Shown: one piece after another, positions 1-64,000 of the stretch
Position numbering within the stretch: position 1 is the first letter of the stretch
How the letters are laid out: every line of letters begins with the position of its first letter
NCBI GenBank assembly: GCA_009602725.1
Contig: WELB01000132.1
Location: 52,378 to 116,377 of the forward strand
Length of the DNA: 64,000 bases
Reading direction: 5' to 3'
DNA from: Spirogloea muscicola
Lineage: Eukaryota > Streptophyta > Zygnematophyceae > Spirogloeales > Spirogloeaceae
The notes under the pieces: generated by a model
The model's database searches: none
Told to the model about the DNA's origin: nothing
The model's input: the letters and a program-made list of their open reading frames with translations, nothing else
Made by a program: the position numbers and the translations under genes

Positions 1-24
1 GGGGGGGGGGGCGGGAGGGGGGAG
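1..24. repeat. G-rich low-complexity run at window edge
   Basis: The window opens with eleven guanines broken by one C, followed by more G-runs. It lies in the intron upstream of the first readable primase exon. It could form a G-quadruplex or be an assembly-edge artefact; nothing else is visible here. Confidence 0.5.
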
Positions 25-77
25 GTGATGCTTAGTACCAAACTTACTGTTGCGTAGTTTTGTCGTGCACTGTGCAG

Positions 78-2986
78 ATGATTTTGGATTTGAGCATATT
101 CTGTGGGTCTACAGTGGACGGAGAGGTGTTCACTGCTGGGTGTGCGATGCAAATGCTCGGAGGTAACGGCATGCTTTCCTTGCTGTGCCGCTTATATAGG
201 AGCGCGAGGTGTGCAGAGAACGTCTCACATGATCTGCGCGTTCGTGTTCCTGCAGACCAGCAGAAGGAGCAAAGGCCCCCAGATGTACTCGTCAATCTCA
301 GCTGATGTGCATGGACTAAGTCTTGCCCGAAGAGTTGCATGTATTGTTTGGAGCAGGTTAGGGAATGATCAGCGAGCAGCAATTGCAGATTACTTCCACG
401 TTGTTAAGGTTAGCCAGAGCAAGGGTGACCAATAACAATGCTACGTACTCCTGCCCTGTGTCTTGTTGGCCATTCACTTGCTCAGATGAGCTTTTTGTCT
501 CTGTTCGTGAGCTGTTTCCGATCCTTCCCTGTCGATGGTGTGCCCCATATATTCACGGTGATGGCCGAGTCGTTGCTACTGGTCACGGTTCTGGCAGTAT
601 CTCCTGTGCAGGGGACTGAGAGTAATGGAAGGAAGGTCGCTCTGGGCAACTCTGCATTGCACCCTGCCCTAGCGTGAGTGCCGTTCTGTGCACAAGTCTT
701 CCGCATTTCTGAACATGGCCGCCTTGCGTGTCAATGGCATACATGGGCACTTCATCAGCCATCGGGCACTGACACATGGTGTACTCTTCACATCTCAGGA
801 GGGCTTACGAAGAAGTTCTTCTCAGCTACTTTGAAGACGAGCTGGCTCCTCTGCAACAACTATTTGATGATGAGAAGCACTGGAGCGCTGTCCTGAATAT
901 GCTGCCTGATGAAGGTTCGCTGAATACGAATGCATGATAGACTTGCTTGGCATTCTCATCGAGTGCAGTACGCTTCCTTGAGACCCCAGCGCATGACAAA
1001 CCTTACTGCCACTAGACGAGGTTGCAGCAGAAAGGACGTGCAAATCTGCACAATTGCCAGATTAGCCTTTGATCTCTGTCGATCCAGATGTGAGGGTGCG
1101 CTTGACCGAAAAGTGGCAATCAGAAAGCAGACCTGGCGCCACACGATGGCGACAGCTTGAGTCAGCGGTGAAGAGTGCTGTAAAGAAGGTGTAGCTTCGT
1201 GACGCGTGAACCAACCCCATGCTTGCTGCTCTGTGAAGGTCTTCAGAATTGTGAGGTTCTACGCCCACATCTTGGGCCCACACCTTGATGATGGAGCCAG
1301 CCCTATGTCCAGGCAGCGCATCCCTCCCTGCAAAGCGAATGCCTCCAGGCTGCCTTGAGCAGCAGTATGTGGCCTGACTAGACTGCCTTGTCTTAAATGA
1401 CGTGAATAGCAACGGTGGCTATGCATCTGGAATTACACTTGATGGCTTTGCATTTCTGCCTCTGTGCAGAATGTCACTCTCAGGAAGTGCCTGGAAGAGA
1501 TTGTGTTTACATACACTTATCCTCGCATAGATATGGAGGTCAGTGTTCCCTTCCTCTGGACAGCACCGTTCCACATGGTCCGACATAGGACCTGTACATC
1601 TGATTGCAACTGCCCTCGTCTCTAGACCAGGGCTGACAAAGTTCATGCCTCTGATTTATTGTCAGGTGCTGCTCCTGAAGCAAAGCTTGTGCTGCAGCTT
1701 GACAATATCGACTTTTGCTATATCACAGGTGACAAAGCACATGAACCATCTTCTGAAAGCTCCATTCTGTATTCACCCACAGACAGGTGAGAGGGGGTCC
1801 TTTAGACATGTTTTACTTCAAGAACGCGTCAACCATGAATGACGCCTCTGCATTTCCGAAGCACATTCTTGTTCGTATTGCTTACTTTATTTACCTTTTG
1901 GATGAGGGTTTCAACTCAGTCAGAGGTTACCAGTTGTCCTACTGATTATAGGCGATGGCATCAAGAATTAAGTCTCAAATATCAGTCAAACATGAGAGAA
2001 ACTCTTAGTACCTGGTGGTGCTGCAGGACGTGTTTGTATGCCCATTGATCCACAGAGGTGTGAAAAGTTTGATCCTCTTGCAGTGCCCACCCTGGCTCAG
2101 GTCAGTGTCTTGGGCCCAAGTCTGTGGTGGTCCTACTTGAGAAGTCCTGGCAGCTTGTGTTGCTGTGGATTGGCAACTTGGTATGAAATATGCACTCACC
2201 TGGTTATAAATATACCTGGTCATGATTTCATGAGCGATCTGAGCACTGAATTGCTGTGTAGTATTCCACAGCTTCTCAATGAGCTGAATCTACATGAACA
2301 GGAGTCCCCTATTTCTCAAGAGGGTTGCAGAGGTAGTGCGTGTTGCTATGTTGCAATGGCGGCAATCTTGGCATAATTTATCACCGTGGGGATTGGCTGT
2401 TCGATTGGCAGTGCCAGATAGAGATCTGAATGCAGCAGAGTAGCTTGTACAAGCGAGCACGATTCCTTAGCTTGTGCAGGCTCTAGGCCAAGCTCAAAGT
2501 TGACAAGATGCTACGAGTGCGCGATTGCAGAGGTCTGATGATCGAATGAGTCTCTGCTGGCAGCTCTGGAGAACACCTCCTTGAAGACCGGTGTGGACTT
2601 TTTCAACTTGAGATTTCTTAATCCCCTGGTCAATAGCTGCCGGGTGAGCTTCTCCAGCACCAGTGTAACTAGTGGCCTTGGCTTGAGCATGTGAAACCAG
2701 GTCAAGGATGATAGAGCACAGTCCCTCGAGTTGGCAAGCGACACAAAGCGGGTCACAATTGGCGCGGCTGCTTTTCTTTTTGATGTGCTTCATCTCCCTG
2801 AACTTGCCTGTGCTGATGCATCCCGTGTGGCCTTGTGGGTCCACACCGTGGTGCAAAAGGTGATGGCCGAGCCAGAGCATGCCTTGATTTCTCATCACAA
2901 GTCTGTGCTTCTATCAGGCGGAGCTAGATGCAGCCCACCTAGAGAAGGTGCAGGAGAGGGCTTCCAACTCTGTGCTCGCCTGGTGA
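78..2986 (+). CDS. PRIM1: DNA primase small (catalytic) subunit, 5' partial
   Basis: Small subunit of the DNA polymerase alpha-primase complex, which makes RNA primers in the nucleus. Eleven exons can be joined in frame with GT-AG introns: 78-162, 357-408, 612-673, 799-914, 1088-1188, 1470-1538, 1729-1786, 2027-2100, 2272-2323, 2564-2643, 2918-2986. The first exon reads [20 protein letters not shown], the SGRRG-x-H nucleotide-binding motif of the family. Later exons give [29 protein letters not shown] and [17 protein letters not shown], all typical of eukaryotic PriS. The catalytic Asp pair lies upstream of this motif in the family, so it and the N-terminal third are outside the window. The C-terminus ends ...[10 protein letters not shown] then TGA. 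Codon phases agree at every junction, so the gene looks intact from 78 onward. The acceptor at 2563 is the least certain. Confidence 0.93.
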
Positions 2987-3796
2987 CTGAGATGGCACGA
3001 GCAGTGCAGCTACCTGCACATCTATGCCATCACTAGATACAGAGTGTACAGGTCACCTGCAAAGGAAGTTCCAGTTGCACTTCTCTACCTGCTTCTTAGG
3101 CATGGAATCTGCAACACCATACTTCTTCATGCGTACCAAGCACCTTGCAGCCGCAGCAGCTACTTGGGCAACATTTTCTGTACAGTTGACAGCCTTCTCA
3201 TGCAGCCTTAAGGCAACCGTATGCACAGGCTACATGTCAAACGACACTGTCTAAGTCGCAAGCTGCTGTAGAAGAAGAAAGACGAGCAAGGACAAGCAAA
3301 CCCAGGCAAATCTGTCCAGCTTGTTCAACATGCTACAAGAGTGAATGCATGCGGAGTACACAAAGTGAAGGCCGAGCCAATTAAGTACAACTATGCTACA
3401 AGAATATGCAAGTGATGGTGCTACAGACACTGCTATCAGCAAGCACTACACATTTGCTTGGCTGGATAGGTAGCTCCATGGAGCAGGGCCCTCAAAGGCC
3501 CGGTAACTCTAGACAGGTGACATCTCAGCAGGGCGTCGACACTGAAAGGCCACTACACACTATAAGGTACCTCTGCTGCTTTCTAGTGGAGATTGGGCTT
3601 AAACACAACAATGGCTGTCGTCAAAGACAGAGGAGGTGCTCCTAAGGTGCAACATGAACGTTCCTGTGTACATAGACACAATGGACGGCTAAAGGGAAAG
3701 GCTAGCGGTGCACCTCTTTTGACCACAAACTGTAACCCACACTGTAATGCAGTCTGGGCAGTCTGCGAGGTGGAGCTTTTGCAGTACACAAATTCC
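2987..3796. other. Intergenic, no gene seen
   Basis: This is the gap between the convergent primase gene and the minus-strand membrane-protein gene. Short open frames occur on both strands, but none resembles a known protein or joins to an exon. It presumably holds the two 3' UTRs. Confidence 0.5.
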
Positions 3797-5118
3797 CTAG
3801 TGAGTGTGCCTTGCCGACGCCTTTCTGTCCTTGTTGCCAAAGGGCACGTGCGACAACAGCCTGCTCAATAGGCCCTTCTTCTCCTCCGGCTCAGGGGCCT
3901 TCTTCTTCTCAACGACGCCGAGGGTGGGCAAAGCAAAGGGGCCCTCAGCGGGGCCGCCGTCGAAGAAGGGCATCTGCAGCTCTGGCAGGAGTGGCACGGA
4001 TGCGCCTGGATGCAGCTGTGGCAGCTCCACAGGTCCATCCTCCTTGTCCTCCTCGCCCCAGCCCATCATGGCCCGGAACTTGTTGCCGATCATCTGCGCG
4101 GGGTTGGAGAAGCCATTGTACACGGAGTAGGCCACAGAGGCTGCTCCGAATCGCCAGAGGGCGGTCGACACGATCATGAACACCAGCGCCACGTGCGTGA
4201 TGCGGTTCTGGTTCTGCAGTGGTCACGATTGAGCAAGGGCGATCAGCCTCTCGCTCGCTCAGGCTGTGAGCTTCACAGCCGGAAGCCAGCCTTGGGCCAC
4301 GGCGACTGCAGAGCGCCGACAGCAGCACTGAGGGAGGGGCACCCCGTGCCGGGCGGTGGCCAGGGGCATGGATGCGCACAGCGGTGGCCACGTCCCGGAG
4401 GCCTGTCAGGCACGCCACCCGGGCTCTCTCTGCCAGGCGGCTGCAAGTGCAGGACCAGAGCGCAGAGCAGACAGGCAAGCGAGCCGGACACACGCGAGGC
4501 GCTGCATGGGCACTGCAGGCGGCACCGGAGGCGCACCACTATGGAGGTGACGGTCGCCTGCAGGCGCCTGTTCTGCTCCAGCAGCGCAACCGTGCCGGGA
4601 GAAGGCTCCTCAGAGGGCTCGCTGTGCGCAGCGGCATCCTTGTGGGAGGGGTCGTGCCCGATCGAGCTCAGCCTCTCCTCGACCTGTCCGCAGAGCAGAG
4701 CGGGGGCGCAGTCAGGGGTGGCAGGGAGAAAGGCCGGCCTCCGGTGGAGGATCCGTCAGGAGCGGGCGTGGAGGCAGCCCAGTCGCGGAGGACGCCAAGG
4801 AGCGGTTGCGCGGAGGTTGGCGCGACCGCGCCCAAGCCCCAGGTGCAGGTGCAGCGGCGCGACGGCAGGCGGCCTCTCACCTGCTCCAGCAGGTGCTCGG
4901 CGGCGGCCCTGCGCTCGCCGGCCAGGCCGCCGCTGCCATCGCCGGCGCCGGAGGGTGGGGCGGCGGCAAAAAAAAAAAACAAGCGGGCGGCGGCGGAGGA
5001 GCTTGAGGAGCGCGGCGCGGAGGTGGTGGAGCTCGCGGGCGTCCAGCAGGTGCAGGGGCAGCGCGGCGCCGTCGCCGTCGCCGCTGCCGCCGGCGCCGCG
5101 CAGGGCCTCCACGGCCAT
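3797..5118 (-). CDS. Unknown coiled-coil protein with C-terminal membrane segment
   Basis: Family not recognised. Three exons fit on the minus strand: about 4881-5118 (ATG at 5118), 4540-4683 and 3797-4213. Exon 1 is Ala/Gly-rich with a helical stretch (LLDARELHHLRAALLKLL) and ends AAAEHLLEQ. Exon 2 reads on with VEERLSSIGHDPSHKD and LLEQNRRLQATVTS, a likely coiled coil. Exon 3 starts NQNRITHVALVFMIVSTAL, a hydrophobic segment of roughly 20 residues, followed by SVYNGFSNPAQMIGNKFRAM and an acidic then Lys-rich tail ending KASARHTH. It may be a tail-region membrane protein. Oddity: exon 1 changes frame across a run of 12 A (4968-4979, T on the coding strand), so the start frame and the exon-end frame do not match. 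That is either a homopolymer length error or real damage. Confidence 0.5.
4968..4979. repeat. A12 homopolymer inside a coding exon
   Basis: Twelve consecutive A in otherwise GC-rich exon sequence of the minus-strand gene 3797-5118. The reading frame before and after it differs by one step, so its true length decides whether that gene is intact. Confidence 0.7.
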
Positions 5119-5349
5119 GGAGGGTCCCCGCGACTCTGTCGGCGACCTCCCAGCCCCGCGGGAGTGGTGGACCCGGAGGCGTGCCACGTGGCGTGCCCCG
5201 AGACTGCCGCGTGCAGGGCTAGAAAGCGCCGGCCGGCGGGCCGCTCGCAGCCGTCTGCAGCGGGCGCTTGACGCCGCCGGCGCCCCGCCGCCTCACTGCA
5301 CCACACTCCCTCTCCGGCAGCTGCACCCGTAGCTTACGAGTCGTCCACC

Positions 5350-5560
5350 CTCCCCCACTTCTGAGATAGCGCTCGTGACGAAGTGGCTCTCCCAATGGGG
5401 GCAAGGGCTGTGAGAAGCCAGCCCGAAACGAATGGACAAGGGTCGAAGGGGCCCAAGTACGAGAGGAAATGAAGCAGCCACGAAGCACTCAGTAAGCGCT
5501 GCTAAGCTGCCTGCCTCGGTCGGAGAAGCTGGGCTCCTGGAAGCGGGTCCCCTGGCTCAT
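5350..5560 (-). mobile_element. 5'-truncated LINE 3' end
   Basis: On the minus strand this carries the 3'UTR block of the local LINE families: the lead-in GGCCCCTTCG-acccttgtcc, the hairpin GGGCTGGCTTCTCACAGCCC, and the end block TTGCCCCCATTGGGAGAG followed by CCACTTC. Upstream sequence (5470-5560) matches the 3' end of the coding tail seen at 20281-20360. No intact ORF remains. Confidence 0.75.
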
Positions 5561-5569
5561 GGCCCCTTC

Positions 5570-5830
5570 GTAGCTTGGCGCCTTCGACCAACCCTTGTCC
5601 CCACTTTTCGCACTGGCCTCTCACAGCCCTTGCCCCCATTGAAAGAGCCACTTTCTTGCTGCTCCCTCGAAGTCACAACGTGATCATCCCACATGGTCCT
5701 TGCTCAATCATGTCTTTCAGCGCTTCTCAGCCCCTCGGACGTTGTCAACAGTTTTCGGGCTGGCTGGCGACAGCCCTTGCCCCCCTCGTCAGAGCTGCTT
5801 CGTTGTTGCACTACCCCCCCTCTGCATATA
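5570..5830 (+). mobile_element. Two tandem LINE 3'UTR fragments
   Basis: Two diverged plus-strand copies of the LINE 3' block lie head to tail, at about 5575-5665 and 5725-5805. Each has the lead-in, the hairpin region and the CAGCCCTTGCCCCC end block. They carry no coding tail. Confidence 0.65.
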
Positions 5831-5869
5831 GCTTCGCTTCACGTAGCCCCACTTGTTGAACTTGTTGCA

Positions 5870-6190
5870 CTAGAAGAAAGTGGCTTTCCCAAAGGGGGCA
5901 AGGGCTGTGAACAGCCAGCCTGAAAAAGAAAACAGCGTTTCCGAATTGACTGGTGGCTGTGAGAGGCCAGCCCAAATGAACGTATAAGGTCGGGAGGGGC
6001 CGGATGGCGCCAAAAGCAAGATACTAACTGCTAAGACGGCAGCAAGGGGGCTCTCGGTAACCTCGAGTCAGTGAGTGCAAGTCAGAGTAACTAGCAGGCG
6101 GATAGACGTCGCCCTGACGGAAAGCGGAGGCAGCAGCCAAGGCGCGGCCGAGAAGAAGTGACAAGGTCCGAAGGGGCCAGAAGCGCTTTT
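5870..6190 (-). mobile_element. LINE C-terminal tail plus 3'UTR fragments
   Basis: The minus strand from about 6140 to 6035 encodes ALAAASAFRQGDVYPPASYS, then DLHSLTRGY, the C-terminal signature of LINE family A. Its 3'UTR hairpin lies at 5945-5980. A further end-block fragment (5870-5925, minus) is joined to it. This is a 5'-truncated copy with a second fragment nested beside it. Confidence 0.75.
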
Positions 6191-6339
6191 CCAGAGCTAG
6201 CCCGGTAGGATAATCCTGAGTAACGTCTGGTGAGGAACCGCAAATCAGAATTTGCACTAGCCACTTTGCCTGAACAGAGCTACTGGCTTGGGAAGAGAGG
6301 GTTTGGCCACCCTCTCTTCCCATGCGCACCGCGCGCCTT

Positions 6340-6940
6340 CTCGGCGGGGGGCCCCGGCTCATTGCCGACGTGGTCACCACCAAGTGCTTGGATTCCAGGA
6401 CCGCCCAATGCTCGTCGGCGGAGGCGGGCTACGCAGTCCGCCAAGCGGCGGGCGTCTAGGAGCGGAAGTACTCGGATCACCCAGTGGGAGACGAGTTCGT
6501 CCCACTCGCCGTCGACGTACACGGAGCTTTTGGGACAGGATGGCTTGACTTTCTTCACCGCCTTGCGTGGCGTGCAGTGGCCCGCCGCCACGGGCAGCAG
6601 AGCGAGCAGCCTGGCTACAATGTCGCCGGGTCCCTCGCTCAAGTCTTCCGGATGCGCTTGGCCATTTCCTTGCAGCGGTCCCTTGCCTTCGCGGTTCACT
6701 TGCGCCGCGCAGGCCGCGCTTTGGCTGCGGCCTCCGGCATCCGTCAGGGCGACGTCCATCCGCCTGCAAGCTATTCCGATTTGCATCTACTGACTAGGGT
6801 TTACTGAGAGTCCCGTTGCTGCCGTCTTAGCAATTGGTATCTTGCTTTCTGCGCCATCCGGCTCCTTCAGACCTTGTCCATTCCTCTGGGCTGGCCTCTC
6901 ACAGCCACCAGGCCGCTTGGCCGCGCCTTCTCTTCTGTCT
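6340..6940 (+). mobile_element. LINE family A fragment: RLE end, C-terminal extension, 3' hairpin
   Basis: From 6355 the plus strand reads a decayed RLE remnant (ADVVTTKCLDS..., one in-frame stop) ending ERKYSDHP, which is the KxxKY-type motif of R2-like endonucleases. The open frame 6484-6807 then gives GDEFVPLAVDVHGAFG, LAISLQRSLAFAVHLRRAG and SYSDLHLLTRVY-stop. The 3'UTR follows with GGGCTGGCCTCTCACAGCC at 6887-6905. It is the best-preserved family A C-terminal extension in the window. Confidence 0.82.
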
Positions 6941-6984
6941 TTGCAGCCATCGCCCCCTGTGGAAGAGCAGCTCTGTGGAAGAGC

Positions 6985-7165
6985 TGCTACTCCAATGCTG
7001 TACGCACGGTGCTGGTGCGTTCACAGCCGTCCCCTTGATGTCAGCGGCCGCATTCCTCTACATTCTCCAGCTCATTACCCAGTTAATAGGACAGTTGTAC
7101 GGCTAGGATTGGCCTCCTTTTTCAGTTTCATGCGCACCGCGCGCCTTCTCTCCACAAGTACAAGT
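6985..7165 (+). mobile_element. Family B and family C LINE 3'-end fragments
   Basis: At 7015-7062 a diverged family B 3' end (TTCACAGCCG..., TCAGCGGCCGCATTC) is followed at 7068-7165 by the family C 3' end (CAGCTCATTACCCAG, AGGATTGGCCTCC, CATGCGCACCGCGCGCC). The family C end is the reverse complement of blocks at 12010-12100 and 20998-21110. Confidence 0.65.
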
Positions 7166-7545
7166 TTGCACACACAAGTGCACAAGTACAAGGACCACCC
7201 GGCGGGGTGCAGCCCTTCCCGGTGGCGGTGCCTTGGGGTCTTGTGTCCTGCTACCGCATGCGTTTGTCTATGTCGCTACAGCGTTCCCAAGCGCTTGCTT
7301 GGCATCGCCGCGCTGGTCGTGCCCTTGCAGCAGCCTCTGGCTTGCGCAGCGGGGTTGCTCTTCCTCCCCTCAGCTCATCTGACTTCCTACTGCTGACACG
7401 GGGGTACTAAGAGCGCCCTGGCTGCCTAGCCTGTGGCTCCATCATGAACACCTGTATGCATCTGGCTGGCTTTCACAGCCGCTCTTTTGATATCAGCAGC
7501 CGCATTCCTTCTCTCCAGATGTGCAGGTGCTTACTCGTGCGTAGT
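7165..7545 (+). mobile_element. LINE family B 5'-truncated tail
   Basis: The plus frame reads RMRLSMSLQRSQALAWHRR, AGRALAAASGLRSGVALPP and SSSDFLLLTRGY-stop (ends 7410). The family B 3'UTR follows: CATGAACACCTGTATGCATC, hairpin GGCTGGCTTTCACAGCC at about 7471-7487, then GATATCAGCAGCCGCATTC. The truncated copy ends about 200 bp before the ATG of the pseudouridine synthase gene. Confidence 0.82.
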
Positions 7546-7723
7546 AGAATCCCCCTTGGTGTACCAGCTCATGTTAGATCCTTCCCCGCTTTGTTCTCGT
7601 TACAAAGCATACTGGCTTGGCTTGGCCTCCCCTGCATTCGGTGCGCCCACCGCCACAGCCCAGGGCGCGAGGGCTGTGGCCACAGCGCCCGCTGTGGGCC
7701 GCCAAGCCCCGGGAGGTCCGGCA

Positions 7724-10700
7724 ATGGCGGCCGCGGCGGCGGGCGACGGCGAGGTCGCGGGCGTGGGGGCGTGGCACGCCGGGCTCAAGCGCCACGTCCG
7801 CGCCCCGNNNNGCCGCCCCCGCCGACTACATCCTCGCCGCTGGTCGCCCCCGAGCCCTCAAGCCCCCGAGTCCCCGTCGCCCGCCGCCGCCCCCTTCCGG
7901 CACCCCCCCACCTCTCACGCCCGCCGCTGCCCGCGCGCAGGCTTGCGCTACGTCCGCCCCTACTTCTTCGAGTTCGCTGCCCATGTACGTCGCCCTGCCC
8001 GGCCTCCTCGGCTCCTCCCGGGCTCACGCCTCGCGCCCCTGCTCACCAGCTCTCCTCGCCCCGCTGCCTACGCCCGGCAGGTGAAGCGCAGGTGGGCCGG
8101 CCGCACGCTCATCGACTTCTTCGCCCACGAGTTCCCGCAGCGGCCTCGCGAATACTATGTGAGCACTCGCTCGCTACAACCAGCATCGCTTGCACGGGGC
8201 TGCTGCTGCAATGCGCCCGACCCTGATGGGAGCCCGCCTCTGCCATGGATCCCTTGCAGCTGGAAGCCATAGCAGCAGGCCGCATCAGGGTCGATGGCAA
8301 GGTGGTCTCCCCTGCCTACATCATCAGCGACTCTCAGACAATGAGCCACTTTGTGCACAGGTCAATTGCTGGCTCGCCCGCAATACTCCTGGTTTAGAGT
8401 TGAGATAGAGGAGCTCAGCCTCTGATTGCACGAGCGTGGAGATGTCGCCCTCTGGTGTGGACGTTCAGCATTTGGGATATACTACAATCGGCAACCTTTC
8501 GTTCTAGCCCTATGTGACCTGTTGTGAGAAGTGGCCAACAGGCACGAACCGCCCGTTCTTGCTCTACCTGTGGTGGTGCTCACGGAGGACCCCGACGTGA
8601 TGACTGTGTGCAAGCCTGCTTCTGTTCCTGTGAGCAACTGGCGTTTGTTTTAGAAGTGGCCTCGTGACAGCCTGCGGTGCACCGCACTCGTCTCCTTGCA
8701 TGCTGGTGGATGGACCACTTGCAGCTGGTGTGCAATGTGCTAGTGAGCCTGGCTGATTCTGCAAGCCATGGCTTGTGCACTGATGTGAGAGTCTGGTTAA
8801 GAATGCACATCATTCACTCGCCTTGTGATCAGGTCCATCCTTGTGGTCAGTACCGCAAGAACACTGTTCTCAGCATACTGCAAGCGGAGCGAGACTGCGG
8901 GGGGCTCTATCGTATCCTCTTACTAGCCATGCAAGGTAAAACCGGCACTTCTGGTGTGTGCCCTGAATGCTCAACCAAGTGTGGGGACCACCTGCCCTTG
9001 GTTGCACATGGCAGCATCTGCATACAGCTTGTGATCAGGTACATGTGCAAGTGTGTTGGCCTGCAGTGTAGGCTCCAGGGTGAGATGGTCAGGGCATTTG
9101 TGTATCCAAGCCTTGACCAGCAAACCAAGCGGTTCATCGCCTTGATCGACTGGTGTCTGGCCTCCTCATACTAGCACGGAATGCAGCTTCTGCTGATCGC
9201 TTCCGGCAAGAGGTATGAGGAGCTTCTCAGATTATCTTGCCTTCCGTGCTGATTTGAATTCCTGGCAATGTCGAGGAAGCCACCTACACATCTTATGTGC
9301 TATCTCGCAAAGCAGTCAAGTACAAGTACTGAAGTCTCACTTGTTTTATGAGGCAAGCCATGGGCAGATTGTTGCTGGCACTGTGAAGAAGGAGTATGTT
9401 GCTAAAGTACTGGGGGTGTTCCCAGTCGAAGAGGTAAAGCAACAAGAGCGTCATGGGTACAGCTTTCTGGATGGCTGACCTGATGTGATGCTTCTCATCA
9501 TATTTGCTTCCTTTTCTGAAGTAGGCAACAATTATCCAACCGCCTGCACAGGGCATCCAAGGTTCATGCTTGCTTTGGCTGATGCTTTCGGCAGGTCAAA
9601 TGTGAAGCTGCTGTGAGGTACGACTCAAGAGAAGGGCGCAGCTATGTGGAGGTGCAGCCATTGTTCTTAATTGCGTGCAACAAGAAGCGAGCCTCAATCG
9701 ATCTTATTCTCAAAGCTCCCCATCTTAGATGCTCCAAGCTGCAGACATTGTGCCACTTGACCACTTCACGTGTCGATTAACCAAGTCATTGCACTCATCC
9801 CTACTGGCAATCATTTCGTGCATGATGTGCCTTGATGTGTAATATATCGTGCCTCCTCGCTTGAAGCTTGGCAGTGGCGGGCTTTGGGCAGTACCTCTCA
9901 TATACTGGCATGGTATGTGCTGCAGAAAGGCAGTTGCTCAGGTGGGCTTGATGACCTCCTACTGCCACACACTGCAGCAGTTTCTGGCCCGCAAGAGCTT
10001 CAGGTTGACAGCAAGAGCAAGGCAGCCCGTACAGACTTCCAAAGAATGAGCACAGATGGTGTTCATAGCATTGTGCGCTGCATGCCGTGGACGGGAAGGA
10101 CTCACCAGGTCGACCACGAACACCCAAGCTTGGTACCTGCTGGATATCGCAATTAGAGCTGACACGTCTTCAAGAAAAGCAGGATTAGTGGACAATGGCT
10201 CTTGTGCTTGGGCTGGGGCAGTGGTGTCGTGCGCAGGCCTTCTTGACACTACATGCACATGTAGTGTCCATGCAGAGTCAGCTGGCAATTGTCCCCCTGA
10301 CCTGCATCATTGCGTGCGAACTTCACTGGCTCGCGCTGTCTTGACCATGGGTGGCAGGCTCTGCCCTGTCTGCCGCAGATACGAGTCCATCTCCAGCACC
10401 TCGGTCATCCCGTCGCCAATGACGTACTGTACCTGGTTCAAGCGTCGAAGCAGGGGAGGATGCGAGGGTCCTTGGCAGGTTGTACAAGTACAATCGGACT
10501 CGCAAGAGACCCTGTCTCTCCATCTGCAGGTTCTGAAGTGGAGCAACCAGAAATAGTGGCAGGGCTGCGACAGGAGCAATGGCAAACTCCATCAAATGCC
10601 ATCCTTGAGGAATCAATGGCTGACGGACATGAGCTCCAAGAGAGGGGTCAAGGGCAGGGCAGCATGGCTGGACAGGACTTTCTGGCTGCTGCAATGGATG

Positions 10701-11416
10701 CTGGTCAAGCTAAGACCAGCAGGACCCACTCGAGCAAGCGGAGACCGGCCAACGAGTATGTGCACGACGCTGAGCTTGACATGCAGGCACCATCTGGAGG
10801 GCACGACTTAGAGTGGGCCAGCAAAAGCGCCGCTGACAGCGCCGAGTACACTTCTACCCCTCCGACAGGTGCTGTTGGTGGCTTTCGACAAGGGTTCGAT
10901 GGTGAGGCGGCACCATCAGGAGAAGAGGTCAGGATCGATGACCGTCCTGCAAATGAAGAGGGATTCTTGGCGCACACAACAGCGCACACTGGTGCTGCAA
11001 AGACTGCTACTACAATAGACTCTAGTCAGGGGGTTGGGGCAATAGATGCTGGATGTGGTGAGGGGAAAGTGAAGGATGAGGGAGGGCGGTCGGTTGCCGA
11101 GTGGGGGCCTGCAGAGCTCCTGGATGCCATGTGCACGCACTGCCCTTCATTGAGCCCCATCAGGTCAGTATAGGTGCACGCAAGAGATTTCTGCTGATGG
11201 TCATTGTGCTGCTAGACTTTTGCGGAAGAGGCTGCAATACGGGTCTTCACTTCTAGCGGACAACCGCACACAGGATCTACTGATTTGAACATGGAACGAG
11301 TGTCCAATGGCAGGTACAAGGATGATGCGGAGCCCCTGTGGTTGCACTGCGTGCGCTATGCGGGTACTGGGTGGGTGTACAATTGCCCTCTGCCGGCTTG
11401 GGCAGCAGGGGTGTAG
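7724..11416 (+). CDS. RNA pseudouridine synthase 7-like (RluA family)
   Basis: Converts uridine to pseudouridine in RNA. Traced exons: 7724 to about 7800 (with N gap 7808-7811), 7941-7984, 8081-8158, 8260-8360, 8542-8629, 8833-8911, 9130-9212, 9368-9433, 9595-9651, 10004-10108, 10379-11163, 11314-11416. The S4-like region reads [12 protein letters not shown] then [20 protein letters not shown]. The catalytic motif is [17 protein letters not shown], whose Asp is the family's catalytic residue. [17 protein letters not shown] follows across the exon 10/11 junction. The C-terminus [10 protein letters not shown] then [12 protein letters not shown] matches the plant PUS7 end. Between VANDVLYL and MCTHCP sits a low-complexity insert of about 200 residues without recognisable domains. 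ATG 7724 ([13 protein letters not shown]) is preferred, but exon 1 is interrupted by the gap. Confidence 0.9.
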
Positions 11417-12005
11417 TGGCAAGGTGGCCGCCGGTGGCAGGTAGGCCACCGCACTTCCGAGAGATGGTGATGACACCGGAGCTTCAAGGGACACTAGCAA
11501 ACTGGAGATTGCTGCTGTGCTATGTGTGCCTGCCTTCAAGGAGGATGCGCGCACAGTGATGGTTGTGGAGATGCTAGTGTGGGGGTCGCGAGGAGATTGT
11601 AGCTTGGCTGACAGTACTGTAGCTTGACAAAGCGATAGGCCCGCAGCCCAGTCTGCTGTGCTTGCCGCCTGTGCTGCTCTGTAGGTTGCGAGGGAAGTGA
11701 GAGGCCGGCGTTTTGTGCAAGTCGTGGAGAGTGATGATGGGTAGGAGTGGGTTAGCTTGTGATGTCGTTTGTGCCACGGACTAACCAGGCTGGCAGCATG
11801 GACGGGCGGGGCCAAGCGGTGCCTGCGAGGAGCGAGAAGCAAAATCAGCTCTGCAGGGCAGGCAGGGGCTGCACAGAGTAGGATGGAACACCATCCTCCT
11901 CCGACTTTTCAAGTTGTTTGCGGGCTGGCTTTCCACAGCCCTCGCCCCTTCAGAGGAGCTGCTTCTCTGCCGTACCTCGTCGTCCGCGGCGGCAGCAGGC
12001 ACAGG
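11417..12005. other. Intergenic, no gene seen
   Basis: This is the 3' flank of the pseudouridine synthase gene. A single LINE-like hairpin block (GGGCTGGCTTTCCACAGCCC at about 11925-11945, plus strand) is recognisable. Long minus-strand frames here are low-complexity and overlap the host gene in antisense. Confidence 0.5.
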
Positions 12006-12009
12006 AGAG

Positions 12010-12500
12010 GGAAGGCGCCCGGTGTGCATGAAATCGAAAGCGAGGCCAATTCTAGCCTTCCAAATGTCCTGTTAGTTGGGTAATGAGCTGGCTAAGGGGG
12101 ACACTAACATCCCCGAGTGAGCACATGCATATCTGACAAGCTATACTGAGGCGCCAAACGACCACCACGGAAGCCATTAGCCTGGGCAAATGCAAGACCA
12201 GCGCGCTGGTGTATCGTGAGTGCCTGGGAGCGCTGTAGACTCCATGATAGCCGCACTCCATAGCATGCAACGATGGCTTGCGGGACGTTAGAATGCCCTA
12301 AGCTACCCGCCCGACTACGTCGGTGGGCGTCGACATGCAGTGCCAGGCGGTGGAGGAAGGAAGACCACTTCGTTCCGCAGCCGCCGTATATGTCCATGGC
12401 GCATGGGAAGAAGTGGTCGCCCCAAGCGAGGAGGAGAGCCGGGCTGTGGAAGTGGGTTGCTGCGGTCACCGGCCGGTCCAGTCGAGGAGGGGCCGCGGCT
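12010..12500 (-). mobile_element. LINE family C 5'-truncated tail
   Basis: The minus frame (12104-12532) reads [36 protein letters not shown] and SLSDMHVLTRGC-stop, the family C version of the shared C-terminal extension. The 3'UTR continues to about 12010 with AGCTCATTACCCAACTAAC and the GGCCTCGC...CATGC end. It abuts the first exon of TM9SF in antisense. Confidence 0.82.
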
Positions 12501-15500
12501 GCGGAAGGCCGCGCGCCCAAGGTGCCGGACAAAGCTCCGGGCTGCTGGGCAGTGGCAGTGGCGGTGGCGCCCGGCCCGACGGCCCAACGGCCCCGCCCGG
12601 CCCACCGGCCCCACCTCCCCGCCCCCGCGCTCCTGCGCCGCCANCCGCGCCTGCTGCCGCTCCTGCTGCTGCTTCTGGCCGGCGCCGCCGGCAGCGCCGC
12701 CTCCGGCTCCGATCACCGGTACAAGCCCGACGACGAGGTGCCGCTGTACGCCAACAAGGTCGGGCCCTTCCACAACCCCAGGTAAGCGTCCCCCCCTCCT
12801 CGCCTCGCGCTGGCCCCGTCGCGGCGGGCCCAGCCAGATCTCTCCGGCGCCGCAGCAGTCTTGCCCAAGGCACCCTCCACTGCCGCCCTTTCCAATCCAC
12901 TGCCCATGTGATGGCCTTCACCGTGTGCTCCCGGGGACTGCATGTTGTCGTGCGTGCCTCTGCCTGGCACCCTGCGGTCTCCCAACGACCACCCGACGGG
13001 CTCTGGCTGAGAGTCCCCGCTGGGTGTCGCTTATCATTGGCCGTTGCCTGGCGCTGCGTGCAGCGAGACTTACAAGTATTTCGAGCTGCCCTTCTGCCGG
13101 CCTGGTGAGGAGCGTCACTCTCAGTTGCGTGCGTCCCGCGTGCAGCGGCTGTCAACCTGCAATTCTCTAGTTGTCAGAGAGTGGACCACGACTTGCGATT
13201 GCCACCCGTGAGCAGGTGTTGCGATTCGACTGAGATTGTGTCCGAGGGGTCTGGAGGACACAACTGTGCGTCAGAAGGCAAAGTGTCCAAAGCGGGGGAT
13301 CAGGCCATGCGCTGATGGATTTCTGGCAAGCATGCAGGCGCCGGGCTCAAGGAGAAGACAGAGGACTTGGGCGAGGTTCTGAACGGTGACAGGATGATGG
13401 ACGCCGCATACAAGCTCCGATTCCGAACTGACTATCCAAAGGAAACGCTTCTCTGCAAGAGGGAACTGAACCAGAAGGACATGCAGGCATTCAGGAAGGC
13501 TGTGAAGAACGACTACTACTTCCAAATGTATTACGACGACCTTCCCATCTGGGGCTTCATCGGCAAAGTGGAGCCCGATGAGAAGGTGTGCACCCGCCGT
13601 CCACCACAAACCGTCGCCGCGTCCAGGAGCCAGGCTATGGCTTCTGGGTTCTTGGCTTGTCACTTCCCAACAGTGCCCTCACACAGTTCCTGCAAGCAAC
13701 CTAAGGAGCTCCAAGTGGAGCACTCTGGAGGTCTTTCTTGTGACCGGGATTCATGTCATCGGTTGTTGCATTCACAAGCTGGGAGGGCAGCAAAAGCAGG
13801 GCAATATCGCATGAGCATCAACGGATCCTTGGCTTCTGACGCAGATTGGTCAGCCTCTCTGATGCTACTCTTACTACCCCTTGCAGGACAATCACCGCTA
13901 CTTCCTCTTCACCCACATGCATTTTGACATCTTCTGCAATCACGACCGTGTGATTGAGATTAACGTCGCAACAGATCCTCAGCACACGGTGGACATCACC
14001 GATGACAAACCAATCGAAGTGGAGTTTACGTATTCGGCGACGTGGCAAGACACTGACAAGGCCTTTGACAAGCGCATGGAGAAGTACTCAAAGTACTCCT
14101 TCTTGCCCCAGCACCTGGAGATCCACTGGTTCTCCATCCTCAACTCCTGTGTCACAGTCCTCCTGCTCACGGGCTTCCTGTCCACCATTCTCATGCGTGT
14201 GCTCAAGAATGACTTCATCAAGTATGCTCCCTATTGCCTGGACCTTTCCCAACCAATTGATCTTGCGTGTTACTGATTGGCTTCACGACGTTGGGATCTG
14301 AGTATGTTTGCACGGCCGCTTTGTAGTCGTCCTCCTTCGAAGAACTCTCATAGCCAGGGATTCTTGATGCTTTCATCTCACAGGAGAGTGGTGATGCACA
14401 AGGCACGAAGAATAGATCATCTTCATTGGTTGGTGGGTGTAGTTCTCTCTGCAGCACGTTGTACAATCTCATACAGAGTTCTGGCTTTCGACTGTACTTG
14501 AACAGGTATTCCCGTGATGAAGAGGCGCTTGATGATCAGGACGAGACTGGTTGGAAGTACATCCATGGGGACGTATTCCGGTTTCCTCCCTATAAGAGCT
14601 TGTTCTGTGCAATACTTGGCAGCGGCACTCAGCTACTTGCTCTGTAAGTCCTGCGAACCTGTTGAACCCAAATGAGGTCCTCCAGCAACCCTGCCAGCAT
14701 TCTTGTAAGCTTTGACAGACACTGACATCACAATTTGTCAAAGTGAAAGCTCTAAGCCCCTATTGTCGGACTTGGTGATGAAGCAAGCACTGGCTTACGG
14801 CTACAAGCTCAAGATAACACCGGGCTGATTGTGCGAGCAGGGCAATATTCATCTTCATGCTGGCCCTCATTGGTGTCTTCTACCCTTACAACCGGGGTGC
14901 ACTGTACACTGCTCTTGTAGTCATCTATGCACTCACGTCTGGAATTGCTGGGTACACGGCGGCTTCGTTCTACAAGCAGCTAGAAGGCACCAACTGGGTA
15001 ATTCCTGAAAGGGGATCCGGGGATTCTGACGTGATGACTACGTTGTCAGATGACCTCAATGTCCTGGTTGTTTGTTTGTGTGAGCATGCCAACCGCACTT
15101 GGTGTAGTAGATGCACGTCTGCCACTGCAGCAGCTGCAGGATGTGACGCCTTGACATGCATTGTATGCTGGTGGTGTTGGCAGGTTAGGAACGTACTGTT
15201 GACAGGTTGTCTCTTCTGTGGCCCAGTCTTTATGACCTTTGCTGTCAACAATACCATAGCCATTGCTTACAACTCAACAGCGGCGCTGCCCTTTGGCACA
15301 ATAGTCGTCATTCTCCTTATCTGGACACTTGTGACCTCTCCCCTTCTTGTCCTTGGAGGCATTGCTGGCAAGAACAGCAAGTCCGAATTCCAGGTATGTG
15401 CAACACTCGTATGGAGAAAAGAGCGACAAGAATGGCGAGGAGAGAGCAACCCCTGCTCAATCTACTAGTGCATGTCCTCATTCACCTGGGCCGTTTATGA

Positions 15501-16270
15501 GGTTCTTCTTGCAGAGCACTGAGTCGGGTCGGGTCGAAGAACGAACATGTAGAGCGCCTGGTTTAATCTCCAAGCTTGCCAAGACTGGGCTGTTCCGACC
15601 TTTGTCTGACCATACGCACCCACTGCTTATGCTGCAGGCGCCTTGTCGAACAACCAAGTATCCAAGGGAGGTTCCTGCACTACCTTGGTATCGCCAGAGT
15701 CTCCCGCAGATGGCCATGGCTGGCTTCTTGCCCTTCAGTGCTATCTACATCGAGCTCTACTACATCTTTGCTAGCGTTTGGGGCCACAAAGTCTACACAA
15801 TCTACAGCATCCTGTTCATTGTGTTCATCATCCTCATCATCGTGACAGCATTCATCACCATCGCCCTCACATACTTCCAGCTTGCTGTCGAGGATCACGA
15901 GTGGTGGTGGAGGTAATGTAGCACCCTTCTTGAGTGAAGCATGATCACCTTGATCCTGTTCAAGCTCACGTCATCAGCTGCAAGCACCCCGTCAGCCCAC
16001 CTTCCGACAAAGTGACCAGCCTCGTGCTGTCCTTCTCGCTCGCGCTACAGGTCTTTGCTCTGCGGAGGCTCGACGGGCTTGTTTGTGTTTGGCTACTGCT
16101 TCTACTACTACTATGCTAGATCAGAGATGACAGGGTTCATGCAGACATCCTTCTTCTTCGGATACATGGCCTGTGTGTGCTACGGGTTCTTCCTCATGCT
16201 CGGTACCGTAGGGTTCCGTGCATCACTGGCCTTCGTCCGGCACATCTACCGCTCCATCAAGTGCGAGTGA
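12396..16270 (+). CDS. Transmembrane 9 superfamily (nonaspanin) protein
   Basis: Golgi/endosomal nine-membrane-span protein involved in membrane protein sorting. Exons: first exon to 12781, then 13064-13104, 13338-13585, 13887-14221, 14506-14643, 14841-14997, 15184-15393, 15638-15912 and 16051-16270, all phase-consistent. A hydrophobic [19 protein letters not shown] signal-like stretch precedes [20 protein letters not shown], the mature N-terminus of the family. [25 protein letters not shown] and the multi-span half follow ([33 protein letters not shown]). The C-terminus HIYRSIKCE ends in a KxE/D Golgi-retention type motif. The start is unclear: the only in-frame ATGs upstream of the signal stretch (12390, 12396) fall inside the antisense LINE relic, and an N lies at 12644. 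12396 is given provisionally. Confidence 0.92.
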
Positions 16271-17110
16271 TGCGAGTGACGTCGGCCAAACCAGGTGAGT
16301 GCTGCTGAAATCAGGGCACTAGACTGGTGTTTGACGTCGTAAAGGTCCAGACCTTCGTTCATAGATGGCCAAGCCCATCCCTGTAACAGTTGCTTCCACT
16401 GCTGTGGTTTGCAGGCCTCTTATCTCGAGCGCGACCCCAGCCGCAACTGGCAGACCCTTAGGGTGTCTAGCAGGCATGGGCGGCATCACAGCTGCCTCAG
16501 CTTGATTCGGCCGAGAGAGGGAACGCTGGCACCCTCCCACTGCTCGAAGACAGTGCACCATGTGGCCTCTGGCCTCACCAGCGCCTCAGCCTGCCCTGCG
16601 GCGACCGTGAGGCAGGAGCTGTGGCCGGCTCCTGCCTCACGAAATCGCAGCAGTGAGCAGATGGCCCAAGCCTATGGTGGTTTGTAGGTCCAAGAGAGGG
16701 TGCTCTGCAGGCGAGGCATGGTGGCTGTGGGGTTTGGCAGGGTCCAGTGTGATATGCACAGGGATTGCGCAGAAACAGATGGCTTGGGGAAAGGGGGGGG
16801 TGGGGGAGGGACGGCGCGAATGGCTGGAGAGCAGGATGTGGCGTCCCCAGGATGCGGGAGGCAGGAAAGGCGGTGGGGGCATGGAGTGGGAGAGAACAGG
16901 GTGCGAATGAAGGGGGGCCGTGGCCGTGGAGCGAGGGCGCGCGGTGCGCTTAAAATGGAGGGGGGTGGAAAGCAAGCCAGTGTGGTGAGCTGAGCGGAGC
17001 AGAGGCGCGCTTGGTTAGCACAAGGAAATGAGAGATGGAGGGCCTGTGTATTGAGAGATGGAGGGCCTGTGTGGCCAAGTACAAAGGCAAGCACATTGAC
17101 AAATGTGCGT
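16271..17110. other. G-rich intergenic segment with short direct repeat
   Basis: No gene is recognised. 16640-16990 is strongly G-rich on the plus strand, with runs up to nine G near 16792-16800. The 20-mer GAGAGATGGAGGGCCTGTGT occurs twice, about 24 bp apart (near 17030 and 17053). It serves as the 3' flank of TM9SF. Confidence 0.55.
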
Positions 17111-18838
17111 CACCTGCTGCTAAGCTGACCCGCTCAGTAACCACGAGTCTGCACATAGAGGTCGCTGACTGATGCCCGAATACTGGACGGCAATCGATAA
17201 GCTCTTGAGCTACCAGCTAAGGCTCGACCAGCTTTCTGATGCAACGCATGAGCCTGAGCTCGCTGCAGACAAGCTGACACTCGCCGTCGCAAGAATGACA
17301 AGTAGGCTGCCGGCATGCCCATCTGAGCTGAAAGCATATCCTCACATCGAGCACCCAAACTTGCAATATTCTCCAGCAGGGTATGGAAGCTAGGGCCCAT
17401 GCAGCCGAATGTGTCAACTGCCGCCGGTAGGAGGTGATCGCTGCGGGGTAAGTCAGAGTGGTGTCGGAGCTCTCTCTGCTCAGCACCTCCCACTGCGTGA
17501 CCAGCAATGTGTATCGATGGAACTCTTGTATGCCTCCGTCACCATCACATCAACCAAGGCTCGTGGGCCTTCGCCCGGTTGTACACCCACAATGCCAGGG
17601 TGCGCCGGTGATGGCGTCCCTGGGAATTACTGGTGACGGGCAGTATATTGCTCACTTCCACAATGGCGCGGTAGTCGGCGTCGCGCATCAGGTCCGCCAG
17701 GGCGTCCGTAGGAGATTATGGACGCCCACCACCTCAGGGCCTGTGGGACACCGCAGCATGTGGGTGGCAAGGTCTTCGCCTTCTATATGGAAGCTGCACT
17801 CACACTGAGTCACACCAATCAGGCAGGTCGGGGGCAGGCCTAGCAACATATGGAGAAGCGTCCGATATGCCTCGGGGACTGAATTTGAATGCGTTGTTGA
17901 TGGCGTCTTGTGAGCCAGTCTGTTGCTTCAGGTGTTGCGAGCGATGTGAGACGTGCCAGACTCCTTGGATTGGTCCTGATATCTGGCATCCTCCTCAATG
18001 TCTTGCGTCGCTCATCCTCAATTGCAGCGACGAATCTGGCCTGTGCCCATGTGTCTGATGCTTGGGCAAGCGCTGAGAAGGGAGTGAAGAGGGGTTGCAG
18101 GGAGGGGAAGGAGCAGAGTGCTGACTCACGGATGCTCCTCAATTGCACTTGGAATGCCAAGGAGCCTTCCTCCACCTCGGCTGTAGGGCCAGCCAGACAA
18201 GGGAAGCGCAAGGCAACCTGGTGCCAGCAACCGAGAAAGGCTGCCTGCTCCGTCTGTTCAAGTGCCCGGCAGCCCAGGCCACCCATTCGTGTGGGAAGGG
18301 ATGCCTGCAGGGAGGATGAAGGTGAGGGGAAGGATGGGTGTTGTTTCAGGGAAGCCAGGGATTGCAGGAGGGAGGTGTCGGACTCCTTGTACAGCTCGCC
18401 CACCATGTCCGTTGGGGCGACTCTGCTGCAGGTAGCCCGCGCGTTGGCCGATGCAGCGAGTGAGGAGTGCCAGCGCCAGCTTGAATCTCCGAGGAGAGGA
18501 AGGGGGGGAAGGGGGGCAAGGTGTTGCTGCAGTCGTTCAAGTAAGTCCTCCGCTACGTGGGACTGTGCAAAGGGAAACCTTGAAAACAGCCAGCCCAGTG
18601 GCCGGGGTCTGGCAGCCTGGTGGGAGCTGGAGGTTGGTGGGGAGACCACGTGGTGACCATGCCACGTTCTTGGTGGGGCAAACCCGTATGTCTATAGTGC
18701 TCTGTTCGTGTACGAGTAAGGGATAAGCCGCCATGACTTCTGACGGTGGGCCGACGATATGTGTGTCGTCGGCGTAGGAGGGAAAGAAGCTGGGGTGCAT
18801 AAGGGCGGGGGGGAGGAGGCGTGGTGTGCGCGTGAGAC
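17100..18838 (-). mobile_element. LINE family E: RT end, linker, C-terminal extension
   Basis: Read on the minus strand, 18800-18537 holds the reverse transcriptase catalytic box SYADDTHIVGPP. 18649-17840 is one open frame of 269 residues with the thumb/linker motif MGGLGCRAL. Past its stop the zinc-knuckle remnant ...CECSFHIEGEDLATHMLRC is visible. The C-terminal extension (17493-17134) ends SACLQRAQAHALHQKAGRAL and SVSDLYVQTRGY-stop. Frames change several times and the RLE core is poorly kept, so the copy is dead. It is the only family E copy with RT; a short family E 3'UTR piece also occurs at 40158-40205. On the right it meets a family B copy at about 18840. Confidence 0.78.
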
Positions 18839-18839
18839 T

Positions 18840-19320
18840 TGCGGCTGCTGATATTCAAAAATCGGCTGTAAAAAGCCAGCCAGATGCATACAGGTGTTCA
18901 TGACGGAGCCACAGGCTAGGCAGACAGGGCGCCCTTAGTACCCCCGTGTCAGCAGTAGGAAGTCGGATGAGCTGAGGGGAGGAAGAGCAACCCCGCTGCG
19001 CAAGCCAGAGGCTGCTGCAAGGGCGCGACCAGCCCGGCGATGCAAAGCAATCGCCTGGGACCGCTGTAGGCACATAGCTAAACGCATGCAGTCGAGGACA
19101 CAAGACCCGAAGGCACCGAGCCTCCAGGAAGTGCTGCACCCTGTTCGCGGCGCCGCTGGTCAGCTTGAGAGGCCAGCAGCGAAGCTAACGAGGACCACCG
19201 ACCCTTGTAACACCCGCGGATGTCCATGGCCAGGGGGTAAAAGAGACGAAAGGGTGGCCAGATGGAGCCGACACACTGTTGGGGCACGAGCTAGTGAAGG
19301 AGGAAGGCGCACGGTGGGCC
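18840..19320 (-). mobile_element. LINE family B 5'-truncated copy next to family E
   Basis: The minus strand carries the family B C-terminal extension (LAMDIRGCYKGRWSSLASLL at about 19230) and then the SSSDFLLLTRGY end near 18945. The family B 3'UTR (GTCATGAACACCTGTATGC, hairpin GGCTGGCTTTTTACAGCC) ends near 18840, where family E RT sequence begins. Either it inserted into that element or its 3' end marks the latter's truncation point. Confidence 0.75.
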
Positions 19321-20290
19321 ATTCCTTCGGGCTGGCCTCTCACAGCCGCCAGTCAATCTGGCCGCGCTTTCTCTTTTTCGGGCTTCCCCTGGCCCCTACG
19401 AACTTTGTTCATTTGGGCTGGCCTTTCCCAGCCCCTATCCTCTAAGAACGAGGTTTTCTCCGGTGGGCGTGGAATTAAGAGAAAACCCGAGTAGAGGGCG
19501 GTGGCTGTTAGAGGCCAGCCCAGAATACAGAATGGAATGAACAAAATTCGAAGGGGCCAGAAAAGCTCCAAAGCACACCGTGAATTAATAGCCACGAAAA
19601 GCACTCAGTGATCCCTGGAACGGGAGGCCAAGGAGCGGGGCACCGGGCCAAGAAGAAAGAAGACGTTGCTCTCCCTCGCTGTCCCAATGTGGGCAAGGGC
19701 TGTGATAAAGCAGAAGAACGCTTCCAGGAGAGGGCGGTGGCTGGGAGAGGTCAGCCCAGAAAAAAAGAAAGGAAATGCACAAACTTCGAAGGGGCCAGGG
19801 ACAACGCTGAAGCACACACGGAATCAAGTAGCTACGAAACTCACTAACCCCGACTAAGCAGCCGCAGGTCGAAGAACCTAGTCTCCTGAGAGATACTAGT
19901 TTCTGGTAGCGGATCCCCTGGCTAGGGCCAGAGGCTGCAGCTAAGGCACGACCGGCACGGAGATTCAGCGCGCGAGCCGTGGACCTCTTTAGCGAGACGG
20001 CCAAGCACATGCGATACACCTGCGCGAGCGAGCCTGCTGCATGGGATTCTACCTGCCCCCCAAGGCTGCGGCGGGAAGAAGAAAAGAAGAGATTGCTCGC
20101 CCATAGAAAACGAGGGGCTAGGGCTAGCAAAGCCAGCCCAGAAAAGAATGGACACTATCCAAAGGCCACAGAAAGGTGCCGAAAAGAAAAAACTACACAA
20201 CTGGACACGAAATGATGCAGATGGAAGCTCAGTATCCACGAGTGAGCAACAGCAAGGCAGAATAACTCGAAGCCGGGAAAGAGGCACTCC
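19320..20290. mobile_element. Mosaic of LINE 3' fragments, both strands
   Basis: Two plus-strand hairpin blocks (about 19325-19365 and 19405-19450) are followed by minus-strand fragments. Hairpin blocks lie at 19495-19560, 19680-19700 and 19735-19800. A coding tail at about 20020-19900 reads AGSLAQVYRMCLAVSLKRS and LNLRAGRALAAASG. Another hairpin lies at 20105-20160 (minus GGGCTGGCTTTGCTAGCCC). At least four separate insertions are piled up; none keeps RT. Confidence 0.7.
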
Positions 20291-20790
20291 GCTGGGGACC
20301 CGCTTCCAGGAACCCAGTCTCTCTGACTTGAGGCTGCTTAGCAGGGGTTACTGAGTGCTTCGTAGCTGCTTCGTTTGTTTTTGTGCTTGTTGTTCTTCGT
20401 ACTTCCCCTGGCCCCTTCTCGTCCTTTGTTCATTCTTTTTTGGGCTGGCTTTTTCCTGCCCCTATCCTCGATGGGCGAGCCCTTCATCTCTCCGCCTAGA
20501 CCCAGAGGCCCACGCCGTCCACACGCGAGCAGGCCGTGCTATGGCCGCCGCCTCTGGGTCTCGGTGGAGTGCCTCTTTCCCTGCAGCGAGCTACTCAGAC
20601 CTGATGTTGCTCACTCATGGGTACTGAGCTTTCCTGCATCGTCTCTGAGTTCTGCGGTGTTTTGTAGTGATGTCCTTTTCCGGCTCCTCTTTCTTTGGCT
20701 TTGGACATTGTCCATTCTTTTTTGGGCTGGCTTTGCCAGCCCCTCTTCTCTATGGGCGCGCACTTCTCAGAGGCGGCAGCCATAGCGCAG
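20281..20790 (+). mobile_element. Two LINE family D tails with perfect 3' hairpin
   Basis: The first tail ends at 20353 (LSDLRLLSRGY-stop) and its 3'UTR runs through 20430-20480. The second (about 20500-20627) reads HTRAGRAMAAASGSRWSASF and SYSDLMLLTHGY-stop. The 3'UTR then gives the perfect inverted repeat GGGCTGGC-TTT-GCCAGCCC at 20724-20742. Both copies are 5'-truncated. Confidence 0.75.
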
Positions 20791-20833
20791 CCAGCGCGCG
20801 TGTGGACTGGAGAGAGCGCTTTCCCTTTTCCTA

Positions 20834-20920
20834 TTGCTGGAAAGAGACCGCCAGCCTCATACGAAATACCTGGGCACCGCCAGCCTCATACGGAATACCT
20901 GGGCTAGGGAGCCGGCAGCG
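20834..20920 (+). repeat. Short tandem duplication (about 34 bp, two copies)
   Basis: GCCAGCCTCATACGAAATAC-ctgggcaccgc is repeated immediately as GCCAGCCTCATACGGAATAC-ctgggctaggg. The unit is about 34 bp with few differences. It lies between LINE fragments and is probably a slippage duplication. Confidence 0.6.
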
Positions 20921-20994
20921 ATGAAGCCAAGCAGCTCCCCTGGCAGACCCGGCCGCCGCTCGATGGCCTGCCGGGCAAGCCGCTGGAGAGAGAG

Positions 20995-21935
20995 AGAGAG
21001 AAGGCGCGCGGTGCGCATGAAATTGAAAGGGAGGCCAATCTTAGCCTTACAAATGTCCTAGCCCTACAAATGTCCTGTCACCTGGGTAATGAGCTGGCTA
21101 AGGGTGACACTAATATCCCCGAGTGAGCACATGCAAATCTGACAAGCTATACTGAGGCGCCAAACCACCACCACGGAAGCCATTAGCCTGGGATAATGCA
21201 CGACCAGCATGCTGGTGTATCGCGAGTGCCTGGGAGCGCTGTAGACTCAATGATAGCCGAATTCTATAGCATGCAACGATGGCTTGCGGGACGCTAGAAC
21301 GCCCTAAGCTACCCGCCCGACTGCGTCGACGGGCATCGACATGCAGTGCCAGGCGATGGAGGAGGGACGACCACTTCATTCCGTAGCCGCCGTAGATGTA
21401 CATGGCGCATGGGAAGAAGTGGTCGCCCCGGGGGTGGTCATTATAGTGCCTCTCCTTCTTCCTCTCTGCGTGATGTGTCGCCCAACCTGGCACAGTCGGT
21501 GTGGGTGCCCCTGGTTGTAATGCATTGATGAGAACGACGTCGATGAGAAGACGAGGCCCACCATTCCGGGGAATGGCCACCACATCCAGACGCCTGACGT
21601 AAGGCCTGCCACGCTTCTGGAGCACCGGCATGATGCCCGGCATCTCCATGGCCGCATGGTAACCTGCCTCGCGCTCCAAGCCATACATAGCGTCTCCGCA
21701 AAGATTGTGGAGGCATTACGTTCACTTCCCTCAAAACATCGAAGCATGTGGGCTGCCAAAAATACCTCATCCTCGGAACGATGGCCACATTCACACTGTC
21801 GAATGCCAACCAAACAAAGTGGAGGAAGGCCGAGATGGTGTTGGACAGCCGTCCGGAAGAGGTCGTCGGAGAGCCGGAGGGATTCAGAAATTGGCAAAGC
21901 GTTGAGCCACTCCGACGCCCCCGTAGAGCTGATGG
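20995..21935 (-). mobile_element. LINE family C: linker, RLE and complete C-terminal extension
   Basis: The minus frame 21897-21376 begins with the linker LGLPPLCLVGIRQ, then the zinc knuckle CECGHRSEDEVFLAAHMLRC (C-x-C-x12-H-x3-C). After a frame change, 21688-21110 reads the endonuclease: RLDVVAIPRNGGPRLLIDVV, then ERKKERHYNDHP (KxxHY). The extension [39 protein letters not shown] and SLSDLHVLTRGY-stop follows without a break. The 3'UTR ends near 20998. It is the cleanest RLE-plus-extension reading frame in the window. RT is missing, cut near 21930 where another LINE fragment starts. Confidence 0.85.
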
Positions 21936-22130
21936 AGTTGAGACGAGGAGATCCATCCAGCCACCGCCGAAAGCCCCGTGAACGTCAATGGCCAGGGCCG
22001 CGAACTCATCACCTGGAGGGTGGTCGGCGTACTTACGCTCCTTGCCCCGGGCCGCCAAACCGACCGCATGCCCAGCGGTCGACGCCGACTTGGCGGGGTT
22101 GGCGGAATCGACGTAATCGGCGGTCACCAC
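21900..22130 (-). mobile_element. LINE family A RLE fragment
   Basis: The minus strand from 22130 reads VTADYVDSANPAKSASTAGH, AVGLAARGKERKYADHPPGD and EFAALAIDVHGAFGGGWMDL, i.e. the end of the RLE with an exact KxxKY (KERKY) and the start of the C-terminal extension. It is cut off at about 21930, where the family C sequence begins, so one element interrupts the other. Confidence 0.75.
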
Positions 22131-22139
22131 ACCCGCGAT

Positions 22140-23420
22140 ATTATGGTGCCCTCCTCACTCGTGGTTATGAGCATCCATCTGCATCATTTCGTGTCTTGGT
22201 GTATACTTTTGTCTTTCCTGGCAATGTTTTGTGGCCTTTTGAGGCCTGCGGACAACGTCCATTCTTTTCTGGGCTGGCTTTGCTAGCCCCTCTTATTCTA
22301 TGGGCGAGCCCTCCCACCTCCTCCGGGCGGGACGGCGACTAGGTCACAGGTCTGCGCGCAGCTGGATGGGCATAATTGACGTGTTTTCCACGGCCACCTT
22401 GTAGCTCGCCGTCATGAACACTGCCTGCATGCCGTCTCGCAGGAGGTCGTGGGTCCTCTCGTCTCGTGTTTTGTAGTGCAGTCCTCTTTCGGCACCTGTT
22501 TCCTTTGGCTTTGGACATTGTCCATTCTTTTTGGGCTGGCTTTGCGGGGGCTCAGGTCCCAGTGGCTCGACCTGCTGGCCAGGCTTGCGCGGCGCGCTGT
22601 GTCCCGCAGGCGAGGTGAGCCGGCTGACTTCAACGCCGCTGGCTCGTGGGCCCAAGTCTATCTATCGCATGCGTTTGTCAATCTCCCTTCAGCGGTCCGT
22701 GGCCCACGCCTTGCATCTGCGTGCTGGCCGTGCTCTCGCCGCAGCCTCTGGCTTTCGTCAGGGGATAGTTTTCCGGCAGCTCGTCTGTCGGATTTGAGGC
22801 TCCTCACTCGTAGAGTGGTCCATCGTCCACCCCTTCTGACATAGCATTCTCAGGCCCCTCCGTCATTGTGGCCCCTTCGAACCTTTGTCAATTCTTTTCG
22901 GGCTGGCTTCTCACAGCCCTTGCCCCCATTGAGCAAGCGCGGCCAGATTAACTGGTGGCTGGGAGAGGCCAGCCATTGGAAGAGCCACTTCATCCTCCCC
23001 CGTTCTGCCATAGCCTCTTCAGGCCCCGCAGTCGCTGCTTAGCTCGTAGTTTGGCCCCTTCGAACCTTGTCAATTCTTTTCGGGCTGGCTTCTCACAGCG
23101 GTCCCTAGCTTTTGCGGTCCACTTGCGCGCAGGCCGCGCTCTGGCGGCGGCCTCCGGCTTCCGTCAGGGCGACGTCTTTCCGCCTGCTAGCTACTCAGAC
23201 TTGCATCTACTGACGAGAGGTTACTGAGAGTTCGCTTACTGCTGTCTCAGTCCTTAGCACTCCGACTCCTTCAGACCTTGTCCATTCTTTTGGGCTGGCT
23301 TCTCCCAGCCACCAGTTAATCTGGCCGCGCTTGCTTCCTTGCCCCCATTGGGAGAGCCACTTCTTCTCTATCTTTGCCAGCCCCTCTTCTCTATGGGCGA
23401 GCACTATCTTCACCTGCGGC
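22140..23420 (+). mobile_element. Run of five or more LINE 3'-end fragments
   Basis: Hairpin blocks lie near 22255-22320 (GGGCTGGCTTTGCTAGCCC), 22515-22550 (cut short), 22870-22940, 23050-23100 (cut short) and 23270-23370. Coding tails lie at 22550-22800 (RSQWLDLLARLARRAVSRR, LSDLRLLTRR) and 23096-23227 (AFAVHLRAGRALAAASGFRQ, SYSDLHLLTRGY-stop). Junctions at 22548 and 23097 fall exactly inside or after hairpins, suggesting new copies integrated into older 3' ends. Confidence 0.75.
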
Positions 23421-23429
23421 AGGAACAGC

Positions 23430-23835
23430 GTGTGATAACGATGAGGCAGCCCGAAGAGAATTGACAAGGCGCCGGGCAGGCGGAAGCAGGCCGGGGCCGA
23501 TGCGCAGGGGGGCGGGCCGGGGAAGGGGTTGCGGGCGGCGGGTGGGCGGCAGGGCTGCCCCGCTCGCTCCCCACGCGCGTGACGGCAGCGCCGGCGCGGG
23601 GGCAGCTGGGGGAGGCAGGCCGCGTGCTTCGGTGCGTGGCCAGCAGAGCCGCGGTCCCGGCGCGCCTTCCTCGTCTCAGCCCCCGCCGCGCTTCTAGCTC
23701 TTCCGGTGCCAGCAGCCGCATCCCTGCCGCTTCGTGTGGCCTTGTTCATGTTGCATCTGATACTGCCCGAACACTGCGTTGGCTGGACGTGGCAACGCGT
23801 CCATCTCCCCTCTCCTGCACCTTAGTTTAGGTCTC
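23430..23835. other. GC-rich intergenic stretch
   Basis: Arg/Pro/Ala-rich open frames exist on both strands, but they are composition-driven and match nothing recognised. No gene is called. Confidence 0.45.
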
Positions 23836-23839
23836 TATG

Positions 23840-24115
23840 TTATGTAGCCTTGTTTAGTTTGCACTCGCATCTGCTTGAACTGTGTATTGGCTTGAATTGG
23901 CCTCCCTTTTCATTTCATGCGCCCCGCGCGCCTCTCTCTCCCCCCCCACGCAGCGGGGTGGCTCTTCCCTCAGCTCACCTGACTTCCGACTGCTGAACCC
24001 GGGGGTCCTAAGAGCGCCCTTGTCTGCCTAGCCCGCTGGCTCCGTCAAGAACACCCGTATGCATCTGGCTGGCTTTCACAGCCGCTCTTTCACCATCAGC
24101 AGCCACATCTCACAC
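23840..24115 (+). mobile_element. Family C and family B LINE 3' ends abutting the SRC2-like gene
   Basis: A family C 3' end lies at about 23880-23940 (GAATTGGCCTCCC, TTTCATGCGCC). It is followed by the last codons of a family B tail (about 23950-24010) and its 3'UTR (AACACCCGTATGCATCTGGC, hairpin GGCTGGCTTTCACAGCC), ending near 24108 with CATCAGCAGCCAC. The ATG of the next gene is only about 50 bp further on. Confidence 0.72.
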
Positions 24116-24159
24116 CCGCCGCTCCCGCGCCTCCCCAATCACCGCGCACCCCGCCCGCC

Positions 24160-26914
24160 ATGGCGCCCGGCGTCCTCTCCGTCGCCGTCACCGCCGTGGA
24201 GGGCCTGGACGAGCCCATCGACGGCGGTGAGCCGCGCTCCCCCGGCGCCCTCGCCCGCCCTCCGGCGCCTCCCTTCACCCGCTGACCCCGCGCTCGCCGC
24301 CGCGCCGCGCTGCCGCAGAGTCGTACACGCGTGCCGTGCGCGTCAAGTGCGGGCAGCAGGAATTCTCCACGCGCGCCGTCCCAGGTGCGCCCCTCCCGCC
24401 GCCCGCCGCCCCCGCCTGCCTCGCCCGGCCCCTTGGCGCCGGGCCTCAAGCGGCCTCGGCCGTCCGCCCCATGCAGGCGCCGGCCCGTCTTCCACCTGGA
24501 GCGAGTCGTTCGACTTCACGGTGGACGATGTGGAGCATGCGCCACTCCCGGAGATCCTCATCGACCTGCTGTACAAGTCCGCCAAGTGGAATGTCGTCGG
24601 CTCGGCCAGGTGCTGATGGCCACAGCCGTCCTGCCCAAGCCGCCTTCCCCAGACAGCCATTGCCTGCCATGTCTTTTGCGACAGGCGCCGCCCTGCATGC
24701 ATGGTGCAAATTGTCATGACGCGAGCCCCTGCCGCACACATGCAGACCTGGCAGGTGGTGGGGCTCGCTCCACGCGACAGCCTCTTCTTGCCGTTCTTGC
24801 TCACTGTTGATGTGCCACCAGCTCTTTAAGGTTTCGTTCTGCGTTTGGTTCTGCGTTTGGTTCTGCATGCAGCGCATTCTGAGGTGTCTGATGCTCTGGC
24901 AGGCTGCCTCTTGCCAAGGCTGTCAACGGAAAGAACGTGGAGTGGATAGGCCTCAGCAAGCCTTACGGCGGGACCATGGGCCATTTGAAGGTGTCATTTG
25001 ACTGGGATGGTCCCCAGGTGATGGACGAATGGTCCTCTTTGAAAGCATCCCTCCTTATCTCTCTCTTAAGCAATCCCCCCTTGAATATCCTGTTGAAGAG
25101 GTTGTGATGGTTGGAAGCCCAGTCGGCATATCATTTAGCCGACAATCAGTTGGAAGGTGGGTATGGTCGCGGGTCAAGGCTGACATATGGTGGTCATCTG
25201 GATGCATGGGTGGTTTGCAGCTGCCTGCAAGCAATTCCAGGAATGTGGATAACAAGGTCGTAGCTGCGTACCCGCCGCCTGCTGCAAGCGACCCTTATGG
25301 CAATGCTCTGGGAGCAAGCGAGAAGGCCGGGCAGCCCGCCATTGATCAGTCCTACCAGGCGACCGCAGCTCTGGCCGACCTGTCCATTGCTGGGGGAGAA
25401 GCCAAGAAGAAGGATAGCGCCATCCCGCCTTGGCCGTTCTCAACGGCGTACCCTGCCTCTCCCGCGTCTGCATACCCGCAGGCATACCCGACCAATGCTC
25501 TGGCCGGTGGCTACCCCAGTACCTACCCGCCAGCCGCTGAGGCTGAAGGGGCAGAGAGAACGGACAAGCCCTTTGCCTACCCGCCCCCATCAGCACCATT
25601 TGCAGCTTCAGCCTACCCTCCGTCGCCCCAAAGTGCATCCTACCTGGCTCCGAACGCTGCTTCTGATCCTTATGCAGCTCCTCTGGCAGCAGCAGCTGCC
25701 AAGCCTGTTGCGCAGCAGCCCACAAATCCCTACCCAGCCAGCTCAAGCTTCTATGACCAGCCGCCCCAGAAAGCTGAGCTGAAGCCCGAGGGACCTGCGG
25801 GACAGGAAGGTTCCTGGTCTGTGGGCAACGGTGGTCACCAGCCTGGACAGGCCAGCAAGAACGACTCGCATGAGGAGGCTGTGCCGTACGGCTACCCGCC
25901 CCAGATCCGCCCGACAGAGGCTGGTGACAAGAAGGACAAGAAGGAAAAAGTCTATGAAGGTCAGGCGCCCCCCCCACCATCATACCCGCCGCCTCCAACT
26001 TACACGGCCCAGTCGGCCTATCCCCCTCCACCACCTGGCTACACTCCTCCGCAGTCTGGGCTACCCCCTCCACCTGGCTATGCCCCGCAACCATATACTG
26101 GTCAGCAGCCTTCGTACGGTGAGTGCCGAGGTGCCAGGAGCAGCCCCTCCCTTGGATGCCAGAATGCAAGGCATCGTGATGCAGTGCCTGCAGTTGTGCT
26201 TGATAGTTGTTGGGTTTGCATAGTGAAGTCTCTGTAGAGTCATTCTGATTGCACTTTTACAGTGCGGGTGACACTGGCTTGGCTGGGTTATATGCAATAT
26301 TATACCTGATCTAATAGGAGAACCACGTGTATGTACTTATCAAGGGTGCCTGTTTCCACCCTGCTATTTGGCGTTGGTAGGAGCTCCTCCGCCAGCCCCT
26401 CCTCAGTATGGAGCCCCTCCTCAGTATGGAGCACCCCCTCAGTATGGAGCCCCCCCTCAGTACGGTGCACCACCTCCTTACGGAGCACCCCCACAGTATG
26501 GAGCACCACCGCCTCCTTATTATGGGGCAGCACCCTCGCCGCCACCCTATCAAGGTAAAGGCTAGCTTCCAGCTAAGACACAACAAGGTTGGCAAACTTC
26601 TTGCTGTGTGGTTGGCACTGTTGAGCCGTGCGCAAGAGTATCATGTTGGGCAGTGAGCAGTTGTGCAAGACAGAAATATTGATAGCCGAACCAAGCAACT
26701 CTGTGGGCTACGGTCAAGGCCAAGGGTAGCAGCTGATTTTTGAGCTACTCTGGCAGGTGGATATGGTGGATACCAGGCCCCTCCACCCGGCTACGCCCCC
26801 CAGCAGCAGCAGCAGCAGAAGCCAGGGTTTTTCTCTGGCCAAAACAACGGTTTGCTGCTTGGCGCTGCTGGTGGTCTTGCTGGTGGCCTCCTACTTGGGG
26901 ACATCTTTGACTAA
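24160..26914 (+). CDS. SRC2-like protein: C2 domain plus PPQYGA repeats and GGLAGGLLLGD tail
   Basis: Seven phase-consistent exons: 24160-24226, 24319-24384, 24477-24609, 24903-25017, 25221-26118, 26381-26554, 26756-26914. Exons 1-4 form one C2 domain: MAPGVLSVAVTAVEGLDEP, YTRAVRVKCGQQEFST, WSESFDFTVDDVEHAPLPEI and GTMGHLKVSFDWDGPQ. C2 domains of this family bind membranes, often with calcium. Exon 5 is a long Tyr/Pro-rich linker, exon 6 encodes about six PPQYGA-type repeats, and exon 7 has a Q6 run and GFFSGQNNGLLLGAAGGL, then AGGLLLGDIFD-stop. That Gly-zipper-like end is typical of plant SRC2/proline-rich C2 proteins. The gene looks intact; LINE remnants end just upstream of the ATG. A shortened paralogue lies at 35838-37513. 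Confidence 0.88.
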
Positions 26915-27900
26915 GTCTGGAGCTCAAAGCTGCCCTCAGTATTGGTGGAGTCGATGTTGACAGATCCACTGCAGAACATCAACATCTTACAGCTTGACAG
27001 CTGATGCAAAGCCCACAATCTCCAGCTGCGTTGGGCTTGGAGGCCTAAGTGTCTGGAAAAGGCCGGCCAAAGTGCGCTGTTGAAGTTGCTGTTGTACTTA
27101 GGATCGCGTAGCTTCTGTTATAGCTCCCCTCCAATTCTCGTTATAGTTACTTCGTGCACCTATGACATCCATGAGTGGGTTTTCATAATTGTGTGAACTT
27201 ACAACGTAAAATTGTGTTACTGTTTCTGCATCGAGGCGTGATATTAATCAGCAGACGAGCACTTGTGACTTGCTGCAAGGGGCCAGATGAGCTGTTCGGG
27301 TAGCTCCGAAGCCCGCAGTTGTCCCTTAGTGTGCGCTGTTGCCTCTGCCGGCTACGTAGAATTGAATGGTCCTGCCGCAATGGCTTGTATGATGATGGTG
27401 ATGTGGAGATTAAGACTTCAAAGTGCAATACCAACTAACTTTTGCTTCCTGGCGTCCACACAACAATCTGGAACGAGCCATTGCCTGCCATCTCAATGCA
27501 GGTGATGCGGGCTTGCACAAACGGCACACTTGTGCACATGTGACCCTCACATGTGCGAGGCATTAGGGTATGCTGTCCAGTCAAGCCAACGTGTCCTTGG
27601 GGAATGGGCGAGATATGTTGCCTTGTTAAAGACCATGTGAAGCTGAATATCAGGGTACTACTGTAGTGGAGCTACACATCTCTGAGGGACATAAGAAGCA
27701 GAAGATGTTCTCTGCAGTCCAACGCCAAGCACTGAGCATACTTACATAGGTCTATCAAGGGACGAGAAGACTGAGATCGTGATCCACTCTGAGAGTCATC
27801 TTCCACGTGAAGTTGGCAGTAGTAACCTGCTCTGCATAACTTCTCTACCGAAGTTTGTGAGTGCTGCTTTCTAGCAAAGAGTCCGCAGAGAGCAAGACCG
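26915..27900. other. 3' flank of SRC2-like gene, no gene called
   Basis: The sequence is conserved with copy B (37514-38400). The counterpart of the 78-residue frame at 37778-38014 is interrupted here by a stop after PDELFG, so if that frame was ever coding it is broken in this copy. Confidence 0.5.
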
Positions 27901-27912
27901 AAACCAACAACT

Positions 27913-28330
27913 TCATATGTCCAGCCTGTACTCTATAGGAATGCTTGGGTGGTCTCGTGTGTGCTCGATGTGTCTGTTGGATGCCGGGTGAGACAACACA
28001 CTTGCAAACAGCTCAGAGTCCTTGCTACAGTCATCTTCTGTGCCTGAGCCTTCTCCAGACGAGGTCACCGATACATAGTCCTCTGACAGCCTGCATTCTA
28101 GTGCCTGATCACCTGGAAGCTCCTTGTTGCATCTATCCAAGACTAGACACGGCCTGCCCATCAGATCTTGGTGATGGTGTCACTTTTTCCTCATTGGCAG
28201 TCAGCATTGCAGAATCTTTGCATCATAGGGCAAGCTTGTCATTTGTGCTCACAGACGCTGGAGTACCACAGCAGCTGACGGCTGAGGAGACCCGCGAGAG
28301 TGGAGGCGGCATGCGGTGTCCAGAGCTCGC
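27913..28330 (-). other. Unrecognised minus-strand frame, copy A version (interrupted)
   Basis: 27913-28161 encodes MGRPCLVLDRCNKELPGDQ and SEDYVSVTSSGEGSG, also present in copy B (38438-38665). The upstream frame that is open in copy B (38637-38930) is broken here by frame changes. Family unknown. It could be the 3' part of a minus-strand gene that has decayed in this copy. Confidence 0.3.
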
Positions 28331-28844
28331 TCAGACTTCAGCATCTGGCAGCAGCTTGAGCCACGAATTAGTCAATCAGCTGCTATGAGCGTCTTGCGCA
28401 GAGCAAGCTTGGGCGCCGCAGCATCTTGAGCTGATGTAGTCAACCTCCCAGGTGACAGTAGGTGCTCGGCCTGCTCGCACGTCACCACTCCTGAGCCAGA
28501 GACGGTGGTGACGGCAGAGCCTGCGCAAAGGCTTCACCGAGATGCCGTGGTGCAGCTCCAGCGCTGTGAGGGCAAGCACGACGGGGGCCACGTTCGGCGA
28601 GCCCCCGCGCGGCTCCCCGCGGCCTTGCCTCAACGGGCCGGCCGCCCGCCCGCCCGCCCGCCTGCGCCCCGGAGCGCGCTCGTGGCGCTCGTGGCCAAGG
28701 CGCTCGTGGCCAAGGCGGCCGCTGCCTGGCGGCAGCACTCGCCGCTGCTGGAGCACAACTGATACCTCCGGTGCATGACCGCCCCACCGACCGCCGGCTG
28801 GTCGATTGACCAGGGGCAGCGCTCTTGCCTACCCCTGCCTCTTG

Positions 28845-29165
28845 CTGGCGCAGAACCGGACGCGAAGGTCATCGCGCTGTCGCCGCGGACGCTCATGGCG
28901 ACCAACCGCTTCGTGTGCGAGATTTGCAGCAAGGGCTTCCAGCGCGACCAGAACCTGCAGCTGCACCGGCGCGGGCACAACCTGCCGTGGAAGCTGCGGC
29001 CAGCGCAGCTCCAAGGAGGCGCGCAAACGCGTGTACATGTGCCCGGAGGAGAGCAGCATCCACCACGACCCCGGGCGACGCTCGGCGACCTCACCGGCAT
29101 CAAGAAGCACTTCTGCCGCAAGTACGGCGAGAAGGAGGAGGAGTGCGGCGGGGAGGCTACGGCGC
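28845..29165 (+). pseudogene. IDD-type (INDETERMINATE domain) zinc-finger relic
   Basis: After a plausible acceptor near 28854 the plus strand reads [39 protein letters not shown] and GHNLPWKL, the first C2H2 finger and lead-in of plant IDD transcription factors. One extra base near 29000 shifts the frame; the expected [14 protein letters not shown] continues in the next frame. A missing base near 29075 restores the frame for [18 protein letters not shown]. In finger 2 the second Cys is replaced by Ser ([10 protein letters not shown] instead of CPE-x-x-C). Fingers 3 and 4 are absent; Ala runs and a tandem repeat follow. Two compensating indels could be sequencing errors, but the lost Cys and missing fingers favour a decayed gene. 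It has no copy in the duplicated block. Confidence 0.75.
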
Positions 29166-29222
29166 CCTCTGCCTTGACGCCCGCCGCGGCCGTCGCCGCC
29201 GCCGCCGCCGCCGAGGAGGCTC

Positions 29223-29480
29223 GTGCCGATGGGGCTCGTGCCTTGTCGACCTGACCTGCGCCCGCTTCTGGAGCTGCAAGAAGAGTGGGGCAGCAGCAGT
29301 GGCAGGAGGAGTGCCGATGGGGGCCTTGTCGACCTGTCCTGCGTCCGCGCCTGGAGCTGCTCAAGGAGTGGGGCAGCAGCAGTGGCAGGAGGGACGGGGG
29401 CGGGTGGGAGGGCCGCAAGTGCCGATGGGGGCTGTCGCGCCACATCCCCTCGACGGCCTGTTTGTGTCGATCTGACTAGG
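29223..29480 (+). repeat. 88-108 bp GC-rich tandem repeat, three units
   Basis: Units begin with GTGCCGATGGGG at 29223, 29311 and 29419. Each of the first two carries GTCGACCTG..., a GAGCTGC segment and TGGGGCAGCAGCAGTGGCAG. The periods are 88 and 108 bp. The array follows directly on the IDD relic and may be what replaced its 3' half. Confidence 0.75.
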
Positions 29481-29699
29481 GCAGCTGACTTGGCTTGACA
29501 CGTGGCCCCCTAGGCTGGGTCATACACTTTTGGGTGTGATTCAAGCCAAGGATGGAGGACCAATTCTCTCTCGTCCTCTCTTTCTCTCTCTGCAACCGCT
29601 CATCAACTGCGGACGACAACAACAACGACCGCTCATCAAATGCGGACTACATCAACAACGGCGTGACTACAAGGGCCCAAAGCCCACGCGCGACGCTGA

Positions 29700-29960
29700 C
29701 CGTCAGAAGACCGTTCGAAGCCGCCTCTTTACAGCGGTCCCTTGCCTTCGCGGTCCACTTACGCGCAGGCCGCGCTTTGGCGGCGGCCTCCGGCGTCCGC
29801 CAGGGCGACGTCTTTCCGCCTGCTAGCTATTCAGACTTGCATCTACCGACTAGAGGTTACCGAGAGTCCGCTTGCTGCTGTCCGGCTCCTTCAGACATTG
29901 TCCATTCCTTTGGGCCACCAGTCAATCTGGCCGCGCTTGCTTCGAAGTGCAACGAAGGAA
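29700..29960 (+). mobile_element. LINE family A tail
   Basis: From about 29725 the frame reads SLQRSLAFAVHLRAGRALAA, SGVRQGDVFPPASYSDLHLP and TRGYRE; the usual stop codon is altered to a Glu codon. A shortened 3'UTR follows (CATTGTCCATTCC...GGGCCACCAGTCAATCTGG). Confidence 0.78.
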
Positions 29961-29964
29961 GCCC

Positions 29965-30195
29965 ATCTGAAGCCCATTCGTCAGGGGGATAGTTTACCGG
30001 CAGCTAGTCTGTCGGATGTGAGGCTCCTCACTCGTAACTACTAAGCGGTCCATCCTCCCACGTTCTGCCATAGCCTCTTCAGGCCCCGCAGTCGCTGCTT
30101 AGCTCGTACTTTGGCCCCTTCGAACCTTGTCAATTCTTTTCGCGCTGGCTTCTCACAGCCCTTGCCCCCATTGGGAGAGCCACTTCTTCTTCTTT
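29965..30195 (+). mobile_element. LINE family A2 tail with (CTT)n end
   Basis: Starts inside the last codons (LSDVRLLTRNY-stop, about 30042). The full 3'UTR follows: GGCCCCTTCGAACCTTGTC, hairpin arm pair GCGCTGGCTTCTCACAGCCC, CCCATTGGGAGAGCCA, then CTTCTTCTTC. Confidence 0.78.
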
Positions 30196-30199
30196 CATC

Positions 30200-30510
30200 T
30201 GAAGGTACCTTGACCACCCACAAGATCGTGAAGGTGGGCGCTACAGAAGCGGTGGCGGGGGCGATTGTGGCATGGACGGCTGAAGATGACCATCTTGCGG
30301 TCGAGTTCGACCACTGCGACGGGTGACGGCCCACGACAGCCGGCCATCCAGCTTTGCCAACCAGCGTAGCCAGCGGCCGAACCTGGCCTATCAGGCAGCG
30401 CCAGAATCTTCGCCGCGCCCGGCCCTAGTCTGGGCGAGCGGTCCGCTTTGCAAATGTTACCCTCTTGCCGCGAGCTACGCCAACGCCGCGCCACAGAAGC
30501 GGAGAGCCTA
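30200..30510. other. No gene seen
   Basis: GC-rich sequence between LINE fragments with open frames on both strands and no recognisable product. It may be the interior of an older element. Confidence 0.35.
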
Positions 30511-30511
30511 G

Positions 30512-30690
30512 GGCGCTGCTAGCTTCTCTGACCTGAGGCTGCTTAGCAGGGATTACTGAGTATTACGAAGCTGCTTTGTTTCTTGTTGTGCTTGTTTTTC
30601 TTAGCGCTTCCCCTGGCCCCCTTCTCGTACTTTGTTCCTTGTATTTTGGGCTGGCTTTTCAAGCCCCCTATCCTCAATTGGCGAGCCCTG
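30512..30690 (+). mobile_element. LINE family D tail
   Basis: Ends the coding tail with SDLRLLSRDY-stop at about 30558. The 3'UTR has GGGCTGGCTTTTCAAGCCCC (about 30647-30666), a shortened five-pair version of the hairpin, and GGCGAGCCC near 30680. Confidence 0.7.
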
Positions 30691-30905
30691 GGGATAGTAT
30701 TCCGGCAGCTAGTCTGTCGGATGTGAGGCTCCTCACTCGTAACTACTGAGTGGTCCATCCTCCCCCGTTCTGCATAGCCTCTTCAGGCCCCGCAGTCGCT
30801 GCTTTGCTCGTTTGGCCCCTTCGAACCTTGTCAATCCTTCTCGGGCTGGCTTCTCACAGCCCTTGCCCCCATTGGGAGAGCCACTTCTTCTTCTTTCTTC
30901 TAGGG
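30690..30905 (+). mobile_element. LINE family A2 tail with (CTT)n end
   Basis: Nearly the same as 29965-30195: LSDVRLLTRNY-stop at about 30750, GGCCCCTTCGAACCTTGTC, hairpin GGGCTGGCTTCTCACAGCCC, CCCATTGGGAGAGCCA and a CTTCTTCTTTCTTCT tail. It inserted directly behind the family D copy. Confidence 0.8.
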
Positions 30906-31169
30906 CAGGAGCCGCAGCAGCTAGTAAACCTTCGCACGGATCCACGTACGACTACGAAAAGTCGTGGTGATTCTGTGGTGTGGTGAGCAGGATTGAGTAT
31001 TGTGCTGCGTATCACAGGCTTTACACTAGTTTGAGCACTAGTTCTTAGATCACATCAATTAAGGCTGTGAATTGAGGCCTAGTAGCATCATCATCGTTTT
31101 GGCATTCACAGACCTTGCACAAGTCATCATCTTGTGGACAAGGGACTGCACATTTGCTTTGTGTGTATG

Positions 31170-31267
31170 TCGCTGCTTAGCTCGGAGTTTGGCCCCTTCG
31201 AACCTTGTCAATTCTTTTCGGGCTGGCTTCTCACAGCCCTTGCCCCCAATGGGAGAGCCACTTCTTC
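31170..31267 (+). mobile_element. 98-bp LINE 3'UTR insertion with 10-bp target-site duplication
   Basis: Only the last 98 bp of family A2 are present, from CGCTGCTTAGCTCGG to GAGAGCCACTTCTTC. The flanks are exact direct repeats TGTGTGTATG at 31160-31169 and 31268-31277. This fixes the 3' end of the element at (CTT)n, shows that target-primed insertion makes short duplications, and shows that severe 5' truncation is normal here. Confidence 0.88.
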
Positions 31268-31574
31268 TGTGTGTATGCTCTCTACTCAGTAGACAGTCCA
31301 TCGTCCTTTTCATGCTTGAAGCTACAGATTCTGGTTTGGTCAGTTCTTCATTTTCCTCGTGTTTTAATACTCTTTAGAATTCTCAATGTTGGCCTCTCAT
31401 AGGACTGTTTTCTCTTCAGCCTGGCCAACGGGATCGACAATATCATTCGGATTGCTGTGGTTTGCTAAATGTGTAGTCTTGCACGTCAGCGTCTTTCTTT
31501 ACTTAGACTTATCGACGTCATATCGCATTGACGTCCACGCGCATGACAGGGCCTTGCCTATTCGTCCTTCGTCC

Positions 31575-31690
31575 GTTTTGCAGCTGCTAGAGGAAAGTGC
31601 TCGCCCTGAGAGAAGGGGGGCTAGCAATGCCAGCCCAAAAGAGAATGGACAATGTCCAAATTCAAAGGAAAAGGTGCCAGAGGAGTGGGA
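31575..31690 (-). mobile_element. LINE family D 3'UTR fragment
   Basis: The minus strand carries TTTGGACATTGTCCATTC and the hairpin GGGCTGGC-ATT-GCTAGCCC, an eight-pair stem with one G-U pair and a loop that differs from other copies. Confidence 0.7.
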
Positions 31691-31970
31691 GGCAGCAGCA
31701 GTGGCAGGAAGGATGGCGGGTGGGAAAAGAGAATGCAGCTGCTGATATCAAAATTGCGGCTGTAAAACGCCAGCCAGATGCATACAGGTGTTCTTGACGG
31801 AGCCACAGGCTAAGCAGACGGGCGCTCTTAGTACCCCCGGGTCAGCAGTAGGAAGTCAGATGAGCTGAGGGGAGGAAGAGCAACCCCGCTGCGCAAGCCA
31901 GAGGCTGCTGCAAGGGCGCGACCAGCCCGGCGATGCAAAGCAATCTCCTGGGACCGCTGTGGGCACATAG

Positions 31971-32513
31971 CTAACACATGCGGTCGCAGGACACAAGACC
32001 CGGAGGCATCGAGACTCCAGGAAGTGCTGCACCCTGTTTGCGGCGCCGATGGTCAGCTTGAGAGGCCAGCAGCGAAGGGAATGAGGACCACCGACCCCTG
32101 TGACACCCATGGATGTTGATGGCCAGAAGGTAAAAGGTATCACCCACCGGGTGGTCCTTGTACTTGTGCAACTTCTTCTGTTCGGCCCCTTTGGCAGCAT
32201 AGCCGGTCTCAGAATTTATGGGGCCGTTCTTCCGGAAGCTGTCGGTGAGGACGATGTCCATGAGGAGCCGCTTGCCAACTCCCAGGGGGACGCCAACCAG
32301 ATCAACACGCCTCGTCCGAGGGACCCAATTGCGGAGTTGGACGGGCATCACCCCGGTGCTCTCCAACGCCACTTGATATCCCACCTCCTTGACGACGCCA
32401 TACATCGCGTCCCGTAGGAGGTTGTGAGAGGCCCGTGCGATCGCTGCCTTTGGCACACCTGAGCATGTGGTCACCCATGAGCAATGCATCATGCTCAAAA
32501 AGCTCACATTCAC
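31971..32513 (-). CDS. LINE restriction-like endonuclease and C-terminal extension (family B)
   Basis: Reads DAMYGVVKEVGYQVALES, RRVDLVGVPLGVGKRLLMDI, VLTDSFRKNG and AEQKKLHKYKDHP. R-x-D, the following D and KLHKY correspond to the (R/K)PD...D...KxxKY catalytic pattern known from R2 endonucleases. It passes straight into GDTFYLLAINIHGCHRGRW, the extension shared with families A, C and E. A frame change near 31975 separates the last 45 residues. Confidence 0.8.
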   Translation of the reverse strand: MNVSFLSMMHCSWVTTCSGVPKAAIARASHNLLRDAMYGVVKEVGYQVALESTGVMPVQLRNWVPRTRRVDLVGVPLGVGKRLLMDIVLTDSFRKNGPINSETGYAAKGAEQKKLHKYKDHPVGDTFYLLAINIHGCHRGRWSSFPSLLASQADHRRRKQGAALPGVSMPPGLVSCDRMC

Positions 32514-33255
32514 ATTGGGTCAACCCTGCCAAGCACAGGGATGGTAAGCCAAGACGGCGGCGCATAGCAACGCAAAACAAAGCATTTTCCATCCGCAAGC
32601 CCGCATGCAAAGGCAAAGCGCGGAGCCACTCAGACGCTCCCAGAGACGAAACCGATAGGAGCCGAGCCTGGCCTCGAGCATCCCCTTGGAGGAGACTCCA
32701 GAGATGCTCCAGTGGTTGCTCGTCTGCAGCACGGAGAAACCGCGATTGAGCCTTGACATCAGAAACGTCAGCCCAGGGAGCAAGCCAAACAGGCTCAATT
32801 ATCAGAGGCAGGTATACGGCAAAGAGGTCCTGTTGGCATGCTTTGAGAGTCACTTGGAAAGGCAGACTCCCCTGAACCACGTTATTGATGTGAGGCGCCA
32901 AAACACTTTGTTGCCCAAGGAGGAATCGTCCAGATATGGGCGGAGCTACCTGAGCCCTGCAGCCAGGGTACGCTGGTCTGCACAAGCGGACGGAGGGGCG
33001 ACAACCAAGCCCGTGACGTATGGGCAGCGTACACTGCACTAGTGCTGCTGGAGCCTGCTCTAGGAGTGGGTGAGCGATCAAATCAGCAAGGCATTGCTGA
33101 AGCTTGACATCAATGGATGCATAGATAGCATCCAAGCTGACCGAAGGTGGGACCGTTTGCAGGAGGTAACATGGTCGCTGTGCCACACTCCTGGTCAAAA
33201 TGACCACTGCCAACTGAGACTCCCCAAGGCTGGGGAGCTCTGGCAGGACCTGCAT
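32302..33255 (-). CDS. LINE thumb/linker segment with zinc knuckle (family B)
   Basis: A 317-residue frame following RT after one frame change. It contains the HGLGCRPSVRLC linker motif that follows the thumb in R2-like elements, then LGLPSLCLAGLTQ and the knuckle CECELFEHDALLMGDHMLRC, with the same spacing as family C (C-x-C-x12-H-x3-C). After HMLRC the frame is lost and the endonuclease continues in the next ORF. Confidence 0.75.
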   Translation of the reverse strand: MQVLPELPSLGESQLAVVILTRSVAQRPCYLLQTVPPSVSLDAIYASIDVKLQQCLADLIAHPLLEQAPAALVQCTLPIRHGLGCRPSVRLCRPAYPGCRAQVAPPISGRFLLGQQSVLAPHINNVVQGSLPFQVTLKACQQDLFAVYLPLIIEPVWLAPWADVSDVKAQSRFLRAADEQPLEHLWSLLQGDARGQARLLSVSSLGASEWLRALPLHAGLRMENALFCVAMRRRLGLPSLCLAGLTQCECELFEHDALLMGDHMLRCAKGSDRTGLSQPPTGRDVWRRQGGGISSGVGEHRGDARPTPQLGPSDEAC

Positions 33256-33261
33256 GTAACC

Positions 33262-34521
33262 TTAGAGACGAGCACCCTCCGAGAAAGACGGTCCCCTTAG
33301 TGGCACTCCCAAGATCCTCAAGCCGCCCTCAGGAGTCTGACAAGATGTAGGCAATGAGGGAAAGAGGGAAAGAGGGATGCCAACGGGGGCCCAGGTGGAG
33401 CATGTAGCAGGATTGAACCCTAGCCCGATGAGCTGGAGCTGGTGCTGAAGCGTGCCGAAAGCTTGCAGCACCTCCTCTGGGCGGCCGAGGAGCGTGGTAT
33501 CATCCGCGTAGCTCAAGAGGAGAACGCCAGGGTGAGCGCTCGCCGTATTGCGCAAAGCACGGTGATGCGCCAGAGCAAAGAGAAAACCACCCATGGCATC
33601 ACCTTGCCGTGTCCCCGTCTTTGACTGCAAAACAGCCAAACAATTCCCTGCCCCCCACAACAATGCAGATGGCAAGCCATACATGCATCGGAAGTGAGGG
33701 AGGAGGGTGGGAAAGATACAGAACGTTCCGCTGCAGACAAATGTCCCGTCGTACTGCCTTAGCTCCTCGGCAATGACCTGCCGATCCACGGAGTTGAATG
33801 CCTTCCGTACATCGACGCTCAAGGCCAGCCAATGGGGGTTGACATCCATTGCCGCTCGTACCCCGTGCACCAGGGTCTCAGCGCCAGCACGCATCCCAGT
33901 TTCAAAGTGGTGGGGATGGAAGTGCGCCTGGGCATCGTCCTGGATCTGCATGATTAGGGTGCGCCCCACGAGGCGCGACAGAACCTCCCCCATCGAGATA
34001 GGACACACTCCCCCGCTGTCCTTCTGCAAAGCAATGAGATTGCTTGTGCAGAGGACTGCGCCTACTCGTTGGGTGAGGTGTCCACGCGCAACATGTTGTG
34101 CAACCCTAAGCAGCAGATTGAAATCCTCCGAGTCGTCCTCCCCATACAGCTCCCGCAAGTGCTCAAAGAGCATGCCCGATGGACCCCCGGCGACTGCCTT
34201 GCGGCTACTCACAATCGCCCGACGGAAGGCAGCCGGGTCCAGGTCCACCGGTTGAGCAGGCGTGAAGCTCTCCAACCATGTATCTAATCTTCGCGGGGCC
34301 GGAGGATGGAGCTGCTTGAGTGCGGCCAAGGTTGCCGCATCAAGCGGTGCTGGTGTCGAGGGCTCCAAGGCTTGGGCAGCCCTGGCAAGGTCGCCGGCTC
34401 GTCCAATCGGATGGCACGTCGCTTGCCCGCCTCCTTGATATCGGACTCCGACGTGGTGGGCCGAAACTTGGCTTGCGCGAGTTGAGCAGCCGCTTGGTGC
34501 TTTGCTAGTAGCAGCTGCCAC
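33262..34521 (-). CDS. LINE reverse transcriptase segment (family B)
   Basis: A 419-residue open frame. RT motifs in order: the upstream block VAGGPSGMLFEHLRELYG; GGVCPISMGEVLSRLVGRTL (motif 2 type, R...PI); ALSVDVRKAFNSVDRQVI (motif A, catalytic Asp); TGTRQGDAMGGFLFALAH (motif B); LLSYADDTTLLGRPEEV (motif C, YADD); then GFNPATCSTWAP. Together they place it in the non-LTR class. A short insertion-like stretch (DGTFVCSGTFCI) sits between motifs A and B. The first roughly 25 residues are probably out of frame with the real protein. Confidence 0.85.
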   Translation of the reverse strand: MAAATSKAPSGCSTRASQVSAHHVGVRYQGGGQATCHPIGRAGDLARAAQALEPSTPAPLDAATLAALKQLHPPAPRRLDTWLESFTPAQPVDLDPAAFRRAIVSSRKAVAGGPSGMLFEHLRELYGEDDSEDFNLLLRVAQHVARGHLTQRVGAVLCTSNLIALQKDSGGVCPISMGEVLSRLVGRTLIMQIQDDAQAHFHPHHFETGMRAGAETLVHGVRAAMDVNPHWLALSVDVRKAFNSVDRQVIAEELRQYDGTFVCSGTFCIFPTLLPHFRCMYGLPSALLWGAGNCLAVLQSKTGTRQGDAMGGFLFALAHHRALRNTASAHPGVLLLSYADDTTLLGRPEEVLQAFGTLQHQLQLIGLGFNPATCSTWAPVGIPLSLFPSLPTSCQTPEGGLRILGVPLRGPSFSEGARL

Positions 34522-35289
34522 GCCCCACCTTCAAACAGGTGGAGGCGCAGCAGCAGCTCCTTGCGACCCGCCTTCCCCTGCGGCAGGCGACCAGGCACAA
34601 GTCGCGAGAACAACACAAACACAGCCCATGCAGCCTCATCCTCGCTGTCACGAGCCAGACGTGCCAGGAGGGGCCGAAGGGCTCGCCGTATGTGAGGCGA
34701 GCTTAATATGGGACGTGTCGTAGGAGCTGCGCGTTGGTCGTCCGCAGGATCTCGAAGACGTCCACGCTCCCCGCCCACCGCCAGTGTTTTGCCGTAGGCC
34801 CTGGTGGTGGTGTTGGCATCGTCCCTCTTGAAGGAGCTCTGCGAGCCCGAGCGGTGGCGGATGCCTCTGCCAGCTGCGCCTGCCTGTTAGCAGAACGCAC
34901 GCAGGCCCGTGCGTGCTCAGACCCGCCTTGGTGGCACAGCGCCACCGGCAAAGCCGGCAGCAGAGCTCCACGGGCGGGCAAGGGGTTGCCTCCGCAGGGG
35001 GCCGGAGGTCTTCTTGGTCCTGCTCCCCTCCCCGAGGTGCAACTGTTACAGCGGCATTTTCCTCCACGGTCCCGTTAGCATCACCAGCGCTACTGCCACC
35101 GCTCGCCGAGCCCATGGCGACAACCACTTCCATGCGCCGCCTAGCTCCTCCGCTGCGGCGACCAACCCTCCAAAATAAAGGGGGGTTGGTGGGAGCCGCC
35201 TGCCCTGCAGACGAGGGGGAGGTGCGCGGCGTTGGCTGTGGGTGGGGCTCGAAGCCCGTAAGTAGAGCAGCATGAGAAGCAGCGGGAGA

Positions 35290-35827
35290 GGATACGGGGG
35301 GAGGGGGTCCTGTGCCCCTCTACATGTTGTCCTCCTCCACGGCAATCTCGGGTCGTGTCGGGGCCGTGGTCGGGACAGCCGTCTCGTCCGTCCCTGGGCC
35401 TGGAGGGGCCCGGGATGAGCGCGCAGCGCAGCAGCTCCTGGAGCCCCGGTGCACTGCTCTCGCGCTGGCCGCCCGTGCGCTTCCCTCCCCGGCACGAGTG
35501 AGCCGACGGGTCAGATGGCAGCCGGCCGAGCCAGCTTGGGAGCTGGGCAGCCGGGCCCATGCCCGCATCCCCCCTCGCACGAGGGGCCCCGCCACGGGGG
35601 GGGGGGCGGGCGCGGCGAGAGGCGCGGCTGAAGTCAAGTCCAGTAAAGTCAACAGGGCCAAGGTCAGGTCAAGGTCAAGTCGAGGGCGGCGGAAGCAGGG
35701 CGGGTGGCGGGGCTGCCCCGCCACTCCCACGAGCCCGACTGCAGCACCGTCGCGGGGGGCCACCCGGGGGAGGTGCTTGGGACCATTACCCGCTCCTTGC
35801 TTGCCCAGCTTCCGCGCCCGAGCCCTC
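35290..35827. other. GC-rich spacer with AGGTCA-like repeats
   Basis: No gene called. 35633-35690 contains irregular repeats of (A)AGGTCA/AAGTCA. The long plus frame running into the next gene from 35312 is not used, because the ATG at 35838 and a following intron match the paralogue. Confidence 0.45.
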
Positions 35828-35837
35828 CCCGCCCGCC

Positions 35838-37513
35838 ATGGCGCTCGTCGCCCTCGCCGGGCAGTTCGTGGGCTGCCTCATCGACGACGGTCAGCCCGCG
35901 GCCCCCCGGCACCCCCGCCCGCGCTCTGGCGCTTCCCTCCGCCCGCTGACCCGCGCTCGCCGCTGCGCCGCGGCCGTCCGCCCCATGCAGGCACCGGCCC
36001 GTCGTTAAGCTATGACGAGTCGCCCGGCTTCACGGTGGACGATGAGGAGAGTGCTCCGCCCTCGCCTTGGACGTCGTCGGCGTACACTGCCTACTCTGAG
36101 TCGGCAGACTCGCAGGCATACCTGACCGACGCTCTGGCCGATGGCTACCCCAGTCCCTACCCGCCGGCCGCTGAGGCTGCAGGAACAGAGGGTACGGACA
36201 CGCCCTTTGCCTACCCGCCCCCATCAGCACCATTTGCAGCTTCGGCCTACCCTCCGTTGCCCCAGAATGCATCCTACCCGGCTCCGAGCGCCGCTTCTGA
36301 TCTTTATGCAGCTCTTCTGGTGGCAGCAGCTGCCAAGCCTGTTGCGCAGCAGCCCCCAGATTCCTACCAAGCCAGCTCGAGCTTCTACGACCAGCTGCCC
36401 CAGAAAGCTGAGCTGAAGCCCGAGGGAGCTGCGGGACAGCAGGTTGTCTGGTCTGTGAGCTACTGTAGTGACCAGCATGGACAGGCCAGCAAGTATGGCT
36501 CTGTAGGCAACAGTTATTACCAGCCTGGACAGGCCAACAAGTATGACTCACATGAGGCGGCTGTGCGGTACGGCTACCAGCCCCAGATTTGGCCCCCACC
36601 GTACCCGCCGCCATGTTCTACGGCCCAGTCGACCTATCCCCCTCCACAGCCTGGCTACACTCCTCTGCAATCTGGGCTTACCCCCCCACCTGGCTATGCC
36701 CCGCAACTATATTCCTGTCAGCAGCCTTCACATGGTGAGTGCAGAGGTGCCAGGTGCAGCCCCTGCCTTGGAAGGCAGAATGCAAGACAACCTGATGCAG
36801 CGCCTGCAGTTGTGCTTGACAATTGTTGGGTTTGCATAGTGAAGTCTCTGTAGAGTCATTCTGATTGCACTTTTACGGTGCGGGTGACACTGGCTTGGCT
36901 GCAATATCATACCTGATCTAATAGGAGAACCACGCGTATGTACTTATCAAGGGTGCCTGTTTCCACCCTGCTGTCTGGCGTTGGTAGGAGCTCCTCCGCC
37001 AGCCCCTCCTCAGTATGGAGCCCCTCCTCAGTACGGAGCACCCCCTCAGTATGGAGCCCCCCCTCAGTACGGTGCACCACCTCCTTACGGAGCACCCCCA
37101 CAGTATGGAGCACCACCGCCTCCTTATTATGGGGCAGCACCCTCGCCACAACCCTATCAAGGTAAAGGCTAGCTTCCAGCTCAGACACAACAAGGTCGGT
37201 CAACCTTCTTGCTGTGTGGTTGGCACTGTTGGCCTTGAGCAAGAATATCGTGTTGGGCAGTGAGCAAGACAGAGATACTGATAAACGAGCACCTCAATGT
37301 TGACTACGGTCAAGGCCAAGGGAAGCAGCTGATATTTCAGACACTCTGGCAGGTGGATATGGTAGATACCAGGCTCCTCCACCAGGCTACGCCCCCCAAC
37401 AGCAGCAGCAGCAGCAGCAGCAGGGATTTCTCTCTGGCCAGAACAACAATTTGCTGCTTGGCGCTGCCGGTGCTCTTGCTGGTGGCCTCCTACTTGGAAA
37501 AATCCTTCATTGA
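35838..37513 (+). CDS. SRC2-like paralogue without a working C2 domain
   Basis: Four exons keep frame: 35838-35889, 35991-36734, 36988-37161, 37353-37513. Exon 1 (MALVALAGQFVGCLIDD) is the diverged counterpart of the first C2 strand. Exon 2 begins with the C2 piece ESPGFTVDDEESAPP and then runs directly into the Tyr/Pro-rich linker (TDALADGYPSPYPP). The rest of the C2 domain, encoded by exons 2 and 4 in the parent, is gone, and intron 1 is a hybrid of parental introns 1 and 2. The PPQYGA exon is nearly identical to the parent, and the tail (Q8, GFLSGQNNNLLLGAAGALAG) ends GKILH instead of GDIFD. The frame is fully open, so it may still make a protein that cannot bind membranes through C2. Confidence 0.78.
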
Positions 37514-37777
37514 GTCTGGAGCTCCAAGCTGCTCTCAGTACCGCCGGAGTCAATGTTGACAGATCCAGTGCAGAACATCAGCTTCTTGCACTTTGACAGC
37601 TGATGCAATGCCCACAATCTCCAGCTAGATATGGGGTTTGGGGGCCTGAGTACGCTGTAGTTCGTGCACCTAGGCATCCATTAGTGCTTTTTCAGATTTG
37701 TGTGGACTTACAAGTTACAAGGTCTGTAAAATATCGTGTACTATTCATGCACAAAGGCTTGAAATCAGTCAGCAGAC

Positions 37778-38014
37778 ATGGCATTTGTAAGTTGCTGCAA
37801 GGATCCAGACGAGCTCTTCAATCAGCTCCAAAGCCTGCAGTTGTCCCTTGGTCTTCGCTGTCGCTTCTGCTTTGGCTGCATAGCATTCGATGGTCCTGCA
37901 GCAATCGGCTTATATGGTGACGATCAAGCTTTAGACTTCAAAGTGCAATTATATTATAACTTGCTCCCTGGCGTCCACAGTACAATCTGGAACGAATCAT
38001 TGCTTGCCATCTAA
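37778..38014 (+). other. 78-residue open frame, copy B only
   Basis: Reads MAFVSCCKDPDELFNQLQS, LQLSLGLRCRF and GPAAIGLYGDDQALDFKVQL. It looks protein-like, but no family is recognised and copy A has a stop in it. It could be an exon of an unknown gene or chance. Confidence 0.25.
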
Positions 38015-38437
38015 ATGCCCGTGATGCGGGCCTGAAGAAGGCACACTTGTGCACATGTGACCCCTCACATGTGCGAGGCATTAAAGTGCTCTACCGGGTC
38101 AAGCCAACATGTCCTAGGGGAAGGGGCAAGATACCGCGCCTTCTTAACACCATCTTAAGCTGATATCAGGACATTTACCGCAGTGAAACTACTGCATCTT
38201 TGAGGGACATAAGAAGCAAAATATGTTCTTTGTTGTCCGCGGCCAAGCATTGAGCATACTTACATAAGTCTACCAAGGGACGAGAAGACTGAGATCGTGA
38301 TCCACTCTGAGAGTCATCTTCCACGTGAAGTTGCCATTGTTAACCTGCTCTACGTAACTTTTCAATCAAAGTACCTGTGTGCTGCTTTCTCGCAGACAGC
38401 AAGACTGAAATAACAATTCATGTCCAGCCTGTACTCT

Positions 38438-38930
38438 CTAGGAGCGCTTGGCGTGTCGTGTGCGCTCAATGTGTATGTTGGATGCCTTGGGAGACGACAC
38501 ACTTGCAAACAGCTCAAAGTCCCTGCCACAGTCTCCTACTGTGCCTGAGCCTTCTCCAGACGAGGTCACCAATATATAGTCCTCTGACAGCCTGCATTCT
38601 AGTGCCTGATCACCCGGAAGCTCCTTCTTGTTGCATTTATCCAAGACCAGACACGGCCTGCCCATCAGATCTTGGTGATAGTGTTACTTTTTCCTCAGTG
38701 GCAGTCAGCATTGCAGAATCTTTTGCATCATAGGGCAGGCCTTGTGTTTTGTACTCGGAGACGCTGAAGTACCACAGCAGCTGACGGCTGAGGAGACACA
38801 CGACAGTGGAGGCGGCATGCAGTGTCCAGAGCTCGTCGGTCTTAGGCATCTGGTAGCAGCTTGAGCTACGAGTCAGTGAGTTAGCAGCTGTGAGCATGTT
38901 GCGCAGAGCAAGCTTGGGGGCAGCAAGCAT
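38438..38930 (-). other. Unrecognised minus-strand coding candidate, copy B version
   Basis: Two overlapping minus frames. One encodes MPKTDELWTLHAASTVVCLL, SRQLLWYFSVSEYKTQGLP and SPRSDGQAVSGLG-stop (38637-38930), with a hydrophobic core. The other encodes MGRPCLVLDKCNKKELPGD (38438-38665). Further upstream (38940-39110, minus) the frame ALTALELHQGISVKPLRRLC, then RAGRAPTVTWE, is conserved with copy A. They may be exons of one membrane-associated gene, but splicing could not be settled and no family is recognised. Confidence 0.3.
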
Positions 38931-39185
38931 CTTGAGCTGATGTAGTCAACCTCCCAGGTGACAGTAGGTGCTCGGCCTGCTCGCACGTCACCACTCCTGA
39001 GCCAGAGACGGTGGTGACGGCAGAGCCTGCGCAAGGGCTTCACCGAGATGCCTTGGTGCAGCTCCAGCGCTGTGAGGGCAAGCACGACAGCGGCCACATT
39101 CTGCGAGCCCCCGCGCGGCTCCCCGCGGCCTTGCCTCAAAGGCCCGGCCGCCTGCCCTCCCGCCTGCGTCCCGGAGGCCCAGGCG

Positions 39186-39715
39186 TTTGCCCCGGACGAG
39201 ACGACGAGGCCAGAGGGGCGCAGGGCCGAGGCAGGCGGGCCACTGGCCTCGGCGCTCGGATGCCGGGCGCGCAGGCGGGCAGGCAGGGCCATGGCGGAGC
39301 CTGCGCCGCCGCCAGTGCCGTGCCGCTGGCAGCCCGNGGTCGCGGCCTTGCCCTGCGCCGGCGCCGGCCTGCTGCCTTGGCAGCAGCCCCGCGCTCTCCC
39401 TCCCCTGCTGCCCAGCCATGGCGGCCCCGCCAGGCGGGCGCGCGCTCACAGCACACCCTGCTCACTTGTACGCTGCCAAGGGCCGCCAAACCTCTGCTGC
39501 CGATTTAGCCCAGCCCATTTGCAGATGGGGATTGGCTCGAGGCCCCCGTTGGCGCACCAACTCACATTGCGAGAGTAGGACCTGCCAACTCCTACGTTGT
39601 GTACACCTTGCCCTTCTCCCCTCGTATCGGCCTGTTTGCAGCGAGCTCTCGCTCATGCTTTGCACCTGGAAGCTGGGCGAGCTGTAGTTGGTGGCAGAAG
39701 CGCTTAACTTAAAGT
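39186..39715. other. GC-rich sequence without called gene
   Basis: Low-complexity Ala/Pro/Arg frames on both strands, with an N at 39337. Nothing recognised. Confidence 0.4.
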
Positions 39716-39719
39716 CGGG

Positions 39720-40155
39720 ACAATGATCAGCAACCTTTACATAAGAAAGTAAGCCAAAAGCCAGCCCGCAAGGATGAACAAGGTCCAACGGGTCCGGAAA
39801 GAGCTGGTATACACCACCGTGCAGGTACCACGAAGAATGGTCATTTATAATCTCTGGTAAGCAGCCACAGTCAGAAAGACTAGCCCCCGTGAGGCAGTCC
39901 CCTTGACGATAGCCAGAGGCGGCAGCTTGAGCACGGCCAGCTCGCAGATGCAAGGCATTGGCAAATGACCGCTGGAGGGAAATGGACAGGCGCTTACGAA
40001 CCACCTGCGCTAGCGAGCCAGCAGCGTCGAAGTCAGCCTGCCCGCCCCGCCGACGCAGTGCAAGCTTGGTCAAAAGGTCTAGCCACTGAGACACAAGAGC
40101 CCCGTGCACGTTGATGGCCAGTGGAACGAAGTCGTCCCCTTCCGATGGCTCTACT
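39720..40155 (-). mobile_element. LINE tail, A-like family
   Basis: The minus strand reads HGALVSQWLDLLTKLALRRR, LSISLQRSFANALHLRAGRA and GASLSDCGCLPEI, i.e. the C-terminal extension with a diverged end (no TRGY). A remnant of the 3' hairpin block lies near 39755-39790. It borders the 3' end of the lysyl-tRNA synthetase gene. Confidence 0.7.
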
Positions 40156-40157
40156 TG

Positions 40158-40205
40158 CTGACCTGTGGTTACTGAGCGGGTCAGCTGAGCAGCAGGTAGT
40201 TGCGT
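40158..40205 (+). mobile_element. Short LINE family E 3'UTR piece
   Basis: GTGGTTACTGAGCGGGTCAG and what follows matches, in opposite orientation, the sequence just after the family E stop codon at 17110-17145. It is under 50 bp and abuts the minus-strand tail at 39720-40155. Confidence 0.5.
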
Positions 40206-40453
40206 GTGCTCAACAGTGCCATGCCGGCACCAACAGGTGACTCTCCAGAAGCTTGCCCACCAGCTGCTGCCTCTCCTCCCACCTCGCTGTCCTGCCCCAC
40301 TGCCATAGCTGCTGCCCTGCTCCTGGCAGCAAATCCTTCCTGGTCAACCCAAGAACCCACAGAAGGGCACTGCGTATTGTGTCCTCAATTAAGGCGATGT
40401 TGACTGGTGGACCTTTTGCAATATATGCGTTTTTCAAGCTGAAGCTGTCTGGC

Positions 40454-44870
<4,417 letters not shown>

Positions 44871-45078
44871 GCCTGTATGCGTCTGGCAGCCGCTTAGTTC
44901 TTCACCATCAGCAGCCGCAGCCTCTCCTGCGGGGGCCCTCCATCCACGGCTCGAGGCTCCAGGGCTTTCAGCAGCTCAGGGCCCCCACCCCCCCCTTCTG
45001 GGCCGCGCTTGCGGCCTCTCACCGCCAGCTGCCCCCAGCAAGCGCCTGCCTCCAGACTCGCGACGGCGGCGGCCCTGC

Positions 45079-45082
45079 ATGC

Positions 45083-45114
<32 letters not shown>

Positions 45115-47296
45115 CGTGTTGCTTCAGAAGGAGCGGCGCAGGCGGCCAAGCGGCGCAGGGTGGACGGCGGCCACGCAGAGCCGCAGGCCCTGCCTGACGG
45201 GCAGGCGGCCGCCGCTCCCGCCCCCGCCCCCGCCCGCTACGTCTCCAAGCGCGAGAGGGCGGTGGCGGCACCCGGAGCCGGCGGCCCCGGCGCCGGTCCC
45301 GGCGATGGCGGCGGAGGCGACAGCGACCAGCCAGAGGGTGAGAGAGAGCGGCGAAGCCCCAGCTGGACGCCACCAGCTCGCTCTCGGCCTGGCGGCAGGC
45401 CTCATGGCGGCTGCGGCGGGGGTTGGCGCTGCAGCGGGGCCTGGCGAGCATGGCGGACCGGCGGGAGTGCGCTTACCCGGCGGCGCTCCCCCGGCGCTGG
45501 CGCGGGCACTGGCGGACGGCGGCGCCGGGCGGGGCTCAGCCAACAGGGCACCCCGGGCGACGACGGCGGTGCTGCGGGGCCACACGCGCTGCGCCACCGC
45601 CGTCCGCTGGTCCCCCGGCTCCGGTCAGACTCTCGACCTCTGGCCCCCACCACCTCCAGCTGGGCCGCCGGTGCTGAGGTGCAGCAGATGTGACAGATGA
45701 TGGTCAAGTGGGTGGACGTCGTTGCGAGGTGTGCGAGCCTGTGCCACGCTGTGGAGCCTCATCCTCGTGGGCTGCGCTGCTGGCTCGCAGGCAGGCTGCT
45801 TGCATCCGCGGCCATGGACGGCATCGTGTGCGTGTGGGACGTGTGGGCTTCACCCGGCGATCAGTTGCTTGGCTCCCTCAGGACTCACGCGGCTGCCATC
45901 TCCTCACTGAGATGGTCTCCAGACGGCCGAAGCCTACTTACAGGTGCATTGACTGTCCGATGCCAAGAACTTGAGGCTCAGTTGCGCACAATGTCCTCAG
46001 ACACTCACTTGTAGTCGGCTCATCATCAGCACTACTGGCATGTGAGCATGAGGATGTGCCCAGGAGCTCAGCGGCACAAAGTGCAGTCCCCAGCGAGCTG
46101 TATGTGTCCAATCCGCTGACATGGACTCTGATGGCGTCCTTCAGGCAGCTATGACAGGATGGTGAAGGTGACGGACCTTGAAACAGGCAAGTGTACCCAG
46201 GTACACAAAGCTCAAGTGAATGTGAGGAGCTATAGCAAAGTGGATAAAGAGCTCATGCAGTAATGTGCCCGTGAAATCCATCACAAGTGCTTTCGAAATC
46301 TCGGTCGTGGTCCAGGGCAGGGCAGTAAATTATGGCCTGAAAGCAACCTAATCAACCGCGTACGATGGTCAAAATGGCTCAGAGCTTGATTGCTGTGCAG
46401 ATTCTTGCACATGATTCCTACGTGTCAGCACTGCAACTCCACCCTGTCGACAAGTCAATTGTGCTGGTCGGTGACTTTGGCTCACACCTCAAGGCCTGGG
46501 ATTTGCGGGCGAGCAAAGCGGCTGTCAAGAGCTTTGGAGGTGCCATGGGCCAGATTATGGACGTGGACTTGAGGCCCGACGGTCAGAGCTTTGTGTCTGC
46601 CGCCAATGTTACGAAGCGGAGCATGATGGACCAGACCATTGTTGTGTGGGACTGGCACAAGGGCATTCGCATGTCAGAACAGGTGGGACGTCGTGTGCCA
46701 TGCATCGCGATGACAATTGATCTCATGAAAGCCCTTGAAGTCTTACGACATGCACAAAGTATATGTGCTGGCAGGTCTACATGGAGGGGTGCACCTGCGT
46801 GTGCGTGAGGTACCACCCTTACCGAGAGGTCTTTGTGGCGCAAAGCACTGCAGACTACGTGGCCATATTCTCTGCCAAAGCCCCCTTCAAGCTGGACAAG
46901 TACAGGCGCTATGAGAGCCACAAGGCAAGTCCAGTATAGCACCTGAGACGCTGGTGCATGCTACATTGTACCAGGGAGAGAAGTCGTACTCAGATACCTG
47001 CAAAAGAAAAAGTATGTCAGCCTGCCAATGCTGTGGCCTCAGTTGGGCTGAACACATTTCATCCTTCACCCCAGGTTGGGGCTTATCAAATTGGCTGCGC
47101 CTTCAGTCCCGATGGTGAGTTGCTGGCGACAGGCTCTGATAATGGTGCCCTCTTCTTCTATGGAAGCTGGTCTACGCGTGTCCTTAAGAAGATCACTGCT
47201 CATGCTGCAGTGTCCCGGGACGTTGAGTTCCATCCTGTCCTACCAACCACTGTCGCAAGCTGTGCCTGGGATGGCACTGTTGCTGTCACTACCTGA
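45079..47296 (+). CDS. WDR25: WDR25-like WD40 repeat protein
   Basis: Close relative of the splicing factor PRP17/CDC40; the function of WDR25 itself is poorly known. Exons: 45079 to about 45337, about 45442-45623, 45791-45943, 46145-46200, 46401-46682, 46775-46924, 47075-47296. The N-terminus is disordered with a Gly run (GGC repeat) and AAKRRRVDGG, a likely nuclear signal. WD units include LRGHTRCATAVRWSP, ASAAMDGIVCVWDVW, SYDRMVKVTDLETGK, VGDFGSHLKAWDLRASKAAV and MMDQTIVVWDWHKGIR. IGCAFSPDGELLATGSDNG and FHPVLPTTVASCAWDG form the end, matching the family's final repeats. The intron 46925-47074 uses a GC donor (GCAAGT). The exon 2 acceptor is uncertain. The gene faces the lysyl-tRNA synthetase gene head to head. 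Confidence 0.88.
45089..45114 (+). repeat. GGC trinucleotide run encoding poly-Gly
   Basis: About eight to nine GGC units directly after the proposed WDR25 start codon. Confidence 0.8.
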
Positions 47297-48640
47297 TTTC
47301 TTATCAAGTTGATCCACTGTGTAGTACACCTGAAGGGGTTGCTCACACCCTTGAAGGTATATGTGAATGGTCCACACTGAAGTACACCTACAGGAGATGG
47401 TTTCCATGTAATACGATTGACAACCCTAAAAATTGTATAACTAATTGCAGCTCAATGTTGCAGTTACGGGCCTATGAGTACCAGCATGACTTTGGGAGGG
47501 TTTTGGTATGTGCTGCTGTGGGCTATCGCAAGACGTTTGCCATTTGACAGCACCTGTTATGCCTGCCATTGGATTGCCACACCACAGGTTTCATAGGAAC
47601 ATCATAACATCAATGTCAAATCCACAAAATTACACACTCTGATCTGGGGCTGTTGTGCCTTGTCACGACCGCACTTCCATTCTCGTGGAGTTGCCTCTCC
47701 TACTTTTCATGTTTAAGCAAGCCTTGTCCAGCCTGGTTTCAGAGTGCGGATGATCATAAAAATTAGAACCCAAGTCTAGCAAAGCACCCTGGCCTGTCTG
47801 AATTGTTAAGCATAGTACTTGATGGACGTGCCAAGGAAGGCTATTATCCTGCAGTATCCTGGCAATGGGGGAGGGGGACTGAAACCTATTCACTCCTGCA
47901 GTGCAGTGCACCAGATGAGGCTTTTCTCAGCACACATGCTGCCAGATGTCGCATCTGCACCCTAGAGGAATTTGCAAGCATGGACAATACAGCTTGTGAA
48001 GGCGATCAAGAACAGAGCCAGTGGCTTCGAAGCATGCAGGAGTCGGCAACGAGTTAAGCAATGTAGGTGGATGTCCAGAGTGCAACATCAAGTTCCTGAT
48101 CGCTTGAATGCTCATAACAAGTGTTGCAATACTCTTGCTCCACAGTTGCATCAGACCAAGGGTGGCTATGCATAGCTAAGGCAGCCGTGGTTTTCACAAC
48201 GGTTGACTCAAGTGCCTGTGCCTGCTGCCCCTGCCACAGAAGATGCAAAGCAAGTCTGTCACAGTCATGTGCAACTAGACCCATAGCAGTTGCAGAAAAG
48301 GAAAGCCCCAATAACCATTGCCTATGCAAAAGCAACCAGAGGCTAAGCAAGTCCACAACTAGAGGTTGTGCAGTAGGCGTATTGTTTCCAACCTCCATAT
48401 TATTAAAGGCTATTTGTGCAACGTACAGCCCAGTATCATCGTTCAAGGCAAAAGCCGAAGCTAAGTATGTGAGGACACTTGCAAGAGTGTCAGGTGCCTG
48501 TTTCGCGCAATAGCGACGCAATGGCTCAGAAGGATAGTGGGCCATGGATTGAAAAGGACTACGCTCTTGTCTTCCTGCTGTCTGCTCAAACCTGAAGTGC
48601 GAACAGTAGCTAAGAAATCTTTAGTTTTTACCTGTCCGGT
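47297..48640. other. 3' flank of WDR25; one unexplained minus-strand frame
   Basis: AT-richer than the genes around it. Within it, 48054-48545 on the minus strand is open for 163 residues (LNDDTGLYVAQIAFNNMEVG, LSLWLLLHRQWLLGLSF, LALHLLWQGQQAQALEST). No family is recognised and no exons join it, so it is not called as a gene. Confidence 0.35.
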
Positions 48641-48822
48641 TGGAATTGAGTGGATGCGGCTTCTGATGTTGATAGAGCGGCTGCAAAAGCCAGCTAGATG
48701 CGTACAGATGTTCATGACGGAGCCACAGGCTAGCTAAGCAGACGGCGCGTTTAGTACCCCAATGTCAGCAGTAGGAAGTCTGATGATCTGAGGGGAGGAA
48801 GAGCAACCCCATATGCAGAGCT
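48640..48822 (-). mobile_element. LINE family B tail, about 180 bp
   Basis: The minus strand has only the last 14 or so codons (VALPPLRSSDFLLLTLGY-stop), the family B 3'UTR with GAACATCTGTACGCATCTAG, the hairpin GGCTTTTGCAGCC and TCAGAAGCCGCATCC. 5'-truncated; the target-site duplication was not resolved. Confidence 0.78.
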
Positions 48823-49158
48823 TCAAAGTGAAGTGACATAACTCCCCTCCTGATGTAATGCAGGTGCCCAGTCGTCATAAGAGACGCATATGAACAAACA
48901 ACCAACAAAGGGTATCCCCAGTCATATACAAGCCTTTCGTTCTTCATGCAGGCCGTTATAGGCAGGTGTCATTCAACACCAATACAGACTCAGGATATAT
49001 CAAGGAGTCTATGTCCTACAAAATTGTCTTCATCAGTTGATGCTATCTCTACCTGTTGACAGCCTGCTCGATTTTGACGATACAGGTAAATATGGTGGTT
49101 GATAGGATGCATGACCCACCAAACTACTCTGGTGTACATACTAGCATGCTTAGGGTGT
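48823..49158. other. Intergenic, no gene seen
   Basis: Downstream flank of the cupin gene on the minus strand. No recognisable feature. Confidence 0.45.
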
Positions 49159-52053
49159 CTAAGCAATGCCCTTCAAGGGCACTCCCCGCACGAGCCGAGG
49201 GAGGTTACGGACTAATTCCTTCAACTCATCAACATCAGTTGCATTGGCGTTTGGAACGATAACAGCCTCTTCCTGCTCATCCACAAGTGCCTTGGCAACA
49301 TCCTCGGTAACGTCAAACGCTGTTGCCAGAACCTCAACGTCAATGGCCTTGATCACTGAGTTCGCACCTGGATTAAAGATGCAGTCGTGCCCCATCAGCA
49401 CCTCACACACAGGGACATGACAGACAGTGCACAGCTTCAGCCACAAGTATTTTACTGAGCCTATGGCTGTGCCAGACAGAGGTGGTGACAAATACCGACA
49501 TACTAAGAACAGCCTGTTGCCAAAGCAGTTTTCGATCGGCCAATCAGCCCTAGCCGAACTATAGCCATATGTAGCCTGGACACTTGCCTGTGAGGAACTG
49601 AGGAATCGCAGGCTTGCTGCTCGTTGAGATGCCCACAAACTCCAAGCCATAGTCACGAGAAGCCAGCTGCAGAAGCAGAAATTAGACTCAGTATTCAGAT
49701 TCGGTACTGTTGGACTGAAGCTTCACCATTACCAAAGCTCTGCACAGTCAAAGCCACTTGGTTTCACCAACCTGAGCCACTGGGTAGAACCTCGGAGTGA
49801 CAAACACATCGCCAACCTTCACAGCGGCTCTGAGTGCAGCGGTTCCATTGGGGTGTGAAATCTCCACATAGCCAGACCCTCTGGTGACAACAGAGACCTC
49901 TGTAGCGAGAGGGTTCCAATGAGGGGCTAAGAGTGCTCCCTGCCACATAAAACACGAACAGGGTCATTAACTTACTAAGGAGTCCAGGCTGAGATATGCT
50001 GCTCACGCCTATGCATGCGCTGCCTGCACAACAAGAGCCCATGACCTGACATTGCACATGGCATCAATGACAATCAAACAACAGATGCCAAGATGAGTGA
50101 GCTACACATGTCAATTCACTAACCATTCAGGACCATTCATGACCATTTACTATATGATCATCTCTTGTAATCACAAGGTCTTGACCAAAATACTCACCGG
50201 CTTCAGATTGACAGCAAAAGCACCAAGCTTGACCAGCTTCAGAAGCTTGAACTTCTTCTTGTCCACAGCATTGGACCAGCCACCCTCATTCTCAAAGTCA
50301 GGCTTCTCATCCAGGTCATAAGTAAGCTTGAAGTCGTCAGACAAACCCAACCAGCTGATCCAGCCCTGTCGCGAACCCTGCGTCAATCTGCTAAATTGGT
50401 CCTCGGGGACAAATACAATCGGCCCTCTTCCCTTGTAGCTCAGCAACTCACTGATGTTGCTTGGTGGGACCTGATGTATTACACATGGAGACCAGGAGTG
50501 CAGACACATGACAGTCAGACGCATGTGATTGGTATGGGATTCTGCCGGCAATAAGGACATGCTCATGCATGCAGGCAAGGTTACATGTCACTGCATGACC
50601 TCAGGGTTTCCACAATGAGACTTCTCACATCAAAGGCGCGTGCCAACAGATCGTCGGTGAAACCACCCAAAACGGTACCATAATGTCCACCAGCACCGCC
50701 AGCAACATAGAATTGCTGAAACATGCAAATATCCAATGTCAGTGTACTATAGGTGGGTACAGTGAATATTGCAATGCTTACAGCCTGCACCTGCTTGCTC
50801 ACAAGCAGCAATAGAGTGGTATCACTCATACCCTCAATATATGGTATGTGCAATTGCTCAGTCATGAAAATGATTGTCTCATTTGCAATGTATGAAGACA
50901 GTAAATTCACATCATTGCTAAAAGTACAAAGTTCTGCCATGCAGGCGAGGAAAGGTAGTGACTTGGATCAGAAGATAGCAATATACCTTATAGCCGCTCA
51001 GTGTGCGCCCCTCTGCCACGCTGGCGACACCCCAGATCCTCAGGCGCTGGGAAGGGGAGGTGTTGAGGATGTACCAGACCACACCTCCTGGAGCTCCGAA
51101 CACATCTCCCTCTTCAATATCCTCCTCATAAATCTTGCCCTTCCACACCACGCCGAGCTTCGCAGTACCTGTGATGTGAAGCACCTGTCAGTGAAGGTGG
51201 TGCCTCCCGAAACTGCTCTTGGGCCAGCCATGTGATGCCTATGTTTCCTACCCTGCAACTTGTGAATCCACCAGCACACGGACACTACGACATACGTGAA
51301 GCTAACTTCCTTGGAAGCACTGAAATTACTTGCCCATGTAGCACGATTCACACATGCTTTCTTCACTACAGAAGTCAATTACCATGCCATATTCTTTTGA
51401 CATAGCGCACTGCGCGAAGCACTGACCTTGGACAACAACAGACAACTCAGAGGCGGTGGTGTAGTGAGGGAGGAAGAGGGCCCTCGGCTCGATCACAATG
51501 TGAGCAGCGCCAAGCGCCTCATCATACAAAACTTCGTGCTCCTTTGGTGAGCCCCACACGTCAATCGCTCCTGCAAGTGCATGTGCAGGTGAAAAACATA
51601 AAACGCGAACTGTCACACACCAATCCCTTGCCTGAATGAATAGACTTACTCCGAACACTGCTCAAACCTCAGAAAAGATACACAGTGGCTCACAGGAATT
51701 GGTGCGGAAACGACTGATACGAAGATCTCACAACGACTGATACAAAGATCTCACATCGAACGAACCAAACTTACAAATGAGCTTCTCACACTTTCACATT
51801 TATGGCGTCGTACGATATTAGAACTCGCGTGAGCGGAGGATGCTTCTGGGGCTACCAGTGTGATGTGGTGCAGACGACGTCCGGTCGGCCGTGGCCGGAG
51901 TAGCTCACCTGCGTCGGACTCGAAGACGCGCTCGGGCTCATCGAGCAGGAAGCCAGCATAGTTGACCTCGCTGTGGCCGTGCTCGGCGCCGACAGCTGCG
52001 ACACCGGCCGCGAGCGCCAGGCAGAGCAGCGCCGAGAGCGCCAGGCGGGCCAT
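49159..52053 (-). CDS. Secreted or vacuolar bicupin, seed-storage (7S/11S) globulin-like
   Basis: Eight minus-strand exons: 51909-52053, 51427-51570, 50987-51168, 50600-50715, 50198-50459, 49772-49939, 49588-49666, 49159-49367 (about 435 residues). MARLALSALLCLALAAGVAA is a clear signal peptide. The first cupin has LGAAHIVIEPRALFLPHYTT, ASELSVVVQG and EEGDVFGAPGGVVWYILN. An interdomain segment follows (GTVLGGFTDDLLARAFDV), the place where vicilins have their helical arm. The second cupin has GALLAPHWNPLATEVSVVTR, GSGYVEI and KVGDVFVTPRFYPVAQ, then a helical end (IDVEVLATAFDVTEDVAKAL). The first barrel's metal site is not clearly complete. It resembles plant storage globulins and could be a nitrogen store or a cell-wall protein. 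The intron 49368-49587 has a GC donor (GCAAGT). Confidence 0.87.
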
Positions 52054-52405
52054 AGCGCGCGACGGCAGCGGCGAGGGCGGCGGCGACGGCGGCGGCAGGC
52101 GGGCAGGCTGGGACGGAGACTAGGAAAGCCGCACTAGACGTGGCAGAGTGGCCAGGCGACGCGCCACGCGGCGGGTGCATGCACGCTGCCGCCCCGCTGC
52201 CCCGCCACGGTGGCGCCGCCTATTGGCCGCTTACTTCGCCACCTGGCGTGGCCCGAAGTTCCGCCCCCTTCCGCCCGCCCGCGCCGATGCCGGCCGGTGT
52301 GAACGGGCCCTGCCACGTCGGCTCCCGCGGCGCTCGCCTGCCCGCGCGCCACGTGGCAGACCAAGCCGCCCGCCTGCCTGGCGCGCCTACGCCGGAGCTC
52401 GCCCG
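52054..52405. promoter_or_regulatory. Divergent promoter between cupin and seipin genes
   Basis: Very GC-rich sequence upstream of the cupin ATG (52053, minus) leading into the gap before seipin. No TATA box or other element is recognised; the role is inferred from the head-to-head gene layout. Confidence 0.4.
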
Positions 52406-52700
52406 NNNNNNNNNNNNNNNNNNNNNNNNNNNNNNNNNNNNNNNNNNNNNNNNNNNNNNNNNNNNNNNNNNNNNNNNNNNNNNNNNNNNNNNNNNNNNNN
52501 NNNNNNNNNNNNNNNNNNNNNNNNNNNNNNNNNNNNNNNNNNNNNNNNNNNNNNNNNNNNNNNNNNNNNNNNNNNNNNNNNNNNNNNNNNNNNNNNNNNN
52601 NNNNNNNNNNNNNNNNNNNNNNNNNNNNNNNNNNNNNNNNNNNNNNNNNNNNNNNNNNNNNNNNNNNNNNNNNNNNNNNNNNNNNNNNNNNNNNNNNNNN
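52406..52700. other. Assembly gap (295 N)
   Basis: Unknown sequence. It probably hides the start or first exon of the seipin gene. Confidence 0.98.
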
Positions 52701-52927
52701 GGGCAGCGGGCGGCGGGGCCCGCTGGCGGAGGCGCGCGCTCCCGAGGACGCCGCTGCCGTCGAGAGCAGCCAGGGGCTGCGGCTCGGCCGTGCGCTGCTC
52801 GCGGGCGTCTACGTGCCCGGTGCGCACCGCTGCCGGAGCCCTGCCGCCCGCCTGACGGGCGAGCTGGCGGGCTGTCCCCAGCAAAGGTGGTCGATCGACC
52901 ACTGAGCGGGACGCATCGGGCGTGCAG

Positions 52928-55900
52928 TCGTGCTGTTGCTGCTCTTCTGCGCCACGTTGCCGCTGTACATGCTGGTCGCCTGGCACTTCGTCCCCGACAT
53001 CGTCCACCTCTCCAAGGTGCGCCCTCCCCTCGCCTGGCCGGCCTGCAGACCTTGACGCTCTCTCTGAGCCACCCGGGCTCATCGGGCCCCTCAACGACCA
53101 GAGAAGCTGGAAGCACACGGCCTAGCTTGGTAATGGAGGGGGCGGAGATTTGTTGAACACATTTAGTGTGGCTGCAAGTTATCGCTTACGTTCCCGGAGA
53201 AGGTCACAACTTACAAGAACACTCTGTTGTTATGGTACGAGGTGGTAGAGTTAGAGATTTACTAGGTGTAAAGATGAGCAATGTGATCCATTGCAGCTGC
53301 AGCAGTGCTAGCTTTTAGAGGGCTGCTCCTGCCGCAGCACATCCTCGCAGGCTGACCTCCTGCTGGTGGACCGCCTGAGCAGCCGCTGTACTTCGACTAC
53401 CGGTACCCTCAGCCCAACACGACGGCCACCTTCCTCCCCAACGACGTCCTGGCAACAGCGCTGCCCAGGGCGGCCAAGGCAAGGGCTGGCAAAGTCTTCA
53501 ATGGACCCCACGTCATCCCAAAGGGACAGAGATTCAGGGTGATCCTCAATCTGCAGCTGCCAGAGTCAAGGCACAATCGCAACCTCGGCATCTTTCAGGT
53601 CTGACAGCACCCGCCGCTCTCAGTGAACCTCAGTCCTCATTGCTGCCTTGAGGCATTTGGCATCGAGGTGCTTTTGGGTTACATGCATCAGGTCAAATAA
53701 CTCCTTTGTGACTGGCCTGTATCTTCACAACTTGCGCTTGTGAGGTCAGTGGGACAAGGAGCGCACAATTGTGGCTTCGCATTTGACATTCGTGCACGCT
53801 GCCACCAGATCGAGGCTCAGCTCCTGGCGCTGCAGGGCGACGTTCTGGCTTCCAAGAGCGTGCCTACCATGCTCCGCTTCAGGAGCTGGCCTGTGGAGTA
53901 TGGCCGCACCTTCCTCATGGCCCTGCCTCTACTCTCTGGCTTCTGGGACGATTTTCAGGTTGAGCAACCCTCACTTCTTCTAATCAGCATACTTCGCTAC
54001 TGTACCCGACGCGCTGCATCCTCCTCAAGAAAAGTCAGTGGCGCACGGCTGCCAATAGTGGGAGGACCTGCAGCACAGGTTGGCATGTCCTTACTGGCCT
54101 CAATCCCATTGATATTGGTTGGTCTAACCTGCCTTGCGCGGTCGGCCTGCAGACCTTGTCTCTTCCAATACTAGAGCATCAAGAAGGACGCCGTCCGTTT
54201 GTCAGGTTGATTGCACTCCACATACATTGGGCTCTGCTTCTGCATCTCACTGAAGCAGGCGCAAGACTTCATTCGAATTCAAAGTCAATCTCTGTGGTCC
54301 TTTTAAGATTGTTTATCCAATGTTGATCTTTGCCATCTATATGAGGCCTTGTAATATATTTGTCAACTATTAAATCAATTTATCATTTATTGACCTCCTC
54401 GCACTGCTCTTACCACAGCGTGAAAATCGAGCTAGCCCCAAAGGCAGGACTTCCTCCAGCTGTTGGACTACCGGAGATATATGAGGCTGGTGAGGATTGT
54501 AGCTTCCATCCTCCTCTTTCCACCGTAATTTTTACAGCTGTGCCTGCTTCCTGCCAAGCCTTAGAGGGCTGTGCTTGTCACGACATGCTATGTGCAAGCA
54601 GGCCGTCCTTCCACTGCGTGCTCACTTACAGACATTGGCATGCATAGAGGAAATACATGCTGAGAGCCCTCTCAGCTTGTGTCCCCTTGCTTCTTTGTTG
54701 GGCATTACAGAGGTCTCCATAGAGACAGTACTGACTGGCTTTGCCAGAATTTTCCGCTACTGGAAGCTCACAAGCCTTGTGTGGGGCTTGATCGCGTTCG
54801 TTTCACTTGAGCTCACCCTCCTCCTGACCTGCTGCAGGTTGGTCTCTTGCGCAGCTTACCCTGCAAAAAATCATTGAACCACAGTAAAACCATTGCAATG
54901 GTTGTCTTGCAGCTTCAGCTGAACATTGACGGTCTCAATGCAACATCTCACGCATCTTTCTTGGCATGGTGGCTTGCTTGACAGTCGGGCTCTGTTTCCT
55001 AAGCTGTGGGGCCTCAGACCACAATTTGAAGAGAAAGTCCCGATTGCTAAGGTATACACAAAGGCCTGACAGCATGGTCAGGCCTTGGCAGTTTAAAAGG
55101 ATGCCTCAAATCTTGGCTCAGCTCCAGTATGAAAGATAAAGGCCGACATATGTGATTGCCCTCATGGAAGCTGTTCCTTGTGAATATTGTTGGCAACAGG
55201 TTGTCGACATCGCACAAGCTGCAGTGGACGAGTACAAGGAGGCAGAGGTATGTTACCAGCCTTGCCTGGTAAACTTGATCAGGCATCAGTTTGGTATTGA
55301 GACGTCCTACGGGGTAGTGAAGTAAGTTGCAGCTGTTTCAGGTCTTTGCAAGCTCGTATCAAAACTGACGGCTTCTCGATGCTGTGTTGTAAACAACAGC
55401 TGCCGCCAACACCGGATCTTTCAGATGTGGACGAGTTCGAAGATGATCTTATGAAGTCGCTGCCATTTGAGTTGGCCGTACTACGTTCAAGGAAGGGTAG
55501 GAAGAAGAGCAGTCTTACAAGCAAAGACCAGTCAAGGGAAGGTACTCTCAATGAGGACATGGATGACAGTGAAGCACAGTACGAGGAGGAAGAAGCAGAA
55601 GGTGAAGAGATTGAAGATGGAGAAGGCCTGTGGCAGGATCCTCTTGCTAGTATTCTATCTGATGAAGTGAGTGAAGACGGTGAGGAGTTCGGTGGTCTTG
55701 GTCGGCATCCTCTTGGCCTGCATGGTGACAAGCCATGTGCTCAAGATGGACACGAGACACAGGGGCTTTTGAAGGAAAGCAAGAGCAAAGAAGAGCTCAA
55801 TGAGGAGGAAGCAAGTAGTACAGTTGAGGAGGTCATAGCTGGAGGCAGCAACGTGCAAGGAATTGGACGACCTCTTGGCGACGTGGGAAAGCCCGTCGGT

Positions 55901-56632
55901 CGGCAGCTGGCAAGGGAGGCCTTCACCAATGGGAAAGACACAGGGGGCACTCTTGGTGGCTTTGAGGGGGCTGGTGGACCAGCACACACTAAGGGGAAAG
56001 CTTCATACACCTACCATATGCTGGACGAGCAGGGTGACTCAGGCATTGAATATGAGGAGATGGCAGGGGACATGGGAAAACATGCCGGGGATATGGGCGG
56101 TAAGTTACCAATATCACCTGACGCTGCCCAAAGCTCAGGTGCAAACAGAGGTGATATTCTAGAGCCTGCTTCTGGACCCATGTTCCAAGATGCGCACGAG
56201 GAGTTTCCAGGCCTGTCAGCTGGCACAGGCAGGCAAGAAGACCGGCACCCAGGTAAAGAGATTGATGATGGAGCTGCACAACTTGATGAAGCGGGGCAAG
56301 AGGATGTAGTCACAGTGGAGGAGGAAGAGGAGGAGGAGGAGGAGGAGGAGGAGGAGGAGGATGAGGAGGAGGATGAGGAGGAGGAGGAGGATGAGGAGGG
56401 TGAGGAGGAGGAGGAGGAGGAGGATGAGAAGGAGGACGAGTATGAGGTGGAGGAGGAGGAGATTGAGGTTGATAAAGACAAACAGGGAGGAGTAGCGGGT
56501 GACGATATAGACGGGGTTGAGAAACTTCTGGAGAACTCCCATGAGGAGAGGGAGCGCAGCAACTCAAGATCTGCAAGCAATGATGCTAATCTAGAAGGTG
56601 ACCACAAGCACCAGTTGCCGTGGCACATATAA
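52928..56632 (+). CDS. Seipin, 5' incomplete, with a long acidic C-terminal tail
   Basis: Endoplasmic-reticulum protein that organises lipid-droplet formation. Exons: 52928 to about 53019, about 53385-53598, 53809-53958, 54153-54205, 54419-54489, 54711-54837, possibly 55200-55247, and 55342-56632. Membrane segment 1 is [20 protein letters not shown]. The lumenal core reads [53 protein letters not shown] and [20 protein letters not shown], all family hallmarks. Membrane segment 2 is [20 protein letters not shown]. The last exon joins in phase ([12 protein letters not shown]) and adds about 430 mostly acidic residues, including a Glu/Asp run, ending HQLPWHI. This tail is far longer than in plant or animal seipins and could instead belong to a separate gene. 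The start lies in or before the gap. Confidence 0.85.
56317..56465 (+). repeat. GAG/GAT-rich purine run (poly-Glu/Asp coding)
   Basis: About 150 bp of almost pure GAGGAGGAT-type triplets encoding an unbroken acidic run in the seipin C-terminal exon. Its antisense gives long meaningless poly-Leu and poly-Pro frames. Confidence 0.9.
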
Positions 56633-57306
56633 GTGCAACTTTTCTTGTTGTATGTGGTACCTGCAGGACTTGTACATGCCGTCTTACTGGCTACTCTACT
56701 TGGATAATATGCTTACATTTCTTTGTACTTGTCCTTTATAGACCCCAGGCCAGATGATCGTAACAGGACTCACTGGATCTTTGGAGGACCTACTGACGCA
56801 CAAGAAGGCACACTGCGTAGGCGAGGGTCCTCACACAGTACACACGGTACAAGGGGCCAGCATTAATGCGCCTCTGTGCACTTGTAGGTTGGTCTTCAAT
56901 GGTAGGTTGGTCATTAATGGCGACGTGGCCACTGTATTGGGCTACTGAGCTCATTCAGCTGAGTTTAACCAGCTGTGTAAGTGCAGTTGCTACATGCAAC
57001 TCAGCAAAGTAGACTGTAGTGGCCCGAGCTAGACTGTGATGATCTAAATGAACCTGAGCGTTGAAGTAAACTGAAAGTTTTGAGCAGAGCAAGCAGCAGA
57101 TGAAGTGAATATGCATGCAGGATCTGTACAGAGGCTCATATCTTACCGTGTAGCTTGCACTTCATTGAGTGAAAATTACACTAAGACACTGCTTTCCTTC
57201 TCCACAACTCAGCGAATATTGGGCTGTAGCGGGCCGCTTCTCACACAACCGCTTTGCTCTAAACGCTTGTTTGGCTGATCTACAAGATTGGAAGAAAAGC
57301 GTCACA
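56633..57306. other. Tail-to-tail intergenic region, seipin and PES1
   Basis: Between two convergent stop codons. It holds both 3' UTRs; no gene or repeat is seen. Confidence 0.6.
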
Positions 57307-60300
57307 CTAAGGCTTAGCCTTCTTAGCAAGTGCTTTTCTCTTCCGCTCTTCCAGGAGAGCAACACCCGCCCGCTTCTTTGCCCTCCCCATCTGCAGGTCA
57401 TAATGGTGAATAATCAGCAATCACTACAACAATGGTTAAGCCAAAGAACAGCAAAGCTTGAAGCCTCTCTTGGAGCATCCCATTTGTTGTGCTTCACTTG
57501 CTTAGTAAGCAGCGAGTATGCGTGAGCACCTGCATGGCATCATACAGTTGCTGCGTCTTCCTGGGCATCATGATCTGTGCCATGGCCGCCTCATCGTCAG
57601 CCTCTGTCGCCTGAGCTCTTAGACTTCCAGCTCTCTGCCCCTCCGTTGCCCGTCTTGAATCAACGTCAGCAACTGCCTCATCCTCAGCTTCTGGTGCTCC
57701 TGCGCCTACTCCTCCCAAGGTGTCATTTGTAGCTTCTGCAAGTGAAGCAGAGAACGGGACTCCAGCCACCTCCTTGGCCAAGTCATCTGCATACTGCCTC
57801 TCCAAAGCCTGCACCTGGTAGGTAGGTCCATCAGAGTGACGTTGTCAGCAGCTTGTTTTGTCGACCAAGATATACTTAAAGACAAATGAATACTGTTGAC
57901 CCTCTCAAGTACCTGCAGAAGTTGCATGGAAGGTGCCACAGAAAACCGACTAGGCAGTGAATCATGGTACATCACTTGGAGAAGCAGCGAGAGAGGGGGG
58001 CAATAATGCAAGCCTCAAGATGAGATAATCACAGGTACTGCTTTGGGTCAAACTGATTGGGAGACATGAAAAGTAGCGAGAGAGGGGGGCAACAATGCAA
58101 GCCTCAAGATGGAAAAATCACAGATACTGCTTTGGGTCAAACAGATTGGGAGACATGGAAAGCAATGTCTGGTGCAACCAATGCGACCAGCATGAAGTAG
58201 CAATGCAGAGGCGTACTTCCTGCAGCTGAGAAGCAGCAGCAGCCTCCTCAGACCTGGCAGCCACAGCTGCCTTGCTCTCTAGGTCTGCCTCAGCTTCCGT
58301 CCCTGAGATAGAAAGCACCGGGCCCTTGCTCGAGGCATCCTTCAGTCTATGGATGACTTCAGCATACTCCGGTACGTACCCCTCTGCTTCATTGTCGACA
58401 AATGGTGACAGATGAGGAGGAGGCACCCTGCAGATCACACAGTTGCTCGCCATGTCCCATCATTAGACCCCTCCGATGCACGGCCAATCTCATCCAGGCT
58501 CAGGTGTTCTGTGCAGCAACAGGGGCAATGTATGGAGTCAAAGGGACCACTGCTGACGCCATGGCAAGGGCAGGCAATGATTGCATGTAAGTGCTATTCG
58601 TGAGTGGTCATGACGAACTCACAGGCCAGGCCCATAATCACTTGTTGGAAGAGCAGTACGAGCATTTGCGCTGTCGAATATCCACTGTGGCTGCACATAG
58701 TCCCTTGAGAGAAATCTGTGTCCCTGGGTTGGTCTATCCACCACCTGCATGCCGAAGTAACGAAGGCAGCTCTCGTCAGATTAGACTCTCCTTCGAGTCA
58801 ACAAAGGCTGTTCCCAAGGTTAGGGACCATTTGCTGCAAACACCGTCCGCAGTAATCGGCATAAACTGTAAGTCAGCTTAATGTGCACAAAATCTTCAGC
58901 GCACCTGGTGTGTGATACTCTCATCTGCTTCTTGACATGGAGCTCCATCACCATCCCATGACGCTATCCCGCCAAACGCTCGGATAACAAGAAGAAGTGG
59001 TTCTCGAGGTACCTGCTCTTGAATCAGTCCCAGCAGTGCCTTGCTTAGAGAGACAGCATCAACGGCCTTCCAAGTGTTACCTGACATCCAACTACTAGCA
59101 ACGAAGTATGGGGATGAAGCCTGACGCCCAACAAATTCGAGAAACTTGCATCACAACAAAGTTCGAGCTAATCCTTCAAAAGTGGAGTACCATGAAGTAG
59201 GAACCAGCCCAGTCTCATACCTCGCGGGCCAGGAAGAATACGAACCCTTGAAATACCCGCCGAGCAAGCACCGTTTCCTCATCGTCTTCCCCGTCCTGCT
59301 CCTCAGCCTGTTCTGCCTGCTCTACAGCTCCTAACTCTTCAGTCTGCCGGCTCTCAGTCTGCCGGCTTGCAGCCTGTCCTACTGCCTCCATGGCCTTGAG
59401 CCTTCCTTGAAAAGAAGCCAATCTTACAGCAGACTCTGCTTGAAGAACTTCCCTTTCCGCCTCCGTCTCCCCTAGAATAGTTGGCCCCTGGTCCACCTCT
59501 CGGACTCCTTGCCCTTCCCTGTCCTTGGCCTTCTTGCCGTCTCCGTCAAATACCTCCTCATCAGCAATTTTGTCTGCTTTGACAAGGCTCTTCATTGCAG
59601 AAAACAGATCTGTAATAGAAGCACATGATCGTGGAAAGGAACACATCAGAGGCTTGTGTGCACAGGGTGCACCAAGTGATGCCACAAGTAGAGCAAGCTC
59701 GTGTACCCACCTGCTGCTGCCGCTTCTAAACGGGGGTCAAGAACAGGAGGGTACTTCAAGCCCAACGAGTGGTAAAGCTTAAAGTTGACGAAGCCCATGA
59801 GCGTCTGTGACACAGGACAAGAGGCAACGTCTTGCTCAAGCAAGGCCGTGTGCAAGTGACCCTCGCAACTTCACAGCACCTTGGGACAGTACTGAGACTG
59901 CGCCTTCTGAAGCCATAAAGATGGAGGCTTGACCTCGTAGAATTCGAGGAAGGTGAGCATGACGCGGAAATCCACGTCGCTTGGCAGGATCTGGCTCATA
60001 GTATGCGGAACTAGCCATGTCACCTTCTGCCCAATGACGTCGGCCTGAAGAATAATTGGACAGAAGAATAAGAGCAGTGGTATATACGAGGCCTGCACGT
60101 CACAAGCGAGCTAGCTGCACAACCTGCGCAATGGGTGCATGTCATTCCTTCCACTGCTTTATACGGCCTGGAGGTGAGCTCTGCAAGGTGCAGCAAAGAG
60201 CAGGTTGGACGACTACAATCATCAGAGAGCACAGACAATACCTGATAGTAGATGCCCTTGACAGAGACAAACACTTTACGCAGCGAGTGTGTGCGAGTAA

Positions 60301-61791
60301 TGTAAGCTTGCCACTCCAGTGCAAGCCTGCCAAAATCAAAAGCAGCTGGTGCCATGAGCTACTCAGATAAAAAACAAGTGCATCAAACAAAGCCACTGCA
60401 GTTGATGCCAGATTGACCTATACACACATTCGGCTAGAGGTCACAAACATAGACCAAAGGTAGATACTCTACTGTCAGTTCATCCTGTCAACCGCCCCCA
60501 CTAGCCTGAAACTATCACAATCTGCGCACAAGATATTGAAGATCACAAAAAGAGCAATACTTGCAGAACGGCACCTTCTGGCACCATGCACTCTCTTTGC
60601 TGGGATCTTGTGGGACGCATCCGCTGGAAGCACCGCAAAAAGGTGGATAAGAGATAGCGGATCGTCCAGATCTCGCAGAGCGTCAATGAATGATGGATAC
60701 CTGCGGTATCATCAGCGAACGACAGCAGTTGGTGCTCGTTCTCAAGCTCAGTGTGACCATAAGCTGACTATCTGTCTCTAGATCAGTCAGACCCAAGCAA
60801 TCGTCTCCAATCAGCTACATTTACCTCTCCTTGACTAGGTGGTCCAATGTGTACTGTGGACAGTTGGCCTCTAGGCGTGCAGTTGTGTTACCAGACTGCT
60901 TCGCTTTGGCCTTCTTTATCTTCCTCTCATGCGCTCTGATCTCTCTGGAGCTCAACAGGCCACACTTGCAATGCTTCAGTCAAATGTGCGAGCTACTCTA
61001 TCTACACGGGGGTCGTCACTGGCAAGTAGGCACTGATAGCTGATGGAGAGAGTTGCTGGCGGGTGAGGAGAGTCCTGCCTCAGGAAAACAATTTTGAATG
61101 CAATGTGAAACTTTTGATGACTCCCTACATCAGGCCCCAATACGCCATACCAATTGGCCGTGCACCTGATACCCGAGTATGACAACCTAAGAATCATGAA
61201 GCTGCGGACATGATAGTGTCAGACAGCAGTCTAGCCTTGACACTTTAGCCACAGACGACCCACGGAGAGGGCAGAGGACAGGCCTGCTCTTCTCAAGTAT
61301 TGGCTCGTGCAGGAGGAAGTTGATGTCCTTGACGTGGTAGTAGGTCTTGTTGTGCCCATGAACCTTCTTGCGTGGCTCCCGCGGGAAGACGCCCTTCAGA
61401 ATGCAAAGCCGCCTGCCACAACCCGTCAGAAGGCCTGCTAAGACTCGTCAGTGCCCAAGGCGGTAACCATGGCTCGCAGAAGCAAGCTAAGTGAGGTGCT
61501 GCGGATGACTTGTCTTACGCTGGGAGCTCTCCAAGCACCGCATGCAGCCCCGACCTGAATTCCGGCAGCTTGAGTTGGAGCCGGTTGAGGGCCTGATTTC
61601 GGGTGGTGTAGTTCACGACGTTCCCTGCCTTGCCCTGCGCAGCCGCACGCCAGTCCGAGCCAGCGGCTTAGCAAGGGAGCTTCCCTCCTGCTGCTTGACA
61701 ACAGCATCGCTTGCAGGGAGCCAAGCTCGGCGGCCAATCAGGCGCGGCAAGACAAAGAGACGCCGCCGTACTCTTTGCTGCTTCTTCGTCA
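57307..61791 (-). CDS. PES1: Pescadillo homologue, ribosome biogenesis factor
   Basis: Nucleolar protein of the PES1-BOP1-WDR12 complex, needed for 60S subunit maturation. Fourteen minus-strand exons join in phase: 61771-61791, 61555-61634, 61284-61412, 60825-60944, 60575-60700, 60242-60326, 59934-60044, 59711-59804, 59221-59609, 58905-59012, 58623-58744, 58217-58427, 57540-57815, 57307-57390 (about 650 residues). Exon 1 is only 21 nt (MTKKQQR). The N-terminal domain includes [80 protein letters not shown] and [19 protein letters not shown]. The BRCT domain has [32 protein letters not shown] and [10 protein letters not shown]. The end has [14 protein letters not shown] and a basic tail [11 protein letters not shown]. 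The intron 60945-61283 seems to use GCCTGT as donor, the only choice that keeps phase. Confidence 0.95.
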
Positions 61792-61804
61792 TGACGAGCC
61801 CCAG

Positions 61805-61814
61805 CGGCGGCGGC

Positions 61815-61846
<32 letters not shown>

Positions 61847-61847
61847 G
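61805..61847 (+). repeat. GGC trinucleotide repeat upstream of PES1
   Basis: About 14 near-perfect GGC units starting 14 bp upstream of the PES1 start codon (CCG in its 5' leader on the minus strand). Confidence 0.9.
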
Positions 61848-61904
61848 TGGGAGGGGGACGGGAGTAGGGGTTTGAGGTTTAGCGTCTAAAAGTAGGAGAA
61901 GATG

Positions 61905-62115
61905 GCGCGCAGTGGTCCTTCTACTTCATTTCCAGATGCCAATTACTCCGACACGAGGCTGCTGACAAGGGGTTGCCGAGCTCCCATTCAGTGTAGCCAC
62001 TTGCATGGCTGTGCGGTTTTAGCACTCTTCGGCCATTTTGGACATTGTCCCCAAACTTTCTCTGGGTTAGCTTTTCACAGCCATCGCCCGCTCCTGGAAG
62101 AGCCACTTTTTCTCG
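61905..62115 (+). mobile_element. LINE A/D-type tail
   Basis: Reads PDANYSDTRLLTRGCRA, then a 3'UTR with GGACATTGTCCCC, a weakened hairpin (GGGTTAGCTTTTCACAGCC) and GAGCCACTTTTTCTC. The next element begins immediately at 62116. Confidence 0.7.
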
Positions 62116-62820
62116 ATGGGGGAGGTTCTGTCGCGCCTCGTGGGGCGCACACTAATCATGCAGATTCAGGACGATGCCCAGGCGCACTTCCATCCCCACC
62201 AGTTTGGGGCTGGGATGCGTGCTGGCGCTGAGACCCTGGTGCACGGGGTACGGAGCGGCACTGGACGTCAACCCCCATTGGCTGGCCTTGAGCGTGGACG
62301 TACAGAATGCCTTCAACACTGTGGATCGGCAGGTTATTGCCGAGGAGCTAAGGCAGTACTTTCCCACCCTCCTCCCTCACTTCCGATGCATGTATGGCTC
62401 GCCATCTGCATTGTTGTTGGGGGCAGGGAGTTCTTTGGCTGTTTTGCAGTCAAAGACGGGGACACGGCAAGGTGATCCAATGGGAGGTTTTCTCTTCGCT
62501 CTGGCGCATTACCGTGCTTTGCGCAACACGGCGAGCGCTCACCCTGGCGTTCTCCTCCCGAGTTACGCGGATGATACCACGCTCCTCGGCCCCCCAATGG
62601 AGGTGCTGCAAGCTTTCGGCACGCTTCAGCACCAGCTCCAGCTTATTGGGCTTGGGGTCAATCCGGCTTGCTCTTCCTCCCCTCAGCTCATCTGACTTCC
62701 TACTGCTGACACGGGGTTACTAAGAGCGCCCTGGCTGTCTAGCCTGTGGCTCCGTCATGAACACCTGTATGCATCTGGCTGGCTTTCACAGCCGCTCTTT
62801 TAATATCAGCAGCCGCTTCC
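62116..62820 (+). mobile_element. LINE family B copy with RT fused to the 3' end by internal deletion
   Basis: Starts in mid-RT (MGEVLSRLVGRTLIMQIQDD). After one frame change it continues LALSVDVQNAFNTVDRQVI, TGTRQGDPMGGFLFALAHYR, SYADDTTLLGPP and IGLGVNPA, closely matching 33.4-34.0 kb. At 62669 it jumps to the last codons of the element (CTTCCTCCCCTCAGCTCATC...), followed by the family B 3'UTR and hairpin up to about 62815. Linker, RLE and most of the extension (roughly 1.6 kb) are missing. Confidence 0.85.
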
Positions 62821-62824
62821 CCCC

Positions 62825-63400
62825 TTTTTCCTGCGCTCCGCTGGCAGGTGCCCCTTTTTCTTTGGCTTTGGACATTGTCCATTCCTTTTTGGGCTGGCTT
62901 TGCCAGCCCCCATTCTCTCGGTGCCCAGCCAGGAAGAAGAAGTGGCTCTCCCAATGGGGGCAAGAAGAAGCTCTCCCAGTGGGGGCAAGGGCTGTGAGAA
63001 GCCAGCCCAAAAAAGAATTGACAAGGTTCGAAGAAGAGCCAGGCACAACCGTCGTAGAAGGGAGGGCGGTGGCTGTACGAGCCCCCCAGTGCCTCTTTTC
63101 CAACTGCAAGTTACTCCGACTTGCTACTGCTAACACGGGATTACTAAGCTCCCCTCCGCTTTAGTCTCGTGAATAGCTGTAATTTGGGTAATTTGCAAGT
63201 GATGAAGTTTTCCCCGTCTTTAAGCGCCTTTCGTCTTTTGGCTCTTTGGACCTTGTCCAATCTTTATGGGCTGGCCTTTCCCAGCCCGTAGTTTGGCCTC
63301 TTCGAACCTTGTCAACTCTTTTTGGGCTGGCTTCTTACAGCCCTTGCCCCCATCGGAGGAGCCACTTCTTCTTTCCCGGCCACCTTCTTAAATTGGGTGA
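62825..63400. mobile_element. Nested LINE 3' fragments
   Basis: Plus: TTTGGACATTGTCCATTCC and the perfect hairpin GGGCTGGCTTTGCCAGCCCC (62862-62915). Minus: end blocks at 62930-62965 and a full 3'UTR block at 62970-63035. Plus: two more hairpin blocks at 63240-63290 and 63293-63375. The last ends GAGCCACTTCTTCT. Confidence 0.72.
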
Positions 63401-64000
63401 GCTTTAGTTTCCCATTTGTAGGCGTTGGTGAGGATGCTTCAAGTCATAGCATCCTCAAAAACTCCTCCCCACGTCAAGGAGGAGGCGAAGCCCACCGCAC
63501 CGGTGGGCTGGCAATGACGTCCACACGCCTCAGAAGAGAAGAAATGAACTAGCTCTTTCAAGGTCAGACAATGCCTGTGAGAGGCCAGCTTAACAAAATG
63601 AACAAGATCGGAAGAGGAACTCCCGCTAGCAGTGAAGGGGCAGCTGTTGAAGGGCCACCCAAGTCGTTATGGATGGGCAAATCTTCAATGGATACGAGAG
63701 CCCCCTCCACTCGTGCTTTCGCCCTGCTTCTTAGCGCCTCTAAGCCTACGGCTTCGCTTTGTGTGGCCCCCAGATATGCAATCTCTTGTGGATGAGCATG
63801 TGTTGGCTCGGCTTGGCCTTCCTTTTACGTCATGCGAACCACGCACCTTCTGTTTCTTGCACCACTGACTTTGAAATGTTTCACCGACCGTGGATAGGCT
63901 CGGCCTCAAGGACTTCCTGGCCAGGAGGCCAAAGGCAGCCGACTCGAGCATAACAGCATCCAATGTAAGCGAGATTGTTTTTGCTGCTCGCCCTGCTACT
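63401..64000. other. LINE debris and unassigned sequence to window end
   Basis: A minus-strand 3'UTR remnant lies at 63570-63610 (GTGAGAGGCCAGCTTAAC). A family C-like 3' end lies at 63808-63862 (CTTGGCCTTCC, CATGCGAACCACGCACC). No host gene is recognised. Confidence 0.5.

Follow-up and report, generated by a model that had tools for sequence, protein, structure and literature searches.

LINEs of the L1 type carry an APE endonuclease and not a restriction-like endonuclease (RLE), and the Dualen layout combines APE with RLE. Dualen and Zepp are treated as LINEs of green algae in PMC8226300, where Zepp and Zepp-like elements are classed as L1-type, and LINEs with both APE and RLE are mentioned in PMC3636483. 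For R2 elements the published spacing of the knuckle is given as CX2-3CX7-8HX4C. A domain resembling an endonuclease also occurs in the splicing protein Prp8, whose crystal structure is described as having would-be active-site residues that hold a loop blocking the site. Among titles and the opening parts of abstracts in the PMC literature, no description was found of the group of green-algal RLE LINEs that is considered here.

The elements of Spirogloea muscicola analysed in this study are RLE-bearing LINEs, with the clade left open. Aligned elements consist of a single reading frame encoding a reverse transcriptase (RT), a linker, a CxC...HxxxC knuckle and a C-terminal RLE. PF00078 (RVT_1) scored above the Pfam cut-off in all six proteins scanned, and both the C, C, H, C of the knuckle between linker and RLE and the Asp, Asp, Lys, Tyr of the RLE are invariant in the eight aligned copies. 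These invariant residues, both predicted models and the presence of R2 as top structural matches point to a C-terminal PD-(D/E)XK fold in which helix 2 carries the Lys and the Tyr. The knuckle has a longer middle than in R2 in the narrow sense, and because its spacing is unlike the published one, the elements are not filed under R2 or another named clade. The best Pfam match to an N-terminal zinc finger was zf-C2HC_2 in family E (E 4e-4, under the cut-off), with weaker matches in the others.

Element copies are spread over many contigs. With the tails of families A, C and E as queries, the host genome yielded at least 150 scored matches for each, the weakest E-values among the matches listed being 3.7e-55, 2.7e-54 and 5.2e-50, respectively, which is far beyond chance. 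The family B reverse transcriptase query gave 102 matches, many of them within open frames of 1200-1500 residues. These many-copied open-frame families form a compact algal RLE LINE set for comparing R2-type nucleases. The same genome also has 68 matches to exons of light-harvesting proteins, four genes for the small subunit of RuBisCO that are each divided into two parts, and TTTAGGG repeats, for which the reversed control gave no hit. This is best matched by an alga or plant of the green lineage, of which split small-subunit genes encoded by the host are a mark. Pattern searches for relatives outside this genome produced 21 matches in viral and 28 in prokaryote contigs, none of which was confirmed by tblastn. 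From the host genome, 17 regions chosen for long copies were fetched (L039-L048 and L055-L061), and 15 of these have the (T/S)RGY end on a frame of at least 500 residues. The alignment comprises eight copies whose frame is uninterrupted across RT and RLE (A, L040; A2, L041, which begins shortly ahead of RT; B, L059; B2, L060; C, L058; E, L055; G, L056; H, L057). Outside this alignment are three family A copies like L040 (L039, L044, L047), three partial A types that were added for dN/dS by region (L045, L046, L048), two regions with N stretches (L043, and L061, in which the C-terminal end is masked), and L042, in which no frame of at least 500 residues was found.

In the window (the whole stretch of 64,000 nt that was analysed), tblastn with the eight family tails as queries located 25 tail places, mostly partial. 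The tails of families A, B, C and E reported in the initial annotation were all recovered at the positions given there, with small corrections to length, ending and intactness. The main features are:

6460..6804, plus strand, stop 6805-6807: family A tail, from ERKY to TRVY (sequence, and tblastn with family tails)
6487..6525, plus strand: GDEFVPLAVDVHG of the family A copy, predicted beta strand 4 of the RLE, with the turn behind it (sequence and both models)
7198..7407, plus strand: family B C-terminal fragment, behind the A tail on the same strand (tblastn)
12110..12421, minus strand: family C tail fragment, 67% identity to C copy L058 (tblastn)
17137..17487, minus strand, stop 17134-17136: family E tail (tblastn)
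18938..19242, minus strand: family B tail in two pieces (tblastn)
21113..21466, minus strand, stop 21110-21112: family C tail (sequence and tblastn)
31831..32183, minus strand: family B tail, frameshift near 31975 (sequence and tblastn)
32431..34407, minus strand: family B, RT and linker, belonging to the broken element of the preceding tail (tblastn; RVT_1 in frame 33262-34530)
39858..40142, minus strand: diverged A-like tail, 60% identity to L040, match stopping 4 residues early (tblastn)

The family A copy in the window is broken, as it has a stop codon at the position of the catalytic lysine, just ahead of the tail. Interrupted pieces of family E carry on from its tail to 18800 on the minus strand. 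At five places (6057-6122, 20232-20300, 20283-20351, 48754-48810 and 63088-63144) the last 19-23 codons alone were matched, and four of these matches continue into the 3'UTR of their own family, which would suit a clustering of 5' truncation points at this position.

LINE 3' ends from different families crowd together in both orientations, in regions L010, L015, L025, L026 and L038 as well as in the window (5466-7511, 20121-20745 and 22250-24104), which could reflect nested insertion or template jumping. Behind 30 A copies, 46 other LINE 3' ends lie within 600 nt, 14 of them within 50 nt; a same-strand bias among them was not significant (28 same, 18 opposite, p 0.18). Regions L001-L008 are Ty3/Gypsy-like LTR retrotransposons, which are probably young because their open frames are identical or near-identical at several places. 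Finally, the window has two related proline/tyrosine-rich frames (25002-26237 and 35276-36853) with AYPPP-type repeats and a common C-terminal end CWVCIVKSL, the latter frame beginning where 5' pieces of the broken B element occupy the opposite strand.

The tail had been noticed in at least four families, and is now found in at least six lineages (A/A2, B/B2, C, E, G and H). Its length, put at about 120 residues in the initial annotation, is close to that value: 108-110 residues follow the Y of KxxKY in the eight aligned copies, and in family A the count starting at the catalytic lysine is 114. An end in (T/S)RGY or a near variant had also been described; RGY is present in all eight aligned copies, but the family A copy in the window ends in TRVY. 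Mean protein identity over the six lineages is 0.505 for the part after W, as compared to 0.615 for RT, 0.501 for the linker and 0.516 from the knuckle to KY, and reaches 0.59 in the last 40 residues; the tail is conserved about as much as the enzyme containing it.

The suggestion that the tail is under selection at the protein level is borne out by low NG86 dN/dS values after W (0.064 for A-A2, 0 for B-B2, 0.208 for A-H, 0.148 for A-G and 0.154 for G-H), similar to what the same pairs show for RLE and for RT (the latter 0.118, 0.147, 0.127, 0.170 and 0.161, respectively). Between lineages, synonymous divergence ranges from high to saturated, and saturation left the pairs B-C, A-B and A-E without a ratio; for RT, pairs that include L046 or L048 give unreliable values, since these two copies are truncated and the alignment there is out of frame. 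A-type tails gave a dN/dS of 0.10 over 105 pairs and a pN/pS of 0.26 in the 37 youngest pairs, values that are biased downward by the choice of best matches to a protein query and by the motif required in an open frame. This set derives from 22 tails matched by a regular expression in 38 loci (some overlapping), of which 21 of one length were kept, 15 of them distinct. A dN/dS near 1 among young copies would not argue against selection, because LINE copies are free to decay once inserted.

We propose, with a probability of about 0.9, that the tail is no added domain but makes up the C-terminal half of the RLE in these LINEs. In the predicted fold, KxxKY lies on the second helix, together with the presumed catalytic lysine, the GDxFxPLAxDxHG motif at the start of the tail forms the fourth strand of the PD-(D/E)XK sheet, and LSxSLQR and RAGRALA are on the helices past this strand, matching the C-terminal part of the R2 RLE. 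R2 is among the top structural matches of the predicted model, of which residues up to about 240 of 262 align with the R2 RLE; the segment as a whole does not lie outside the RLE. Only eight sequences went into the two models, which have a mean pLDDT of 67.8 and 58.4, and in one of them the distal half of the last long helix is weak (pLDDT 47-58), while the VIA structure comparison yields ranges rather than a residue-by-residue alignment, and families missing from its lists are not thereby ruled out. The initial annotation had itself named, as the case against novelty, a segment inside a known R2-type domain. This is what the fold comparison found, but a profile of the region searched against the PDB gave one chance match (E 1.3) and no R2 chain, so that the link to R2 rests on the fold and the order of motifs. 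Conservation, selection, predicted fold and the match to R2 structures were established by computation.

The initial annotation had taken the whole stretch of about 110 residues for an extra domain after the endonuclease, binding element RNA or a host factor. Such a domain would fit the conservation across six lineages under selection, and the result that no Pfam family was found in the tail at E<=1 in the six full proteins scanned. However, the order of the fold and the R2 matches place most of the tail within the RLE and contradict this idea for the first 85-90 residues or so, and the accompanying premise that R2 proteins end soon after the endonuclease motif is wrong for R2Bm, in which 88 residues lie beyond the equivalent lysine (Lys1026 in a protein of 1114 residues). 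We therefore regard a whole-tail domain as very improbable. As KxxKY is a mid-domain motif, conservation beyond it is expected and is no sign of a new domain, which corrects an easy slip. More can be said for a true addition confined to the last ~22 residues, i.e. an exposed C-terminal motif that docks on a host protein, on the element RNA or on the RT core, to which we would give slightly less than even odds. The SxSD and the RGY at the stop are kept in all eight aligned copies, the C-terminal ends of R2Tg and of R2 of Platysternon fall at residues 240-241 of the 262 in the model, and the last 22 codons of A and A2 have a pS of 0.62 and a pN of 0.02. On the other hand, both models give this piece low confidence, with a block pLDDT of about 40 or less, and the second model, built to locate where the last 22 residues dock, predicted no docking site; RLE LINE clades beyond the R2 proteins compared could also share this end. 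It is unlikely, albeit not negligibly so, that these residues, shared by six diverged lineages, represent a new docking motif in a clade of algal RLE LINEs whose C-terminus has to stay free, perhaps so that a host factor or the 3'UTR hairpin can be bound while target-primed reverse transcription proceeds. R2 proteins have been used with tags on the C-terminus, so that a requirement for a free end would be a true difference from them.

The hairpin also bears on whether the end is conserved as an RNA 3' region recognised by RT, and not for its protein. It had been held that the 3'UTRs differ between families, which applies in part, since four of the eight copies (A, A2, G and H) have a GGGCTGG-loop-CCAGCC hairpin in common, in the following 3'UTRs:

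L040 (A), 4935-5064: 3'UTR with the hairpin
L041 (A2), 4018-4142: 3'UTR with the hairpin
L056 (G), 3900-4024: 3'UTR with the hairpin
L057 (H), 3942-4066: 3'UTR with the hairpin

Smaller hairpins are found at a like place in the 3'UTRs of B, B2 and E, and none alike in C; the Rfam search gave no match in the window at gathering cut-offs. The shared hairpin is a candidate RT recognition element. The 3'UTRs are seemingly short (about 100-135 nt, by visual inspection of the point at which the copies cease to agree) and adjoin the coding end directly, which together with the hairpin and the several window matches that span only the last ~20 codons would suit conservation as RNA. Against this, the synonymous sites of the last 22 codons have diverged while the protein is kept: the A-A2 pS given above (0.52 after W), with its very low pN, implies that the protein and not the RNA sequence is maintained, and pS is 0.10 for B-B2 (0.17 after W) and 0.39 for A-H (0.54 after W). 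RNA recognition can thus hardly be the main reason for the conservation, although a small RNA constraint may act on these codons, given that the B-B2 and A-H values are somewhat below their own tail averages.

In our preferred reading, with the tail as the second half of the RLE, it would be part of a nuclease, the activity of which we infer, that nicks the target DNA and so primes reverse transcription. The last ~22 residues, which finish with SD(L/F)xxLTRGY directly before the stop, have no counterpart in the R2Tg and Platysternon R2 chains compared, and would form a short conserved strap past the R2 end, most likely making contact with the RLE/linker or with nucleic acid close to the nick. 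The conserved free C-terminal end poses a small, testable question.

Compared with the R2 proteins (R2Bm, R2Tg and R2 of Platysternon), the algal elements have the same order of RT, linker, knuckle and a C-terminal RLE, the same Asp/Asp/Lys with the Lys on helix 2, and a predicted strand 4 and later helices that align to or near the R2 ends. They differ in spacing, with 15 residues for Asp-Asp and 30 for Asp-Lys in family A versus 13 and 17 in R2Bm, families B, C and E having 2-3 fewer residues between Asp and Lys than family A. They also differ at the C-terminus, as the algal tail is 26 residues longer than R2Bm past the Lys, about 22 of which lie beyond the ends of R2Tg and Platysternon R2.
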